A DNA stretch of 64,000 nt from an uncultured Schlesneria sp. (GTDB lineage Bacteria > Planctomycetota > Planctomycetia > Planctomycetales > Planctomycetaceae), in assembly GCA_903840265.1 (NCBI GenBank), contig CAIMFH010000190.1:1-64000 (forward strand), read 5' to 3'. The position numbers were made by a program, and so were the translations under genes. Shown piece by piece: positions 1 through 64,000 of the stretch; the stretch's first letter is position 1; each line of letters starts with the position of its first letter. The notes under the pieces were generated by a model. It saw only the letters and a program-made list of their open reading frames with translations, ran no database searches and was not told the DNA's origin.

Positions 1-343
1 CCAGTCAATCTCTGGACAAGCAATGGCCAATTTTTTTCCTAAATCACTCAAACAAAGATGCTTTTTGGTTCCTAAATGAGGGCATCTGGGCGACGATTCG
101 GTTGACGGGGGAGAGGTTCTTGCGACGCAAATATTTGCTGCCAATTGCCATACGACAAATTGTCGCACTTATATCGCCTCGTGTCGAACGGGATTTGGTC
201 GTCGGGAACTGGCTCATCCGTCAGATTGCCCCGACGCCAAATAACGCCCCTCCGGATTGGCTGTGAGCCAATTTTCGCGGTTACTGCGTTATTGGATCAG
301 TGGGGAGCGGAGTTTCGTTGCGGCAGCAGGCCAGCCAATCGAG
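1..343. other. Left-edge non-coding stretch
   Basis: I see no convincing gene here. The ORFs called in this stretch have low-complexity or Arg/Ser-rich products typical of shadow frames. The minus-strand beta-helix gene ends at its right border, so this may hold that gene's 3' region or the far end of a gene lying outside the window. No clear hairpin terminator was seen. Confidence 0.4.
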
Positions 344-1741
344 CTACTCGTCCAGTAGATTTTCGCTCACTTTGACATGTTCGGGAACCTGGATGCCGCG
401 GTTGGCTCGGCAGTGGGCGATGGAGTTGGATTTGCCGGGGCCGGTCCATTTGATGCTGGCGGCGGTGAGTTTCTGTTCGCGGGTGTCGAGGAATGAGCAA
501 CCGGTGAGCATGGTTTCGGAACAGTCTTCGGCGTAGAGGCCGAACGGGGTTCCTTCCAGGACTTGCAGGCCGGTCAGGGTCATCTGGCGGCAGCGGATCA
601 GTTCGATCAGGCCCTGGCGTTTAATGGGGATCACTCCGGCGACGGTATGTTCTCCGGCTTGAGCATCCTGGATCTGCAGACCGGTCAGCGTGCAGTTCTG
701 GCAATCGACCAGACGGATGCCGGTGCAGAGTTCTTTGTCCTTGTAGTCGGGATTGTGGCCGAAGCAGTTCGCGCCGATCACGAGGTTCTGGCATTCTTCG
801 GCCAGCAGATTGCGATTGTGGCCGCTGTAGATGTAGTTGCCTTCAAACGTGATGCCGCGGGCGAGCGTTAGATGGACGTTGGTTTCCTGACTGCCGATCA
901 GGTTGCTGCTGATGCACCACATCCCGGTGAGATGCGCGTGCTCGGACGGGCCGCCAATAAAGCGGATGTTGGCTCCATTGGGACTGTAGGTCGCCTGGAT
1001 TGTGTTGCTGGAGATCGTTCCTTCGCGAACGGTTCCTCCCTGTGAACAATCGATGTAGATCTCGGCGGTGGGGACATCGGCGACTTCAGGCCGATTGAAG
1101 CCGCGATAGTTGTTGTATTCGATGTCATTGCCGGTGATCTGCAGATTGCGGATCTCGCTCCCTTCGATGCGGATACCACCCAGGCGGTTGTAGCTGATGT
1201 GGCTGCCGACGATGTTCGCCTGATGCAGATTGACCTTATCGAGCCAGACACCGATTCCGGTGTTGTGGTAGATGTGACAGTGACTGATCAGGACGTTGCG
1301 GCAGCGCCTGGTGACATGCACCGCGTGGCGGACCTTGCGGATCAGTACGCCGGTCAATGTCGGCTGCATGATGCCGTTGAAGCGGACCCCATCGGCTTCG
1401 GAGTGCTTCCCTTCAATCTCAATCTGACTGATCGTGGGCATTCGTTCGGACTGCCAGACTTCGGGCTTGAAGCTGTTGGGGTCCGCCGAGCCTTCGTGAT
1501 GACCGAGGAACTCGAACACCGGTCCGGCCCCGTGCATGATCAGCTTGGCCGTGCCGCCGGAACCGTGAATGGCGAGGCGTCCGGTCTTGGAAAGATCGAA
1601 GGTGATCGTGCGCGTGATGCGGTACTCGCCGCGAGGGAACTCGAGCAGGCCATCGCCGCCGTCGTGCAGGGCATGCTCGATGGCGGCGGTGTCGTCGGCC
1701 AAGCCGTCACCCATGGCTCCAAAATCGCGGACGTTGGTCAT
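344..1741 (-). CDS. Right-handed beta-helix (pectate-lyase-3-like) protein
   Basis: The N-terminus NVRDFGAMGDGLADDTAAIE matches the opening motif of the pectate lyase superfamily beta-helix fold found in polysaccharide lyases and phage-tail-like depolymerases. It is followed by repeating short rungs rich in Asn, Ile, Gly and Val, with many N-x-I/V patterns, as expected for parallel beta-helix coils. I start it at the ATG giving MTNVRDFG (465 residues). The longer track ORF adds about 100 unrelated residues and would run into the divergent MFS gene. No signal peptide is visible after this start. The substrate is unknown; a carbohydrate-active role is a family-based inference and catalytic residues cannot be assigned. 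A 23-nt hairpin repeat lies just upstream. Confidence 0.8.
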   Translation of the reverse strand: MTNVRDFGAMGDGLADDTAAIEHALHDGGDGLLEFPRGEYRITRTITFDLSKTGRLAIHGSGGTAKLIMHGAGPVFEFLGHHEGSADPNSFKPEVWQSERMPTISQIEIEGKHSEADGVRFNGIMQPTLTGVLIRKVRHAVHVTRRCRNVLISHCHIYHNTGIGVWLDKVNLHQANIVGSHISYNRLGGIRIEGSEIRNLQITGNDIEYNNYRGFNRPEVADVPTAEIYIDCSQGGTVREGTISSNTIQATYSPNGANIRFIGGPSEHAHLTGMWCISSNLIGSQETNVHLTLARGITFEGNYIYSGHNRNLLAEECQNLVIGANCFGHNPDYKDKELCTGIRLVDCQNCTLTGLQIQDAQAGEHTVAGVIPIKRQGLIELIRCRQMTLTGLQVLEGTPFGLYAEDCSETMLTGCSFLDTREQKLTAASIKWTGPGKSNSIAHCRANRGIQVPEHVKVSENLLDE

Positions 1742-1787
1742 CGGGTGGATCCTGTCGGAAAGTTGGCGAAGACGGAAAACGAAGAGA

Positions 1788-1810
1788 GTTATGCTGAAGC
1801 ATAACCTACG
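1788..1810. repeat. 23-nt hairpin repeat, copy 1 (GTTATGCT-GA-AGCATAAC)
   Basis: GTTATGCTGAAGCATAAC is a perfect 8-bp inverted repeat with a 2-nt centre, followed by CTACG. The identical 23 nt recur at 27401-27423. This copy lies between the beta-helix gene and the divergent MFS gene, so here it is not at a gene 3' end. Function unknown. Confidence 0.8.
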
Positions 1811-1940
1811 TGGGAGGATACAGTTGGGGTGCGAAGACTGAAATTGTTGCAGACTTCGGAATGGCGATTTTGTAATTGGCGGACTCTGTGATACGATCCC
1901 GCTTCGACGCACGCGGGGTGATACGGAAGGCAAGACGATC

Positions 1941-3353
1941 GTGGCGAGTGTGGGGGCGACAGAGGCTGCAGCAGACAGCGCACAGGGCGAATTTGCCCCG
2001 CCGCCTCTAGTGAAGTCCCCTACCCTGAAGCGTGACCTGCGGTTCAACGTCGCCGATGGTGCCAGTTATGGCGTGATGGTGGGAGGCGGCGAAACCTATC
2101 TGCAGGCGTTCGTCCTGGCGATTGGATTGGGCGAAGTCTTTGTCGGACTGGTCGCCAGCCTGCCCGTGCTGATTGGCAGCCTGCTGCAATTGATCTCTCC
2201 GATGGCGGTGAGACATTTGAAATCACACAAGCAGTGGGTGATTTTCTGTGCGGGCCTGCAGGCATTGTGCTTCGTCCCATTGATCGCCGCGGCCGTGTAC
2301 GGGCACATTTCGGAAGTTGCCGTGCTGGCTGTCGCATCGATCTATTGGGCAGCGGGGTTGGGAACCAGTCCCGCGTGGAATACGTGGCAAGGGACTTTGG
2401 TTCCGCGTGAAATTCGAGCGAAGTTCTTTGCGAAGCGCTCACGCATCAGCCAAGCCGCCACGCTGCTGGGGTTCCTGGTGGGTGGTTTCGCACTGCAGTA
2501 CGGTAAGAACACAGGCGATCCCGCTCAGGTGCTGATGATCTTCTGCTGGTTGTTTGGGATCTCGTGCGTGTGCCGGATTTTGTCGACGGTGTGCTTGTGG
2601 GCTCAAAGTGAGCCGACGCCGATCCCATCGAACATGCGCTTCCTGACTCTTTCCGAGCAGTGGCGTAAGTTCTCACGCGGATCGTCGGGCCGCCTGCTGG
2701 TGTCCGCCGTCGGCATGCAGGTCGGTGTGCATGTCGCGGGGCCGTTCTTCTCGCCGTATATGCTGAAGGAACTGAAGTGGGATTACACTCAGTTCGCCAT
2801 CGTGCTGGGCGTGTCGTATGTCGCGAAGATTGCGTGCTTGCCGGCGTGGGGTCGGGTGGCTCATCGAATGGGCGCGCATCGGCTGCTGTGGATTGGTGCG
2901 ATTGGGATCGTCCCCCTGGCGGGTGGCTGGGTGGTGAGTGCCAACTACTATTGGCTGCTGGTGCTGCAGGTCATGGCGGGAGCCGCGTGGGGCGCCTACG
3001 AACTGGCGCTGGTGCTGCTGTTCTTCGAGACCATTCCGGAATCGGAACGAACCAGCCTGCTGACGGTCTATAACGTCGCGAACTCGGCCGCGCTGGCAGC
3101 GGGATCGTTGATCGGAGCGGGGATCCTGAAAGGGGTCGGCGTCTCGATTGTGGGCTATCTGTGGGTCTTTGCGGCGTCGACCCTCATTCGCGCGCTGGCC
3201 CTGCTGCTGCTGAGGCGAGTCCCAATGACGGTCGTGCTATCTGACAATGTGCCGGTGCGGACGCTGACGATTCGCGCCGCGAGTGAAACGCTGGACTCGC
3301 CCATTCTGTCCGGGCTGCCTGATCAGGTGAATGCGGCACCTGAGGATAAATAA
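1941..3353 (+). CDS. Major facilitator superfamily transporter
   Basis: The 470-residue product is strongly hydrophobic, with about 10-12 predicted membrane helices starting near residue 50 and a soluble central loop near residue 230, the usual MFS 6+6 layout. Segments such as FVGLVASLPVLIGSLLQLISP and the loop RAKFFAKRSRISQA between helices are MFS-like. The start is a GTG; no ATG lies near the N-terminus, and the first 40 or so residues are a soluble extension rich in Ala, Pro and Ser. The substrate cannot be told from sequence. It is divergent from the beta-helix gene, and a hairpin follows the stop. Planctomycetes carry many such orphan MFS proteins. Confidence 0.82.
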   Translation: MASVGATEAAADSAQGEFAPPPLVKSPTLKRDLRFNVADGASYGVMVGGGETYLQAFVLAIGLGEVFVGLVASLPVLIGSLLQLISPMAVRHLKSHKQWVIFCAGLQALCFVPLIAAAVYGHISEVAVLAVASIYWAAGLGTSPAWNTWQGTLVPREIRAKFFAKRSRISQAATLLGFLVGGFALQYGKNTGDPAQVLMIFCWLFGISCVCRILSTVCLWAQSEPTPIPSNMRFLTLSEQWRKFSRGSSGRLLVSAVGMQVGVHVAGPFFSPYMLKELKWDYTQFAIVLGVSYVAKIACLPAWGRVAHRMGAHRLLWIGAIGIVPLAGGWVVSANYYWLLVLQVMAGAAWGAYELALVLLFFETIPESERTSLLTVYNVANSAALAAGSLIGAGILKGVGVSIVGYLWVFAASTLIRALALLLLRRVPMTVVLSDNVPVRTLTIRAASETLDSPILSGLPDQVNAAPEDK

Positions 3354-3357
3354 AAAA

Positions 3358-3388
3358 CTCCCGAGGAAGATCTAAGCTTCCGCGGGAG
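3358..3388. terminator. Hairpin after MFS gene, T-tract on minus strand
   Basis: CTCCCG-A-GGAAG / CTTCC-G-CGGGAG forms an 11-bp interrupted stem five bases past the MFS stop. The A-run AAATAAAAAA lies on its left, so a U-tract would form only on a minus-strand transcript. It may act in both directions. No minus-strand gene ends here, which leaves its role open. Confidence 0.5.
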
Positions 3389-3627
3389 CTCCGTGCGAAG
3401 GGACAAGATAATAGCAGTCGAACAACGGTCCACGAAGGACGCACGGGATGGAATACACGAGAGCAATGCGATCAAGAAACCGACAAGAACGATGAAATGA
3501 ACTGAAGCGATTTATACCGGTCGGCAACGTGTTTGAGAATCCAAGTTCCCACGGAATTAACAATTGACCGTGCCGAGCGCATCATTTTGCGGCAGACGCG
3601 TTGTCTGACAGAGGTTGAACGGAAAGT

Positions 3628-4200
3628 ATGGTCCTCTCGATTCGATTTGAGCAAGCAGTGGCTTATGCGTTGATTGTGCATTCCGGCCAACTGCGGAAGT
3701 CGACCTCGATTCCGTATGTGTCGCACTTATTGGCGGTGGCAGGTCTGGTTTTGGAACACGGCGGCGATGAAGACGAAGCGATTGCCGCTCTACTGCACGA
3801 CGCCGTCGAAGATGCGGGCGGGCAGCCGCGCCTACAGGACATCCGGCAGCGATTTGGTGAACGAGTCGCGGATATCGTGCTGGGATGCACCGATACTGAC
3901 GTGATGCCGAAGCCGCCGTGGCGAGCCCGCAAGGAAGCCTACATTGCGCATCTCATGGAGGCATCGCCGTCGGCTCGGCTGGTGTCATGCTGTGACAAAT
4001 TGCACAACTGCCGGACGATCGTTTCGGACCTGTATGTCCACGGCGATGAGGTTTGGAAGAAGTTCACCGGCGGGCGCGACGGCACCTTGTGGTACTACGC
4101 CGCGCTACTGGCTGAATACCGCCGTCTGAAAGTTCCTCAGCATCTGGTGAACGAGTTGGCACGCACAGTTCAGGCGATGCAGACACTGGCCGCGAAATAG
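3628..4200 (+). CDS. HD-domain phosphohydrolase (RelA/SpoT hydrolase-like)
   Basis: The 190-residue protein carries the HD metal-binding signature: H33 in YVSHLLAVAG, H57-D58 in LLHDAVED, and a later Asp in CCDKLHNCR. The pattern and the phrase HDAVED resemble the (p)ppGpp-hydrolase HD domain of RelA/SpoT and small alarmone hydrolases (Mesh1-like), but there is no synthetase or TGS domain. A nucleotide pyrophosphate hydrolase role is an inference; the substrate could be different. It is a single gene, convergent with the STN-like gene downstream, with a hairpin between the two stops. Confidence 0.82.
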   Translation: MVLSIRFEQAVAYALIVHSGQLRKSTSIPYVSHLLAVAGLVLEHGGDEDEAIAALLHDAVEDAGGQPRLQDIRQRFGERVADIVLGCTDTDVMPKPPWRARKEAYIAHLMEASPSARLVSCCDKLHNCRTIVSDLYVHGDEVWKKFTGGRDGTLWYYAALLAEYRRLKVPQHLVNELARTVQAMQTLAAK

Positions 4201-4206
4201 CGGTAC

Positions 4207-4228
4207 GGTGCGAAATTCCGGTCGCACC
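4207..4228. terminator. Hairpin between convergent genes
   Basis: GGTGCGA-(8 nt)-TCGCACC gives a 7-bp perfect stem between the HD gene stop and the STN-like gene stop. There is no T-tract, so a bidirectional terminator is plausible but unproven. Confidence 0.45.
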
Positions 4229-4235
4229 ATCTTCA

Positions 4236-5252
4236 CTAGTATGGTGGTAGCGATGTTGTTTTGGATGGGGATAGCGATGTTGGCCCAGATTCGGGCGTCA
4301 GTGTCGCTGCTCCGGCAGAGACCTCATCGAGTTGATTCAGCAGATCAACGATCTCTTCATGGAGGCGTTGTGTCTGGCGGATGATGAGTGAGGTATTCGT
4401 CGAGCGGAGATTCCCCTCACGCGACAGGTGGCGTCCACCGCCGCCGCCGCCGGAACCAGGCGCCCCACCTGGTGCCGGCATGCCGGGGGCCGCGTTCCGA
4501 CGTTGTTCGGGCGGGGCGATTGGAGTCCAGGTATCCGGGGCGATCGTGCTGCGAATGATCTGGTCCAGTTCAGTCGGCGTCACGCCCTTGAGACGGGAGA
4601 CATCATAGACGCGGGTTTCAAAATGTTCGTTCGCCTTTGCCGCTAACGTGACGACAAGAACCTCATTCTTGATAATGTAGTCCAAGGCAAGCGGTTCCAG
4701 AATCATGGCGAGCGCACTTTTCAGTGTGGTGCCCGTCATCACCAATGTGACCTGCTGATCAGTCGCGACACCTTCATTCTGCAGAGCCTGCTTGTCCAGC
4801 CAGATTTCGATATGGTGCAGGTCTTCCAGATAGTTGAGCGCTTCCTCCAGTGGGTTGTCGGTGAAACTCACTTCTGTCGGGTTTTCCAAAGCGGCTTCGA
4901 TTTTCTTCACCAACGGGCTGCGCAGTTTGCGATCCCAATTCTTGGATGGTGCTTTCGGCAGAATCGAGGGAGCGACAGCGGCCGCCCCGTCTGCTCCAGC
5001 AGGCTGCTGCCCTTGTACCGGAGGCGCACCGATCACAATCGCCCCGTCCGCAATTGGCCGTGGTTTCACTGGCGGCTTGCCCGTGATCCCTCTTTCAGTA
5101 ACTTCATTCTGGTTGCCCGCCAGCACCGGGACAAAGTCGCCTTGATCATCTCCTTGTTGTGGATCGCCAACCGCGTAGGAAGCGCTAACACCTGCGACAG
5201 CCAGCCCCACAGTTGCAACTATTGCCAGGCAAATTTTTGTCAGCGTCGTCAT
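4236..5252 (-). CDS. Secreted STN/secretin-like domain protein
   Basis: A 338-residue product with a clean signal peptide (MTTLTKICLAIVATVGLAVAG...). After a Pro/Ala-rich linker, residues of about 125-225 form a planctomycete STN-like domain: VSFTDNPLEEALNYLEDL, then LVMTGTTLKSALAMILEPL and YIIKNEVLVVT, the beta-alpha-beta pattern of secretin/TonB short N-terminal domains. Near the C-terminus is a glycine-rich tract (GGAPGSGGGGGG), then a helix and a Ser/Thr-rich tail. An AAGGA-type ribosome site precedes the ATG. It could bind a partner in the periplasm or scaffold, but there is no secretin pore domain, so it is not a full secretin. Partner unknown. Confidence 0.72.
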   Translation of the reverse strand: MTTLTKICLAIVATVGLAVAGVSASYAVGDPQQGDDQGDFVPVLAGNQNEVTERGITGKPPVKPRPIADGAIVIGAPPVQGQQPAGADGAAAVAPSILPKAPSKNWDRKLRSPLVKKIEAALENPTEVSFTDNPLEEALNYLEDLHHIEIWLDKQALQNEGVATDQQVTLVMTGTTLKSALAMILEPLALDYIIKNEVLVVTLAAKANEHFETRVYDVSRLKGVTPTELDQIIRSTIAPDTWTPIAPPEQRRNAAPGMPAPGGAPGSGGGGGGRHLSREGNLRSTNTSLIIRQTQRLHEEIVDLLNQLDEVSAGAATLTPESGPTSLSPSKTTSLPPY

Positions 5253-5915
5253 GGCAGCCAGTTCCTTCCCCGCGAGTTCCAGAGCGCGATGTCACCACTT
5301 CACAATCGCTTCCACGCCAGCCACATGACCGCACACGCCACAGTATCTCGACCAGCGATGGCTCGATCACCAATTCAGAGCGGGACATCAAATCGGTAGC
5401 GGTGTGAGGAAGTGTGACAGACATGGTCAGACAGTATAGTGCCTGCGGACCAAGAATTGCCGCACGAAATTTTTGGGAACGACCAAGAATTGTGACGATC
5501 CCAATGGCCAACACCGCGAAGGATTGTGAGCCTGAAAAATAGGGATTGACGGTGAAATGGGGATTCGGTGGATTAACCGCGTGGTGGCGGGCAAAACAGG
5601 AACTGTTCATCACCAGCCGAGCAGATCACTTCGCCTGACGTTCCATCACACGCGGGGCGGTGCCCACGCGGCCAATCGAAAACAGGCTTCACAGCGCTGC
5701 CGAAGAGGTTCGTTAAGCGTCGACGAGTAGCGTGTCGCTTTGCCGTTCGCGAAAGTCACGTGGGCTCATCAGGCATTTGCGAGGAATCGCGTGTTGGCGC
5801 GGACAGACAGGGAATTGGTCTGCCTCTCGCTTAAAGAGGGAGCACCGTAGCACTGTGGCAGACAGATCTGATCACGAATCGCAGTGATTCGCTCTGACAG
5901 TCAAAGCCGTCATTG
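5253..5915. other. Intergenic stretch with one REP-like repeat
   Basis: No ORF here is convincing; those in the track are Arg/Ser/His-rich shadow frames. The stretch holds the promoter side of the STN-like gene and one copy of the CGCGGGGC hairpin repeat near its middle. I see nothing else recognisable. Confidence 0.4.
5647..5680 (+). repeat. REP-like hairpin repeat, copy 1
   Basis: CACACGCGGGGCGGTGCCCACGCGG followed by a CCAATCGA tail matches three other copies (11307, 20012, 32110). CGCG-GGGC / GCCC-A-CGCG can form a stem-loop. This copy diverges in the loop and in the tail, which reads GCCAATCGA instead of GTCAAACGA. Confidence 0.7.
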
Positions 5916-6074
5916 CTATTGGAAGAAGTCTGCCAGCATGCCAAAGAATCCGCAGGCGTTCAGGCAGATATCGTAGAGGATGCCGCGCAGCAGGTTTCTG
6001 GGGCCATCGATCGACCAGGCGACAACGATGACAAATGCAAATGGGCTCGCTTTTTCGACAACGAGGTCGCGCAT
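5916..6074 (-). CDS. Possible 52-residue small membrane-associated protein
   Basis: Starting at the internal ATG gives MRDLVVEKASPFAFVIVVAW..., 52 residues with a hydrophobic stretch near residues 12-20 and a second hydrophobic, Phe-rich C-terminus (FFGMLADFF). A GGAG sequence lies nine bases before this ATG. The longer track ORF start has no such site. No family is recognised, and it could be a chance ORF in a gene-poor stretch. Confidence 0.35.
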   Translation of the reverse strand: MRDLVVEKASPFAFVIVVAWSIDGPRNLLRGILYDICLNACGFFGMLADFFQ

Positions 6075-6572
6075 CTTCCACTCCTCTGGAAAATGAAGAC
6101 AAGTTGGCGGCCCGACAAGTTGTGTTACGTGAAAGCAGCAATTCAAAGATGTGACTGCGAATCGCTGTGCTTCCGATGTGACGCCGCAAACTTAGATTGA
6201 ATGTCGAATCTGTGCGTCGAAATTCTTGGATTGCGAGTGGCAAACGGCGACTTTGCTGGGGCGTCTGCCGACTGTGACGACTGTGACGGCGATAGGGAGG
6301 CCTACCGCGAGAAAACGGGCAAGAGACGTTGAAGCAGGAGATTTGGCCACGGATGAACCTGATGCGACACGGATTCAGAGAACCCCGATGATTCGCGATG
6401 GGAAGGAAAGGACGAGCCGAACGGACCAGTGAGGGCACCAAACGGCTGAACTTCGACCACTGTTCCGGCACTTTGTTTGCGATGATCAGTGAGGAGGAAA
6501 TTCAACCTTAAGTTCGCAGTTCGAGAGACCCATTGCAAGTGGTCAGACTTTGAACGCCGGAAGGAGTAAACC
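6075..6572. other. Intergenic stretch with a degenerate CCACGGATGAAC repeat
   Basis: No credible gene. Around 6348-6381 the sequence CCACGGATGAACCTGATGCGACACGGAT resembles a better copy at 11099, a short dispersed repeat. The last 20 bases carry the GGAAGGAG ribosome site of the next gene. Confidence 0.4.
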
Positions 6573-6953
6573 ATGTTTCAGTTTATGAAATCCCGCCTGC
6601 TCGCCGCGAGTACTGTTGCCGCCCTGTTCGGAACCCAAGCTCTTTTGCATCAGGCGAATGCGGAAGACCCACCACCACCAAAAGCGGCGGAACTGGTCCA
6701 TCCAACGGGTGAGCACCACGTTTTGAATTCGTCACCTGTTTTGGATCGCAGACATTCTGATTCGGCCGACACTGAGGCACGAATCAGGAAATCAAGGCGA
6801 TATTACTATACGCCGTACGTTTACCAGCACCCCTACTACTATTATTACCCGAATACGAATCCTGGCATGACGACTGGTCCATCGATGTACTTCCCTGATC
6901 CGCTCAATAGCGTCTCGGGATACACAGCAGATGGGTTCGGTTACGGATTTTGA
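6573..6953 (+). CDS. Small secreted tyrosine-rich protein
   Basis: A 126-residue product with a signal peptide ending near ALLHQANA/ED. The mature part starts Pro-rich (DPPPPK), then has a basic patch (RKSRR) followed by a Tyr-rich stretch with YYYTPYVY and YYYYYP, and ends in Gly/Tyr/Phe. No enzyme motif is visible. GGAAGGAG precedes the ATG at good spacing, and a strong terminator follows, so it is probably expressed as a single gene. Tyr-rich secreted proteins can be structural or cross-linked surface proteins, but that is only a guess. Confidence 0.75.
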   Translation: MFQFMKSRLLAASTVAALFGTQALLHQANAEDPPPPKAAELVHPTGEHHVLNSSPVLDRRHSDSADTEARIRKSRRYYYTPYVYQHPYYYYYPNTNPGMTTGPSMYFPDPLNSVSGYTADGFGYGF

Positions 6954-6996
6954 GCCGTCGAGGTTCGGGCAACTTAGAAATCAGTCGGCCATTGAG

Positions 6997-7026
6997 CGGC
7001 GGTCTTTACGACCGCCGTTTTTGTTT
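6997..7026 (+). terminator. Intrinsic terminator of the Tyr-rich gene
   Basis: CGGCGGTC-TTTAC-GACCGCCG is a perfect 8-bp GC-rich stem with a 5-nt loop followed by TTTTTGTTT. This is the clearest rho-independent terminator in the window. It also separates the gene from the convergent DinB-like gene. Confidence 0.88.
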
Positions 7027-7037
7027 AGCCAGCTCGG

Positions 7038-7580
7038 TCAACTATTTTCCAGCCGCGCCATGGAAATGAGCATCACTTCCGGAAGTTCCGTGACACCGGC
7101 CTGACGCAGCATGTTCATGATTTGGGCCGTCGTGTACTGCGAGTGCGTACACACGTGCAGCAGGATATCGCTACGACGAGTCACAACGCGTTGTCCGGTC
7201 AGCGAAAACTTCTTCGGCACCAGATCTTCAAGTCGGTCTTGGACAAGCGCCTTCAGGTACGCCTCCCAACGATGATCCAGCGCGATCCATTTTTGTCGGA
7301 GCTCATCGATCGTTGTGATCGGTGAATGACCTTGTTGATTGCCAGGAATCATTCGAGGCAGGTCACCCGGAACAAGCGGTTCTTCATCGCCCAACAGAGT
7401 TTCGAGCCAGACGTATTCGGCAGCATACAGGTGGACCAGCGACTTCCAGACGGAACCTTGGCCAATCGGATAGACAGCCCTCAGTTGTGAGTCCGTCAAT
7501 TGGGAAGCGGTATTCAGCAGATTGAGATTCACCCAGACTCGGTGCTGGTGAAGTCGTCTGACTAGATCGATTGCATCCAT
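7038..7580 (-). CDS. DinB/YfiT-like four-helix metal-binding protein
   Basis: The 180-residue length and all-helical profile fit the DinB superfamily. A His in VWKSLVHLYAAEYVWLETLL (about residue 50) and two near the C-terminus in LHVCTHSQYTTAQI form the usual three-His metal site. Family members include thiol-S-transferases (bacillithiol, mycothiol) and damage-induced proteins; which of these applies cannot be told here. It is a single gene with its stop facing the terminator of the Tyr-rich gene. Confidence 0.8.
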   Translation of the reverse strand: MDAIDLVRRLHQHRVWVNLNLLNTASQLTDSQLRAVYPIGQGSVWKSLVHLYAAEYVWLETLLGDEEPLVPGDLPRMIPGNQQGHSPITTIDELRQKWIALDHRWEAYLKALVQDRLEDLVPKKFSLTGQRVVTRRSDILLHVCTHSQYTTAQIMNMLRQAGVTELPEVMLISMARLENS

Positions 7581-8027
7581 TTACTGCCTTCTTCAGATCA
7601 TCGTGGAATCGACTAAACCGATAGTGCGTGATGGACAGCTTGAATTCAAGCTGATCTCATTTCGAACAGGCCAGCGATGGCGGCCGCTGCACCGCTGAGG
7701 ACAAGCTGAATGGGATTTGAGTTCGGCGACCAAGCTGAATTATTCACGTCGGGTGCTGCCGTCACGAGACAAAACTTTAGATCTTGCATCGCCACCAGGT
7801 CCACGATCTACTGGATTCCCGCCTGTGCGGAATGACGCATTCGGCGGGTCCCGTGAACGATCCGCGCCAACTCGCTGCTCGCGCAATTCAAACTCACATG
7901 CTCCTGCATGCGGACTGACGTCTTCAGTTATCGATTGCCAAATGGTCGGCGGTTGGGGAATAATCCAAGCTGCCCGCTTGCTACTTCCCCCGCCTTGATG
8001 AGAGTTGCCGCACGGCAGCGTTACCAC
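7581..8027. other. Intergenic stretch upstream of the DUF1592 gene
   Basis: No gene is supported. The tract around 7810-7850 reads TGGATTCCCGCCTGTGCGGAATGACGCATTCGGCGG, similar to widespread short extragenic palindromes of the TTCCCGC...GCGGAATGAC type. The rest is featureless to me apart from serving two divergent gene starts. Confidence 0.4.
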
Positions 8028-11000
8028 ATGACTCACCGCTTGCGCTCTCTTTCCTTTGTTGCGATCATGATCTCGCTGTCGGCGTGGTTGCTTTGGGATG
8101 ACCCGTCAACGGCTGACGACAGGCCCGGTGTGGGAGTGACCGAGACGGAAGTCTCTAGCGACGAGAAAGAGTTTCAAGAGTTCGTCAAACCGTTGATTCG
8201 GCAACACTGCGTCCGGTGCCATAACGTCGACAACATGAAGTCGGGCATTCGCGTCGATCAGCTTTCGGCGAATCCCGAAGACCGGCAACTGTTCTTGTGG
8301 AAGGATATTCTCAAGCAGGTCGATGAGGGGGCGATGCCGCCGGATGAGGAGCCTCAGCCAAGTGATGACGAGCGAAAGAAGCTGACCGAGTGGATTCAGC
8401 GGACGATGACCGCCGCGATGGCTCGGAATACGCAGCGGAATGGCTCGGTCCGGCGACTGACGGTGTCGCAGTATCGAAACACGTTGCGAGACCTGTTGGG
8501 CCTGGATGAAGATCTGACCGAGGTTCTGCCGCCCGATGGGATCAGCAAAGATGGCTTCGCCAACAATGCTCAGACGATGGTGCTGTCGCCATTGCAGGTT
8601 GAGGCCTATTTCGACATCGCCGAAAAGTCGCTCGACCTGTGCATCGTCGATGAGCAGTCCAAGCCTGCGATTCAGAACTTTCGCATGGACCTGGGTCGCA
8701 AGATCAACCCCACCCCCTGCCCTGACAACTTGGTGTTGGGAGCGAACAGCTTTCTGCTGAACAACGCGGACTTCACGGTGACGCAACTGACTCCACAGAA
8801 GCCGTTCGCGTACGAGCCGTTTTTCATGCAGACGAAGTTCGATTTCATCGAAGGCTACGTCGGGAACGACACGATCCGCGAGTGGCGCAAGTTCGACAGC
8901 ATCTATCATGCGGTGTTTGCCTGCCTGCGCGGCTCGCCCGGATACCCGAAAGGTGAGGCGTTCCAAACGGTTCCTGAAGGGTTGCTGTTGCGACCGGCGA
9001 TCCCGAATTCTGAGATCTTTGGCGTCTCGAATACCTATGGCCCGATGGCGAACTTCAAGATCTCGTTGCGAGAGCTACCAGATCGCGGCAACTTTCGAGT
9101 GACGGTGAAAGCCGCTCGTTACGACGATGCCCTGTTACTGAATCCGTCGAGTGACGCTGCCGCAGGTAACACGGCCGCGAAGATGGTGACAGTCGACAAC
9201 CTGGAGAAATCTGCTGAATCCACGCTCACGATTCCCGAACCGGGCATTTATCAGATCGATGTTTCGCGCATCGCCGGAGAAAGCAAAGGGGTCTTTTCGT
9301 TACAGTTGGGCGAGCGACAGTTTGCGGGGACACTGCCGGATTACAAGAAGCCTGGTTCGAATGATGTGGTCACCCAATCAGCCAGTTCGTTCGCGGTGAT
9401 GCGCCTGCCGCAGGGGAGCACCAAGCTGGTTGCTCGTTACGGCGATAATTCGACGCTGAGGAGTCTGGTGTTCAGTCGGGTTGACGACGACAGCATTCTG
9501 GCCCAACGATTTAGAGCATTTGAAGGTCGCCTGCCATCGGTGGGAGTCTACATGGGGCTGCGTCGTGACTGCGGAAGTACTCTGGCGCGAGTGAGTACGC
9601 CTCAACCCGTGGCGAATGTATTTGGTGAGTTAACCTTCTCTGGCCCGATCAATGACTTTCCCAGTCCTGAGGTCGAGAAAGACAACGTCAACTACCTGGC
9701 GGGAATTCGCGAGATCGGTATTCGTAGCGAATACACCGATGGTCGCGATATGCCGCGCCTGTTGATTCGGTCGATCGAATTCGAAGGACCCTACTACGCG
9801 GAGTGGCCGCCGGTGCCGCACCGTAATATCTTCATCGAGTCGCCGCATAAGAACGAACCCGAGACGTACGCTCGCGAGATCATTCAGTCGTTCACGACTC
9901 GGGCCTTTCGGAGACCCGCTACCGACGACGAACAGGCCGCGCTTTTCAAGATCTGGAAGCAGACGTACGCCGAGAACCAGGATTTTTCACAGAGCATCAA
10001 GGACGCCCTGCTGGCCGTGCTGACGGCACCTCAGTTCTTGTTCCTGATCGAAAACAGTTCGGGCCCTGAACCCGAAGACCTGACAGATTATGAGCTGGCG
10101 GCGAAGCTGTCGTACTTCTTATGGAATACGGCTTCTGATCAACAACTGCTGGAGTTGGCGGCCAAGAATTCATTGCGTGAGTCGATCGATGTGCAAGTGG
10201 AACGGATGATCCAAGATCAACGCTTCGAGCAGGGGATGCAGCAGTTCGTCTCGCAGTGGCTGAGCCTCGACAAGTTCGACGTGGTGTCGATCGACGAGAA
10301 ACGATTTCCGAAGTTGAGTCGCGTGGCCAAAAGCCATTTGCGGCAGGAGCCAATTCAGTTCGTACGGCATCTGATTCAACACAACCTGCCCCTAAAGAAC
10401 TTGATTCAGGCCGATTTCATCATGGCCGATGAAGTGGTCGCCAGTTACTACAACCTGGGAGATCGTACCGAGAGCGGATTCAATTTTGTGCCGCTGAAGC
10501 ATGAGAACGAAAACCTGGGGGGCGTGCTGACCTCGGCCGGGATTCTGGCCGGGCTGTCTGATGGACGTGAACCCAACCCGGTCAAACGAGGAGCGTGGTT
10601 CGCTCGCAAGATTGTCGCCGAACCACCAGACGACCCGCCGCCAAACGTTCCCAAGCTGCCGGAAGATGACGCCGCCAAGTTGACTCTGCGGCAAAGGCTG
10701 GAGCAGCATCGCAATCAAGAAGGCTGCGCGAAGTGCCACACGGGGATCGATCCGTGGGGCTTGCCGTTCGAGAAATACGATGCGGCCGGCCGCTTCCGCA
10801 ATGAAGCTGTCGAGTCGTCTTCGACGTTGCCGGACGGAGCCGAGGTGAGCGACGTGAACAGCCTGAAGGCTCATCTGATCAACGACCGATTGGACCAGGT
10901 CGCTTTCAGTTATTTGAAGCATCTGGCGTGTTATGCCACTGGTCGCAGCCTGACCTACAACGAGCTGGTGTCTCTGCGGAAGGAAAGCCAGGAACTGCGA

Positions 11001-11069
11001 GCGCAGGGATATGGAACTCGCGATTTGCTGAAGTTCGTGGTGACGAGTGACATCTTCATGAAGAAGTGA
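8028..11069 (+). CDS. Planctomycete cytochrome-like DUF1592/DUF1588/DUF1585 protein
   Basis: A 1,013-residue exported protein; the start at MTHRLRSLSF gives a signal peptide and discards a 40-residue track extension. It has a c-type haem motif CVRCH near residue 61 and a second, CAKCH, near residue 900. Between them lie, in order, a DUF1587 block (RRLTVSQYRNTLRDLLGLDE), a DUF1595-like segment, DUF1592 (LTDYELAAKLSYFLWNT) and DUF1588 (GVLTSAGILAGLSDGREPNPVKRG). DUF1585 is at the C-terminus (LACYATGRSLTYNE). Such proteins are abundant in Planctomycetes and are usually paired with a DUF1552 protein, as here. Their substrate is not established; a periplasmic redox or polymer-processing role is inference. 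Confidence 0.92.
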   Translation: MTHRLRSLSFVAIMISLSAWLLWDDPSTADDRPGVGVTETEVSSDEKEFQEFVKPLIRQHCVRCHNVDNMKSGIRVDQLSANPEDRQLFLWKDILKQVDEGAMPPDEEPQPSDDERKKLTEWIQRTMTAAMARNTQRNGSVRRLTVSQYRNTLRDLLGLDEDLTEVLPPDGISKDGFANNAQTMVLSPLQVEAYFDIAEKSLDLCIVDEQSKPAIQNFRMDLGRKINPTPCPDNLVLGANSFLLNNADFTVTQLTPQKPFAYEPFFMQTKFDFIEGYVGNDTIREWRKFDSIYHAVFACLRGSPGYPKGEAFQTVPEGLLLRPAIPNSEIFGVSNTYGPMANFKISLRELPDRGNFRVTVKAARYDDALLLNPSSDAAAGNTAAKMVTVDNLEKSAESTLTIPEPGIYQIDVSRIAGESKGVFSLQLGERQFAGTLPDYKKPGSNDVVTQSASSFAVMRLPQGSTKLVARYGDNSTLRSLVFSRVDDDSILAQRFRAFEGRLPSVGVYMGLRRDCGSTLARVSTPQPVANVFGELTFSGPINDFPSPEVEKDNVNYLAGIREIGIRSEYTDGRDMPRLLIRSIEFEGPYYAEWPPVPHRNIFIESPHKNEPETYAREIIQSFTTRAFRRPATDDEQAALFKIWKQTYAENQDFSQSIKDALLAVLTAPQFLFLIENSSGPEPEDLTDYELAAKLSYFLWNTASDQQLLELAAKNSLRESIDVQVERMIQDQRFEQGMQQFVSQWLSLDKFDVVSIDEKRFPKLSRVAKSHLRQEPIQFVRHLIQHNLPLKNLIQADFIMADEVVASYYNLGDRTESGFNFVPLKHENENLGGVLTSAGILAGLSDGREPNPVKRGAWFARKIVAEPPDDPPPNVPKLPEDDAAKLTLRQRLEQHRNQEGCAKCHTGIDPWGLPFEKYDAAGRFRNEAVESSSTLPDGAEVSDVNSLKAHLINDRLDQVAFSYLKHLACYATGRSLTYNELVSLRKESQELRAQGYGTRDLLKFVVTSDIFMKK

Positions 11070-11097
11070 CGGGAACTGAGGGAAGAAGAGTTTTTAG

Positions 11098-11130
11098 CCA
11101 CGGATGAACACCGATTGAACACGGATGAGG
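11098..11130 (+). repeat. CCACGGATGAACACCGATTGAACACGGAT dispersed repeat
   Basis: The phrase resembles a short repeat seen in many environmental bacterial genomes. A related copy on the opposite strand is at 60840-60862 (GTAGCCACGGATTGAACACAGAT when read on the minus strand) and a degenerate one at about 6348. Confidence 0.55.
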
Positions 11131-11192
11131 AAGGAGTTTCGGGTAAGAAACGTTTTTCCGTTAGAGAGACGATCAAAAAATCGCGAAGTTAT

Positions 11193-11220
11193 CCGCGTGC
11201 TGACGCAGCGCAGCTCACCT
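11193..11220 (+). repeat. 28-nt repeat CCGCGTGCTKACGCAGCGCRGCTCACCT, copy 1
   Basis: CCGCGTGCTGACGCAGCGCAGCTCACCT matches 27353-27380 at 26 of 28 positions. GCTGACGCAGC is itself partly self-complementary. Both copies sit in intergenic DNA just past a plus-strand gene. Confidence 0.7.
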
Positions 11221-11306
11221 GGATCCCTTAGGGAGACCTTGTGTTCGTTTGAATGGAATGCATAAAATTACGTTGACTTGAATCATCGGCCGTGTCGCCA
11301 CGCCGG

Positions 11307-11339
11307 ACGCGCGGGGCGATGCCCACGCGGTTAAACGAT
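11307..11339 (+). repeat. REP-like hairpin repeat, copy 2
   Basis: GACGCGCGGGGCGATGCCCACGCGGTTAAACGAT. Stem CGCGGGGC/GCCCACGCG around a GAT loop, with a TTAAACGAT tail, matching copies at 5647, 20012 and 32110. It lies 40 bases before the DUF1552 start. Confidence 0.8.
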
Positions 11340-11378
11340 TCCCGCCTACCCTGCCCTGCCTCGATTGGATTCTACCAC

Positions 11379-12713
11379 ATGACTAGCGTTCGACTTGATC
11401 GCCGATCCGTGTTGAAGGGCTTGGCTGGGGTCACTTTGGCGCTGCCGATTCTGGAGGCGATGGGGAAGGAAGTCGTGAATCAGGCGCCGCGACGATTCTG
11501 CGCGCTGTACACCGCGAATGGGATGTCGCTGCCGAATCCCAAGCATGCGATGCCGGAGTGGAGTTGGTTTCCGACGAAGGAAGGACGCGACTTTGAGTTT
11601 GGGAAGTCGACCGAGTCGCTGAGTCCGTTCCGCGACCAAGTCAGCTTTCTGGGTGGATTGCAGCACGCGAACGGCGGCAAGGCCGATCCGCATCTTTGTT
11701 CCGACATGTGGCTGACGGGTGCGCCGTTGCATGATCCGAAGCCAGGGACGTTCAACTCGGTCGCATTGGATCAGGTGATTGCGCTGCACACGAAGAAGTA
11801 TTGCCGACAGCCTTCATTGGTCTTGTCGATCGATGCGGGTGTCGGATTTCTGTCACGTACGGGAACGATTTCGTACAACCTGGAAGGGAAGCCGATCCCT
11901 GCCGAAAACAATCCGCGGCGCGTGTTCGATCGACTGTTTCGCGGCGACAAGTCGTCGTTGGAAGCGCAGCGCGAACAATTGCGGAAGCGGATCAAGTTGG
12001 TCGATGCCGTGCTGGAGAGTGCGAAGTCGCTGCATAAACAACTCGGCAAGTCGGACAGTGAGCGAATGGATCAGTATCTGACGTCGCTCGATGAAATCGA
12101 AAGCCGACTGACGGCGTCGGAGAAGTGGATCGATATTCCGATTAAGACTCAGGATTACAGCCATTTGAATCTGGAGGCAAATTCGGAAGGGGAACCGGGC
12201 GAATACTATCGCAACATGTTCGACCTGATCGCCCTCGCGTTCGATGCAGATATCACTCGGTCGGTAACCTTCATGTTGAACCGCGAAGACGGCATGGGAG
12301 TCAGTGATACGTTCCCGATCAAGCTGGGCCTAAAGCGAACTCATCACAATCTGTCTCACGCCGAAGACAAAGACGGTCAGTTGGCATTCGCGAAGTACGA
12401 CCAGTTCCTGACCGAACAGGTCGCTCATTTCCTAGGCCGACTCAAACAGTATCAGGACATGGAATCGAGCGTGCTGGAGAACACCATCGTGTTGTTCGGC
12501 AGTGGAGCGAGTACGACTCACAACCCAACAAACATCCCCACACTGTTGGCGGGTGGAACCAAGATGGGCCTGAAACACGGAACTTACTGGCGCAAGGCGA
12601 ATACGCCGATGTCGAACGTTCACCTGAGTATCCTGCGCTCGATGGGAATCGAAGAGGCGGCGTTCTCTGACAGTACTGGCACGATCGGCGAATCGATCTT
12701 CACGAAAGTGTAA
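11379..12713 (+). CDS. Tat-exported DUF1552 protein
   Basis: The 444-residue product starts at [17 protein letters not shown], a twin-arginine signal (DRRSVLKG) followed by a hydrophobic stretch. The upstream track extension (29 residues) covers the REP-like repeat and is rejected. Blocks typical of DUF1552 are present: [27 protein letters not shown], and a C-terminal [23 protein letters not shown] segment. The family is related to alkaline-phosphatase-fold DUF1501 proteins. It is almost always next to DUF1587/1592 proteins in Planctomycetes, and the gene just upstream is such a partner. Function unknown; a joint periplasmic role is inferred from the pairing and shared export. Confidence 0.92.
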
Positions 12714-12884
12714 GTGATCTAACGCAATTCGATCGGATGACCAGCCTCACTTAGGCAAGCTTGTCGCCAGCGAAGAATGACGCCGCGCGCGTTGTTTGTT
12801 ATGTTCGTGAAGTCGTAAAACGAATTGAGCGACGGCATTGTCGATGCCGATGAAACTTGCTGCTTACAACGTCGAGATTTCAAT

Positions 12885-14327
12885 ATGCGATTTTGCTCCT
12901 TGTGGCTCTGTCTGGTTGCACTTGTCATCGGCGACCAGGATATTGCGTTCGCGCAGAAGCCCGCCTTGAACGACAGTATCAGTCGGCGTGGCGAAGAGAC
13001 GTGGGCTGTTGCCAAGCAGATCTGGCAGTTTGCTGAGCCTGGCTATCAGGAGACGCAGTCTTCGAAGCTTCTGGCGGATACGCTGGAAAAAGCGGGATTT
13101 GTCGTTAAGCGCGGTGTGGCGGACATTCCGACGGCATTCACAGCCACATACGGCGAGGGGAAGCCGGTCATCGGGATCATGGGTGAATACGACGCGTTGC
13201 CGGGGTTGTCTCAGCAGGCCGTTCCCGAGCAGTTGGCTCGTGAAGGGGCATCTTACGGACATGGGTGCGGGCATCACATGTTTGGGGCCGCGTCGATGTC
13301 GGCTGCGATCGCGATTGCTGAGCAGATCAAGGCGGGGCATCTTCGCGGGACTGTCCGTTTTTACGGGTGTCCTGCCGAAGAGGGTGGCAGCGGCAAGACG
13401 TTTATGGTGCGAGCCGGGTTGTTCAATGATTGTGATGCGGCCCTGCACTGGCATCCTTCATCGCGAAATTCGGCGGGAGACGGATCGTGCCTGGCACGGG
13501 CGGCAGTGAAGTTTCGCTTTAAAGGGACGAGTGCTCATGCCGCTGGTTCGCCTGATTTGGGGCGGTCGGCTGTGGATGCGGTCGAGTTGGCCGCTCACGC
13601 TTCCGAGTTGATGCGCGAACATACTCCGGACTTCACTCGGATTCATCACGTGATCACGGCCGGCGGCGGGGCCCCGAACGTCGTACCCGATTTCGGCGAG
13701 GTCTTCTTTTACCTGCGTCATCCCAAGGCAGAGATCGTGAAGGAGCTTTACCCACGGTTGCTGAGGTGTGCTCAGGGGGCGGCCCTGGCGACCGATACGA
13801 AACTCGAAGAAGTTTATCTCGGCGGAACGATGGAAATCATGGCAAACGAGACGCTCGCACAGGTGGCCATGAACAATCTGAAACAGTTGAACGATCTGAA
13901 GTACACGCCTGAAGAATTGGAGTTTGCCGCGCGGATCCAGTCAACTCTGAGTAAGCCGCTACCGCTCGATACGTTGACCCAGGTGTTTAACACCAGCACC
14001 GATGTCGGCAAAGGTTCGACGGATGTCGGCGACGTTTCCTGGGTCGTGCCGACGACCGGGTTCACCACGTCGTGCTATGTGCCAGGAACGGGAGCTCACT
14101 CGTGGCAGGCCGTCGCGGCCGGCGGAATGTCGATCGGTAAGAAGGGGATGCAGTTGGCGGCGCGAACCATGGCCGCCACCACGTGGGATCTATTTCAACA
14201 GCCCGAAACGCTGGCCGCCGCGAAAGCGGAATTCGCCAAGAGGTTGGAAGGTCGCAAGTATGACCCGCTGCTGCTACCCGGCCAGAAGGCCCCATTGGAT
14301 TACCGGAACTCGCCGGTCGCTCAATAA
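12885..14327 (+). CDS. M20-family amidohydrolase (AbgB-like), exported
   Basis: A 480-residue protein; starting at MRFCSLWLCLVALVIGDQ gives a signal peptide, while the track's 20-residue extension does not. Metal-site motifs of the M20D amidohydrolases are visible: GIMGEYDALPGL, the GHGCGHH cluster and YGCPAEEGGSGK, followed by the lid domain with KGTSAHAAGSPDLGRSAVDA. The closest family by pattern is AbgB (p-aminobenzoyl-glutamate hydrolase subunit B). The C-terminal metal ligands lie near TGAHSWQ. It probably cleaves an N-acyl or peptide-like amide in the periplasm; the substrate is unknown. No operon partner is evident. Confidence 0.88.
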   Translation: MRFCSLWLCLVALVIGDQDIAFAQKPALNDSISRRGEETWAVAKQIWQFAEPGYQETQSSKLLADTLEKAGFVVKRGVADIPTAFTATYGEGKPVIGIMGEYDALPGLSQQAVPEQLAREGASYGHGCGHHMFGAASMSAAIAIAEQIKAGHLRGTVRFYGCPAEEGGSGKTFMVRAGLFNDCDAALHWHPSSRNSAGDGSCLARAAVKFRFKGTSAHAAGSPDLGRSAVDAVELAAHASELMREHTPDFTRIHHVITAGGGAPNVVPDFGEVFFYLRHPKAEIVKELYPRLLRCAQGAALATDTKLEEVYLGGTMEIMANETLAQVAMNNLKQLNDLKYTPEELEFAARIQSTLSKPLPLDTLTQVFNTSTDVGKGSTDVGDVSWVVPTTGFTTSCYVPGTGAHSWQAVAAGGMSIGKKGMQLAARTMAATTWDLFQQPETLAAAKAEFAKRLEGRKYDPLLLPGQKAPLDYRNSPVAQ

Positions 14328-14504
14328 GAACAGCAGAAGCCGGCTCAACTACTCCATTGCGTCGACAGAATTCTTACGACGCTGTTATCTGGTCGATTTA
14401 CAGACAAATCGCTATTGCCTTGCGCCATTATGCGCAACAACATGGACCCGCACGTCCGGTATTTGTTGCATCTTCATCGACTCTCCACTTCCAAAGGGTT
14501 CGCC

Positions 14505-15430
14505 ATGGACCGCAGAGTTCGCGCTCGTGGGTTCACGTTGATTGAGTTGCTGGTGGTCATTGCGATCATCGCGGTACTGATCGCACTTCTCTTGCCAGCC
14601 GTGCAACAGGCGCGCGAGGCAGCTCGACGTTCGCAGTGTGCCAACAACCTGCATCAGCTGGTGACAGCGATGCATAACTACGAATCGACTTACACGTGCT
14701 TCCCACCCGGAAGCATCGGCCCCATGCAGGGCGACAGCAATTTTGCCGCTCCGTGGGCCGATCCGAGTGTGGGGGCTGTTGCCCGTGGGGTCACTTCAGT
14801 TGGGCCGCCATGATTCTGCCTCAGATCGATGGCACCAACGTTTACAACATTATCGATTTCACGGTGCCTGCCTACGTCTATTCGATCGTCGAGAATGGGA
14901 CTCAACGCGGTCCGGCGGGCGATCCAAAAAACAAGTTGGCTGCGACATCGATGCCACCAGTATTTGTCTGTCCTTCGGCTCCACGCGTTCAGCCGGCGAA
15001 TCAGAATAAAGATTATGGAATCAACGGCGGAACCGGAATCTGCTGTCCGGAAAGAGCACAAACGGGCATGAACGGTATTGGGTTCGTCAACAGCTCTGTT
15101 CGACTGGGGCATATCATCGATGGCACGAGCAATACACTGATGTTTGCCGAGTTGGCTCATACGACAAACCATAGCTGGCTCGATCGCAACACGGGCTCGA
15201 ACCCATTTCTGTTTGTGCATCATCCCTCGGAGGGCTATGTCGACGCGACAGCCCAGGATCTGCCTGACAATCACACGTACAACAACCGTGCGGCCGAGTC
15301 GCATCATGTGGGTGGTGTTCAAGCCGTCTTTGCAGATGGCCATCTCAAGTTCATCAGTGACAACATTGACACCAACACCTACATCAAGCTGTTCAGTCGA
15401 AACGGTTCGGAGGTCGTTGGCGACTTTTAA
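14505..15430 (+). pseudogene. DUF1559 type-II-like pseudopilin gene with a one-base frameshift
   Basis: Starts with the prepilin signal [20 protein letters not shown] and [13 protein letters not shown], the hallmark of planctomycete DUF1559 proteins. The first frame runs to a stop at 14811-14813, while the rest of the family ([12 protein letters not shown]..., VFVCPSAPR..., GTSNTLMFAE..., C-terminal HVGGVQAVFADGHLKFI) continues in another frame to 15430. The join falls at the run GGGGG at 14771-14775; adding one G gives a smooth [15 protein letters not shown] reading. This could be a sequencing error, a true loss, or slippage at the G-run. If intact, it would be a pilin-like exported protein of about 308 residues. 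A small lipoprotein gene follows, the usual partner. Confidence 0.8.
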
Positions 15431-15524
15431 GTCTGGCCGACGGTCCCGACGCCTGTCCGAGGACCGTTGTCTCGCAATTCCAAGCTCTCGAATTTCCCGA
15501 TCATTTCACACCAGGATCGCCGCA

Positions 15525-15974
15525 ATGCTGGGTTGGTTTGTCCAAAAGTCCCACCGCTCTGCCCTTTGGTTCGCCATTGCTTGTTGCCTTTTCTGTTCAT
15601 GTTCCAAAGCCACCAATACAGTGAAAGTTCATCGTGTCTCGGGAGTCCTCACCGTGAAGGGCGTGCCGGCACCAAGCTTTCTCATTCATTTCACCCCGGA
15701 AAAAGGACGACCCAGCACCGGCGCGAGCGACGCCAAAGGGGCCTTCGAGATGCGTCTGGAACGAGATCGGGCGGGAGTTGTCCCCAGTCAGCACAAGGTC
15801 TGGATCGAATACAAGCCGAGCAGTCCTGCGGAAGAAATGAAGATCCGCGAGGGGAATAGTCCGTTGTCGGCCGAGTTGCAGGAGGCACTCAAGAAATACG
15901 GATCTGCTGAAACGACGCCCTATCGAGTCACCGTCGACAAGGATCAAAAGGATCTGGCGATCAAGCTGGACTAG
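15525..15974 (+). CDS. Small lipoprotein downstream of the DUF1559 gene
   Basis: A 149-residue product. The N-terminus has a basic start, a hydrophobic core (ALWFAIACCLF) and a Cys cluster (CSCSK) that could be lipidated, although the lipobox is imperfect. The remainder reads VHRVSGVLTVKGVPAPSFLIHFTPEKG, the start of a carboxypeptidase-regulatory-like beta-sandwich, with a charged C-terminus. Planctomycete DUF1559 genes are routinely followed by such lipoproteins, so it probably works with the upstream pseudopilin. The start chosen is the first ATG after the DUF1559 stop; the track ORF starts far upstream inside the pseudopilin gene. Confidence 0.8.
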   Translation: MLGWFVQKSHRSALWFAIACCLFCSCSKATNTVKVHRVSGVLTVKGVPAPSFLIHFTPEKGRPSTGASDAKGAFEMRLERDRAGVVPSQHKVWIEYKPSSPAEEMKIREGNSPLSAELQEALKKYGSAETTPYRVTVDKDQKDLAIKLD

Positions 15975-16549
15975 TGCGGGTCGCACTTACGTGTCGCGTT
16001 GAAACATGGGTTAGACGCCGTGGATAGTCTTGGTTGATCTGCGTGTCTTTCAACCACAACTTCAAATCGCTGGCATAGGCGGCAAACATGTGCTCCAGTG
16101 TTTCGGCACTTTCGACTTCAATGAACGGCTGGCCGACCCGAGAATTTGACAGGGCATTCCACGACGACGACGGCAGTGTTGCGGGTCGATTCTATTGAGC
16201 CAATCACGATGGCATCGTACCCCGTCTGACGGGTGTGGCCGCTCCAAATGAAGATGACCGAGCATCCGTTGAGTACCCATATCAAACATGCTGGTTGTCG
16301 CTTCGATCTTGCCGCTGATATGAAAACAGCGATTGCCGATCGTCGAAGTCGCCACCACCACTGTCGAATCGACCCCTTCACTGACATAGTGAACTCGCGA
16401 ATCGTATCCCAGCTCTCAACGTCATGGCCGAAGGTCGGCAGCCCCAGGGGAACTGCAGGGACGATGAGCATTGCGATGGGACACAAGCAGGCCAGTCCCG
16501 CGAGGTGGGCAGTTAAGTGAAGCCGGGCGAAACGTATCAAATTTCGCAA
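15961..16549 (-). pseudogene. Decayed spermidine-synthase-like gene (three frames)
   Basis: Three successive frames read as pieces of one protein. The first piece (MRNLIRF... with hydrophobic IAMLIVPAVPLGLP) resembles a membrane end. The second frame gives VHYVSEGVDSTVVVA, then CFHISGKIEATTSMFDMGTQ and RMLGHL, the N-terminal block of spermidine-synthase-like proteins (EG-x-TVxV, GKxxAST, DMxTQxxLGHL). The reading then returns to the first frame (YDAIVIGS). A third frame gives IEVESAETLEHMFAAYASDL and a NQDYPRRL end, similar to the family's C-terminal (L)NTDDRP segment. The catalytic SAM-like fold is missing. This looks like a deleted and frameshifted remnant of a planctomycete membrane-fused aminopropyltransferase-like gene, not a functional gene. 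The boundaries are approximate. Confidence 0.6.
15973..15987. terminator. Short hairpin at lipoprotein stop
   Basis: AGTGCG-GGT-CGCACT gives a 6-bp stem that overlaps the lipoprotein stop codon. There is no T-tract. It separates the lipoprotein gene from the convergent pseudogene. Confidence 0.35.
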
Positions 16550-16756
16550 AATCGACCAATATCTCTCAAGAAATCGCCTGATCGTGCCGACGGCGGCCGA
16601 AGCTGATCTTGTTGGCCCAACCGATTTTCACTACGTTTCCGCCCTCCAACTCCTTTTATCAATTCGCGGTTTGCCATTTCCCGGTCGCCACTCGCTTCGC
16701 TCGAAGTCGTGTGCTGGCCGAACGATATGATGCCCTCCAACATCTCAGGTTTAGCA

Positions 16757-18055
16757 ATGTTTCGATCGGTCGGGCTGCTGGTGCTCGGACTTGGCTTATG
16801 CGCCGCCTGCGGGTGTGCATCGGTCGGGACGGGTCGTAGCACGAAGCAGACCGAGCGTGCGTCCTGGGGACGGAGCCGTGTCGAGAAGGAATCGGTAACC
16901 AAAAATGACAAGTCAGCCGTCGTCTCCTTCCGAGCCCCTCGGCGCAATCCGGAAACGCCTGCCGACTCTAAAGATTCATCGTTCCCCGGCCACTCTGCAG
17001 AGCTTCCGCTCGTCTCTTCCGGCAGCTCTGATCGAGAATCTCTGGTCACACGGGCTGGATACGAAGACGAGTCGCCACGCACTCTGAATTCAAAAACAGA
17101 TTCGGTCGAGTTCGAGTCGGGCGTCATCGACGCTCATTATCGTTCGGACCGTGATGCCTCGGACAATCCGATCCAACTGCAGGGACTGCAAGCGATCTCG
17201 GAATCGATGGATGCCGAAGACCCCGGTGGAATCGACGAATGGGCGCAGCGACCGAAGGACGCTCCAGTTCAGCAGGCGGACTTGGATTCTCATGTGACCG
17301 GCGTCAGCCTGACCTCACACCAGGCCAATCCACCACCGAGTCCATGGCAGGCGGAACTCGACCAGTTAATCGTGCGGGCCGAACGCGAATTGGCCTCGTT
17401 GTCGCCGCGAAATGCTGACACAGCCGCAGAGTACCGCCGCCTTCAAGTGCATCTGCGCTTCCTCTATTTGCTGGCCCGGCATCCCGAACAAGCCCTGACA
17501 GTGATCCCCTCGCTCGACCCGGCCGATCAAGAGTATTGGCAGGAGATGGTTTGGGCGATCACCAATTCGCTCGATCCCGACGAACAGTTGTCGCCTCGCG
17601 ATCGAGCTGCTCACACGATCCCGCGGATTAATAATGCGTTGCGACGCCTGCGCGAGCAAGCCGATTTGTCGATTCGAAACAGTGCGTTCTGCGAGGAGAT
17701 CTCTTACTACGGCAACTACAAGCGGTTCCCCCGCGAAGAGTTCGTGCCGGGACAACCCGTCTTGCTCTACGCCGAAATTGAAAACTTCCGCAGCGAACCC
17801 TCCACGACTGGCGAGTACCGAACACTGCTGCGATCGCTGGTCGAAATTGTCGGTCCAAATGGTCAGATCCGCTGGAAAAAGAGCTTTGCGGCGACGGAAG
17901 ATCTGTGCCGCAATCCGCGACGCGACTACTTCCACAACTATCAGTTCACAATCCCCGATCGTCTGCCACTGGGACCTCATACCCTCAGGTTGACTGTCGT
18001 CGACGAGTTGAGCGGTAAACAAGCGACCAGCATGATCAAATTCATGGTCAAGTGA
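16757..18055 (+). CDS. Secreted lipoprotein of unknown function
   Basis: A 432-residue product starting MFRSVGLLVLGLGLCAACGC, a lipoprotein-type signal with a Cys-rich cleavage region. After that come about 150 residues of Ser/Asp/Glu-rich, probably disordered sequence, then a helical region (WQAELDQLIVRAERELASL) and a C-terminal domain that looks beta-rich: FVPGQPVLLYAEIENF, LRSLVEIVGPNGQIRWKK and a final LGPHTLRLTVVDELSGKQ. The end resembles an Ig-like or bacterial surface-protein fold. No family is recognised. It ends just before the glycosyltransferase gene, so the two may be co-transcribed. Confidence 0.7.
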   Translation: MFRSVGLLVLGLGLCAACGCASVGTGRSTKQTERASWGRSRVEKESVTKNDKSAVVSFRAPRRNPETPADSKDSSFPGHSAELPLVSSGSSDRESLVTRAGYEDESPRTLNSKTDSVEFESGVIDAHYRSDRDASDNPIQLQGLQAISESMDAEDPGGIDEWAQRPKDAPVQQADLDSHVTGVSLTSHQANPPPSPWQAELDQLIVRAERELASLSPRNADTAAEYRRLQVHLRFLYLLARHPEQALTVIPSLDPADQEYWQEMVWAITNSLDPDEQLSPRDRAAHTIPRINNALRRLREQADLSIRNSAFCEEISYYGNYKRFPREEFVPGQPVLLYAEIENFRSEPSTTGEYRTLLRSLVEIVGPNGQIRWKKSFAATEDLCRNPRRDYFHNYQFTIPDRLPLGPHTLRLTVVDELSGKQATSMIKFMVK

Positions 18056-18213
18056 TCGCGGTCGCCAATCGCGATTCAGGTCGCGACATCCTCGCCAAGT
18101 CCTCCGGTTATCAAAGTGACCTTCGCGCGGGACGACATTTCGGAATAATCCCCAGAGCGTGGTTCGATCGGACGGAATCCGCGCTGCTTTTTGGATTTGG
18201 GGGGACGCTGGTC

Positions 18214-19920
18214 ATGGATTCAGACCTGAAACCACACGATGGCGGGCATGCCTGGTGGCGCGAACGCGAACTTTGGCTGCTGGTGCTGCTGATGGGCGGC
18301 ATTTATCTGACGAACCTGGGTGGGATCACCATCCGTGGTGAGGAATCTCGTCGAGGTCGCATCGCGTGGGAAATGCTGCAGAGCGGCAACTGGCTGGTTC
18401 CAACCATGCAGGAACGTCCCGTCTTTTATCGGCCGCCGCTGCAAAACGCGTTGATTGCCGGTGTCGCTGCCGTTCACGGCGAAGTCGATGCCTGGTCACT
18501 GCGACTGCCGAGTGTCATTGCCGTCTTACTGTTGGTCGTTTTGATCTACGGCTATGGCCGCAGTTTCCTGTCCAAGTTGGGGGCCTTTGCAGCCGCATTG
18601 GGTTTCGCTTCGATGGGCCAGGTGCTGGAGCTAGGTCGACTGGGCGAGACTGAAGCAGTCTTCACGCTATTCGTGGCAGGTAGCCTGCTGACCTGGCGCT
18701 GGTGTCTGAATACGGGACGGTCTCCCTGGTTCATGTGGACGGCCAGCTATGCCTTGGCAGCCGCCGCGACCCTGACCAAAGGTCCACAGGCGCCGATGTA
18801 CTTTGTCGGTGGGGTCTGGTTGTTTTTGATCGTGACTCGCCGCTGGCGGATGTTGTTCACGCTGCCGCATCTGGCTGGTATCGCGGTCGCACTCGGCGTA
18901 CTGGCGCTGTGGCAGGTTCCTTACGCGATGCAGATGGGTGTGGCGACATCGTTTCGTGTCTATGTCGGCGATGTGGCCTCTCGTTTCGGCGATATGAAGG
19001 CCGCAACCGTCATCAAGCATTTGATTTCCTTCCCGTTGGAAATCGTGTTTGGATCACTGCTGCCTTGGTCGGTCCTGCTGTTGTGCTATGCCAGCCGACA
19101 GTTTCGACAGGACTTGGGACGACTGCGAGAAAACGCGTTGTTCCTGGCGGTCTGCATCGCGATCAGCTTCCCTTCGGTCTGGATTCCGGCGACGGCCAGC
19201 CTGCGTTACTACATGCCGATGTTCCCGATCTTCGCCTGCCTGGCGGGGATTGCGATTGAGCGGATTGCGGCTTACGCACCCAGCTCCATTTGGGTGAATC
19301 TGTTCACTCGGTATCAACGCACCTTGGCGTTAGTTGCCTTGGGGACCGGTATCGTGGTCCTGGTTGCGTCGATTGGAATTCCAAGACTCGATCTGGCGCA
19401 GTCGATCCCATTCGCGGTCGCGTATTTTGCGGCGTGCGCGATGCTGGCCGCTGTCGGCTGGTGGGCGGCTCGCAGCTTGACTCCGCGCGGAATCATGATC
19501 GGAATGACAACAACGGCCTGCTTCCTGGGGCTGACTTACAGCACACTGCTGGTCTTTGTGCGACAGAAGATTAGCGAAGACGCTCCGGGGGCGATCGCTC
19601 AGCTACGTGAGAAGCTTCCCAAGGGAGAACATCTGGTCAGCGTGGGCCCTGCGCATCACTTGTTTCTATTGCTGTACGGTGAACCAGTCAAGCACGTTCC
19701 GCTGGATCATGTCAGCGATCTGGATCAGACCGACAGCGATTACTTCTGCTTCTGGGTCTGGTCGGGTGGAGTCAAACCTGCCGACATCCCGTTCGCGTGG
19801 GAACAGGTGGCTGCGATTTCATGCGATCGGAACCGACGCAGCAATCCGATTGATACGGTCATTGTCGGTCGTCGGATTCGATCACCACAGATGGCGGCAC
19901 GACCTGATTCGCTGGAGTAA
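18214..19920 (+). CDS. ArnT-like / GT39 membrane glycosyltransferase
   Basis: A 568-residue polytopic protein. The N-terminal block ITIRGEESRRGRIAWEMLQS and WLVPTMQERPVFYRPPLQNA is characteristic of ArnT and PMT-type glycosyltransferases, with the acidic residue after the first membrane helix (GEE) as the likely catalytic site. About 12 hydrophobic segments follow, then a soluble C-terminal part (LPKGEHLVSVGPAHHLFLLL). These enzymes move a sugar from an undecaprenyl- or polyprenyl-phosphate donor to lipid A or protein. The start chosen is the ATG at MDSDLKPHDG; the 54-residue extension overlaps the upstream gene. A related GT2 synthase lies at 31 kb and could make such a donor, but that is inference. 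Confidence 0.88.
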   Translation: MDSDLKPHDGGHAWWRERELWLLVLLMGGIYLTNLGGITIRGEESRRGRIAWEMLQSGNWLVPTMQERPVFYRPPLQNALIAGVAAVHGEVDAWSLRLPSVIAVLLLVVLIYGYGRSFLSKLGAFAAALGFASMGQVLELGRLGETEAVFTLFVAGSLLTWRWCLNTGRSPWFMWTASYALAAAATLTKGPQAPMYFVGGVWLFLIVTRRWRMLFTLPHLAGIAVALGVLALWQVPYAMQMGVATSFRVYVGDVASRFGDMKAATVIKHLISFPLEIVFGSLLPWSVLLLCYASRQFRQDLGRLRENALFLAVCIAISFPSVWIPATASLRYYMPMFPIFACLAGIAIERIAAYAPSSIWVNLFTRYQRTLALVALGTGIVVLVASIGIPRLDLAQSIPFAVAYFAACAMLAAVGWWAARSLTPRGIMIGMTTTACFLGLTYSTLLVFVRQKISEDAPGAIAQLREKLPKGEHLVSVGPAHHLFLLLYGEPVKHVPLDHVSDLDQTDSDYFCFWVWSGGVKPADIPFAWEQVAAISCDRNRRSNPIDTVIVGRRIRSPQMAARPDSLE

Positions 19921-19946
19921 GTCACAAGCGTCGTGGCTGTGCATAG

Positions 19947-20046
19947 GTCCCATCAGTCGTATACGTCCTATTTCGATGGGACGAATATGTCTGATGGGAC
20001 TTATGTCTGAATCACGCGCGGGGCGATGCCCACGCGGTCAAACGAT
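19947..20046. repeat. Composite repeat: GTCCCATCAG inverted pair plus REP-like hairpin, copy 3
   Basis: GTCCCATCAG (19947-19956) and CTGATGGGAC (19991-20000) are perfect 10-bp inverted arms. Just after lies CACGCGCGGGGCGATGCCCACGCGGTCAAACGAT (20014-20046), the best-preserved REP-like hairpin. The same order of a GGGAC-rich part followed by the hairpin is seen at 32052-32142. It occupies the convergent gap between the glycosyltransferase and glpD genes and could terminate both. Confidence 0.8.
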
Positions 20047-20048
20047 AG

Positions 20049-21782
20049 CTAAAGGACCACGCGTCCGTAGTGTTGTTTCAATCGCTGAATGGATCGTTCG
20101 ATCGTCTGCGGTACGTCAGCGGCATCTAGTCGCCCAGTTGCGACTAGGCACTGCGCCAGATCTTGCAGCATCGCGTGTGTAAGCACGGGGGCGAAGATCA
20201 GCATCAAACGTCGCTCGACAAGGTCATCCAGCGTGGTCACCCATTCGTGCTGGATCACCCATTGGACGGTGCGACGCGACCACAGTGAATCGGCGATGGC
20301 GACTCGTTCGGTGGCGGCGACCTGTTTTAGAATCGCTTTCGTTTGCATTCCGTACAACGGCCACATCGCGGCGACTTCGGCGACCGTTGTATCGAAGTCA
20401 GAAGCCCACTGCTGCCACAACTCAGGCCAGGTGTGATGATCGCGTGGAAAGTCGACGCTACCGAGGATAGGGCGTCGATCCGTTGTTGCCTCACGTTGCT
20501 GACCCAGGTGCTTCAAGACACGGTCACTGATCTGATTTGCGACTGATCGGAACGTCGTCAGCTTGCCCCCGACAAGAGTCACCACGGGGACACCATGCAG
20601 GTGGTGTTCGGCGAGCGAGTGATCTCGTGAAACCGCGGCGTTGTTCGTGTCTGTCGATCGAGGCAGCGGGCGAACACCGCTGTAGTGCGACTCGATGTCG
20701 GATTGACTCAGCTTCAGTCCGAAGACCCCCTCGACGACGTTTACCAGATACTGCAGTTCTTCTGCTGACGCGACAGCCTCGTCGGGTGGCCCGGACCATT
20801 CTTCATCGGTTGTACCCACCAATACGGCATCTCCGAACGGCAGGATGAACGCCAGTCGGCGGTCGACGGTCTCGGCATAGATTCCTTGATCGCGGAGTCT
20901 CTGGATGAGTGTCGCGTTGCGCGTAACGAGGTGGCTTCCTTTCGTTCCAGCGAACATGGGAATCGTCGCGGCATCAATTCCTTTCAGCGTGAGGTCGCCC
21001 CAGGCTCCGCTACAGTTGATCACCATTTTAGGCTGCAAGGTGGCTGCAACCGCACCTTGATGATCGGCAACCTGGATCTTCGAATCCTGCCAGCGGATCT
21101 GTGCGTGAGGAACAATCTGAAATGGCAGGCCGCGTTCTTTGGCGATCGATTCCGCTTCCGCGAGCAGCGCGATGACGCACCGTTCCGGGAACCGCATCTG
21201 CGCGTCGGAGTATTCACACATCCATTGATAGCGAGTCGTGTCGATGCGCGGTTGCGCCGACGTGACAGAGCTATTCACGTCGGAAGAGTGACCCGCGACT
21301 GCTCCACGACTTTTGGGCAATCCGTCGCCCCACGAGAACAGGTCGTACATCCATAGCCCCATCCGTATGGGCCAATAGCCGCGCGGAGCTCGTCGCTCGC
21401 TTCGTCCCATCAGGCGGCGACCAAGCCGTGTGCGTGCCAGCTTGAAGAAACCTAGCCCTGATCGCAGCAGCCCAGACCAGCGTTTGTTCGTGGGGACAAA
21501 CAATCGCAACGGCCGTACGAACTGAGGTGCCAGCTTCAACAGCCTTTCACGCTCCGCCAGCGATTCGCGAACGAGGTGAACATCGCCGTATTCCAGATAG
21601 CGTAGCCCCCCATGAATCAGTCGCGACGACTTGGAAGTGGCTCCGCCCGCGAGGTCGCCCGTGTCAGCCAAGACCACAGGAACATTATTCAGTACGAGTT
21701 CTCGCGCCACAGCCGCCCCATGAATTCCACCACCTAAAATCAGGACAGGAATCGTAGATGGCAAAGGGAGATCAGCGGTCAT
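20049..21782 (-). CDS. glpD: Glycerol-3-phosphate dehydrogenase (FAD)
   Basis: Starts at MTADLPLPSTIPVLILGGGIHGAAVARELV, a dinucleotide-binding GxGxxG-type motif (GGGIHGA) for FAD. The conserved GlpD blocks follow: LAGGATSKSSRLIHGGLRYLEYG, RPLRLFVPTN, and GVRPLP near the C-terminal domain. With 577 residues it is the expected length. It oxidises sn-glycerol 3-phosphate to dihydroxyacetone phosphate, passing electrons to quinone at the membrane. The 20-residue upstream extension in the track is rejected. A single gene, divergent from the first paralogue of the orphan membrane family. Confidence 0.93.
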   Translation of the reverse strand: MTADLPLPSTIPVLILGGGIHGAAVARELVLNNVPVVLADTGDLAGGATSKSSRLIHGGLRYLEYGDVHLVRESLAERERLLKLAPQFVRPLRLFVPTNKRWSGLLRSGLGFFKLARTRLGRRLMGRSERRAPRGYWPIRMGLWMYDLFSWGDGLPKSRGAVAGHSSDVNSSVTSAQPRIDTTRYQWMCEYSDAQMRFPERCVIALLAEAESIAKERGLPFQIVPHAQIRWQDSKIQVADHQGAVAATLQPKMVINCSGAWGDLTLKGIDAATIPMFAGTKGSHLVTRNATLIQRLRDQGIYAETVDRRLAFILPFGDAVLVGTTDEEWSGPPDEAVASAEELQYLVNVVEGVFGLKLSQSDIESHYSGVRPLPRSTDTNNAAVSRDHSLAEHHLHGVPVVTLVGGKLTTFRSVANQISDRVLKHLGQQREATTDRRPILGSVDFPRDHHTWPELWQQWASDFDTTVAEVAAMWPLYGMQTKAILKQVAATERVAIADSLWSRRTVQWVIQHEWVTTLDDLVERRLMLIFAPVLTHAMLQDLAQCLVATGRLDAADVPQTIERSIQRLKQHYGRVVL

Positions 21783-21946
21783 TCGATCAGATTCGCGATA
21801 GTGAAGGGACAAGCAATTCGAGGCTCGCAATCTGATCCACAATCTGGATATGCTGCGAAACCCAATTTAGAGGCATAATGTCTATAGTCATCTCTGGTCG
21901 GTCGACAACACATCTTAAGATATTTGCGACACGAAAGCTGGCCTGA

Positions 21947-23419
21947 ATGCATCGGCGATTTCGAGATTGGATTCGACCGTGGAATTGGTCGACTCGACGT
22001 TGGGCCTTCGTCTTAGTGGGCCTGATGTTGGCATCTCCGTTCTTGACTCGTTGGTACTGCCTGTGGCAGATCCCCGATGTGGCCCTGCCGTTTGACGAAG
22101 CGGAGTTTCTACGCGGCGAGGATGTGGCTGAAGAAGATGATGCATTCGTTGAGTATCAAGCAGCGATTCACACGTTCACCGCCAACCGTTCGAAATGGAT
22201 GATCAACGAAAGCTCTGCTGGCGACCCTTGGGATTCGGTCGATAAGGCGCTGGTACATCCAGATCAGCCACGAGATTCGAAGCTGGATGAGTGGGTCCGC
22301 AAGAACAGCATCACCCTAGACCATTATCGCCGCGGCGGTGAAAAGCCGCGGGCCAAGGGACCTTCGCTCCGTACGATGGACGACATCGACACGACGCTGA
22401 CGCCGCACAGTTATCTGCGGCGTCTGGCGAGATTGGCACGTGTGCAAAGCCTGATCCGCGAGGCGAATGACCAGGTCGACACCGCGTGGCAGTGGCTTCG
22501 GGCCATTCTGCAGAGTTCGCGCCACGCGGAAGCCACACGAATTGATGTCTGTCGTTCGATTGGGATAGAAATTCGGGCTCATGCATTCCAAGGAATTGTT
22601 CACTGGTCGCAGTCACCATTGGTGACTGCAGATCAACTGCGTTCTGCCCGAAAGGAAGTTCAAGTCGAGGCCACGCGGCGGACAACCCGCTCTGACTGCT
22701 CCAAAGGTGAATACTTGTGTAAACGCAATACCTTGCTTCGAAAGGACGCACCAGATTATCTTTTACCGTCATGGAATAAGGGGATCGCGGCGAACCCCGC
22801 CTGGCTGCCTTTGAAGCAGATTGGCCTCTGGTTTTTGGGACAACCGGAGGGAATGCTGCGGGTGCAAAGGCAATTGCTCGTCAACAACGGGCTCGCCATT
22901 GATCTGCCACTATCTCAACGCGCGGCCACCGTGCCCTGCGACAGCGCTCTGGTCTTGGAGGTCGCCGATAAACGAGTAAGCGGACAAATGAAGCCAGAGG
23001 CACTCGCTAGGGTACTCGATGATGCGAACTGGCGAGTAGAGGGGACTTCGTTGTCCGTCAGCAGACGCTACCTCGATGAGTCGATCCACCGCGACGAGAC
23101 GCGTCTCTTAGCATTGATAGTCGTGTTGGCGTGCCAAGAATATTACCGTGATCACACGGAGTTCCCTGCCGCAATAAAAGATTTGATTCCAGCTTATTTG
23201 GACGCAATCCCTAGTGATCCAATGCTCTCCTCTGTCGTTCCTATCACGTATCGACGCAATCCAGATGGAAATGCTGTTGTTGGGAGCGTTGACGAGAATG
23301 GGATCGATGACAACAACGTTACGACGGTCTTAGACCGACTAGCAAAAGATGTAGGCTATCTCATCTCGAAACCGTCGCAACGAAACCCCTCGGCATTGGC
23401 GCCAAGCAATATTCCATAG
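21947..23419 (+). CDS. Orphan membrane protein, paralogue A
   Basis: A 490-residue protein with one N-terminal membrane helix (RRWAFVLVGLMLASPFLTRWY), then DVALPFDEAEFLRGEDVAEE, a long helical middle part, and a C-terminal part with CQEYYRDHTEFPAAIKDLIP and AYLDAIPSDPM. The last block resembles the C-terminal end of type-II pseudopilins, where a short stretch with a P-x-D-P-like motif precedes the strand with YRRN. It is a diverged paralogue of the two tandem copies at 24419 and 25884. No known family was recognised. The N-terminus suggests a single-pass anchor with the rest outside the cytoplasm. Confidence 0.65.
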   Translation: MHRRFRDWIRPWNWSTRRWAFVLVGLMLASPFLTRWYCLWQIPDVALPFDEAEFLRGEDVAEEDDAFVEYQAAIHTFTANRSKWMINESSAGDPWDSVDKALVHPDQPRDSKLDEWVRKNSITLDHYRRGGEKPRAKGPSLRTMDDIDTTLTPHSYLRRLARLARVQSLIREANDQVDTAWQWLRAILQSSRHAEATRIDVCRSIGIEIRAHAFQGIVHWSQSPLVTADQLRSARKEVQVEATRRTTRSDCSKGEYLCKRNTLLRKDAPDYLLPSWNKGIAANPAWLPLKQIGLWFLGQPEGMLRVQRQLLVNNGLAIDLPLSQRAATVPCDSALVLEVADKRVSGQMKPEALARVLDDANWRVEGTSLSVSRRYLDESIHRDETRLLALIVVLACQEYYRDHTEFPAAIKDLIPAYLDAIPSDPMLSSVVPITYRRNPDGNAVVGSVDENGIDDNNVTTVLDRLAKDVGYLISKPSQRNPSALAPSNIP

Positions 23420-23434
23420 GAAGACTACTCGGCC

Positions 23435-24388
23435 ATGAACGTGAAGAAGCCTACGCAGCGCTGCGGGAGGACCGTATCGACCGTCGATATTTCGGCGGAT
23501 GGAACGTTGTACCTTTGGGGTGGTGGATCACCGGGTGGCGATTGTTCCATATCGATCTGTGATGCCAACACTCACAAAGTCATGCAAAACCTGAAAGGTC
23601 ACAAGAAGCCAGTTCTGTGGGCTCGGTTTCTGGCAGACGGATCAGTCGTGTCATTCAGCTTTGATTCGCACGTCTGCCGCTGGACGAGGGATGGTGAGTT
23701 GGCGGCATCGAACGAAGTTCATCTTTCGCACCGTGCCGATGGTTTCGCGGTATCCAACAACGGCAAGATCGCCGTCTCTGGCGACTATCGCGGCGAGATC
23801 TCGGGCTGGCAATTGAAAGACGGCACACAGGCGTTCACGGTTCAGGATGAAGGGGCTCAGCGTCAAATCTGGGCCATCGCGATCTCTCCAAACAGCAAGC
23901 AGTTTGTGAGCGGTGGTGCTGGCGGCAACATTCGAGTCTGGGATGTTGCGAAGCGGAGCGAGAAATCGTGTGTGGAGCTAGGTCTGGGCCAACATGTCCA
24001 AGGGCTCGACTGGCACCCAGAAGGCAAGCGTTTCGCAGCGGCGATTGCTCCCGATGGTTCGGCCGCCAAAGGATCCAAGAGCCGAGTGGCCATCTTCGAG
24101 GGAACGAAGGAAGTGGCGTCGCTTTCGACAGGCGGTCATCAGCCGCAGTACTGCCGATTCAGCAGTGATGGCAGCCTGCTGGCCGCTGCGGGTGGAGGGA
24201 CAGACCGAGGTGGCAACGACTCGAAGGCGAACTGCGTGATTCATGTCTGGGAGGTGGAATCGGGCAATGAGATCGCCGCCTTCACCGGACATTCGGGACT
24301 GGTCCGAGACCTCGCATTTTCGCCTGACTCGAAATACCTGATGTCGGCGGGATGGGATGACACGTTGCGCACCTGGCAAATCGGCTAA
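23435..24388 (+). CDS. WD40-repeat beta-propeller protein
   Basis: The 317-residue product is made of about seven WD40-type blades. Typical blade ends are seen: VWDVAKRSEK, VWEVESGNEI and a final DDTLRTWQIG. Many blades have a D-S-K or D-G-S turn and a GH start (LKGHKKPVLWARF, FTGHSGLVRDLAFSPD). No signal peptide, so it is probably cytoplasmic, unless exported by another route. It lies 15 bases past paralogue A and 30 bases before paralogue B, so all of these genes are probably in one transcript. WD40 folds bind proteins; here it may be a scaffold for the membrane paralogues. Confidence 0.85.
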   Translation: MNVKKPTQRCGRTVSTVDISADGTLYLWGGGSPGGDCSISICDANTHKVMQNLKGHKKPVLWARFLADGSVVSFSFDSHVCRWTRDGELAASNEVHLSHRADGFAVSNNGKIAVSGDYRGEISGWQLKDGTQAFTVQDEGAQRQIWAIAISPNSKQFVSGGAGGNIRVWDVAKRSEKSCVELGLGQHVQGLDWHPEGKRFAAAIAPDGSAAKGSKSRVAIFEGTKEVASLSTGGHQPQYCRFSSDGSLLAAAGGGTDRGGNDSKANCVIHVWEVESGNEIAAFTGHSGLVRDLAFSPDSKYLMSAGWDDTLRTWQIG

Positions 24389-24418
24389 GGATGTGGTGCA
24401 CCTGACAAGCGGATTGGG

Positions 24419-25870
24419 ATGAAGATGACGGCGAACATCAGTGAACCCAAGCAGACGAACGACAGCGAATCAGTCGCATGGTGGAACCCGCTGCATTGGC
24501 CCGCGGCGATCTGGGTGTTTTTGATCGTGTTGGGATTGATGACGAGTCCGTTTGTTATCCGGGCCTTCATGCTGGCTGGCATTCCTGACATGCCTGAGCG
24601 GTTTGATGAAGTTGCCTATTCGACGTGGGATGTCCCTGCCGCGGACGATGCCTTCACGTACTATCGAGAAGCCGCGGCTTTGCATCAACAGATCGTGACA
24701 GAACTTCGGTCCGGAGGCCGGACGGAAGTTCGTGAACCGGAAGATTCCTTGGCTGTGCTTAAGCAGGGTTGGACGGAAGCCACCGAACCGACGAAACAGT
24801 GGTTGGACCTGCATCAAGAATCGCTGGCCGTCTGGCGGCGCGGCACAGAGAAGGACCGGGGCCTGAATCTGTTGCCATCCAAACTGTCTTACACGACGAT
24901 TCTGAATCTCATCCAGGACCAACGAACGTTCGCGAGACTGGCGATGTTGCAGGAATCGCGAGCTATCAACGATGGAGAACTCGCCGAAGCCCATCAGTGG
25001 ACACGCGCCGCGTTTCGCTGCGGCGGACATACCAGCCATCGTGGCTGCCTTATCCAAGGTTTGGTTGGCGTCGCGATTCATGCGATCTCATCACAAGGAC
25101 ACGCTCATTGGGCCGAACAGCCTGGTGTGACCACTGAACAACTGCAGCAAGCTCTGGTCGAAGTTCAATCCGATGGCAAACTCTATGAATCGCTCTCCAA
25201 CACCTTGAAGTCGGAGTATCTCTCAACCAGGAACTCACTCCAATCTCGGGACTGGGCGAATCTGATTGCTCCAGTGAACACCGGTGGGCTGAAAAATATA
25301 GCCGGACCAAGGGCGATGAGATTGCTTTATTGGGTCGTTGGCGAACCGGAAGTCTCGATCCGAGTGTTTCGACAGATCCTCGCCAATCAACTGCCTGAGA
25401 TCGACAGGCCCATAGATTTGCGCCGCAAGATGGTCGGGTCGGGTACCACCATGCTGTTCGAGCCAGATCCTTCCATTTCGCAGCCCTCTGGCCAACTCGA
25501 GCCCGCAAGAATCGATCGAGCGATCAAGCGTTCAGCACTGACACGGATGCTGCTCCCTTCGCTCGCGCAAATCGATTCTGCGTTCCTCGCGCGACGAGGG
25601 CGGCAAGCGGCCTTGGAGGCTCTGCTGGCGGCTCAAGCTTACCGCCGCGATCATGGCGAGTTCCCCGAAAGTCTCGCTCAACTTGTTCCGAACTACCTGG
25701 CCGCAATCCCGGTCGATCCTTGTGATCCTGCCGGCGGCCCGTTGCTCTACCGTCGCGATGAGCCCACTAGAGCGGTCATCTGGAGCATGGGCGATGACCG
25801 CGCGGATGGAGGCGGCGTGATTGACGCCACTAACGGGCGTCCGGCGGATGTGGGTTTTGAGCTGAAATGA
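24419..25870 (+). CDS. Orphan membrane protein, paralogue B
   Basis: A 483-residue protein sharing most of its residues with the next gene, at the same length. After a short soluble start, SVAWWNPLHWP leads into a membrane helix (IWVFLIVLGLMTSPFVIRAF), then a long helical region (LDLHQESLAVWRRGTEK). The C-terminal end has the RRDHGEFPESLAQLVPNYLA, IPVDPCDP and LLYRRDEP segments. The last part is similar in style to the C-terminus of type II secretion pseudopilins (PxDPW/G-like loop, then a strand). No known enzyme motif. Spaced 13 nt from paralogue C, so they are co-transcribed. Function unknown. Confidence 0.65.
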   Translation: MKMTANISEPKQTNDSESVAWWNPLHWPAAIWVFLIVLGLMTSPFVIRAFMLAGIPDMPERFDEVAYSTWDVPAADDAFTYYREAAALHQQIVTELRSGGRTEVREPEDSLAVLKQGWTEATEPTKQWLDLHQESLAVWRRGTEKDRGLNLLPSKLSYTTILNLIQDQRTFARLAMLQESRAINDGELAEAHQWTRAAFRCGGHTSHRGCLIQGLVGVAIHAISSQGHAHWAEQPGVTTEQLQQALVEVQSDGKLYESLSNTLKSEYLSTRNSLQSRDWANLIAPVNTGGLKNIAGPRAMRLLYWVVGEPEVSIRVFRQILANQLPEIDRPIDLRRKMVGSGTTMLFEPDPSISQPSGQLEPARIDRAIKRSALTRMLLPSLAQIDSAFLARRGRQAALEALLAAQAYRRDHGEFPESLAQLVPNYLAAIPVDPCDPAGGPLLYRRDEPTRAVIWSMGDDRADGGGVIDATNGRPADVGFELK

Positions 25871-25883
25871 GTCGGAGAATTCA

Positions 25884-27332
25884 ATGACCTCAAAACAGCT
25901 TGTTGCAGCAGAACCGCAAGAAGACGGTTCATCAGTCGCGTGGTGGAATCCGCTCCATTGGCCCGCGGGGATCTGGGTGCTGTTGATCGCACTGGGGTTG
26001 ATGACGACGCCGTTTGTCATCCGAGCCATCATTCTGGCGGGCATTCCCGAGATGCCAGAGCCTTTTGACGAAATCGCTTATTCGACATGGGAAGTTCCTG
26101 CTATCGACGATGCCTTCACTTACTATCGAGAAGCAGCGGCCCTGCATCAGAAACTGGTGGCCGATCTGAAAGCACAGGGGATTACCGACATCCGTGAGCC
26201 GGAAGATTCTCTCCTTATCCTGCAGGAGGGCTGGTCTGAAGCAACGGATTCGACCAAGAAGTGGCTGGAATTGCATCAGGAGTCACTGGCCGCCTGGCGG
26301 CGCGGGACCGAGAAAGATCAGGGGCTCAATGTGCTGCCGTCCAAGCTGACAATCGACTCAATCTGGAATGTGGTCCAAGAGCAACGGAAGTTCGTGAGAC
26401 TGGCGATACTCGAAGAATCGCGGCTGATCGCCAGCGGAGAACTGGACGAAGCTCGACAGTGGGCTCGCGCTGGATTTCGTAGCGGCGGGCATACCAGCAA
26501 CCGCGGCTGCATTATGCAGGGACTGGTTGGCGTGGCCATCCATACAGTTTCTTCACAGGGGCTCGCGCGGTGGGCCGAGCATCCCGGCGTGACATCGGCG
26601 CAACTTCAGCAAGCCCTGGTCGAGGTCCGATCCGACGAAAAGCTGTATGAATCGCTATCGAATATTCTGAAGTCGGAATATCTCTATATGCGAAACGTGA
26701 CTCGATCTTCCGACTGGAATCTCGAGATTGCGCCGACTAATCCCAGCGGAGCCACTTCCGCAGCAGAGGCCAAGATCATGAAGATGCTGTATTGGACCGT
26801 CGGCGAGCCCGAAGTCTGCGCCCGCATCATGCGACAGATCCTTGCCAATCAGCTTCCCGAAATCGACAAGCCCATCGCTTTGCGCCGCAAGATGGTCGGA
26901 TCGGGTGCCACATTGCTGTTTGAACTTGATCCGTCAATCTCGCTGCCGGAGGGACAACTCGATCCTGCAGGGATCGAGCGAGCGATCAAACGTTCTTCGC
27001 TCACTCGGATGGTGCTGGCCGCGCTGGACCAACTCGATATCGCTTTTCTGAGACGACAAGCACGCCAAGCGACGCTCGAAGCGCTATTGGCGACGCAGGC
27101 GTATCGTCGAGACCACGGCGAGTTCCCGGAGAGCCTGGCTCAACTCGTCCCGAAATATCTGGCAGCAGTCCCGTTAGACCCCTGTGATCCCGCGAGAGGC
27201 CCCCTTCTCTATCGCCGCGATGAGCCGGCCAAGGCTGTCGTCTGGAGTGTGAGTCAAGACCAGGCCGATGATGGCGGCGACATCGACACCACAAAGGGTC
27301 TTGCGCCAGACTTGGGGTTTGAACTCAAGTGA
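25884..27332 (+). CDS. Orphan membrane protein, paralogue C (tandem duplicate of B)
   Basis: A 482-residue protein aligned end to end with paralogue B: SVAWWNPLHWP, membrane helix, AYSTWEVPAIDDAFTYYREA (B has WDVPAADDAFTYYREA), WRRGTEKDQGLN, GGHTSNRGCIMQGLVGVAIH, KSEYLYMRN and RRDHGEFPESLAQLVPKYLA. By eye well over half of the residues are identical, and there is no gap longer than a few residues. This is a recent tandem duplication. The N-terminal anchor suggests the protein sits in a membrane with its bulk on the far side. Function unknown. Confidence 0.65.
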   Translation: MTSKQLVAAEPQEDGSSVAWWNPLHWPAGIWVLLIALGLMTTPFVIRAIILAGIPEMPEPFDEIAYSTWEVPAIDDAFTYYREAAALHQKLVADLKAQGITDIREPEDSLLILQEGWSEATDSTKKWLELHQESLAAWRRGTEKDQGLNVLPSKLTIDSIWNVVQEQRKFVRLAILEESRLIASGELDEARQWARAGFRSGGHTSNRGCIMQGLVGVAIHTVSSQGLARWAEHPGVTSAQLQQALVEVRSDEKLYESLSNILKSEYLYMRNVTRSSDWNLEIAPTNPSGATSAAEAKIMKMLYWTVGEPEVCARIMRQILANQLPEIDKPIALRRKMVGSGATLLFELDPSISLPEGQLDPAGIERAIKRSSLTRMVLAALDQLDIAFLRRQARQATLEALLATQAYRRDHGEFPESLAQLVPKYLAAVPLDPCDPARGPLLYRRDEPAKAVVWSVSQDQADDGGDIDTTKGLAPDLGFELK

Positions 27333-27352
27333 TCGAGGAGAGGCAAAGCCGT

Positions 27353-27380
27353 CCGCGTGCTTACGCAGCGCGGCTCACCT
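27353..27380 (+). repeat. 28-nt repeat CCGCGTGCTKACGCAGCGCRGCTCACCT, copy 2
   Basis: CCGCGTGCTTACGCAGCGCGGCTCACCT. It follows the stop of paralogue C, differs from the copy at 11193 at two positions, and stands next to a 23-nt hairpin repeat at 27401. Confidence 0.7.
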
Positions 27381-27400
27381 CGGATGAGTGCATCGAAAAA

Positions 27401-27423
27401 GTTATGCTGAAGCATAACCTACG
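27401..27423. repeat. 23-nt hairpin repeat, copy 2, overlapping the lnt stop
   Basis: GTTATGCTGAAGCATAACCTACG is identical to 1788-1810. The TAG stop of lnt (27421-27419 on the minus strand) lies inside the repeat, so the element supplies the end of the gene. It occupies the convergent gap between paralogue C and lnt and may help end both transcripts. Confidence 0.8.
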
Positions 27424-29269
27424 TTTTCGCGGCGGCTCGCTTTGGAATCATGGTGCTGAGTACGAGGAAGACTGCGGCCGAGCAGCAGAGCATGGCGAAC
27501 CAGTCGCCGAATCGGACGTAGAGGCTGCTACGGCTATCCAGCGGGACGGTGTGTACCAAAGCTGCGTTTAACTGCTTGTGCCAGGCTCCCGTTTTGGGGT
27601 CACGGGCCGTTGTTCGAGGTGGGGCGGGAGCGTTTTTGAGGGAGTCGCCGTCGATGAAGACTTCGGGGTCCAGGATCGCTCCGTCGCCATCGATGATCGC
27701 GCTGATGCCGGTGTTGACCGCTCGCACCATTGGCGTGCGACATTCGACTGCTCGGAAGGCGGAGGTGATCAGGTGCTGATCAAGTTCGCTCGATCCGTGG
27801 AACCAGCCGTCGTTCGTCAGGTTCACGAGCAGGTCGACGGGCTTGCCATTTTCGTATTCAGAGCCCGCGGCGACAACGCCGCGGACCAGATGCGGCACAG
27901 TGTCTTCGAAGCAGATCAGCGGAGCCATGCGCCACTTGCCGTATTCAAACAAGGCCGCCCCCTGCCCTTTGTCCAAACCCCATTCGCCGCGGTAAGGAGT
28001 GAATCCGCCGAGCCACGGCAACCAGTCTTTCAGGGGAATGTATTCGCCGAACGGAACGCGATGCATCTTGTCGTAACGTCCTGCCAGACCGACGTCGGGA
28101 CGGATGAATGCCGCCGAGTTGTACTGATGGACACGCTTCTCATCGGCTTCAGCCGCGTTGATCCCGATGACGAGGGCAGCGCCTGTCCGCTGGCTTTCGG
28201 TCGCGAGTGTCTTACGGACTTCTTCGTTCTTCCAGACAGCAGGGTTGGCGTACGGAGCGACTGCTCGCAGTTGTTCGTCGGTCAGGTCTTTCGCGGCACT
28301 CAGGAGTGGCCAGGGAAACATGGATTCGGGCCAGACAATCACGTCGGGCTGCTCTCGTACGGTCCAGGCCATCAGCCGCAGATGAGTGGTAAATACTTCC
28401 TGGACTGCTGGAGGTGCGACTCGTAACGATGCCAGGAAGTTGCCCTGAATTAAAGCCACTCGTGGTCCCGGCTTGAAGTCGGCCTGGGCTCGTCGCACAT
28501 AGCCGTAGGTGATAGTCGAGCCGAACAGCACCACCGCGGCGGCGACTTGCACCAACTGGCCCAGCGTCATCCCGGCGGCGGTCACGGGTCCGGTCGAGGG
28601 ATGAACCAGGCGACAGCGAATCAACCATGAATGTGGCACCAACAGCGCCAACGCGGCTGAGCAGGTGGCGATCACAAAACTGACGCCGTAGGCTCCGACA
28701 AGATCGCTGATCTGAATAAACTCCAACCAGCGATATTGCGAATGCCCCAGGTAGTACCAGGAGAATCCGGTCAGCAGATGAGCACGGGCAAATTCCAGCC
28801 CCGTCCAGACGACCGGGGCCGCCACGGCCAATGGGACCGACCAGCGATGGACGGCAATTCGTGAGATCGCGACAAAGGCGACTGCATACATGGCAACGTA
28901 CAACGAGAGGGCCGCCCAGGCGATGTACATCGTGGGATCGCCCAAACGCATCCATTGCAGCGTGGCTAACTGGCCCGCCAAGGCACTGAGATAAATGGCG
29001 CGATACATCCAGCGAGTGCGGTGTTCGATGCGAACTAAGAGCAGCAGCGGGACCAAGGCGATCCAGGCGAGCGGGCTGGCGTTGACGGGCGTGAAGCAAC
29101 AAAATAGCAACCCGGCGGAAAGCAGCGACATCCCCCATGCACCCAGACTGCTCGTGCGGAATTGATGCACGTTCTGAACCGAGCGAGCCGTCTGAATAAT
29201 GTCGCGCACCGATCGATCAGATCGTGTCGCTTGCCGCTTTTCATCCAACGTCATCATCGCTCCGGACAT
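27419..29269 (-). CDS. lnt: Apolipoprotein N-acyltransferase
   Basis: A 616-residue protein with an N-terminal half of about six hydrophobic segments and a C-terminal nitrilase-fold domain. The catalytic triad pattern is visible: E in VIVWPESMFPW (about residue 314), K in YDKMHRVPFGEY (about 398) and C in LICFEDTVP (about 452). It adds the third acyl chain to the N-terminal Cys of lipoproteins in the inner membrane. I chose the start at MSGAMMTLDE because GGAAGGA stands seven bases before it; the track adds 18 residues. An N-terminal extension before the first helix is longer than in E. coli Lnt. Confidence 0.9.
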   Translation of the reverse strand: MSGAMMTLDEKRQATRSDRSVRDIIQTARSVQNVHQFRTSSLGAWGMSLLSAGLLFCCFTPVNASPLAWIALVPLLLLVRIEHRTRWMYRAIYLSALAGQLATLQWMRLGDPTMYIAWAALSLYVAMYAVAFVAISRIAVHRWSVPLAVAAPVVWTGLEFARAHLLTGFSWYYLGHSQYRWLEFIQISDLVGAYGVSFVIATCSAALALLVPHSWLIRCRLVHPSTGPVTAAGMTLGQLVQVAAAVVLFGSTITYGYVRRAQADFKPGPRVALIQGNFLASLRVAPPAVQEVFTTHLRLMAWTVREQPDVIVWPESMFPWPLLSAAKDLTDEQLRAVAPYANPAVWKNEEVRKTLATESQRTGAALVIGINAAEADEKRVHQYNSAAFIRPDVGLAGRYDKMHRVPFGEYIPLKDWLPWLGGFTPYRGEWGLDKGQGAALFEYGKWRMAPLICFEDTVPHLVRGVVAAGSEYENGKPVDLLVNLTNDGWFHGSSELDQHLITSAFRAVECRTPMVRAVNTGISAIIDGDGAILDPEVFIDGDSLKNAPAPPRTTARDPKTGAWHKQLNAALVHTVPLDSRSSLYVRFGDWFAMLCCSAAVFLVLSTMIPKRAAAKT

Positions 29270-29531
29270 GAATCGGTCCTTCCCTGGAGATTCATCGCCA
29301 CGTACGCATTTCGCGTACGACATTGCTCAAGCCATACCGACAATCGCCGGGCTTACCAAGTCATCTTAGTACAAGCCGAATTTCATGGGAACGGCGGTTT
29401 CTGCCGTTCTGCCTGGACTGACGGTGTCTCTTGATCAAAGACACGGCCTTGTCGAGGACTCCAAAACCGTGGCACCCCTAAGTCGCTGCCCGGTAATAAG
29501 AAGTGGCCTGTCACTGGCAGGTTCGGACGGT

Positions 29532-30731
29532 TTACCACGCGAACGTCTCTAAGCAGTCGCCGACTCCATATTGCCGCGCGGCACCTGGCAACAATGCCAT
29601 CGCGTTGGCGGCGACTGTCCCGCACAGGTCGGAGGAACCGTGCCACGGAACGAGCGTCACCACGGGGCCAGTCGGTGTCCAAGTCAATCGCGCGGGGTGA
29701 TAGGTGGGACGGTCGGCCCTCGCCGAGTGCGGATGCTCCAACGCGGCGGGCACTGCTTGCGGCCGTAGCGCTGGCTCGCCCATCAAGCGTTTTAGGGCTG
29801 TCCGGACAAACAGTTCGCAACAGACCAGGCTGCTGACAGGATTGCCGGGCAGGCCGAAGACGTAGTTCGCGGTCGTCCCTACTCTTCGCAGGCCGAACCA
29901 GACCGGCTTGCCGGGCTTCATTTCGACTTTGTGGAACACCTCGGTGATGCCAGCAGCTGCCAGTTCGCTCGGCACAAGATCGAGAGTTCCGGCAGAGACA
30001 CCGCCGGACAGGACCAGCATGTCGCATTGCAGCCCCTGCTCGATCTTGGCGCGTAGGTCGATTCGATTGTCGCGCGCAATACCGAGCGGAACGGCGATCG
30101 CTCCGGCGGCTTGAATCTGTGCCACGAGCATCGATTCATTGGAATTGCGAATTTGGCCCGGTCCCGGCTCCTGGTCAACGGGAACCAGTTCGTCACCGGT
30201 GGCGAGGATCGCCACGGTCGGGCGACGATGGACATTGACTTGAGCCCGCCCCAGTTCGGCCAAAGCCCCTATTCGTGAACCGTTGAGCTTCGTTCCAGCT
30301 CGCAAGACCACATCACCGCTTCGCACAGAGGTGCCACGAAGCACGATATTCGTCTGCGATCCTTGAGGCGTTACACGAACGAGATCACCATCCCGGGCGG
30401 TGTCTTCGATCTTGATGACGATGTCTGCGCCGATCGGAAGCGGTGCTCCCGTCATAATTTGACTGGTCTGCCCCGATTCGATCGGTCGTGTTGGAACCAT
30501 CCCTGCGGTGATGACTTCGACAACCTCAAGCGTCGCCGTCCCGTGGTTGAGATCAGTTGATCGAATGGCGTACCCATCCATCAATGATTTGTCGAAAGGT
30601 GGGGAATCGGCTGTGGAAGAGATGTCTTCTGCCAGCGTCAATCCCAGAGACTGCCCCAGCGCCAGTGAGACTGGATCGAGGGGCTTGACGGTGGCGAAGA
30701 GTCGATCGAAGGCGTCAGCAATGGTCAGCAT
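29532..30731 (-). CDS. moeA: Molybdopterin molybdenumtransferase MoeA
   Basis: Starts at MLTIADAFDRLFATVKPL and has 399 residues, the usual MoeA length. Conserved blocks: PPFDKSLMDGYAIRS, IMTGAPLPIGAD, TGDELVPVDQ, GQIRNSN, GGVSAGTLDLV (usually GGVSVG), and LPGNPVSSLVC. MoeA inserts molybdate into adenylylated molybdopterin to make molybdenum cofactor. The track ORF is 96 residues longer and starts inside the divergent region, which is rejected. No other moco gene is in the window. About 262 bases without a gene separate it from lnt. Confidence 0.93.
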   Translation of the reverse strand: MLTIADAFDRLFATVKPLDPVSLALGQSLGLTLAEDISSTADSPPFDKSLMDGYAIRSTDLNHGTATLEVVEVITAGMVPTRPIESGQTSQIMTGAPLPIGADIVIKIEDTARDGDLVRVTPQGSQTNIVLRGTSVRSGDVVLRAGTKLNGSRIGALAELGRAQVNVHRRPTVAILATGDELVPVDQEPGPGQIRNSNESMLVAQIQAAGAIAVPLGIARDNRIDLRAKIEQGLQCDMLVLSGGVSAGTLDLVPSELAAAGITEVFHKVEMKPGKPVWFGLRRVGTTANYVFGLPGNPVSSLVCCELFVRTALKRLMGEPALRPQAVPAALEHPHSARADRPTYHPARLTWTPTGPVVTLVPWHGSSDLCGTVAANAMALLPGAARQYGVGDCLETFAW

Positions 30732-31045
30732 GGATGCCACTCTAACTTGAATGAGGATCAGGACGTTGAAGTTTAGGACGCCGGTCAGTGAGTTGAAAGC
30801 AGCGGCAATTGCCGATGATGGATCGAGCCCCCCGTTCTTGGCAGTGCAATCCCTAGCCATTCGATCCAAAACCCACCCGATTTTTGACGCACAACAATTC
30901 CACAACCAATTACAAAATAACACGTTACAGCGTAACAATGACTTACAGAAGCGAGTGGCAACCACTCTGGACTCGATCCTTACTTTCTGACAAACTTCGA
31001 ACTCTCCTTCCCAAAACACAAGTTGATTTCGGCACGGAAGCCACC
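30732..31045. other. Divergent intergenic region between moeA and the GT2 gene
   Basis: About 314 bases upstream of two divergent starts, so promoters for both should lie here. A/T-rich stretches such as CCAATTACAAAATAACACGTTACAG are present near 30903-30927, but I cannot assign a -35/-10 pair with confidence. No gene. Confidence 0.4.
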
Positions 31046-32029
31046 ATGAGCGTGTCTGTCATCGTTCCCATTTATAACGAAATTGAGAACATCCCCTTGC
31101 TGCACACCGCGGTTTCGCGTGTCTTGCAGAAGCTGGGGCGGCCTTACGAACTGATCCTTGTCAACGATGGGTCCAAGGACGGATCGGGCGATGCGCTGGA
31201 GGCCCTGGCTCGACAGGATTCCTCGGTGAAGGTCATCGAGTTTCGCAAGAACTATGGCCAGACCGCTGCGATGCAGGCCGGGATGCAGGCGGCGTGCATG
31301 GACACCCTCGTGCTGCTGGATGGGGATCTGCAGAATGATCCCGAAGACATCCCGATGCTGCTGGCAAAGCTCGATGAAGGTTACGACCTGATTCATGGCT
31401 GGAGAAAGAACCGTCAGGACACATTCATTAATCGCAAATTGCCGTCGAAGATCGCCAACTGGCTGATCTCTAAGGTGACCGGCTTTCCTGTTCATGATCT
31501 CGGCTGCACATTGAAGGCGATTCGAACGGACATCGCCCAGGAACTGCAGCTTTACGGTGAGATGCACCGGTTCATTCCGATTCTGGCTCATTGGCGCGGA
31601 GCACGATGTGCGGAAGTGGTGACGAACCATCATCCACGGCGGTTCGGCCAGTCGAAATACGGCATCTCGCGGACGACGCGTGTCATCCTGGATTTGATGA
31701 CGGTGAAGTACTTCATCCAGTACGTTGTCAGCCCCATGAAACTGTTTGGCTCGATTGGACTGCTGTGCCTGCTGACCGGGTTTGTTTCCGGGGCGGTCAC
31801 CTGTTGGATGAAGATGAGCCAGAGTGTCGACATGACTGGCAACCCGTTGCTGTTGCTGACCGTGATGTCGACGATGATGGGCGTACAGTTCCTGTTCTTC
31901 GGAATGCTGGGTGAATTGTGTTCGCGGATTTACTTTGCGTCGACGAATCAGACGAACTATACGATTCGCCGCACGATGAACTTTGAGAACGCGGCGATCG
32001 AGATGAAATCACATCGTCGAGCGGCGTGA
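31046..32029 (+). CDS. Family 2 glycosyltransferase (polyprenyl-phosphate sugar synthase-like)
   Basis: The 327-residue product starts at [19 protein letters not shown], the beginning of the GT-A fold. Motifs are VNDGSKDGS for the nucleotide site and [12 protein letters not shown] for the DxD-like site near residue 95, with a QSKYG segment. Two C-terminal hydrophobic helices ([35 protein letters not shown]) anchor it. Such enzymes transfer a sugar to undecaprenyl or dolichyl phosphate, e.g. ArnC or DPM1 relatives. That could feed the ArnT-like enzyme at 18 kb, an inference from family pairing only. The track ORF start is 54 residues further upstream and lacks support. Confidence 0.9.
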
Positions 32030-32051
32030 TCTTTCGGCCTTCCCAAAGAAA

Positions 32052-32142
32052 ATGGGACCAGTAGGACCGATGAGACTTATGCGACGGTGGGCGTGGTGAG
32101 AACAAAGCTCACGCGCGGAGCGATGCCCGCGCGGCTAAACGA
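32052..32142 (+). repeat. Composite repeat: GGGACC-rich part plus REP-like hairpin, copy 4
   Basis: AATGGGACCAGTAGGACCGATGAGACTTATG is followed by CACGCGCGGAGCGATGCCCGCGCGGCTAAACGAC (32110-32142). It has the same order as at 19947-20046 and again sits in a convergent gap (GT2 gene and coiled-coil gene). The hairpin is diverged at two stem bases but still pairs as CGCG-GAGC / GCCC-GCGCG. Confidence 0.7.
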
Positions 32143-32160
32143 CCGCACCGAGACATGACA

Positions 32161-33654
32161 CTATTCTGGCTTGGCTTCTTCGCCCTGTTGGGGGCGGATT
32201 GATTCGAAGTACTTGCGGATTGTCTGGCGATGACCGAGCGGGATTTGCTCGTTCTCCAGTACGGCTTCGCTCATCTTCTTGTACTTCTGGTAGACCTCTT
32301 TGTAGCCGCGTTGAGCTTCCTGGCGACCTTCCGATGACGAACTGGTTTCGAACTCCGAATCTCCTTCGCCGGCCGTTCCGTTAATCTGCTCACGATTCAC
32401 GCTGGCACCGAGATTGGTTGATTCGCCGTCGATGTTTCCGCTTTCGGTCATTCCATAGCTGGTACTCGGATTGTTCGATTTCTGCTTCTTTTTACCTGTC
32501 GCGTTGCTGTTCTTCTGGCAGTTGCCTTTGCACTCGGTGAGTTGAGTCAGTTCAGCATTGAGCAGATCGTTGATTTTCTTTTTGCGAGCTTGCTTGGCCG
32601 CTTTGTCACCCAGCTTCTTGGCTCCGCTCTTGGTGGCGTCTGAGTCGTCGCTTTCGATTCCTTCGGCGATTTCGTTGGCCGCTTCGCTGATCGATCCATC
32701 GCCAGCATCTCCTGATTTCTTAGCGGCCTTCTTCAGCTTCTCGGCGGTGTTGCGGGCTTCTTTGCGGTCGAATTCCAGATCGCTGAGATCGGCGAGTTCT
32801 TTGGCAGCCTTGTCGTATTTCCCTTCGGCCAATGCCTGACCGGCCCCTTCCAGTGCTTTTGCCGAAGCCATCGCTTCGCCGATTTCCTGAAGTTGCTGAT
32901 CCACCTGTTCGAGACTAGCCTGACTTTGAGCCGACTGGATCGCAGCCTGCATTTCCGAGATCTTGGCCAGCGCTTCTTTCACGTCGACGCCGGGTTCTTT
33001 CAGTTCTTCCGTCTTCTGCTTCAATTCCTTCAGCAGTTGTTCCAGTTCAGGGTCTGCATCCTTTTGGAATTCGTCTTCCAGTTCTTTCAGGCTGTCACTG
33101 ATCTCTTCGGCTTGCGCGACGATTTGATCGTCCGGTGCCGTCGGAGCGGCTGACAGTTCCTGGTTCTGCAGTGGAATGAATGCGAACACGACAGCGGCGG
33201 CAGCGGCGATCAAAGCACTGGGCAACAGTCGCGGAGCTGTGAATGGGGCTACCGCGTCGGGGGCGATGCGATCCAGATGCTGCATGGCATCGGCCAATTG
33301 CAGGTCTGCAAAGGATTGCTTGTCATAAGAAATCGTGCGATGAGAAAAATCCAACGCCGATTCGGTGCGATCTTTCAACTGATAGTGACGGTCCACCGCT
33401 CGAGCGGCGGCGATCCAGTTCGGCCGCGGCATGAACCAGATCAGGGCAGCCACCCCAGCCAACAACGGCCCGGCGCCCAATGAAATCAATGCGAACCAGC
33501 CACCTTCAACCCATCCGGCCCACAACCGAGCCGCTCCGCAACCGATGCCAAAGGCCGCTCCCAGCAGCAAACCACAAACGATCCAACCGGAAATCGATTG
33601 GAACAACTGACGCCGCTGGACAGGGTGCAACTTGGATCGAAGGGCTTCGGTCAT
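32161..33654 (-). CDS. Membrane-anchored coiled-coil protein, DUF4175-like
   Basis: A 497-residue protein with three membrane segments: VCGLLLGAAFGIGCGAAR, ALISLGAGPLLAGVAALI, and SALIAAAAAVVFAFIPL (around residue 160). A very long charged helical coiled-coil region of Glu, Gln, Lys and Ala heptads (LEQLLKELKQKTEELKEP) covers about residues 190-370. A Ser/Asn/Gly-rich linker leads to a C-terminal helix (YKEVYQKYKKMSEAVLENEQIPLGHRQ). Planctomycetes encode such proteins beside MoxR/DUF58/VWA gene groups, and one such group starts 3 kb away in the same orientation. Interaction with that system is inferred from this. Confidence 0.75.
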   Translation of the reverse strand: MTEALRSKLHPVQRRQLFQSISGWIVCGLLLGAAFGIGCGAARLWAGWVEGGWFALISLGAGPLLAGVAALIWFMPRPNWIAAARAVDRHYQLKDRTESALDFSHRTISYDKQSFADLQLADAMQHLDRIAPDAVAPFTAPRLLPSALIAAAAAVVFAFIPLQNQELSAAPTAPDDQIVAQAEEISDSLKELEDEFQKDADPELEQLLKELKQKTEELKEPGVDVKEALAKISEMQAAIQSAQSQASLEQVDQQLQEIGEAMASAKALEGAGQALAEGKYDKAAKELADLSDLEFDRKEARNTAEKLKKAAKKSGDAGDGSISEAANEIAEGIESDDSDATKSGAKKLGDKAAKQARKKKINDLLNAELTQLTECKGNCQKNSNATGKKKQKSNNPSTSYGMTESGNIDGESTNLGASVNREQINGTAGEGDSEFETSSSSEGRQEAQRGYKEVYQKYKKMSEAVLENEQIPLGHRQTIRKYFESIRPQQGEEAKPE

Positions 33655-34049
33655 GAATCACTCCTCTGGCCTTTTGGGCCATGCGTCCAATTCACAGATT
33701 TGAAAGAACCCAGAAATGGCTCTCTGGCAAATGATCGGCGCTGCTTAAGACAAAGCGTCTAAGAGGTTATCGCCCGAGATTTATTTGGGCAAGCACATTC
33801 TTTCTGAAATCGCAACCGGAAGAATTCAAGATCGGCGGTGTGGCGAGCCAACCCAATTGTGTCGCGTTTGGGCCACTGCCGTTGCGAGCGCTATAGTCGA
33901 TGTCGCTGCGCTCGATCATCCGTAGTTCTCACGGTTGTGATCCGCAGGGGCTGGTTTTTCGTACTAAGTTGCTAAAATCTGACCGGATATTATGTTCGGT
34001 GATTAGTGCGTCCGCAAAACGATGCAACGACACTTGCTGACAACGATTT
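33655..34049. other. Divergent intergenic region, coiled-coil and kinase genes
   Basis: 395 bases between two divergent starts. It should hold promoters for both genes. An A/T-rich TATTAT at 33988 is a possible -10 element for the kinase gene, but the nearest candidate -35 (TTGCTA) is only 13 bases upstream, so I do not call it. No gene is seen. Confidence 0.4.
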
Positions 34050-35546
34050 GTGCAGCAAGTGAGAGTGACCCCTGCGGGCCAAAAAAGCAGGCTGCTCATG
34101 GAACCACGATGGCTTTGGCCATTCGAACTTATCGAGAAAATCGGTGAGGGCGGAATGGGCGTTGTTTATCGCGCCCGTTATTCAGGCAACGACCGCATGG
34201 TCGCCGTGAAGCTATTGCCCCAGGAAGTGGCGGCCGATGCGGTGCTGCTCGCGCGGTTCGAACGAGAACTGGATGTCCTCAAGCAACTTCATCATCCCAA
34301 CATCGTCCGGTGCTTCGGCGGAACATGCGAAAGCTCGCAACGATTTTATGCGATGGAACTGGTCGACGGCGGAACACTCGGCGATCTGCTCGAAAAAAAG
34401 GGGCACCTCACCTGGGAGTTTGTGGTGGATTATGCCCTGCAGATGTGCGAGGCACTGCAGTACGCTCACCAGAACGGCGTGATCCATCGCGACGTGAAGC
34501 CAGGTAACTTCCTGCTGACGAAAAGCGGTCAGATCAAGCTAAGCGATTTTGGACTGGCATCGATCGCCACGACGAATCGCTTGACCGCGGCCGGACGGAC
34601 GGTGGGAACGATTCAATATATGGCTCCGGAGCAGATCCGGGGCAAGACCTTGACGGGACGCGCCGACCTGTATGCACTGGGCTGCGTGCTGTACGAGATG
34701 CTGACTGGCTTCCCGCCCTACTCCGGTGAGAACGCGGCAACGGTGATGCAGCAGCATCTGACGGGGCCGATCCCGCATGCGGCCGCGGCGGTTCTGGACT
34801 GTCCGCTCAAGTTGGATCAGTTGATCTGTGAATTGCTTAGTAAGGACGCCGATCAGCGTCCTGCAACGGCGGCGGAAGTCGGCTGGAGACTGGAAGAAAT
34901 TCTGCAGCCCGGTCGGCGCGTCACCGCCGTGGAGCCTGATTTTTTCTCGCCAGCCATCACGTCGACGAAGGTGTCGCCCCTACAGAACATCACGGCTACT
35001 CCTTCCGATGCGTCGCTTCCGGCGGTTGGTGCATTCGGTGGGTCGTCGATGCTGCCTTGGGGACTGGTGGCCGTCATGGTGCTGATTTGCGGGACGGTCC
35101 TGTTAAAATGGCGGGCAACTGAAGCACGTCTGACGCATGCCGAACGGCAATTCGTCCAATTGTTTCAGACCTCTGAACCGCCTACGCGTGTGGCAGCAGC
35201 GAAATCGCTGGCAGAATTCGGCCCTCTTCGTTCTTCGACAGTTCAGGCCTTGCGCGATGCGACCAAGGACACGAAACCCGAGATCCGAGTGGCAGCCCTG
35301 TCGACGTTGGCAAAACACGCTGCCGAGTGCCGATGGCTGCAAAATGAGATGCTGCATATCGAAAAGGTGGATGAGAACCCTGAGGTCCGCCATCAAGCGG
35401 GCGTCACTGTTCAGGCCATGAAAGACGCACCTAGCGGATGGACAATCTGGTCGTTTCTGTTCTGGGGATTCATCCTGGCAGTCGTTGGTGGACTGGCTGT
35501 AGTCGGTTCAACCATCTGGCAGCGATTGAAGCCGATCGCAGCGTGA
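34050..35546 (+). CDS. Ser/Thr protein kinase with C-terminal membrane segments
   Basis: 498 residues. Kinase motifs: GEGGMGVVY (about 33-41), VAVKLL with the ATP-binding Lys, HRDVKPGN (about 151), SDFGLA (about 166) and YMAPEQ. A membrane helix (LPWGLVAVMVLICGTVLLKW) lies near residue 335, followed by HEAT-like helical repeats (VAAAKSLAEFGPLRSSTVQAL, VAALSTLAKHA) and a second helix near the C-terminus (SFLFWGFILAVVGGLAVVGS). The start is the GTG at 34050; an ATG at 34098 (MEPRWLWP) is also possible. The HEAT part between two membrane segments may sense something outside the cell; that is inference. Confidence 0.88.
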   Translation: MQQVRVTPAGQKSRLLMEPRWLWPFELIEKIGEGGMGVVYRARYSGNDRMVAVKLLPQEVAADAVLLARFERELDVLKQLHHPNIVRCFGGTCESSQRFYAMELVDGGTLGDLLEKKGHLTWEFVVDYALQMCEALQYAHQNGVIHRDVKPGNFLLTKSGQIKLSDFGLASIATTNRLTAAGRTVGTIQYMAPEQIRGKTLTGRADLYALGCVLYEMLTGFPPYSGENAATVMQQHLTGPIPHAAAAVLDCPLKLDQLICELLSKDADQRPATAAEVGWRLEEILQPGRRVTAVEPDFFSPAITSTKVSPLQNITATPSDASLPAVGAFGGSSMLPWGLVAVMVLICGTVLLKWRATEARLTHAERQFVQLFQTSEPPTRVAAAKSLAEFGPLRSSTVQALRDATKDTKPEIRVAALSTLAKHAAECRWLQNEMLHIEKVDENPEVRHQAGVTVQAMKDAPSGWTIWSFLFWGFILAVVGGLAVVGSTIWQRLKPIAA

Positions 35547-35674
35547 ACGTAGTTCATGTTCGGAACTCCACATCTTTTGATTGACATCATTGAGCAATCT
35601 CAACTGAGTGTTCAGAATGCGCGGAGCCAATGAACTGAGACACGACTGAACCGCCTTGATCTGGAGAACGGCTG

Positions 35675-36775
35675 ATGCAGCGTCTTCTTGCGATGAGTAG
35701 TTTCGGGCTTCTGCTCCTGGTGGTGACCGCAATCAATGCGGCGGAACCCACAGCTTCGCAACGAAACGTCGTCTACATCACGTGGGATGGTTTCCGCTGG
35801 CAGGAGTTTTTTGGCGGAGCACAGGAGCTATACATCAGCAAAGATGCCGGTGTCGCCGACGTGGACGGGTTAAAAAAGCGATTCTGGCGGGAAACGGAGC
35901 AAGAGCGACGCGAGACCCTGTTGCCATTTGTCTGGACGGTGATGGCCAAGCACGGACAGGTCTTCGGCGATCAGTCGAAGAATTCAATCGCGAAGATCCA
36001 GAACAAGCATAAGTTCTCGTACCCCGGCTACAGCGAGATGTTTTGCGGTTTTGCGGACGACGAGCGGATTGCCTCCAATGGGAAGTTCCCGAATCCAAAC
36101 GTGACAGTGTTAGAGTTCTTGAACGGTCGACCTGGATTCGAAGGCAAGGTGGCCGGGATCGCGACGTGGAATGTGTTTCCGTTCATTTTGAACGAGGAGC
36201 GGGCGAAGATCTATGTTCATGCCGGCATCACGCCGATTCCCGGAACCGAGTTGTCGGATCGACAACACTTACTGAACGAGATGATCAAAGACACGGTGGT
36301 CCTGTGGCCGGACAACCAGATCGATTCCATTACCATCCAGGCGGCTCGTGAGTACCTTCTTCAGAAGAAGCCGCGCGTCTTGTACATCGGCCTCGGGGAA
36401 ACCGACGAATGGGGACACGGTCGCCGCTACGATCGCTATCTGAGCGCTGTCCACAATTCGGATGACTTCTTGCGACGCCTCTGGGACTTGCTGCAAACCT
36501 TGCCCCAGTACAAAGACAATACGACGTTGATCATTTCGCCGGACCACGGCCGTGGCGGAACGATTCGCGATTGGACGGATCACGGTGCCAAAGTGGAAGG
36601 AGCCGAATTTGTGTGGATGACGGCGATGGGACCACAAGTCCCAGCACTCGGTGTCCGCAGCGATGTCGAAGTGTCACTCAGTCAGGTCGCAGCGTCAATC
36701 GCTCGCGCGGTCGACGAAGACTTCAACGCGGCCAGCCCCAAGTCATCACAGCCACATCCAGGGTTGTTCAAGTAG
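35675..36775 (+). CDS. Secreted alkaline-phosphatase-superfamily protein
   Basis: A 366-residue product with a signal peptide (SSFGLLLLVVTAINAAEPT). The alkaline-phosphatase fold metal sites are visible: the N-terminal Asp in VVYITWDGFRWQEFF, a candidate nucleophile in KFSYPGYSEMFCGF, and the C-terminal GETDEWGHGRR, LIISPDHGRGG and DWTDHGAKV pieces, which carry Asp and His ligands. It is therefore a predicted periplasmic phosphohydrolase, sulfohydrolase or phosphodiesterase. The substrate cannot be told. Between it and the convergent VWA gene is a perfect 7-bp hairpin. Confidence 0.85.
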   Translation: MQRLLAMSSFGLLLLVVTAINAAEPTASQRNVVYITWDGFRWQEFFGGAQELYISKDAGVADVDGLKKRFWRETEQERRETLLPFVWTVMAKHGQVFGDQSKNSIAKIQNKHKFSYPGYSEMFCGFADDERIASNGKFPNPNVTVLEFLNGRPGFEGKVAGIATWNVFPFILNEERAKIYVHAGITPIPGTELSDRQHLLNEMIKDTVVLWPDNQIDSITIQAAREYLLQKKPRVLYIGLGETDEWGHGRRYDRYLSAVHNSDDFLRRLWDLLQTLPQYKDNTTLIISPDHGRGGTIRDWTDHGAKVEGAEFVWMTAMGPQVPALGVRSDVEVSLSQVAASIARAVDEDFNAASPKSSQPHPGLFK

Positions 36776-36785
36776 AGGGCGCTAA

Positions 36786-36807
36786 GTGATCAACTTCATC
36801 TGATCAC
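36786..36807. terminator. Hairpin between convergent genes
   Basis: GTGATCA-(8 nt)-TGATCAC is a perfect 7-bp stem between the phosphatase-like gene and the VWA gene. There is no T-tract. Confidence 0.4.
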
Positions 36808-36820
36808 CTGGCACTAGGAC

Positions 36821-39580
36821 TCATCGCCGCCTCACTGGCCACCACAGGTTGAAGTCGATTCTTCTGAGAGCAACGTCGAGAATGAACAGGATCAAAGCGG
36901 CGGTCGCCAAGTAAGGCCACAGGGGCGTCGTGCGCTGGACTGTGCGTGCCACCGAAGCGGCCTCGCGGGCCGAAGTGTTTTTTGAAGCTGTCGAGGACGC
37001 GGGCGCGAACAGGTCTTCGGGAAGCGGGTTAAAGCGTCCGGCCGTCGAATCTGCGAGAGACTTCAGCAGATCGTTGTTCGTAGGATGCAGCCGCAGTTCG
37101 TCTGGATAACCAACGATCAAGCCGCGTGTTTGCTGATGCAGTAAAGTGCCGCCCGCGGTCTTCTGAGTCAGATTGAGGTGATAGGCACCCGACGCTGGCG
37201 TGTCGAATTCGGCGACGTAACGTCCGGGGGCCGTTTGTTTCAGTTCGATTTTCCGTTGACCGAGTTGTGGATCGATAATCGTCGCCTCGGTCGTGGCTTG
37301 ATTCAGAAACTTTCCGGCCGGGTCGATGGCATCCATCGTGACGGTCGCTTTGCGACGATCTTGTTTCACATCGACGATGACTCCTTTCACATCGTTCTTA
37401 CGCATCGACTGCCGGATTACTTGTGCCCAGAACTTGCTGTAACCGGGCCACGTCAACCATTCGGCTCCCCAGCGGCTCTTGGCGTCTGACGTGAAAGCGA
37501 CTGTTGTTCCCAAGCCGTACCGCCACCAGGCCAACAGGGGATCACCTGCCTCAGTTGCCAGGATCAGTTCGCAAGTTGCCTTGGGGCGAGTGACCACATA
37601 GCCGAGCAGAAACGGGGCTGTTTCGAAATCGATATCGGCGAGTACTGGAGTTGGCCGCACGACTTGAGGCACGAATGGCTGTTCATTGATCGCGGACTTG
37701 CTGGCCGTCATGGTCTCTTTGGCGAAGATCTGGGGCAGAGAACTGGGATCGAGTGCTTCGAAGTAACGCCCCTGCCCGATCTTGGCGATTTCCTCCAGCA
37801 GCTTGGAATCACAACCTTCACCAACAGCCACGGTCGAACAGGTGATTCGAGCCGACGCCATGCTTTGCGCAATCCCTTCGAAGTGGCCGGGCGAGGAAAC
37901 TCCGTCCGTCAGCATGATGACATGCTTCAGCTTGGCGGTCGTTCCGACGAGCGTGTTGTAGGCCTCTTCCATTGCCGGGGCCATGGTCGTGCCGCCTCCG
38001 GCTTCGACGCGGCTGATATCGTCGATGATTCGAGCTTTGTTGGCTGCCGACTGCATGTCGCTGACCCAGTAAAAATTACCGTCGAACGCGATCACGCCCA
38101 ATTGATCACGCGGGCCAAGCAATTCGGCGGCACTCTTCGCGGCCTCTTTGGCCATCTCAATCTTCTCGCCACCCATCGATCCCGATTTGTCGATGACCAG
38201 CACCATTCCCAACGATGGCTTCTCTTTTTCTTTTTCGAAGTCGGATCGTACCGGCAGAATTTCTTCGAGGACGGTTTTGTAATAGCCCCCTAACCCGAAC
38301 GATTGATCGCCACCCAGCATCATGAAGCCGCCGCCCAGGTCCTGAACATAAGTGCGGGCCAGTTCCATCTGACGTTGCGACAAGCTGGTGGCCGGAACAT
38401 TAGAGAGGGCTAGCAACTCGTAGTTCTGCAAATCAGCCAGCGTGTCGGGCATCCCTTCAATTGGCCGCACATCCACTTCGATCTCTTCCTGCTGCAACGC
38501 CCAGACAAGTTGTTGAGCAAGCTTGGGATCGCTTTCAATCAGCAGTACGCGGGGTTTACCCGTCGTGAAGACCAGCCCCGATTCCGTGTTGTTGTCGAGC
38601 AGCGTGTCGGTCTTCAATCCGCCGATTTTCACCGTGTATTGAGCAAGTCGCTCGCCCGTGATCGACTGCTGAAATCGAAAGCGGTTCTCGCCTGATTTCA
38701 ACTTACGATTCTCGCTGTGCACCTTGTGGGCTCCGCGAAACACTTCCACCAAGCCTTCGTCTTCGTGATTCGAATTGATGACCACTTCGACATAGAACGG
38801 TTCCCCTTCGCGGACCTGTGCGGGGACTTCGACAGCCGCGACTTGCACTTCGGCATCGTCGCGAACTTTGAGCGGAACGGTGTCGATCGGAATCAACGTG
38901 GAGGACTTTGCGGCCTTCTCTCCCGCACGGGCCAACACGGACTTCGCAACGGATGCAGTTCCCAGTGCGGCTTGAAGTGCATCGCCGATTGTCTGGTTTC
39001 CATCTGTCATGATGACGATGCGCGGAACGTAGTCGGGTGGCATGGCCCCGGCTGCCGAGCGAATTGCAGCCGAGAGGTCCGTCGCATTGCGATCCAATTC
39101 AACTCCCAATGAGTTGGGTGCTGTTGACTCCGCCGCGCTGATTGGCGTTGGTAGTGCAAGCTTGGGACGTTCTTGCGAGAGTGATCCCGTCTGAGCGGCA
39201 AAAGGGAGGAACATCACCTTGTGAGTGCCACCCTGCCCTTCGGCGAAGGCTTTATCCAAATACTCATCGACTTGAGACTTTCGATCGGCGTCGGCTTTCT
39301 CGTTCGCGGTGGGATCCACTTCTTCCTCGGCAACGCTCAGACTTTGATCGATCGCGACGATGACAAATTGCTGAGTTGTCGGCCGCAGCAGCGTCATTCC
39401 GCTGAGCGCCAATGCCAGCAGCGAGACGATCACGCAGCGGGTCAGCAGCGACACCAGCAACTGACGAGGCGGGAAGTCAGACAGCGACCGGCGGAAGTAC
39501 CATACCAACAGCGGTACGACCATCAGCAGCGTGGCAATCCACCACGGATGGATCAATTCCAGTGATAACGATTCGAGCAT
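36821..39580 (-). CDS. Membrane VWA protein with a GATase-like domain
   Basis: 919 residues from the ATG at MLESLSLELI; the track's TTG start is eight codons upstream. Two N-terminal membrane helices (ATLLMVVPLLVWYF; CVIVSLLALALSGMTLL) precede a first VWA-like segment (VIVAIDQSLSVAE). Later come a class-I glutamine-amidotransferase-like block (DLGGGFMMLGGDQSFGLGGY) and a full VWA domain with MIDAS DKSGS (about residue 460), then a membrane helix near the C-terminus (YLATAALILFILDVAL). This layout is common in planctomycete MoxR/VWA groups. The class-I glutaminase Cys seems absent (GGDQSFG replaces the G-C-x-G elbow), so the domain is probably structural. Confidence 0.85.
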   Translation of the reverse strand: MLESLSLELIHPWWIATLLMVVPLLVWYFRRSLSDFPPRQLLVSLLTRCVIVSLLALALSGMTLLRPTTQQFVIVAIDQSLSVAEEEVDPTANEKADADRKSQVDEYLDKAFAEGQGGTHKVMFLPFAAQTGSLSQERPKLALPTPISAAESTAPNSLGVELDRNATDLSAAIRSAAGAMPPDYVPRIVIMTDGNQTIGDALQAALGTASVAKSVLARAGEKAAKSSTLIPIDTVPLKVRDDAEVQVAAVEVPAQVREGEPFYVEVVINSNHEDEGLVEVFRGAHKVHSENRKLKSGENRFRFQQSITGERLAQYTVKIGGLKTDTLLDNNTESGLVFTTGKPRVLLIESDPKLAQQLVWALQQEEIEVDVRPIEGMPDTLADLQNYELLALSNVPATSLSQRQMELARTYVQDLGGGFMMLGGDQSFGLGGYYKTVLEEILPVRSDFEKEKEKPSLGMVLVIDKSGSMGGEKIEMAKEAAKSAAELLGPRDQLGVIAFDGNFYWVSDMQSAANKARIIDDISRVEAGGGTTMAPAMEEAYNTLVGTTAKLKHVIMLTDGVSSPGHFEGIAQSMASARITCSTVAVGEGCDSKLLEEIAKIGQGRYFEALDPSSLPQIFAKETMTASKSAINEQPFVPQVVRPTPVLADIDFETAPFLLGYVVTRPKATCELILATEAGDPLLAWWRYGLGTTVAFTSDAKSRWGAEWLTWPGYSKFWAQVIRQSMRKNDVKGVIVDVKQDRRKATVTMDAIDPAGKFLNQATTEATIIDPQLGQRKIELKQTAPGRYVAEFDTPASGAYHLNLTQKTAGGTLLHQQTRGLIVGYPDELRLHPTNNDLLKSLADSTAGRFNPLPEDLFAPASSTASKNTSAREAASVARTVQRTTPLWPYLATAALILFILDVALRRIDFNLWWPVRRR

Positions 39581-39616
39581 AAAAACGTCTCGTGTCAGGG
39601 ACAATTCCCGTGAGCG

Positions 39617-41623
39617 CTAACTGATAACTCGTCGCTGGTACATCACCCATTCGAGCGTCGTCAAAACCAATCCCGTCAGCAGTAACCAGAACCAGACAGG
39701 TCGCGAACCGAGGCCCGCCAGGACAGGCGAGGTCGTGACGGTATTCGCAAGGAGTTCTTCAGGCGGGCGAATATCTGACTCGGTGGCGTTTGCGAGATTG
39801 CAGGCAATCTCCAAAAGGGGCGATTCGTCTGCCTGTGTTTTGTCACTTATCTTTGGTGCGGTGGCCTTACCAGAATCTGCCAATCCCGGATCTTCAATAA
39901 TGCTCCAGACACCGCAATGGTCGAGGGGGCCGATCGTCATCCGTTCGATTGCTGGCAGCGGCTTGAGTTCGCCAGCGGGACTCTTCAACAGTAGCGATGC
40001 GCTTTTGGCGGGACGAGCAAAATCGCTGCTGGAAATCGTCGCCAATGATCCCGCGGCTAGCGATTCTCGCAAATCCTGTTTGTTTCCAGCGAACCAGTGC
40101 AGCGCGTTGGCCACGGTGATCGGGAACGCCGTTCGAAGCGGCAGATCTCCCTTATCGAGGTTCACCGTCAGCACCAGCACGCGACCTTCGGGACGATTGA
40201 CTGCGAAGAACAGAGGCTCCTTCGTCACCGCTTCAGCCAAGATCAGCGTCTGCTCAGGAAGGATTGGGGTCAATGCTCGCGCTTCGGGCATCAAGACATT
40301 GTCCATGCGGACGTGCGACATCAGCGGGCTGTCCTTGTCCTGCTTTGTCACGATCGGATTGGCGATCTGCTCACCAATGGCGAACAAATCCGTGGCGTTG
40401 GCGGGATCGATCACGAATACTTGGCCTGCAGGAAGCTTCTCCGGAGCCACACGGTGATAGACCACAACGGTGCCAGCAGGAACTGTGGCGGGAGCTTCAG
40501 CAACCACGGTCAGCTTTACGAGCGGATTGACTTCGAAGACTTTTTGCAGAAACAGATTGCCTGACGTGACGAGCAACACGGGTTGAATTTCACGTCGAGG
40601 CAACACAGCAGATGCCGTGTTGTCGGCAGCCAAGGCATCGTCATGCTTCAATGTTGCCAGCAGACGGCCCCCCGAAGCGGATGTCTTTTCGAAGACCTGA
40701 CTCCACTTGCCGCCGGCGTCCAACTTCAAGGGAACGACGTCGATCGGTTCATCGTTCAAGTCAACTTCGAACCGACATTCGACCGGTTGATCGGAGGCGT
40801 TGGTGACCTCCGCGAGGATTTCATAACCTAGCGGATCAACCAGGCTGCGACGAACCTGGAATTGAGTGATCCCCAAATTGGCGGCTCGAGTTCCGATGAT
40901 CTGCAGCTTGACCGGAGCTTGGGCGGTGGAGTTAGTTGTTGGAGACGTCGCCAGTGTGTCAGTTGTGCCAGGGGGCTCATGCCCCCCGCTCGGAGGAGCA
41001 AGAACGGAACTCAACTCTTCCACGCCGCTGAATCGACCGTCGGAGAAAACAACCACTTCCTGCTGCTTGCCGTCCTGCCGTTCACCCAGCAATCGGCGAG
41101 CCAGTGCCACAGCATCAGCAACCTGAGATGGCCCATCAGTCGTTGTCAGAGATTGAACGGCACTGCTGACCGTCTTCTGGCGAGACGTGAATCCAACAAT
41201 CACTTGAGGCTGTATTCCTGCAGCGACAAGAGCGAACTCATCGCGATGTCGCATCCCAGCGATCCATTGTTCCGCCTGCCGTTTGGCCTCAGCGAGACGA
41301 GTCGGTTTGACATCCGTTGCGTTCATACTCGCCGAGTTATCGACGACAATGACGATGCGCCGAGCCGAACGGGCTTCCCAGAAGAAGTAGGGATCGGCGA
41401 CCGCAAATGCCAACAGAGCCAACATGGCCAGTTGCAACAACAGCGAAACCAAATGCCGCAACCGCTGCCAGATCGAACGCGGGTTCTGCTCTTCGAGCAC
41501 CTGCGTCCAGAACATGACGGTCGACACCGGAAGGCGCCGTAATCGGATCTTCAAGATGTAGAAGATGACGATCGGCACACCAAGCAGCAGCCACAACAAT
41601 GAACCAGGAGATTCAAAAAACAT
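39617..41623 (-). CDS. BatA-like membrane VWA protein
   Basis: 668 residues. Begins MFFESPGSLLWLLLGVPIVIFYILK, a first membrane helix, then a second (LLLQLAMLALLAFAVADPYFF) and a VWA domain with MIDAS DNSASMNA near residue 96. It carries the BatA N-terminal pattern (L-x-x-P-x-x-I/L-Y-x-L-x-x-R). The C-terminus is a further membrane helix (FWLLLTGLVLTTLEWVMY). It lies 36 nt upstream of the 919-residue VWA protein, in the same orientation. BatA-type VWA proteins work with MoxR AAA+ ATPases, as encoded two genes upstream. The biochemical role in Planctomycetes is not known. Confidence 0.87.
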   Translation of the reverse strand: MFFESPGSLLWLLLGVPIVIFYILKIRLRRLPVSTVMFWTQVLEEQNPRSIWQRLRHLVSLLLQLAMLALLAFAVADPYFFWEARSARRIVIVVDNSASMNATDVKPTRLAEAKRQAEQWIAGMRHRDEFALVAAGIQPQVIVGFTSRQKTVSSAVQSLTTTDGPSQVADAVALARRLLGERQDGKQQEVVVFSDGRFSGVEELSSVLAPPSGGHEPPGTTDTLATSPTTNSTAQAPVKLQIIGTRAANLGITQFQVRRSLVDPLGYEILAEVTNASDQPVECRFEVDLNDEPIDVVPLKLDAGGKWSQVFEKTSASGGRLLATLKHDDALAADNTASAVLPRREIQPVLLVTSGNLFLQKVFEVNPLVKLTVVAEAPATVPAGTVVVYHRVAPEKLPAGQVFVIDPANATDLFAIGEQIANPIVTKQDKDSPLMSHVRMDNVLMPEARALTPILPEQTLILAEAVTKEPLFFAVNRPEGRVLVLTVNLDKGDLPLRTAFPITVANALHWFAGNKQDLRESLAAGSLATISSSDFARPAKSASLLLKSPAGELKPLPAIERMTIGPLDHCGVWSIIEDPGLADSGKATAPKISDKTQADESPLLEIACNLANATESDIRPPEELLANTVTTSPVLAGLGSRPVWFWLLLTGLVLTTLEWVMYQRRVIS

Positions 41624-41632
41624 AGTGATTGA

Positions 41633-41691
41633 GATGAAAGATGAAAGTGACGAGTAACGAGGTAAAACAAAAAGATGAAAGTGACGAGTGA
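41633..41691 (+). repeat. GATGAAAGTGACGAG repeats, left side of the S23 gene
   Basis: GAGATGAAAGATGAAAGTGACGAGTAACGAGG and, after AAAACAAA, AAGATGAAAGTGACGAGTGAAGAAC. The same phrase occurs inverted at 42107-42137 on the other side of the S23 gene. Short direct copies of GATGAAAGTGACGAG lie within each side. Confidence 0.75.
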
Positions 41692-41708
41692 AGAACGCGC
41701 AACAGTTG

Positions 41709-42086
41709 TCAGGTTTTACGTCTGGCGTTGACGGCAGTCCTTAGGCCACCAATGATCCGACTGATTTCGTCGGCAAGCGTCATTAGTCGTTGAAACTCCT
41801 CCGATTCGAGATAGCCCACATCGAGCGCGACATACAGCTGAGACCGGACTTCAGCGTTGGAACCTTTGGCAATACTCAAGAATCGATGGAAGTCACCCGG
41901 ATTGCTTCGTTCGTGGCCCTCTGCAATGTTTGACATTACCGACACCGCTGCCCTGCGGATCTGGTCCCGAAGTCCAAAATCACGCGCGAACGATCCGACG
42001 TTAGATGCAATATAGATCTCTCGTGTAAGAACACGCGTTTTCTGCCAAGCAATCAGGTCTTCAAAACGGGACGCTCTCTCACTCAC
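41709..42086 (-). CDS. Four-helix-bundle (S23 / intervening-sequence type) protein
   Basis: 125 residues, with the family signature [37 protein letters not shown] and [12 protein letters not shown]. This family was first found in 23S rRNA intervening sequences and is related in fold to Avd, the accessory protein of diversity-generating retroelements. No reverse transcriptase or variable repeat is near. It lies within the MoxR/DUF58/VWA gene run and is flanked by inverted copies of a short repeat, which suggests it arrived as a small cassette. Function not known. Confidence 0.85.
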
Positions 42087-42106
42087 TGCTTCTTAACCTT
42101 CTTCCC

Positions 42107-42137
42107 TCGTTACTTTCATCTCGTCACTTTCATCTTG
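42107..42137 (-). repeat. GATGAAAGTGACGAG repeats, right side of the S23 gene (inverted)
   Basis: On the minus strand this reads AAGATGAAAGTGACGAGATGAAAGTAACGAGG, the inverted form of 41633-41691. Together the two sides bracket the S23 gene. Confidence 0.75.
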
Positions 42138-42141
42138 CCTC

Positions 42142-43053
42142 TCAACTCACTGCGCCTGCGGTTCGCATCATTCGTAAGATCAGATCTTCAAAGTCAACTT
42201 CGTTAGTGGTCTGGGTACATCCCAAGCCGTATTTCTTGCCGTACCCCGCGACGCCCGCTTGGAAGCTATCGAAGACCTTGCGGTACTCTCGCAGGGCTCG
42301 TTCGGTGATTGTCACTTTGCGTACCGAGTCGGTTTCTGCGTCGACCAGTTCGATCTCACCAAGCATTTGGGGCCGCGCTTCAGCGGGATCGTGGATCTGA
42401 ACCAGATGCGGTTCGTAGGTGCGATGCCTGAGGAGATCGAGACCGCGCTCGTAGCCGTTCGGATCAAACAGATCACTGATGACAACGGCCAGGCCGCGAC
42501 GTTGTGGCCGGAGGACAAAGCTGTTGACGATGCGACCGAGATTCGTGTCGGTTCCCTGCGGTTCGAGTTTCTCTAGAAAGCGAAGCAGGGACAGGATGCG
42601 GTCTTTGCCGCGAGTCAGCGGGAAATCGGCGATGATTTCCTGCGAGTAGGCGATGATGCCGATGCGATCGAGATTTGACAGGGCGATATAAGCCAAGGCC
42701 GCAGTCACTTGGCGAGCCAGATCAAACTTGGGTGGATTGCCAAACCCCATACTGCGCGAGCAATCGATCAAAAAGTAAACGTGCAAGTCTTCTTCTTCCT
42801 GAAATCGCTTCAGCAGCAGATCGCCATGTCGAGCGTACACGTTCCAGTCCAGATGCCGGAAATCGTCGCCGGGGGCGTATTCGCGGTGGTCGGCGAATTC
42901 GATGCCGCCGCCCATCTGCTTCGTCCGCCGTTGAGCCAGAATGGATCCGCGGAAAACCCGACGCGATATCAGGGACAGGTATTCGAGCTTCTTCAGGAAA
43001 TCGCCGTCGAACAGCATGCTTCTGTGACCTCGCGACGAGTAGTCAGGATTCAC
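42142..43053 (-). CDS. DUF58 protein (VWA-like)
   Basis: 303 residues. The DUF58 core is clear: GIEFADHREYAPGDDFRHLD followed by WNVYARHGDLLLKRF, and then a MIDAS-like DCSRS at residues 97-101. The start is the GTG at 43053; an internal ATG at 43017 (MLFDGD) is an alternative. It is nine nt past MoxR, so probably translated from one message. DUF58 proteins are usual partners of MoxR ATPases. No membrane segment is visible. Confidence 0.9.
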   Translation of the reverse strand: MNPDYSSRGHRSMLFDGDFLKKLEYLSLISRRVFRGSILAQRRTKQMGGGIEFADHREYAPGDDFRHLDWNVYARHGDLLLKRFQEEEDLHVYFLIDCSRSMGFGNPPKFDLARQVTAALAYIALSNLDRIGIIAYSQEIIADFPLTRGKDRILSLLRFLEKLEPQGTDTNLGRIVNSFVLRPQRRGLAVVISDLFDPNGYERGLDLLRHRTYEPHLVQIHDPAEARPQMLGEIELVDAETDSVRKVTITERALREYRKVFDSFQAGVAGYGKKYGLGCTQTTNEVDFEDLILRMMRTAGAVS

Positions 43054-43062
43054 GACTTCTCA

Positions 43063-44055
43063 CTAGGCCTGTACGGCCTTCAAAATCCCCTCAACAACGG
43101 TATCGGTTTGGATGCCTTCGGCCTGACCCTCGAAGTTCAGGATGATGCGATGTCGCAGCACTCCTAACGCGACCGCCTTGAGGTCGTCTCGGGCGACATG
43201 ATAGCGTCCGTCGAGGATCGCCAGAATTTTTGCGGCGAGGATCATCGCTTGAGCACCGCGAGGGCTGCTGCCATATCTCACATATTTCCGCGTGATCTCG
43301 GGAGCCGTCGCATGATCGGGGTGAGTCGCCAGAACGAGTGAGATGCCATAGCGACGGACGTCGTCCGCAATGGGAATCTGTCGGGCCAGTTGCGACATTG
43401 CCAAGGCACGCTCACCTGCCAAGACGGGTTGAGCTCGTGGCGTCTTGGCTTCGGTGGTTCGGTCAAGGATCAGTTCCAACTGTTCGAGCGTCGGGAATTT
43501 GACGATCAGCTTATTGAAGAACCGGTCTAGCTGGGCTTCTGGCAGCGGATAGGTACCTTCCATTTCCAGCGGGTTCTGCGTCGCCAGCACGAAGAATGGT
43601 TCAGGCAGCTTGAACGTCTGGCCGGCGATGGTGACCGTGTGTTCCTGCATGGCTTCCAACAAAGCCGACTGCGTTTTTGGTGTCGCGCGATTGATTTCGT
43701 CGGCCAGCAGAATGTTGGTGAAGATCGGGCCCTGCTGGAATTCGAATTTCTTCTGCTTGTCGGGCGTCTCCAACACGACGTTCGTGCCCAGCAAATCGGC
43801 GGGCATCAGGTCGGGGGTGAATTGCACGCGATTGAACTTCAGGTGCAGGGCATCGGCCAATGTCCGGACCAGCATCGTCTTGCCCAGGCCCGGAACGCCT
43901 TCCAACAACACATGCCCGCCGCCGATCAAGCAGGTCAGCGTCGCCTGTACGATGTCGTCGTTGCCGACGATCACCTTGCCAATTTCGTCGCGAAGAGTTT
44001 TGAAATCGGCCCGGAACTGATCGCACAGTTGCTGCGTCTCGGCTGTCGTCGACAT
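43063..44055 (-). CDS. MoxR-family AAA+ ATPase
   Basis: 330 residues. Walker A GVPGLGKT at 53-60, Walker B with LLADEINRATPKTQSALLEAM, and a sensor region (FFVLATQNPLEMEGTYPLPE) typical of MoxR. It is the promoter-proximal gene of the minus-strand run MoxR, DUF58, (S23), BatA-like, VWA/GATase-like. MoxR ATPases act as chaperone-like remodelers, often for metal insertion or VWA partner activation. The start ATG is well placed, with the giant gene divergent 326 nt away. Confidence 0.93.
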   Translation of the reverse strand: MSTTAETQQLCDQFRADFKTLRDEIGKVIVGNDDIVQATLTCLIGGGHVLLEGVPGLGKTMLVRTLADALHLKFNRVQFTPDLMPADLLGTNVVLETPDKQKKFEFQQGPIFTNILLADEINRATPKTQSALLEAMQEHTVTIAGQTFKLPEPFFVLATQNPLEMEGTYPLPEAQLDRFFNKLIVKFPTLEQLELILDRTTEAKTPRAQPVLAGERALAMSQLARQIPIADDVRRYGISLVLATHPDHATAPEITRKYVRYGSSPRGAQAMILAAKILAILDGRYHVARDDLKAVALGVLRHRIILNFEGQAEGIQTDTVVEGILKAVQA

Positions 44056-44381
44056 GCGTTGAAACTCCGGTGACTTAGTGAGCCGCTCTGGATGATGCCC
44101 GAGCGGTGAATCGACACTGATGGGACTGAAGATGTTTGTTCAACGAGGTTCGCGAGATTCTGTCGCTGCACGCTTCCCAACGCAAGCGGATCAAGACAGA
44201 ATGCCTGACGCATGTCGCCGCACGATCGCGGCCAATCCGAGGGGGATAACGCCCGGTTCATTCCCGATGACGCGGAGCGTCGTCCACAATTCAATCCTTT
44301 CGATCGTAGATATCACTACCGACTTCAGGCCGAACCCAGACGGGTTGCTGGCCTTTTCTAAAAGCATCCGGAGTTCCTCCC
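44056..44381. other. Divergent intergenic region, MoxR operon and giant gene
   Basis: 326 bases between divergent starts; it should hold both promoters. I see no certain promoter pair, operator or gene. Confidence 0.4.
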
Positions 44382-47300
44382 ATGGTGTTCCTTCCCACTC
44401 GACCGCGAACGTGGATGGTTCTGGCTTGGACGTTCAGTCTGGCGTATTCGTTCCCGGTGATCGGTCAAGAAGCCGACCCCGAGGAAGTACAGGCGGTGAC
44501 GACGAACTCGAAGTTCGTGACGGTCCTGGAAAAGAATCCTCGCCGCGGCACGGCCCTCGACAAGGTCTATGGCTTCCATGTCGAACGCGGGACGCTGGAC
44601 GGTTTTATTAAGACTTATCGCGAAAAAGCAGCGGCAGCCCAGGGAGCCGCCGCCTCGTCGTCATGGATGATCGTTGGCTTGATGGAATCGCTGCGCGGTC
44701 AAGATGCCGCATCGGTCGAAGCGTTCAGCAAGGCCGAGGAACTGGACGACAAGAACTATCTTTCGCCGTACTACCTGGGACAAGCATTGGTTCTAGTCGG
44801 GCAACCCGACAAAGCCGCCGAGGCACTCGAACGAGCCATTCAGCGTAAACCGGCACCGGCCGATCAACTGGAAGTGTTCCAAGCGCTTGGCCGGGTTTAC
44901 CAGCGAGCCCAAAAAAATGACAAAGCGCTCGAAGTCTGGAATCGGTTGGAAAAGCAATTCCCCAATGACGCACGTGTGCAGGAGCAGATCGCCACGACGT
45001 TGTTGGAAGAGAACGAATTCACCGCTGCGTTGCCACGGTTTGAGAATCTGGCCAAGACATCCAAAGATAAATATCGTCAGTCACAGTTCCAGATGGAAGC
45101 GTCTGAGATCAAAGTTCGCTTGGGCAAGTCGGACGAAGCGATCAAGGAATTCGAGAAGCTCCTTGGACAATTGAATCCCGACAACTGGCTGTTCCGCGAA
45201 GTTCGGCGGCGAATCGAAAACGTCTACCTGCGGACCGACGACCAGGCGGGGTTGATCGGTTACTACGAAGCGTGGACAAAAAAGAATCCTGAAGATTTGG
45301 AAGCGATCTCGCGATTGGCTCGACTGCTGGCGGGTCTGGGTCGCGGTGCGGAAGCCCAGTCCTGGCTCGAAAAGGGATTGAAGTCGGCTCCTTCACGAAA
45401 GGAACTGCGAAACGCCTTGATCGCGCAATTGGTGTACGAACAGAAGTTTCCCGAAGCGATCGTGCAGTATGAGCAACTCGATAAGTACGAACCAAATAAT
45501 CCTGACACGCTGCGGGACTGGGGCCGCCTGATTCTGAAAGATACGAAACGCGACGAGGCAACTCGAAAGAAAGATGCCGGGACCGTCTGGCGTCGACTGA
45601 CAACCGCCAAGCCCAAAGATCCGCTGATCGCTTCGCAAGTCGCCGAACTATTTCGTCATGCCGAAATGATCGACGACGCATTGGCCCTTTATCGCAAGTC
45701 GATTGAGTTGTCCCCGGAATCGGCCCAGTACAAGGAATATTTGGGCGAGTATTTTCACTCGCTGCAGCGCAAAGACGAAGCGATGGCAACTTGGCGGCAG
45801 ATGGCCGAGGGGAAGGCCAAGACGGCCGCGAATCTGGCGCGTCTCGCGGAAGTTCTCGCGGGATTTGGCTACCTCGGTGAAGCGGTCGACGCGAACGCCG
45901 AAGCCTGCAAGCTGGACCCCAAGGAGATCAACCTGCAGATCAAGCAAGCGGATCTGCTGTCTCAAGCGGAAAAGCATGACGAATCGCTCAAGCAATTAGC
46001 GGTCGTCCAGAAGCTGGCGGCCAATGATGAAGAGCGCGAAGCATGGCTGCAGCGCGAGTTGAAGGAACTTCAAACGCTGGAACAACTGAAGGATCACATC
46101 GCGGCGGCCCGGATGGAGCTCGAGGCCCTCCCTGCCCCGGCATCTGACAAGGAAAAAGCGGCACGGTCAGAGAAGTGGTTCTGGCTGGCTCGGGCCCATG
46201 AAGCCGAACGTCAGTTGAAAGAGGCCGCGGAAGCGGTTTCGAAAGCGGCTGATTTGGCGCCGCAATCAGTTCCAATCCTGATGTCAACGGCTCGGATTCT
46301 TGAAGCACAACAGAATCTGCTGGCGGCCGTTGAGACTAACACCAAGCTCGCCGCGATCGATCGTCGCTACCGGACGGAGTACTTGAAGAAGGTGGCTCAA
46401 CTGGAAGTCCAGTTGGGTCGACGCGAGAAAGCGATCCAGGCGGGTCGTGATGTTCTGGCCGCTGCGCCCGGCAATCCCGAACTGTATGAATTCTTCTCGC
46501 AGCTTTGTTTCCAGCTGGGAGAAAACGAGGAAGGGCTGCAGGCCTTGCGGCGGTCTGTTCGCGTGAACCCAACCGAGCCCAAGGGCTTGCTGCTGCTGGC
46601 ATCGGCGCTGGGTGAACAGTTTCGCACAGGCGAATCGATCGAACTGTATTGGCGAGCCTTCGACAAAGCCAACAACTTGGAAGACCGCCTGTCGGTCGTG
46701 CCGCGGCTGACGGAGTTGTACCTGCAAACAAATCAATTCGACCGATTGCTGGAACGATTGGAGAATCGCCGTCGCGAGCCGAACCAACAGCGGGAAATGA
46801 CCATTTGTATCGCGCAGGCTTACCAATCAGCGGGTGACGACGGAAACGCGCGACAGGAGTTGGAAAAGCTGCTGACCGAAGACACGCGAGACACGCAGTT
46901 GTTGCAGCAACTGGTGAAGCTCTGCGAACAGGACGGCGATCTGGAAGCGGCGATCCGCTTCCAGCATCAGATGACCAAGATCGCTCCCGGCAAGGAAGGG
47001 ACGATGCGTCTGGCCCAGTTGCTGATGAAATCGGGTGATTCCGAAGAGGCGACGGCCTTGCTGACGCGAGCAACCGCCGACGAGAAGGATCCCGAACAAC
47101 TGATTAAGTCGGTCGACTCGCTGTTGACTCAGAAGAACTACGATCAGGTGCTGGGCATTCTCGAGCGGCTGGTTCGCGACCAACCCAAGAACTGGGAACT
47201 GCTGTATCGCCAGGGGGTCGCCCTCGCGTCGACGAAACCCGAAGAAGCAACACGTCGATTTGAAACCATTCTGGCGATGAACATCAATGATGATGAACAG

Positions 47301-50300
47301 ACGCTGATGGCAAAAAACCAAGCGAAAAAGAATACAGGGCGGCAGCGGAGTCCCGCGATCCAATTTCGCCAGATGAACCCGTTCATGCAACGCCTGCAGT
47401 ACACGCATACAATCCGCCAAGCCGTTGGGCTGGACCAGAACAACTACTACGGCGGCGGCTATCCACAACAGCAACAGTTCTGGGCTCCACACGATTTCGG
47501 CACGGCACGGCTGGCCAGTTTGGCCTGGTTGCAACTGTTCGCGAAAAATGCTGGCAAAGAAGAGGATTTCTTGAAGCAACGCCGGACGGCCGCGGAGAAA
47601 TCGACGGATCGTCGTCCCACCATCGATGCGTACCACCTGGCAGCATTGAGGAACGACAGCAAAGAGCAGTATGAGATTCTGAAGAAGCTGTCGCAGCAAC
47701 CGGGGGCCGACATCGGGATCAAGTCGACGTATCTGACTTTGCTTGGTTCGCGTGGCGGTCCTCAGGCGACCGCCGTCGTGAACGAGGAAACTGGTGAACG
47801 CGAAATAAAACTCGACCCACTGGACAAGGAAGAACTCGAACATGTCCTGGCGATCTACAAAGAGCTTGACGATGCCACATCAATGATGAACTACGGCCAG
47901 ACTTTCCTGGAGGTGGTCGCCGCCGAGCTCAAACGAGCCGGTCACACCGAAGATGCCGACCAGCTGTTTCAACAGACGTTGCAGGCAGCGAAGTCCCCCA
48001 TGCAGATTGCGTCGGTCATGGCGGGAACGATTCAACGCGGCGACTATGTGACGACGATGAAGCTGCTGGATCGGCTGGCCGAGATGAAATCGGACACTTC
48101 TGCGAACGCGACTGCTGGCGGCTACAACAATTATTCTCAGTACGTTTCCACGCCGCAGTATCAAGCGCAGATCCTGGCGCAATTGATGGCCAAACGCGCC
48201 CAGAAGAAGGAGCTCGGCGATGTCCTGGGACTGTGGGATCGATATCTGGCAATCGCGGTCACCAGACACGACGCCGACAAGAAGCTCACAGCCGCCACAC
48301 GAAAACGAAATGCCAACAATAATCCGTACGGCTCTCCAGGCTACTTTTATATCTGGCGAGGCAACAACCAGCAGCACGAGCAAGTCGACTTCCCCACTCC
48401 GAATGCCATCTATGATCATTCGTCCCTGCAGATGTTGCGACAAACATTCGCGGTCTACAAAGACGTCGATTCCACAAAAACTCTGATCGATCATTTCCAA
48501 CAGAAATTAAAAGACGATAAGACCCCGGCGCAGCAACAGATTTTCTGGAAGCTGGGACTCGGCTATCTTTTCTGGTGGAACGAGGACAGGGATGATTCTC
48601 TGACCGTGTTGACGGAAGCCACCAATTCGCTGGCCGGCGATGAAGAGATGGCGTTCGAGCTGGCTCGGCTGCATGAGAAGCGAGGAGATCCCCAGGAGGC
48701 ATTGGCAATCATCGAGGCGCTTCCGGCCGCTGATCAGCAGACGATGCAAAAGCGTGAGATTGCGGCCCTGCGACTGTCGGTCAATAGCGGAAACATCGAT
48801 CGCGCGCGGACCGCTGCCGAGCGGCTGTTCGGACTGCGCCTCGATTCCAATCTGCAGATCCAACTCTCCAGACAAATGCATCAACTCGGCATGCACGAAC
48901 AGGCGGAAGCAGTGCTGTCGCGCGCGGGACGCCAGGCAGGCAACAAGACCGATGTCTTGATGAACTTGATGCAGCAGTATCAATCGCAAGGTAAGAACGA
49001 CGTTGCGACTCAGATCGCTCATCAATTGCTGCGACGATCTGCTGGCAGCGCGGCGCAGTATGCATTGAATAGTGGACGGCGATCGGGACGCGACGACAGC
49101 GGAGCACGCCAGCAAGCGCTGCAGGTCTTGAAGCGCTCAGGCAAGCTGCCAGAAATGACCAAGAAGGTCGAAGATCAACTGGCGCACTCACCGAAGTCTC
49201 AAAAGCTGATCGAGACGCTGATTGAATACTACACGGCCGCAGACAATTCCAAGAAGGTGGCCGAATTGTCGGCGAAATACGCAGAAACGAAGGGAGACGA
49301 TCCGCAATTCCGCTATCAGTTGGCGATGCAACTGGTTCGAGACGGCAAGCACAAGGAGGCACTGGAACACTTTAAGGTCTCTCTCAAGAAGGATCCTCGG
49401 CTGCTGCGCAATGGATACTGGGAGATTCAGAATGCGTTTGAGAGCGCCGATAAACTGGATGACCTGGCGACCCTCTACGAAGAGATCGACCTGAAGTCGT
49501 TCCGACAAAGCCCCTACGAGCTGACCAACCTGATCAGCAATATGTCGCAGCGCGACAAGACAAAGGATCGATCGATCTCGCTGTTCAAGAAAGCCTGGGC
49601 GGATCTGCCGGACCAACGGGCGCAATTACTATCCAATCTGAACAGTGATGTGTTCTGGAATATGCCGGAGATCTACGACTACGCACGACAGGGCATTATT
49701 CCGACAGAGACATCACTCGCTCAAACAGGAGCTTGGACAGGGTTCGGCAATATCCAAAGTTGGAACAACGAAGGGAAGATGACCACGCTGCTAAGCCGTA
49801 TCCTGGCCATGGCGGCGCAGTCGACAAAACTGGACGCCTTAGCAACCGAGGTCGCAGAGGCTCGCGGCAAGCTCAAGAACTGGCAAGCGGGTGAACCGCT
49901 GCTCGCCATGATCGATTTGCGTCGAGGTCGAGTCGACGAAGGCAAAGCGGTTTTTGAAAAGTTGTTGCCGACCATGAAGGGGGTCCAGCAGGTCGGCTAC
50001 TACACGCATTGGGAGATCGCCCAGGAACTGATGGCCCATGAATCCTGTATCGACCTGGCTATTCTCTATCTTGAAGCCGCGACCAAAGAATCAGAGTTGA
50101 TGAACGGCAACGAGTTCACTTACACGCCTGGAAAAGCACTCGTGAACTTGTACCGCCAACGAGGACGAAAAGACGATGCGCGACGCGTCATCCTGAAGGC
50201 GATCAATGACAAGACATCTCGGAACTATGGAAACAGAGAATACGAAGTCTATCAAAAGCTTCGAAATACGATTGCGCTCGGTAAAGAAGTACGCACGCTG

Positions 50301-53300
50301 GGCTACCCTGTCGATGCGATCCGCCTGTATCAGGAAGCACTGTCAAGAGGCGAAGACCTGGTCACCGCGCAGCGCTATGGCGGCGACAACATCAAGAACG
50401 AACTGCAAAATGGCTTCAAGGCGGCGCTGGAAGAATTGCGACCGGAAACGCTACCAGAATTGCTGACGGGATCATTGGGTGCCGAGGGTAAAGCGGCAGC
50501 TCCGGTCGATCTCGTGCTGTTAGTGGAATCTCGCGATCTCGACAAAGCCAGCATGACGAGCGCCCTCGGTCGGCTACTGGCCGATCTTGCCAAGAAGCCG
50601 GGCATGCTGCCTAAGACACGGGACGCGATCGCCGATGTCGTTTCGAAGCGTCCCGAAGATCTGTCGGTGCTCATCCTGGATGTCCAACTGGCGATTTCCA
50701 CTGGTGATACGAACACTACCGACAAAGTTCTCAAGCAATTGACAGAGGTTCTCGCCCGCACACCTCTTGAGCCACAACCAGCCAAGGGGGGATTCACCGC
50801 GGATCAGAAAGCAGCGGCATTGCGGGAAACGGCACTGTGGCTGCTGGCTCGTGATTGCCTCAAGCTGGAAAAGTTGCGAGACAGCGGTGAAATTCTGGCG
50901 GCACGGGCCTTGGAGGCTTCGCGCCGGAACTCCGATAACGGATACACGATGGCAATCCTGCGGGAATGGGGTCAGATCGCGCTGGACGCAGGCGACAAAG
51001 AGACCGCGGAAAAGCGCTGGTCCGAGATGCTCGATCTGGTCATTCCAAGAACACCAACCAAAGGCAAGGATAAAGAGGAAAAGAAGACGAGCTGGCGTGA
51101 GCGGCCCGTTCCTCAGGGCGGAAAGGAGCCGCTGCATCTGACCCGGTGGGAGCAGATGCTGGCTCCGGTGATTGCTGCGCAATTGGCCACTCCAACACTT
51201 TCGATCCGGTCAGCCAACGCAACGCCCTCAACGGGCGGGACAAAAGGCAACGTTGTCACGTTGGTCCAATTCGAACAGGCCGCTCAGATCGCGACACTCG
51301 CTGCGGAGCACGGCTTGGCCGACCTCTCCGTCAAAGCAATCTCGCAAGCGTTACACGCGGGACCACCTATTGAGGTGATGCAGGCCGATCAATCGAACTC
51401 TTCTGGCTTTCCAACGATCGCGCAGCCGCAAGCCAGTGAACAATCGCCTGTGCTGCAGAAAGTGGAACAGCGTCTGACGGCCGTCGTGGCGCTTTGGCGG
51501 AAGAAAGCGGTCGACGATGTCGTCATCTATGAAGTGTTGAAGCACGCCGTGTTGCCGGAAACACGTCCGTTGGAGTTGTTTCTATATCCACGTCCGTTGG
51601 CCACCAATCCCAACCAGACGCCGCAGAGCGTCGGGTTGCTGTTGGTGCAGGCAGCCGTTCGGGCGAAAAAGGTCGACGATCTGAATGAAGCGATCGCAAC
51701 AAGATTAAAGCAACCACTGGGAGAATTGGCGGGACGAGTCCTGGCGACGCAACTGGCACTGGCAACCAACGATACGGCGGCTGTTCATCAGCAACTGGAA
51801 TTACTTAGTACACGCCTGAAGCAAGATTCATTGCAGTATTCCAGCGAACTGGCCTGTCACGTCGCTGTTCCTGCGTTGACCATGCCCGACCTTCCGGTGG
51901 TGGCCATCCCGCTGTTGGAACGTGCCATCGATCACTTCACGCAGAATATGCAACAGGGGCGAGCATCCTCTCAAGAGGAACCGATGCGGACATACCACTT
52001 CGCACTCGCGCGATTGCATTTCCGAGCCGGGAACAACGCCGCAGGCAAGAAGCATCTCGAAGACTACCTCGCGTTCCTGGTTCCGATGTATCGCAACTAC
52101 AGCGGGGACTATGGACAGCAACGCCGCCGCCAGGAACTGATGAAGATCGCGGCAGAATATGCTCGTGCCGGACTGCAGGCCGATTCCCTCGATTGCCTCG
52201 GTCAATATGCCGACCTGCCCGTGTCGCGGAACTACGGTCAGGACAGCCCCGGGCGAGCCGGGGCCTTGATCTTGAGTGGACTCGCCCAGATCCCCGCTGC
52301 CGAGCAGTACGAACTTCTCAAACAGTGGACGCTGCCGACCGCTGATCGGAAATCGTTACGCGTGATCACCTGTCTGCTCCCCACAGATCACGCTCCTGCC
52401 GAATTCGATACATTACGCGGCACAGCCCCTCGGGGAACTCGGCAAACACAATTATTCAGCACTGCCGACCTGCTGACACTAGCCGCAAACGAAGTCGGTA
52501 AGCTGGATGAACTTCGACAACTCGTCCTGCCACATGTCGAACAGAATCTGGAGAATGCGCGGTTCGTATTGTTGCTGATTGAGATCGGCAAAGGGGACGA
52601 ATCTGCGTCGGTTGCCTTCAACGCCTACCTCGATGAGCGTCGCAAGTCGCTTCCCGGTCAGGGGGACTACCAGAAGCGTCCTCAAGTCATGGATGCCATC
52701 CTGGCCCAGGCAGCGATGCGCGATCCGAGTTTGGCCGAGGCTGGCCGCCAACTGGAGTTGAACTTTTTCCTGCATGGATCGCGCGTGCAGGAACATCTGC
52801 TCATGGGACTGGCGCGCCACGATTACAACGCCAGCCTGATTGGGGAAGAGTTGGCCAGTCGATTGGATCACCAACCGACAAATACAGGACTGAAGCACTG
52901 GACCGCATCATCCACCGTCCCCGCACGCACTGAGGCAGCCGGAGCTGTGCCGATGTGGTGGATCGCGCAGGAAGGTTTGCTGACCCATATCTGCGGCCCC
53001 GATCAAAGCCACCTGTATTTCAAATACCCGCTGGCTGGGACATTTGAACTATCGTGTGAAGGCTGGTTTGGGGGCTGGGCCGAGGCAAATAGTGGCTTCG
53101 GCGGCTTGGTCTTTCAAGGACTCAACGGTGGATCGGATACCTCTATTTTCGCGATCGGTAATCGCGGAGACGCGGTACGCAAACCAGATCCACCGGAGAA
53201 GAGCGACCACTACAATCGGATCAAGCTGTCGGTGATGCCCGACAAGATTCAGTACACCGTGAATGGGCATCTGATTCACACGGAACCGTACTCGACGACC

Positions 53301-56300
53301 ACGTCGCCATGGTTCTTCCTGCAGTGCGATCGAGTCTGGCAAACGTGCTTCCGCAACATTCAGATCACAGGCCATCCTGAAGTCCCCGCAGAGGTGCGGC
53401 TGTCTCAAGGAGAATCCTTGTTGGGATGGAGTTCCGACTTCTACGGTGAATCACAACCACCGCGGACCCCGCCGACCAATGCTGCCAGCGACGAACGGGA
53501 GTACGACTGGTGGTCTACAGCAGGAGTCATTCATGGCCGTTTGATGCCGTCCAATGGCTATGGCAAAGCTCCTGTACAGCAAAGTCGATTGTACTACGGA
53601 CGGCCTCTGGTCGACGGTGATCAGCTGCAATACGAGTTCTGGTATGAACCCGGCGCCGGCGGCACTCACGTTCATCCAGCCTTCGATCGACTGGCAATGC
53701 TGCTGGATCCTGATGGTCTGAAATTGCATTGGATGACCGATGGATCAAATCCAGAAGATGCCTATGGCGGACTAGCCGCCGATCACACACTGGTGGAGGC
53801 GTCGATCCGACGTGATCCTGTGAAGCTGAAAGACAATGCGTGGAATCAAACTGTGATTTCCATGAAAGGTAATATCGTCACCATTCAGGTGAATGGTTCG
53901 GTCGTGTGCGAACGTCCACTGGAGGACGAAAACAGCCGACAGTTCGGTTTTTATCACGACAAGCATGCTACAGCTGTCAAGGTGCGAAATGTCACGCTGA
54001 CGGGCGATTGGCCGAAGGCCCTGACCGATGCGACGCTCGCAAATCTGCTGGCACCGTCGCTTGATCGAAACGATGCTGATCGTCGGACGCTAAGCCATGC
54101 GATAGAGGAGAAGTTCCGAGCCACCGATCTGGAGGGAATCCTGCTTCAAACGCGATCAATGCCACTCGCGGATCGTTATGAGTCGCTCAAGGATTGGGTG
54201 CTGCCAAATGTCGATCATGATGCGTTCCGGCTTTATGCGGACAACGCACCGGCCGATCCGCTGCCGGTCTCGCCAATCGTCTTGGCACCTGCCAAGCGAT
54301 CCACGAGCAAAACAGTCCAAAATAGCGGCGGCCAAACGACGCGAGTTCGTAGTGGTGGTGACCTGATTGGGCCGGCGTTGGATCTTGTCGCAGTGGCAAA
54401 GGAGTTGGGCAAACTCGACGAGCTGAGGAAACTTGTTCAAAAAGTTCCTCCCTCGTCGGAACAGATCGCGCGGTCGCGACTGGCGATGCTGGTTCTGCTG
54501 GCAATCGCCGTAGATGACCTGGAGCAGGCCGCAGCGGCGTTGAAAGAATTGACACCCGCTCGCGATAAGGGATTGTCTGATAGCTTGTCCATGACCGAAC
54601 GGTGGCCGGAACTTGTGGCCGCGTGGGAAGCCTCATACGTTCCCGAACTGTGTACTGCGGCGAATCTGTTGCTGGATCTGGTACTCGATTCCACCAATCG
54701 CAAAGGAGTTGGAACGTCCTGGGATATCAAAGTCCGTTCCGCCAAGCAGTATGCACGCGCGATGCAGGACAAAAACGAAGTTCTGCCAACGGCATCAGGA
54801 CGTTCGCCCAAAGGTCAATGGGCTCAGCATACGTTGACCAGAGCCTCCAACCGCGCGGCAGGGATGGTACCCCGATGGCAGTTCAAAGGAAGCGAATCGC
54901 TGCACCTTGGGGGTGAAGGTAACGATTTGATTTACTTCCAGTCGCCGTTGCGAGGTTCCTTTACGGTCGAGGGCGAGTTGTCGACATATGGCTGGCGCGA
55001 AGCCCGCATCATGTATGCCGCGCAGTGGGCTGGAATCCAGTACACGAACGAAGCCGCGGACTTGGGGAATCTGTACAGCCATTGGGTCGGTCCCAAGTTC
55101 GCCAAGAAGCTCGATCCGGTCGGCGAATGGTGTTATGCAAAATTAGTCGTCACGCCCGAAAAGGCCAGCTATTTCGTCAATGAACAATTGATCCACGAGA
55201 ACTTACTGGGCGACAACTGTGACCCTTGGTTCGCCATCTACAGTTTTCAGCAATTCGCGGCCTCGACGCGGTTCTTGCGGATTACGGGAGAGCCCGACAT
55301 TCCTGCGGAATTGCTGCTATCCAAGCGTGAAGATCTGCAGGGTTGGTGGGCCGACATGTATGGCGATGTGATGTCCGGCGATACTCCTGTGTGGAAAAAA
55401 GACGGCGAAGAGATCGTCGGAAACAAGATCGTCAATCAGGAAGGCCGCAGTCGCGAAAGCCTGCTGCAGTATCATCGCCCGATGCTGGAAGATGGAGAGA
55501 TTTCCTACGACTTCTTCTACGTTCCCAAGCAAACCCACATCCATCCGACTCTTGGTCGCATGGTCATGATGCTGGCCGAAGACGGCGTGACAATCCACTG
55601 GCTGACTGACGCACAATTCGAACGCGGCGGACTGGCCCCCGACAATTTGTTCATCGAACAGGAGCGCCGTCGAGGAACTGCAATGCCTTTGAAAGCGGGC
55701 GATTGGAACAAGATCAACCTGAAGCTGAAGGGCGACGTCGTGACCCTGACTTTAAACGGAGACACGATTTACGAACGACCGGTCGACTCAAACAACTTGC
55801 GCAACTTTGGCTTCTTCCGTTATGCGTGCGACACCGATGCCCGGATCAAGAACGTTGTCTATCGAGGCAACTGGCCCAAAACGCTCCCTTCGCTGAAAGA
55901 CCAGGAGTTGGCGGGCGACGATCCCCAGTTGGTCAATTTCAAAGACGGCGAATTGCCGGCAACATTCTCGTGGAATTTCCAAGGGAAGCGACCGGCCCAT
56001 TTGGATTTGATGGGTATCGTCCCGACATCAAAGTTCTCGCCCGTCGAAGGTGGCCTTAAAATCGAACGCGGTCGTGGCACAGACGTGGCCGCGAGTTCGG
56101 CAGGCATTCAATGGAACAACGTTTCTGTCGGCGGCGATTTTGAAGTGACTGTCGACTATCGCAATTTCCAATCCTCGACGAAGGCCCCCGGGCATACGGT
56201 TCCGCGAATCGAGTTGCTGTTGGGATTGGGAGGCCGATTCGGTCACGAATCGCAGGCCCTTTCCGTTGCTCATCGACGAAATTCCGAGAGCAAGATGGAG

Positions 56301-57950
56301 TTCGCCGCGGTGCAAGGTGTCCGCAGGGATCCAGCGAACCTTGACTGGTCCTCGAAGACCACTCCCACGACAACCGATGGGGGGCGACTTCGAATCTCAC
56401 GGCGTAGCGGAATAGCGTATTTCCTTCACGCACCGGCGGGCACCGACGACTGGACGCTGATCGAGCGCCGTCCGGTTTCTACAGAAGACATCAAAGAACT
56501 ATTCGCGGGCTTCCGCTCCGAAGACCTGGATTCGACGGGCTCTGTCGTGCTCACCAGTTTCTCGGTGCGAGCCAGGAACCTGATCTATGTCCCCCGATTC
56601 TCGGACGAAGACCTGCCTTCAAAGGTGACGTGGAATTTCCAGGGCACGCCACCGAAGGGGATTCAGGCCATCAACGTGAACGGCCCCAACAGATTCGAAC
56701 AGACTGCCGATGGAATGAAGTTGACTCGCCCCGATGCGCCGCGCCAAAACCGCGAACTGCTGGGATATAAATGGAGAGGCAAGTTGAAAGGAGACTTTGA
56801 AGCCACAGTTAGCTTTCGCGACTTCGAGTCGATGACCGACAAAACCGATTGGCAGATTCCTCGCGTCGAACTGCACACTCCGATCGGAGCGGATGGCTCC
56901 GCTTGGAATATCGCCAAGGCCGCGGTAATCGGTCACCAGCACAAGATTGATCGCAAGTGCATCGCAGAGGGGATCAGCGAACGGCAGTCTGACGGTGCGT
57001 TCTCCTGGAAGGCTTCCGATAGGACAATTCAGGAGACCAGCGGCCGGCTGCGAATCATCCGCGTCGGATCAACAATCCATACGCTGGCGGCACCCGGAAC
57101 AACGGAAGACTGGGTTTCGATGGCCACACGAAATGGATGTGACGAAGACATCAATACGATCTGGTTCAGTCTTCGCTCGGAAAGTGCCAAGTCTTCGGCC
57201 TCAATCAAACTCACGGAGTTTTCCATTCGTGCCAGGGATCTCGAATCGGATGTCGTCCCACTCACGGATGCCATGCCCTTACCTGCCCCTTTTAAGGCAA
57301 TAGATCTCCCGGCAAAGGTCGAATGGAACTTCCAAGGTGCACAACCGAATTCGATCACCAATTGGGGCCTCCGCAAGCAGAACTCCGTCGCAAGTCTGCC
57401 CGACGGAATCAAGATCCTGCGGAGCAATAAGATCGACAATACTGAAATAGCCGTTGGATACGCTTTGCAGGGAAGTCTGATCGGTGATTTCGAAATCACG
57501 ATGGACTTTCGCGATTTTGCTTCGACGGCAGTCCAGACCGATTGGCGAGTTCCCCGGGTCGACCTTAGCGCCTCAATCCATGCCAATGCGACTCCCGAAA
57601 AGTCCGCCAATGCGATCGGCGCGTCGCTGCGTCGCAATCAGAACGGTGATATCAAGCTGCTGGCAAGCCAGGGTGATGTGGGAGTGGACGGCAAGATCAA
57701 CTGGAAAGCCGCTGAATTGGCCACAGATCTCACCGGTTGCCGCTTGCGATTGGTTCGGCAAGGGGTCTCGATGTTCTATCAGTTTGCACTACCGGGCAGC
57801 GAATCCTTTCAGACCTTCGCCTTGCTTCCTGTCGAAACCGGGCCCGTGCGAAACGTCACGATGGGACTGCGTGCCGAAGATCTCGAAGCTAGCGGTGAAG
57901 CAGTCCTCACCAACGTGATCATTCGTGCGAAAGAGATTCAGTCAAAATGA
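44382..57950 (+). CDS. Giant secreted TPR protein with duplicated C-terminal modules (DUF1581/1583-like)
   Basis: An uninterrupted 4,522-codon ORF. Residues 1-28 are a signal peptide (WMVLAWTFSLAYSFPVIG). Residues of about 30-2000 are mainly TPR-like helical pairs (YLGQALVLVGQPDKAAEALE), with a Tyr/Gln-rich insert near 1015 (NNYYGGGYPQQQQ). More helices follow to about 2620. A long unit is then duplicated: about 2630-3220 and 3240-3836, each ending in a LamG-like pair (FDRLAMLLDPDGLKLHWMTD versus LGRMVMMLAEDGVTIHWLTD). Three tandem C-terminal modules of about 210 residues start near 3850, 4073 and 4306, each with a WNFQG motif and ending near VRARNL/IRARDL/IRAKEI. No enzyme motif was found. 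The TPR region implies binding; the rest resembles carbohydrate-binding or concanavalin-like folds. Function unknown. Confidence 0.88.
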   Translation: MVFLPTRPRTWMVLAWTFSLAYSFPVIGQEADPEEVQAVTTNSKFVTVLEKNPRRGTALDKVYGFHVERGTLDGFIKTYREKAAAAQGAAASSSWMIVGLMESLRGQDAASVEAFSKAEELDDKNYLSPYYLGQALVLVGQPDKAAEALERAIQRKPAPADQLEVFQALGRVYQRAQKNDKALEVWNRLEKQFPNDARVQEQIATTLLEENEFTAALPRFENLAKTSKDKYRQSQFQMEASEIKVRLGKSDEAIKEFEKLLGQLNPDNWLFREVRRRIENVYLRTDDQAGLIGYYEAWTKKNPEDLEAISRLARLLAGLGRGAEAQSWLEKGLKSAPSRKELRNALIAQLVYEQKFPEAIVQYEQLDKYEPNNPDTLRDWGRLILKDTKRDEATRKKDAGTVWRRLTTAKPKDPLIASQVAELFRHAEMIDDALALYRKSIELSPESAQYKEYLGEYFHSLQRKDEAMATWRQMAEGKAKTAANLARLAEVLAGFGYLGEAVDANAEACKLDPKEINLQIKQADLLSQAEKHDESLKQLAVVQKLAANDEEREAWLQRELKELQTLEQLKDHIAAARMELEALPAPASDKEKAARSEKWFWLARAHEAERQLKEAAEAVSKAADLAPQSVPILMSTARILEAQQNLLAAVETNTKLAAIDRRYRTEYLKKVAQLEVQLGRREKAIQAGRDVLAAAPGNPELYEFFSQLCFQLGENEEGLQALRRSVRVNPTEPKGLLLLASALGEQFRTGESIELYWRAFDKANNLEDRLSVVPRLTELYLQTNQFDRLLERLENRRREPNQQREMTICIAQAYQSAGDDGNARQELEKLLTEDTRDTQLLQQLVKLCEQDGDLEAAIRFQHQMTKIAPGKEGTMRLAQLLMKSGDSEEATALLTRATADEKDPEQLIKSVDSLLTQKNYDQVLGILERLVRDQPKNWELLYRQGVALASTKPEEATRRFETILAMNINDDEQTLMAKNQAKKNTGRQRSPAIQFRQMNPFMQRLQYTHTIRQAVGLDQNNYYGGGYPQQQQFWAPHDFGTARLASLAWLQLFAKNAGKEEDFLKQRRTAAEKSTDRRPTIDAYHLAALRNDSKEQYEILKKLSQQPGADIGIKSTYLTLLGSRGGPQATAVVNEETGEREIKLDPLDKEELEHVLAIYKELDDATSMMNYGQTFLEVVAAELKRAGHTEDADQLFQQTLQAAKSPMQIASVMAGTIQRGDYVTTMKLLDRLAEMKSDTSANATAGGYNNYSQYVSTPQYQAQILAQLMAKRAQKKELGDVLGLWDRYLAIAVTRHDADKKLTAATRKRNANNNPYGSPGYFYIWRGNNQQHEQVDFPTPNAIYDHSSLQMLRQTFAVYKDVDSTKTLIDHFQQKLKDDKTPAQQQIFWKLGLGYLFWWNEDRDDSLTVLTEATNSLAGDEEMAFELARLHEKRGDPQEALAIIEALPAADQQTMQKREIAALRLSVNSGNIDRARTAAERLFGLRLDSNLQIQLSRQMHQLGMHEQAEAVLSRAGRQAGNKTDVLMNLMQQYQSQGKNDVATQIAHQLLRRSAGSAAQYALNSGRRSGRDDSGARQQALQVLKRSGKLPEMTKKVEDQLAHSPKSQKLIETLIEYYTAADNSKKVAELSAKYAETKGDDPQFRYQLAMQLVRDGKHKEALEHFKVSLKKDPRLLRNGYWEIQNAFESADKLDDLATLYEEIDLKSFRQSPYELTNLISNMSQRDKTKDRSISLFKKAWADLPDQRAQLLSNLNSDVFWNMPEIYDYARQGIIPTETSLAQTGAWTGFGNIQSWNNEGKMTTLLSRILAMAAQSTKLDALATEVAEARGKLKNWQAGEPLLAMIDLRRGRVDEGKAVFEKLLPTMKGVQQVGYYTHWEIAQELMAHESCIDLAILYLEAATKESELMNGNEFTYTPGKALVNLYRQRGRKDDARRVILKAINDKTSRNYGNREYEVYQKLRNTIALGKEVRTLGYPVDAIRLYQEALSRGEDLVTAQRYGGDNIKNELQNGFKAALEELRPETLPELLTGSLGAEGKAAAPVDLVLLVESRDLDKASMTSALGRLLADLAKKPGMLPKTRDAIADVVSKRPEDLSVLILDVQLAISTGDTNTTDKVLKQLTEVLARTPLEPQPAKGGFTADQKAAALRETALWLLARDCLKLEKLRDSGEILAARALEASRRNSDNGYTMAILREWGQIALDAGDKETAEKRWSEMLDLVIPRTPTKGKDKEEKKTSWRERPVPQGGKEPLHLTRWEQMLAPVIAAQLATPTLSIRSANATPSTGGTKGNVVTLVQFEQAAQIATLAAEHGLADLSVKAISQALHAGPPIEVMQADQSNSSGFPTIAQPQASEQSPVLQKVEQRLTAVVALWRKKAVDDVVIYEVLKHAVLPETRPLELFLYPRPLATNPNQTPQSVGLLLVQAAVRAKKVDDLNEAIATRLKQPLGELAGRVLATQLALATNDTAAVHQQLELLSTRLKQDSLQYSSELACHVAVPALTMPDLPVVAIPLLERAIDHFTQNMQQGRASSQEEPMRTYHFALARLHFRAGNNAAGKKHLEDYLAFLVPMYRNYSGDYGQQRRRQELMKIAAEYARAGLQADSLDCLGQYADLPVSRNYGQDSPGRAGALILSGLAQIPAAEQYELLKQWTLPTADRKSLRVITCLLPTDHAPAEFDTLRGTAPRGTRQTQLFSTADLLTLAANEVGKLDELRQLVLPHVEQNLENARFVLLLIEIGKGDESASVAFNAYLDERRKSLPGQGDYQKRPQVMDAILAQAAMRDPSLAEAGRQLELNFFLHGSRVQEHLLMGLARHDYNASLIGEELASRLDHQPTNTGLKHWTASSTVPARTEAAGAVPMWWIAQEGLLTHICGPDQSHLYFKYPLAGTFELSCEGWFGGWAEANSGFGGLVFQGLNGGSDTSIFAIGNRGDAVRKPDPPEKSDHYNRIKLSVMPDKIQYTVNGHLIHTEPYSTTTSPWFFLQCDRVWQTCFRNIQITGHPEVPAEVRLSQGESLLGWSSDFYGESQPPRTPPTNAASDEREYDWWSTAGVIHGRLMPSNGYGKAPVQQSRLYYGRPLVDGDQLQYEFWYEPGAGGTHVHPAFDRLAMLLDPDGLKLHWMTDGSNPEDAYGGLAADHTLVEASIRRDPVKLKDNAWNQTVISMKGNIVTIQVNGSVVCERPLEDENSRQFGFYHDKHATAVKVRNVTLTGDWPKALTDATLANLLAPSLDRNDADRRTLSHAIEEKFRATDLEGILLQTRSMPLADRYESLKDWVLPNVDHDAFRLYADNAPADPLPVSPIVLAPAKRSTSKTVQNSGGQTTRVRSGGDLIGPALDLVAVAKELGKLDELRKLVQKVPPSSEQIARSRLAMLVLLAIAVDDLEQAAAALKELTPARDKGLSDSLSMTERWPELVAAWEASYVPELCTAANLLLDLVLDSTNRKGVGTSWDIKVRSAKQYARAMQDKNEVLPTASGRSPKGQWAQHTLTRASNRAAGMVPRWQFKGSESLHLGGEGNDLIYFQSPLRGSFTVEGELSTYGWREARIMYAAQWAGIQYTNEAADLGNLYSHWVGPKFAKKLDPVGEWCYAKLVVTPEKASYFVNEQLIHENLLGDNCDPWFAIYSFQQFAASTRFLRITGEPDIPAELLLSKREDLQGWWADMYGDVMSGDTPVWKKDGEEIVGNKIVNQEGRSRESLLQYHRPMLEDGEISYDFFYVPKQTHIHPTLGRMVMMLAEDGVTIHWLTDAQFERGGLAPDNLFIEQERRRGTAMPLKAGDWNKINLKLKGDVVTLTLNGDTIYERPVDSNNLRNFGFFRYACDTDARIKNVVYRGNWPKTLPSLKDQELAGDDPQLVNFKDGELPATFSWNFQGKRPAHLDLMGIVPTSKFSPVEGGLKIERGRGTDVAASSAGIQWNNVSVGGDFEVTVDYRNFQSSTKAPGHTVPRIELLLGLGGRFGHESQALSVAHRRNSESKMEFAAVQGVRRDPANLDWSSKTTPTTTDGGRLRISRRSGIAYFLHAPAGTDDWTLIERRPVSTEDIKELFAGFRSEDLDSTGSVVLTSFSVRARNLIYVPRFSDEDLPSKVTWNFQGTPPKGIQAINVNGPNRFEQTADGMKLTRPDAPRQNRELLGYKWRGKLKGDFEATVSFRDFESMTDKTDWQIPRVELHTPIGADGSAWNIAKAAVIGHQHKIDRKCIAEGISERQSDGAFSWKASDRTIQETSGRLRIIRVGSTIHTLAAPGTTEDWVSMATRNGCDEDINTIWFSLRSESAKSSASIKLTEFSIRARDLESDVVPLTDAMPLPAPFKAIDLPAKVEWNFQGAQPNSITNWGLRKQNSVASLPDGIKILRSNKIDNTEIAVGYALQGSLIGDFEITMDFRDFASTAVQTDWRVPRVDLSASIHANATPEKSANAIGASLRRNQNGDIKLLASQGDVGVDGKINWKAAELATDLTGCRLRLVRQGVSMFYQFALPGSESFQTFALLPVETGPVRNVTMGLRAEDLEASGEAVLTNVIIRAKEIQSK

Positions 57951-58066
57951 TCAGGTAATCTGACCGCTTGGCGACAGCCCGTCATCTGCCGATTGCATTC
58001 ATGGCGTTGTCTCTGCAAGATCGTGATCCTCGCAGCGCAGGTTCATGAATTCAACGAGACTTCAGC

Positions 58067-59137
58067 ATGTCACAATATCGAATCGCCGTCATCGGCGGTG
58101 ATGGAATTGGCCCCGAAGTAACGCATCAGGCAATGCGAGCGGCCGACGCGGCTGTCGCACGTACTGGTTCCAGCATCGGTTGGACCGAGTTTCCCTGGGG
58201 CACTGACTACTACTTCGCCCATGGCCGAATGGCTCCGCCCGAGTTTCTCGATGAACTCGCCAAGTTCGACGCGATGTTACTGGGTGCGGTCGGGCATCCA
58301 CAGGTGCAAGACCATATCACGCTGAACGGCCTGTTGTTGCCGATCCGCCGTCGATTCGATCAGTGTGTCTGCCTGAGACCTGCCTACCTGTACGCCGGCG
58401 TGGAAAGTCCGTTACGAAACAAGCCTGCGGGCTCAATCGACATGCTGGTCTTTCGCGAGAACACCGAGGGCGAATACGCCAACGTTGGCGGACGCGTGTA
58501 TCAGGGGTCGGATCACGATGTCGCCATTCAGACATCGGTATTCACCCGTCGTGGCTGTGAACGAATTATTCGAGCGGCGTTTGAAAAAGCGGTGACTCGC
58601 CCACGCAAACGCGTCGCATCCATCACGAAGAGTAATGCTCAAGGCTATGGAATGGTCCTGTGGGATGACGTCTTTACTGCAGTCGCGAAGGAATATCCTC
58701 AGATAGAAACCGAATCCCTGTTGGTCGACCGCGCGGTCATGGAATTCGTTCGCCGACCGGAAAGCTTCGATGTTGTCGTCGCCAGCAATCTGTTCGGTGA
58801 CATCCTGACAGACCTTTCTGCCATCATCGTCGGCAGCATGGGACTGGCTGCCAGTGCCAATATCGATCCGACGCGACAGCACCCGAGTTTGTTCGAACCC
58901 GTCCACGGGTCTGCTCCAGACATCACTGGCAAAGGAATCGCCAACCCCTTGGCCGCAATCTTGTCGGCAGCGATGATGTTGGATCATCTCGGTGACGCGA
59001 AGGCGGCCCAGGCAATCCATCAAGCTGTGGGTCAGCTTCTCAGTGATTCCAAGACACGGACGCCAGATCTTGGCGGGATGGCAAAGACAGAAGAAGTGGG
59101 GAGTGCAGTCGCCGCGTTGATCTCAAGTGGAGCCTAA
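58067..59137 (+). CDS. Isocitrate/isopropylmalate dehydrogenase family, tartrate-dehydrogenase-like
   Basis: 356 residues. The N-terminal GGDGIGPEVTHQAMRA and the middle RENTEGEYANVGGRVYQG are those of decarboxylating beta-hydroxyacid dehydrogenases. The NAD-site DRAVMEFVRRPESFDVVVAS and LFGDILTDLSAIIVGSMGLA carry the metal-binding Asp residues, and EPVHGSAPDITGKGIANP closes the active site. The pattern resembles tartrate and D-malate dehydrogenases more than LeuB. It starts at MSQYRIAVIG, and no leucine genes are near, which fits a catabolic role. Substrate not settled. Confidence 0.88.
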   Translation: MSQYRIAVIGGDGIGPEVTHQAMRAADAAVARTGSSIGWTEFPWGTDYYFAHGRMAPPEFLDELAKFDAMLLGAVGHPQVQDHITLNGLLLPIRRRFDQCVCLRPAYLYAGVESPLRNKPAGSIDMLVFRENTEGEYANVGGRVYQGSDHDVAIQTSVFTRRGCERIIRAAFEKAVTRPRKRVASITKSNAQGYGMVLWDDVFTAVAKEYPQIETESLLVDRAVMEFVRRPESFDVVVASNLFGDILTDLSAIIVGSMGLAASANIDPTRQHPSLFEPVHGSAPDITGKGIANPLAAILSAAMMLDHLGDAKAAQAIHQAVGQLLSDSKTRTPDLGGMAKTEEVGSAVAALISSGA

Positions 59138-59147
59138 AACAAATACA

Positions 59148-59249
59148 GAGTTGACCACGAATAACACGAATCTCCACGAATCAAAATCAAGTCCTCTAAC
59201 AAGACCGCTGTTCCTATTCGTGTCAATTCGTGAGATTCGTGGTCAACTC
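59148..59249. repeat. 15-bp inverted repeat, GAGTTGACCACGAAT
   Basis: GAGTTGACCACGAAT (59148-59162) and ATTCGTGGTCAACTC (59235-59249) pair perfectly across a 72-nt spacer that itself contains more CACGAAT/ATTCGTG phrases. It lies in the gap between the convergent dehydrogenase and beta-propeller genes. A bidirectional terminator or a dispersed repeat is likely. Confidence 0.75.
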
Positions 59250-59272
59250 TTCCCCTAAGAAATTGAACTACA

Positions 59273-59311
59273 GAACACACAGAAGATAGACTCTCTTCCT
59301 TCTGTGTGTTC
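59273..59311. terminator. Long hairpin GAACACACAGAAG
   Basis: GAACACACAGAAG (59273-59285) pairs perfectly with CTTCTGTGTGTTC (59299-59311) over 13 bp with a 13-nt loop. It is followed by CGTGTATTTCGTGG, also part of this repeat class. Probable bidirectional terminator between convergent genes; no pure T-tract. Confidence 0.6.
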
Positions 59312-59354
59312 CGTGTATTTCGTGGTTCATATCTTCTAACCTGGCACTGAGGAA

Positions 59355-60691
59355 TTACTTGGCCAACGAGACACTCACGATCTCTTTGTCGTTGCGAGCA
59401 TAGACGTTTTTGTGAGCGAATGCCGGATGAGACCAGACGACGTCGCGGCGCTGGGCGGGGCCGGTTGGTTCCAGCAGGTGGGCTCGACTGATTTCCGTAT
59501 AGCCCTTGGGGGTCATCGTCGCGAGGATCAGGTCGCCCTGTTCACTGAAGAAGACGTACCGATCTTCGTGCTTGACGATGAAGGCGTTACCCCAGCGAGC
59601 GGAGATGCCGCTGGTCGGTTCAAACGTTGACCACAGACGATCCCCGTTCTTGATGTCCAACCCGCGGGTTTCTCCGTAGCTGTCCACGCCGTAGATATAA
59701 TCACCCTCGATCACGGGAGTGCTAATGATGCAATGCAAGGCATCGGTGATTTTTTCGTTCTGCCCGTGTCGTTTCCAGATCACAGACGCCGTTGGCTGGT
59801 CATGATCCAGCTTCATCAGCAGCGAGCCGTTGTAGAACGAACTGATCAGCAGTCGATCGCCGTCAACTCGCGGCGTTGCGACGCTTAGGCCCTGATTCGA
59901 TTCGAACGGCTGAGTCCAATACTCCTTGCCTGTGACTGGATCGAGGGAACAGAGAGCACTCGGATGCCAGACGATCAGTTGTCGCTTTCCACCAGCTTCG
60001 ACGATGACGGGTGAACTGTAGCCCGGGCCATGCGGGCCCTCGGAATCCAACGCGCGCCAGATCTCTTTGCCGGTGTCCTTATGGAATGCGACAACGGCGG
60101 TCCCCTTCCCTCCCACTTGGCAGATCAAGCGATCGCCGTCGAGCAGGAGGTTCGATGAATAACCCCAGACGGGCGATTGAGCATGCTCGTATTCGACCTT
60201 GAGCTGCTTGCCCCAGATCACATCGCCCTTGGCGGCATCCAGGCAGAACAGGTGCCCTTCGGAGCCAAGTGTGTACAGTCGACCATCCATCACGACGGGC
60301 GTGGTTCGCGGTCCGGCGGGGTAGCTGACTGTATAAGGGCACTCGTATTCGTGCTTCCAGATGATCGATCCGTCTTTGTCATCCAGACACAGAATGCGCT
60401 CTGAGGCAGGTGTGCGACCTCGCTTGAAGCCTCTTCAGTCCCCTGGGGCAGTTGCTTGTCGGTGACGTAGACTCGATCGCCAACAACCGCCGGTCCGGCA
60501 TAGCCGCCACCAATCTTGACTCGCCAACGGACTGGCGGCCCGTCCGACGGAAACTTGTCGACAATCCCCGTTTCACGCCAGACCCCATCTCGTTGCGGCC
60601 CCATCCACTGCGGCCAATCGTCCGCTTGAACGAGAGTTGCGCTGGATCCCAGGCAAAGGAACATCGCACCAACGAGTCGAGAAAACTTCAT
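59355..60691 (-). pseudogene. PQQ-like beta-propeller protein gene with a one-base frameshift
   Basis: The 5' part starts at MKFSRLVGAMFLCLGSSATL, a signal peptide, then DDWPQWMGPQRDGVWRETGI, the usual start of planctomycete PQQ-like propellers, and goes on to YAGPAVVGDRVYVTDKQLP. It leaves frame near 60430. The rest (RTPASERILCLDDKDG..., GRLYTLGSEGHLFCLDAAKG, VDGDRLLISSFYN, a C-terminal FAHKNVYARNDKEI) continues in another frame to 59355. One extra A in the AA run at TTCAAGCG, read on the coding strand, restores EASKRGRTPASERIL. If the base is missing only in the assembly, this is an intact exported protein of about 445 residues. Function unknown; such folds bind polymers or cofactors. Confidence 0.8.
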
Positions 60692-60839
60692 CACTTCGCC
60701 TCGGAAAAAAATCGCAGAACATTCACAAATCACATTATGCCAAGTTCGCCTACGGAGAGCGCGGCTTCCCACATTGATGCATACACCTGCCAGAGCCTCA
60801 CCTTACAACCTTTCTTCGTCTACCCGCAATCCGCCCCGG

Positions 60840-60862
60840 ATCTGTGTTCAATCCGTGGCTAC
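60840..60862 (-). repeat. CCACGGATTGAACACAGAT repeat, second copy
   Basis: On the minus strand it reads GTAGCCACGGATTGAACACAGAT, related to 11098-11130. It lies in the divergent gap between the propeller and ABC-F genes. Confidence 0.5.
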
Positions 60863-60926
60863 ACGATCGTCGATTTTCCGCTATAATCCCGCCGCGACGA
60901 CTATTCTTTGACGGGGATTTTGGCTG

Positions 60927-62717
60927 ATGGCAGTGTTATTGCAGATTCGGGACGCTCATAAGAGCTATGGCGAGCAGGTCTTGTTAGACGGGGCAGACGC
61001 AACGCTGCCGGACGATGTGAAAATCGGATTCATTGGCCGCAATGGAGCTGGAAAAAGTACGCTGCTACGCGTGCTGCTGGGTGACGAAGAACTGGACAGC
61101 GGCGAAGTCATCCGCCACCCCAATCTGCAGATCGGCTATCTTCGCCAGCATGACCCCTTCCTGCCCGGCGAATCGGCCCACGATTTTCTGATCCGCGACA
61201 GTGGCCAGCCGGAATGGAAATGCGGCGAAGTCGCTGGCCAGTTCGAACTGAAAGGTCAGTACCTCGACGGCCCGATCGACAAGCTCTCGGGCGGTTGGCA
61301 GACGCGCGTCAAACTGGCGGCCTTGTTATTGCACGATCCCAATCTGCTGATGCTCGACGAACCGACCAACTTCCTAGACTTGCGAACGCAGATTTTGCTC
61401 GAGCATTTCCTGCGAAACTTCCAGAAGGCCTGTCTGATCGTATCACACGATCGAGCATTCCTGGCAGCTACGTGCAGTCATACGCTCGACCTGACGCGCG
61501 GTAAGCTGACGATGTATCCCGGCAAGATCGATGGCTATCTGAACTATCAGAAAGAGCAGCACGAGCACGTCGTCCGGTCGAACGCGGCGATCATGGCCAA
61601 ACGCCGCGATCTGGAAGTTTTCATCGCCAAGAACAAAGCGCGGGCCAGTACGGCCACGCAGGCACGCTCCAAAAGCAAGCAATTGGAGAGACTGGAACTG
61701 GCCGATGTCGCTGCCGACGAACCAACCGCCTGCATTCGCGCACCGCAAGTCGATCCGCGCAACGGTGCCGCGTTTCGGTGCCGCGAGTTAGCGGTCGGAT
61801 ACGGCGAACGACGTGTCGCTGATGGCATCACACTGGAAATCGACCACGGTTCGCGAGCAGCCATCGTCGGGGACAACGGCCAGGGAAAAACGACATTCCT
61901 GCGAACCGTCGTCGATTCGCTCAAGCCACTGGCTGGCGAGACGAAGTGGGGATTCGGCTGCGATATCGGGACTTATGCGCAACACGTTTACACCAGTCTG
62001 TCTGACAAGCAAACGGTGCTGCAATACCTGGAAGCTAAAGCGGCTCGGATGACCAAGGCCCAGACGATCCTCGATATTGCGGGGGCGATGCTGTTCCGCG
62101 GCGAAGCGGTCAACAAGCCGATCTCCGTGTTATCCGGGGGCGAGCGGGCTCGATTGTGCCTCGCCGGACTGCTGCTCAGCCAACACAATATTCTGGTTCT
62201 CGACGAACCCGGCAACCACCTCGACGTTGATACCGTCGAAGCAATGGCACAGGCTCTGTGTGATTACAAGGGAACTGTGATCTTCACGACACACGATCGT
62301 CACTTTATGAAACGAGTCGCTACGTGTGTGATCGAGGTTCGCGATGGCAAGGTGACCAACTACGGCGGCGGTTATGACGCGTATCTCTATGCCGTCAACA
62401 AAGAGATTGAGGAAGGCGAGCGAGAACTGGCCAGCCGCATGAGCAAGCCACCTGCCGAAGCGCTGAAGACTGCGGCAGCCGCCGTGCGAGTTCCGAAACG
62501 CGATGAGCGAACCGTTCGCAAAGAAATCTCGACTGTTGAAAAGACGATTGCCAAACTGGACGATCAGAAGAAGAAGTCCAGCGCTCAGTTACTTACCACT
62601 TCGGACGCTAAAGAAGCACTTCGACTGCACAACGAAGTCGAAGCACTGACGACCCAACTCGCTGAAGCTGAAGACAAGTGGTGTCAGTTACAGGCGGAGG
62701 TTGAAGCCGAGTGGTGA
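60927..62717 (+). CDS. ABC-F family ATPase
   Basis: 596 residues with two ABC ATPase domains and no membrane segment. Domain 1: Walker A GRNGAGKST, signature LSGGWQTRVKLAALL and Walker B LLMLDEPTNFLD. Domain 2: GDNGQGKTT, signature LSGGERARLCLAGLL and LVLDEPGNHLD. The linker (EQHEHVVRSNAAIMAKRRDL) joins them, and the C-terminus is a charged coiled coil (VRKEISTVEKTIAKLDDQKKK). ABC-F proteins act on ribosomes in translation control or antibiotic resistance. The second Walker B has Gly where Thr is usual. A single gene. Confidence 0.92.
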   Translation: MAVLLQIRDAHKSYGEQVLLDGADATLPDDVKIGFIGRNGAGKSTLLRVLLGDEELDSGEVIRHPNLQIGYLRQHDPFLPGESAHDFLIRDSGQPEWKCGEVAGQFELKGQYLDGPIDKLSGGWQTRVKLAALLLHDPNLLMLDEPTNFLDLRTQILLEHFLRNFQKACLIVSHDRAFLAATCSHTLDLTRGKLTMYPGKIDGYLNYQKEQHEHVVRSNAAIMAKRRDLEVFIAKNKARASTATQARSKSKQLERLELADVAADEPTACIRAPQVDPRNGAAFRCRELAVGYGERRVADGITLEIDHGSRAAIVGDNGQGKTTFLRTVVDSLKPLAGETKWGFGCDIGTYAQHVYTSLSDKQTVLQYLEAKAARMTKAQTILDIAGAMLFRGEAVNKPISVLSGGERARLCLAGLLLSQHNILVLDEPGNHLDVDTVEAMAQALCDYKGTVIFTTHDRHFMKRVATCVIEVRDGKVTNYGGGYDAYLYAVNKEIEEGERELASRMSKPPAEALKTAAAAVRVPKRDERTVRKEISTVEKTIAKLDDQKKKSSAQLLTTSDAKEALRLHNEVEALTTQLAEAEDKWCQLQAEVEAEW

Positions 62718-62773
62718 TACGGTGATGCATCGCCAAACGTGAAATGGGTAGACCTCGCCCGCAACTTGAAGAC

Positions 62774-62794
62774 CCAATCTCCTGGCGAGATTGG
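62774..62794. terminator. Hairpin between convergent genes
   Basis: CCAATCTC-CTGGC-GAGATTGG is a perfect 8-bp stem with a 5-nt loop between the ABC-F stop and the phosphoesterase stop. There is no T-tract. Confidence 0.5.
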
Positions 62795-62817
62795 TGACAC
62801 CCGAATCGTAAGCTCGG

Positions 62818-64000
62818 CTAACCACGTCGAGCCGGCCGCTTACTAAAGGTCGCGCAGACGTCGGCAATTTTACCCGAATCTTCCAAAGCGACATGGAACC
62901 GTTGATTGCCTTCCAGCCGATGCACTGTCATGTGATACGCGGCACTGACTGATGCCAGGTACGGCCGCAATTCTGGTTTCTGCGGAATGCGGAGTCTCCC
63001 CCATGAGCCGTCGCCCAGATAGACGACGCCGTGTTTGTCCTTCAGTCCGTTCACCAGAGGATGCGTTCGTTTGAACGTGTGATCATGATGTTCGAGAACT
63101 GCGTCGACATTGTAACGTTCGAACAGCGGGCACCAGTTGATTCGCTGTTCTTCACCCGTCCCAAATTTACCGGTCGCCCCTGCGGGTGCTCGATACGATG
63201 GATAGGCCGGGACATGATTGGCGACGATCAAATGCGGTCGCTGCTGCCGTTCGGCGAGTGCCTGCGATAGCCAGTCTGTTTGCTCTCCGGCAATGGGAGC
63301 GATGTGGTCGGTGTCCAATAAGACCAGGCTCAGGTAGTCGCCGATATCAAGCACGCCGTAGCTGGTTTCCGAAAAGAAGCCGTCGAAAACGCTTAGAAAC
63401 TGTGGTGCGTCTGGTCGCAACTTCTTATAGCCGCCGTTGACCTCATGATTGCCGAAGCAGGCCAGCAAGGGGATCATTCGCCCTTCGGGATCGACCATGT
63501 ACTGGTGATAATTACGAAGAAACTGGGTGAAGGTCGCGGGAGACTTGCCATTGTCATAAGCAAGATCGCCTGCCATGAGCGTGAAGTACGGTTCTTGTTT
63601 TGCGGCCATGATGTTGGTAGCAATCGCCTGCGAATTCGCACCACTGTCACCACCCGACACGAACTGGATCGTATTCGTCGCCTTAGCAGGCATCGTTCGA
63701 AAGCGAAACTCTTCGTCGGAGTTACCCAGGTGGAACTGATACTCAGTCCCAGGATTAAGATTCGTCAGTTCACAGCGATACACTTTGAGGTCAGTGTTGG
63801 GATACGGTTTGATGATCGCCTTCGCCGGCTGCCAGAGTGGATCCTGTAGTGTGGAATAGAATACCGTCGGTAGTTCGATCTTTTCGGGACCAATCCACTG
63901 AATCGTCATCGTGGTGGTCGGATCCCGCTGCCAAGTGAGAAATAACGTGTCCGGACCGCCAATCGGGCGACGAACATTCGCCGGTCGAGTCGCATCGGCA
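62818..64000 (-). CDS. Purple-acid-phosphatase-like metallophosphoesterase, 5' end outside the window
   Basis: The reading frame stays open beyond the track's start (63909) to the right edge: upstream of MTIQWIG comes TLFLTWQRDPTTT, the usual fibronectin-like beginning of purple acid phosphatases, so the true start is outside. Metallophosphoesterase sites are present: GGDSGAN, AGDLAYDNG, GNHEVNGG, VANHVPAYPS and LEHHDHTFKR, giving Asp, Asn and His ligands for two metals. Probably a secreted phosphohydrolase; the signal peptide is not in view. It is convergent with the ABC-F gene. Confidence 0.88.
   Translation of the reverse strand, partial: ADATRPANVRRPIGGPDTLFLTWQRDPTTTMTIQWIGPEKIELPTVFYSTLQDPLWQPAKAIIKPYPNTDLKVYRCELTNLNPGTEYQFHLGNSDEEFRFRTMPAKATNTIQFVSGGDSGANSQAIATNIMAAKQEPYFTLMAGDLAYDNGKSPATFTQFLRNYHQYMVDPEGRMIPLLACFGNHEVNGGYKKLRPDAPQFLSVFDGFFSETSYGVLDIGDYLSLVLLDTDHIAPIAGEQTDWLSQALAERQQRPHLIVANHVPAYPSYRAPAGATGKFGTGEEQRINWCPLFERYNVDAVLEHHDHTFKRTHPLVNGLKDKHGVVYLGDGSWGRLRIPQKPELRPYLASVSAAYHMTVHRLEGNQRFHVALEDSGKIADVCATFSKRPARRG

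Follow-up and report, generated by a model that had tools for sequence, protein, structure and literature searches.

A gene of the S23 family, set between two inverted arms built of 7-nt units, forms a cassette that comes and goes in the gaps between bacterial operon genes. The architecture of the locus, its generality and its presence or absence at orthologous sites establish this with high confidence. The S23 gene and its heptamer arms probably constitute one insertable unit, a selfish cassette lodged in the gaps that separate co-directional operon genes. Such a mobile cassette is apparently widespread and undescribed. Our literature search, which had partial coverage and reached few subscription journals, found no link of S23 or GxxExxY genes with repeat arms. 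An earlier note on this DNA had proposed a non-autonomous mobile unit. The small mobile cassette is upheld by arms in many phyla, by presence and absence, and by swapped armed inserts, while the term non-autonomous goes further than these results.

The S23 cassette of the DUF58-BatA gap

The window is the whole stretch of 64,000 nucleotides that was analysed, and the genome holding it is designated G000; its gene content points to Planctomycetes. G011 and G012 are relatives of G000 and separate species. The features of the window discussed here are as follows.

36821..39604, minus strand: VWA/glutamine-amidotransferase-like gene, end of the MoxR-to-VWA run
39617..41623, minus strand: BatA-type VWA protein, operon gene downstream of S23 (PF07584 2.9e-12, PF13519 1.8e-21)
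41629..41695, minus strand: 3' arm (downstream on the S23 strand), complementary 7-nt units with two CTCGTCACTTTCATCTT copies
41709..42086, minus strand: S23 / 23S_rRNA_IVP four-helix-bundle gene, 125 aa, the cassette cargo (PF05635, TIGR02436)
42099..42145, minus strand: 5' arm (upstream on the S23 strand), 7-nt units AAGATGA/AAGTGAC/GAGATGA/AAGTAAC
42142..43053, minus strand: DUF58/VWA, operon gene upstream of S23 (PF01882 1.3e-45)
43063..44055, minus strand: MoxR AAA ATPase of the DUF58-S23-BatA operon (PF07726 1.1e-64)
59147..59250, no strand assigned: gene-less hairpin of 9-nt units CACGAATAA/CACGAATCT/CCACGAAT

The operon reads MoxR, DUF58, S23, BatA-type VWA and VWA/glutamine-amidotransferase-like gene on the minus strand. 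The earlier note had placed an S23 gene between inverted repeats, with a MoxR/DUF58/VWA run in the same direction on either side. Profile matches bear out the run, and GATGAAAGTGACGAG is indeed present in both orientations: on the plus strand at 41640-41654 and 41674-41688, and on the minus strand at 42106-42120 (with one mismatch) and 42120-42134. Two longer inverted pairs surround the gene, one of 26 nt (41629-41654 / 42120-42145, 92% complementary) and one of 23 nt (41673-41695 / 42099-42121, 91%). Runs of degenerate 7-nt units (AGATGAA, AGTGACG, AGTAACG) describe the arms better. The 5' arm starts at the DUF58 stop codon (42142-42144), and the last base of the 3' arm falls a few nucleotides short of the BatA start codon. 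In the predicted RNA fold of 41600-42170 (571 nt, z=-2.84) the arms pair around the S23 frame. S23 is the sole ORF between the arms, which leaves the cassette lacking the transposase or recombinase of an insertion sequence or transposon. An Rfam search at the site found no known RNA family. Elsewhere in the window, on the plus strand (44382-57950), there is an open frame of 4522 aa with TPR-like repeats, as judged by reading, followed by similar repeated domains.

The S23 protein and its relationship to Avd

The S23 assignment is secure, with 122.6 bits against PF05635 (E=1e-35, curated cut-off 33.8) and 114.4 bits against TIGR02436 (E=2.8e-33, cut-off 24). The AF2 model (pLDDT 93.7) is a four-helix bundle whose closest folds are the S23 structures 2gsc and 2rld, followed by the DGR protein Avd. 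Query TM is 0.82-0.87 against 2gsc and 0.70-0.76 against Avd, both alone and in the DGR ribonucleoprotein (4dwl, 8ub7). The relation to Avd given in the earlier note is therefore supported by fold, and homology of S23 and Avd is also stated in PMC10053308. S23 proteins are toroidal homopentamers (PMC4990558). Pairwise dN/dS lies mostly between 0.05 and 0.3 where dS could be estimated, many pairs being saturated; S23 is thus maintained and under purifying selection.

Reverse transcriptases are present in all 15 genomes of the genus, and the two of G000 are on contigs other than that of the window. The presence of such an enzyme, considered as a discriminator, is uninformative because 15/15 genomes carry one. 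One genome (G003, contig C1) has 15 reverse-transcriptase matches, eight with identical scores, against 1-4 in the rest of the genus; this set looks like a recent expansion.

Matching arms of 7-nt period around S23 genes

PF05635 genes occur in 188/298 genomes of the window's class, at 1-15 per genome, and in 0/14 control genomes. Arms were sought by comparing the upstream and downstream 250-bp flanks as inverted repeats, with a threshold score of at least 14. In the window's class, 89% of 70 S23 loci reached this score, compared with 1.5% of the 2664 control windows taken from the same loci. The score was also reached by 80% of 74 named S23 loci from Bacteroidota, Acidobacteriota, Verrucomicrobiota, Pseudomonadota, Bacillota and others, against 0.65% of 2300 control windows. 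The loci were picked by S23 score and are a non-random sample, in which matching arms flank about 84% of the pooled 144 loci, against about 1% of control windows; 10-20% of S23 loci have none. Alignments of repeats can inflate scores, a concern met by a swapped-partner control: 84% of own-partner arms score at least 14, against 2.5% of swapped pairs. The true partner was the best of 143 candidate arms in 82 cases and among the top three in 119.

The period is as characteristic as the pairing. The strongest self-match falls at a lag of 7 for 95 and 101 of 143 flanks, compared with 32/416 controls. The unit itself changes from element to element (GCAGTAG, GGTCAGG, GTTGAGA, GGATTCG, GGTTAGC, TTAGATT, among many others). 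Median values for the arms are 31 nt in length, 88% in identity and 406 nt in spacing, and the 5' arm on the sense strand is poor in C (13%) and rich in G (37%). Small neighbouring genes rarely have such flanks. Matching arms were found at only 7 of 138, and reading of the sequences showed that these seven include one S23, one S23-like four-helix, one GxxExxY and one RAYT-like gene. The S23-like gene, at 4655-5021 of locus L112 (S23 orientation), belongs to a divergent subfamily, has AAATCCG heptamer arms with a score of 37.5, and lies near an S23 cassette. S23 homologues were also found on 25 plasmids, mostly cyanobacterial. Phage were rejected as a vehicle, with 0 homologues among 50,697 phage records.

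Position and orientation of the cassettes in operons

The gene upstream of S23 is co-directional at 100 of 115 armed loci. Within the co-directional pairs of these 115 loci, S23 is in the sense orientation in 77 cases and antisense in 6, and the junctions are nearly flush: the median distance is 1 nt between the upstream stop and the beginning of the 5' arm, and 5 nt between the end of the 3' arm and the start codon that follows. The upstream stop codon lies inside the arm in 46/113 cases. The sense bias could reflect selection for S23 expression instead of insertion at the RNA level. Heptamers, whose length of 7 is not a multiple of 3, were also considered as universal translation terminators. 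Of the 5' arms, 22% contain stops in every frame, compared with 18% once the phases of the units are permuted, and a general terminator role of the arms is not supported.

Copies of the repeat in the genome and genus

The search for further copies of the repeat, proposed as a check in the earlier note, found such copies. GATGAAAGTGACGAG at no more than one mismatch has 32 matches in G000, against 0 for a reversed-pattern control. Most of these are paired inverted runs, intergenic, with a spacing of 20-70 bp and without S23. About 15 S23-less hairpins built from the window's units exist in G000. At two mismatches the counts are 73 against 10 for the control in G000, and 41 against 7 in G012; for exact copies, only these two stand out among 15 genomes of the genus. 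Next to one hairpin of G000 (L006) lies a dispersed repeat of ~180 bp, which recurs over 20 times in G012, on many contigs and with identities of 73-90%; the matches correspond to query 801-982 of the sequence around that hairpin.

BLAST identified two more S23 genes in G000. The one on contig C104 has inverted AGTACTG heptamers on either side, and the one on contig C87 has a hairpin on one side only. The unit sequence thus varies within a single genome, from GTGACGA on the window's contig (C190) to AGTACTG on C104. On C104 (L002, ~1930-2010) about nine near-perfect ACGAACG heptamers adjoin the AGTACTG heptamers by the S23 gene.

Filled, empty and swapped sites in relatives

Presence and absence at orthologous sites in close relatives, as expected of a mobile element, are seen at the window site itself. 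An empty DUF58-BatA junction had been suggested as a second check, and it exists. G012, whose DUF58 is 99% identical, has a gap of 63 bp, and G011, whose DUF58 is 92% identical, has a gap of 7 bp (TGACACTATG); both lack S23 and the repeat. Judged against the G011 sequence, no target-site duplication is evident. Two outcomes that had been set against mobility, S23 at the site in all relatives and no other copies of the repeat, both turned out to be false.

The reverse situation is found between ackA and an EutN/CcmL-like gene (names given by reading the sequence). In G012 this site is filled by S23 with AGGGCTA heptamers, and in G000 it is empty, with overlapping stop and start (GCCAAATAATG). 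In the filled allele the upstream frame enters the first units and stops at a TAA within the heptamer GGGCTAA. GACAAAG on the left and GCCAATT on the right are both similar to GCCAAAT of the empty site, a loose repeat of ~7 bp that may be a 7-bp duplication. S23 is missing from G011 at this site, where the 5' arm is new (GCGGTTA) and the 3' arm is similar to that of G012; this looks like a decayed element. G000, without arms, could represent precise loss or independent insertion in its relatives. The sole clear target duplication is the 4-bp ATGA on each side of a gene-less hairpin in the comparison of G000 with G011 (L030/L228), where ATGA is the overlapping start and stop of the empty site. 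At other orthologous sites G012 has S23-less hairpins with scrambled units, G000 and G012 differing by whole units.

Orthologous gaps were fetched for eight S23 sites, and for seven of them there was a relative in which no orthologous S23 cassette was recognised. At one (L106), G291 has S23 with GTAGTGG-type units, and G288 and G029 have S23-less hairpins of GTCCGTT units. At another (L091), G288 has S23, G230 has another S23 subfamily with its own heptamers (PF05635 1.4e-26), G029 has a GxxExxY gene (TIGR04256 4.7e-44) with CGGAGGCGCAGAGA arms, and G291 has an unrelated gene. Two sites (L076 and L070) have S23 in one genome and a GxxExxY gene, recognised by eye, with GACGCAAA or GACGCAGA arms in another; at a further site (L114) S23 is present in G186 and absent from G150. 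Overall, at least one relative has another armed insert at 6/7 S23 sites, against 8/83 (9.6%) other co-directional junctions, the former figure being a small sample of relatives that are not independent. Armed inserts with a further unit family (GGGGATAAGGGGAT / ATCCCC) and no recognised gene also occur in the same operon gaps (L241, L243, L235). With the relatives being separate species, loss and gain are not always separable, and the case for movement is a comparative one.

A parallel family with GxxExxY genes

GxxExxY genes (TIGR04256 / PDDEXK_3), which occupy the same sites as S23 cassettes, behave in a similar way. Inverted arms scoring at least 14 flank 18/24 loci (75%), against 1.6% of controls. 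The encoded protein has a nuclease-like fold unrelated to S23, and the arms consist of 8-9-nt units as opposed to the 7-nt units of S23: the lag in the 24 loci is mostly 9 or 8 and never 7. Their motif is narrow and of low diversity (CACGGAGG, CACAGAGGA, CACNGAGG, CGCAGAGA). The window's gene-less hairpin at 59147-59250 resembles GxxExxY arms, and this resemblance suggests a related kind of element outside the S23 cassette.

Comparison with known systems

The closest known system is the intervening sequence (IVS) of 23S rRNA in Coxiella, Leptospira and Brucella, in which complementary, stem-forming ends also surround an S23-family ORF (PMC4990558). Its stem has a counterpart here in the 26-nt arms, paired in the predicted fold, and the IVSs are likewise suspected selfish elements (PMC4990558). 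The insert is 428 nt in Coxiella (PMC4990558) and ~490-510 nt here. In contrast to the IVS, the cassette lies between two protein genes, DUF58 and BatA, and not in rRNA; its ends are degenerate 7-nt units, its sites are many and different, and gene-less hairpins of the same units exist. IVSs are excised from the transcript by RNase III.

REPINs, MITEs and BIMEs share with these hairpins the form of short, dispersed, extragenic inverted repeats that outnumber their protein-coding relatives (PMC3116915). The ends of REPINs and MITEs are sequence-defined by one transposase (PMC3116915), whereas only the 7-nt period and self-complementarity are constant here. Since the unit sequence differs among elements, there is no common terminal sequence to go with a single helper transposase. 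Degenerate 7-nt units are described in the P6b stem of the Nostoc trnL intron, with two complementary paired arms and gain and loss of units (PMC4476775), and in intergenic TAACTGA repeats (PMC4679880). In the parts of these two reports available to us, neither is linked to an S23 gene, unlike the arms described here, and PMC4679880 does not mention S23. The rRNA IVS, the Nostoc P6b stem and the TAACTGA repeats each show one piece of the pattern. Avd of DGRs (4DWL, 8UB7) has the same four-helix fold as S23. Unlike in a DGR, there is no template repeat, variable repeat or reverse transcriptase beside the cassette, whose neighbours are MoxR, DUF58 and VWA genes.

Interpretation and alternative explanations

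The reading of a selfish cassette is supported by the arms, their period and matching, the sense orientation, the flush junctions, presence and absence, and swapping. The one-sided hairpin on C87, the armless 10-20% of S23 loci and the lack of a catalytic enzyme in the cassette count against it. S23 may serve the element as a factor of its own for mobility or maintenance. The sense bias, the predicted fold, purifying selection and the relationship to Avd lead us to a tentative mechanism, in which the arms act as an IVS-like RNA stem, and S23 both recognises the register of 7 nt and assists in copying. The cassette would be expressed from the host operon transcript. By analogy with the 23S rRNA IVS, the arms would pair in the mRNA to form a stem with the S23 frame in its loop. 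As a result, the insert might be trimmed or tolerated, leaving the neighbours unharmed. S23, presumably a ring protein like Avd and a product of the element itself, would probably recognise the paired repeat by its 7-nt register and not by a fixed sequence. It would then promote copying or maintenance of the element, possibly through a host reverse transcriptase or repair machinery; the chemistry of movement is conjectural. Hairpins that share these units but lack S23 would derive from the cassette by movement in trans.

Movement in trans at the DNA level is an unlikely alternative that nevertheless has some evidence on its side. The arms would be hairpin ends recognised by an enzyme of host or foreign origin, such as a RAYT/IS200-like HUH enzyme that works on single-stranded hairpins, as with REPINs, and S23 would be a passenger or accessory. 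S23-less hairpins outnumber S23 cassettes in G000, as MITEs and REPINs outnumber their helpers; there is the ATGA target duplication, and the RAYT-like gene among the control genes has its own repeats. However, a sequence-specific transposase would not allow the arm sequence to vary even within G000 with only the period constant. S23 is also linked to 7-nt arms in one phylum after another, and GxxExxY to 8-9-nt arms; the encoded protein is therefore not an arbitrary passenger.

It is improbable that the repeats came first, with slippage during replication, or template switching, producing and spreading hairpins in operon gaps that tolerate them, and with S23 captured between two arrays as cargo without a role in mobility. 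Heptamer units do turn over rapidly between G000 and G012 at shared sites, and gene-less 7-nt stems are known from the Nostoc trnL intron P6b (PMC4476775). The different armed inserts found in relatives at six of the seven sites, compared with fewer than a tenth of the other junctions, also fit such an origin and mean that the sites are reused. Random capture, however, predicts many unrelated genes, and of the seven armed small neighbours three are S23, S23-like or GxxExxY; the period, moreover, follows the protein family. An ordinary, vertically inherited and immobile operon gene with regulatory hairpins would suit the purifying selection on S23 and its direction, but it is hardly tenable, being already contradicted by the absence of S23 at the same site in relatives of 99% and 92% protein identity, by its patchy occurrence in the class, and by the different inserts held by the same junctions.

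Returning to the selfish cassette, we tentatively suggest a new class of mobile cassettes in bacteria, with ends set by period and mutual complementarity and not by sequence. One family would pair S23, an Avd-like ring, with 7-nt units, and another GxxExxY, PDDEXK-like, with 8-9-nt units. In each, the encoded protein would read the period of the paired stem, and the families would compete for operon gaps.

Significance

S23 proteins, annotated as four helix bundle proteins, have been without a known function since their discovery in rRNA inserts. The pattern described here gives S23 a testable setting in many phyla, where each gene has a repeat-armed cassette to itself within an operon. It also raises the question of how arms ~400 nt apart stay matched while their sequence changes with each element. 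The pattern is relevant to annotation, as GxxExxY genes behave likewise, and it would account for many of the odd hairpins of 7-nt and 8-9-nt repeats in bacterial genomes.
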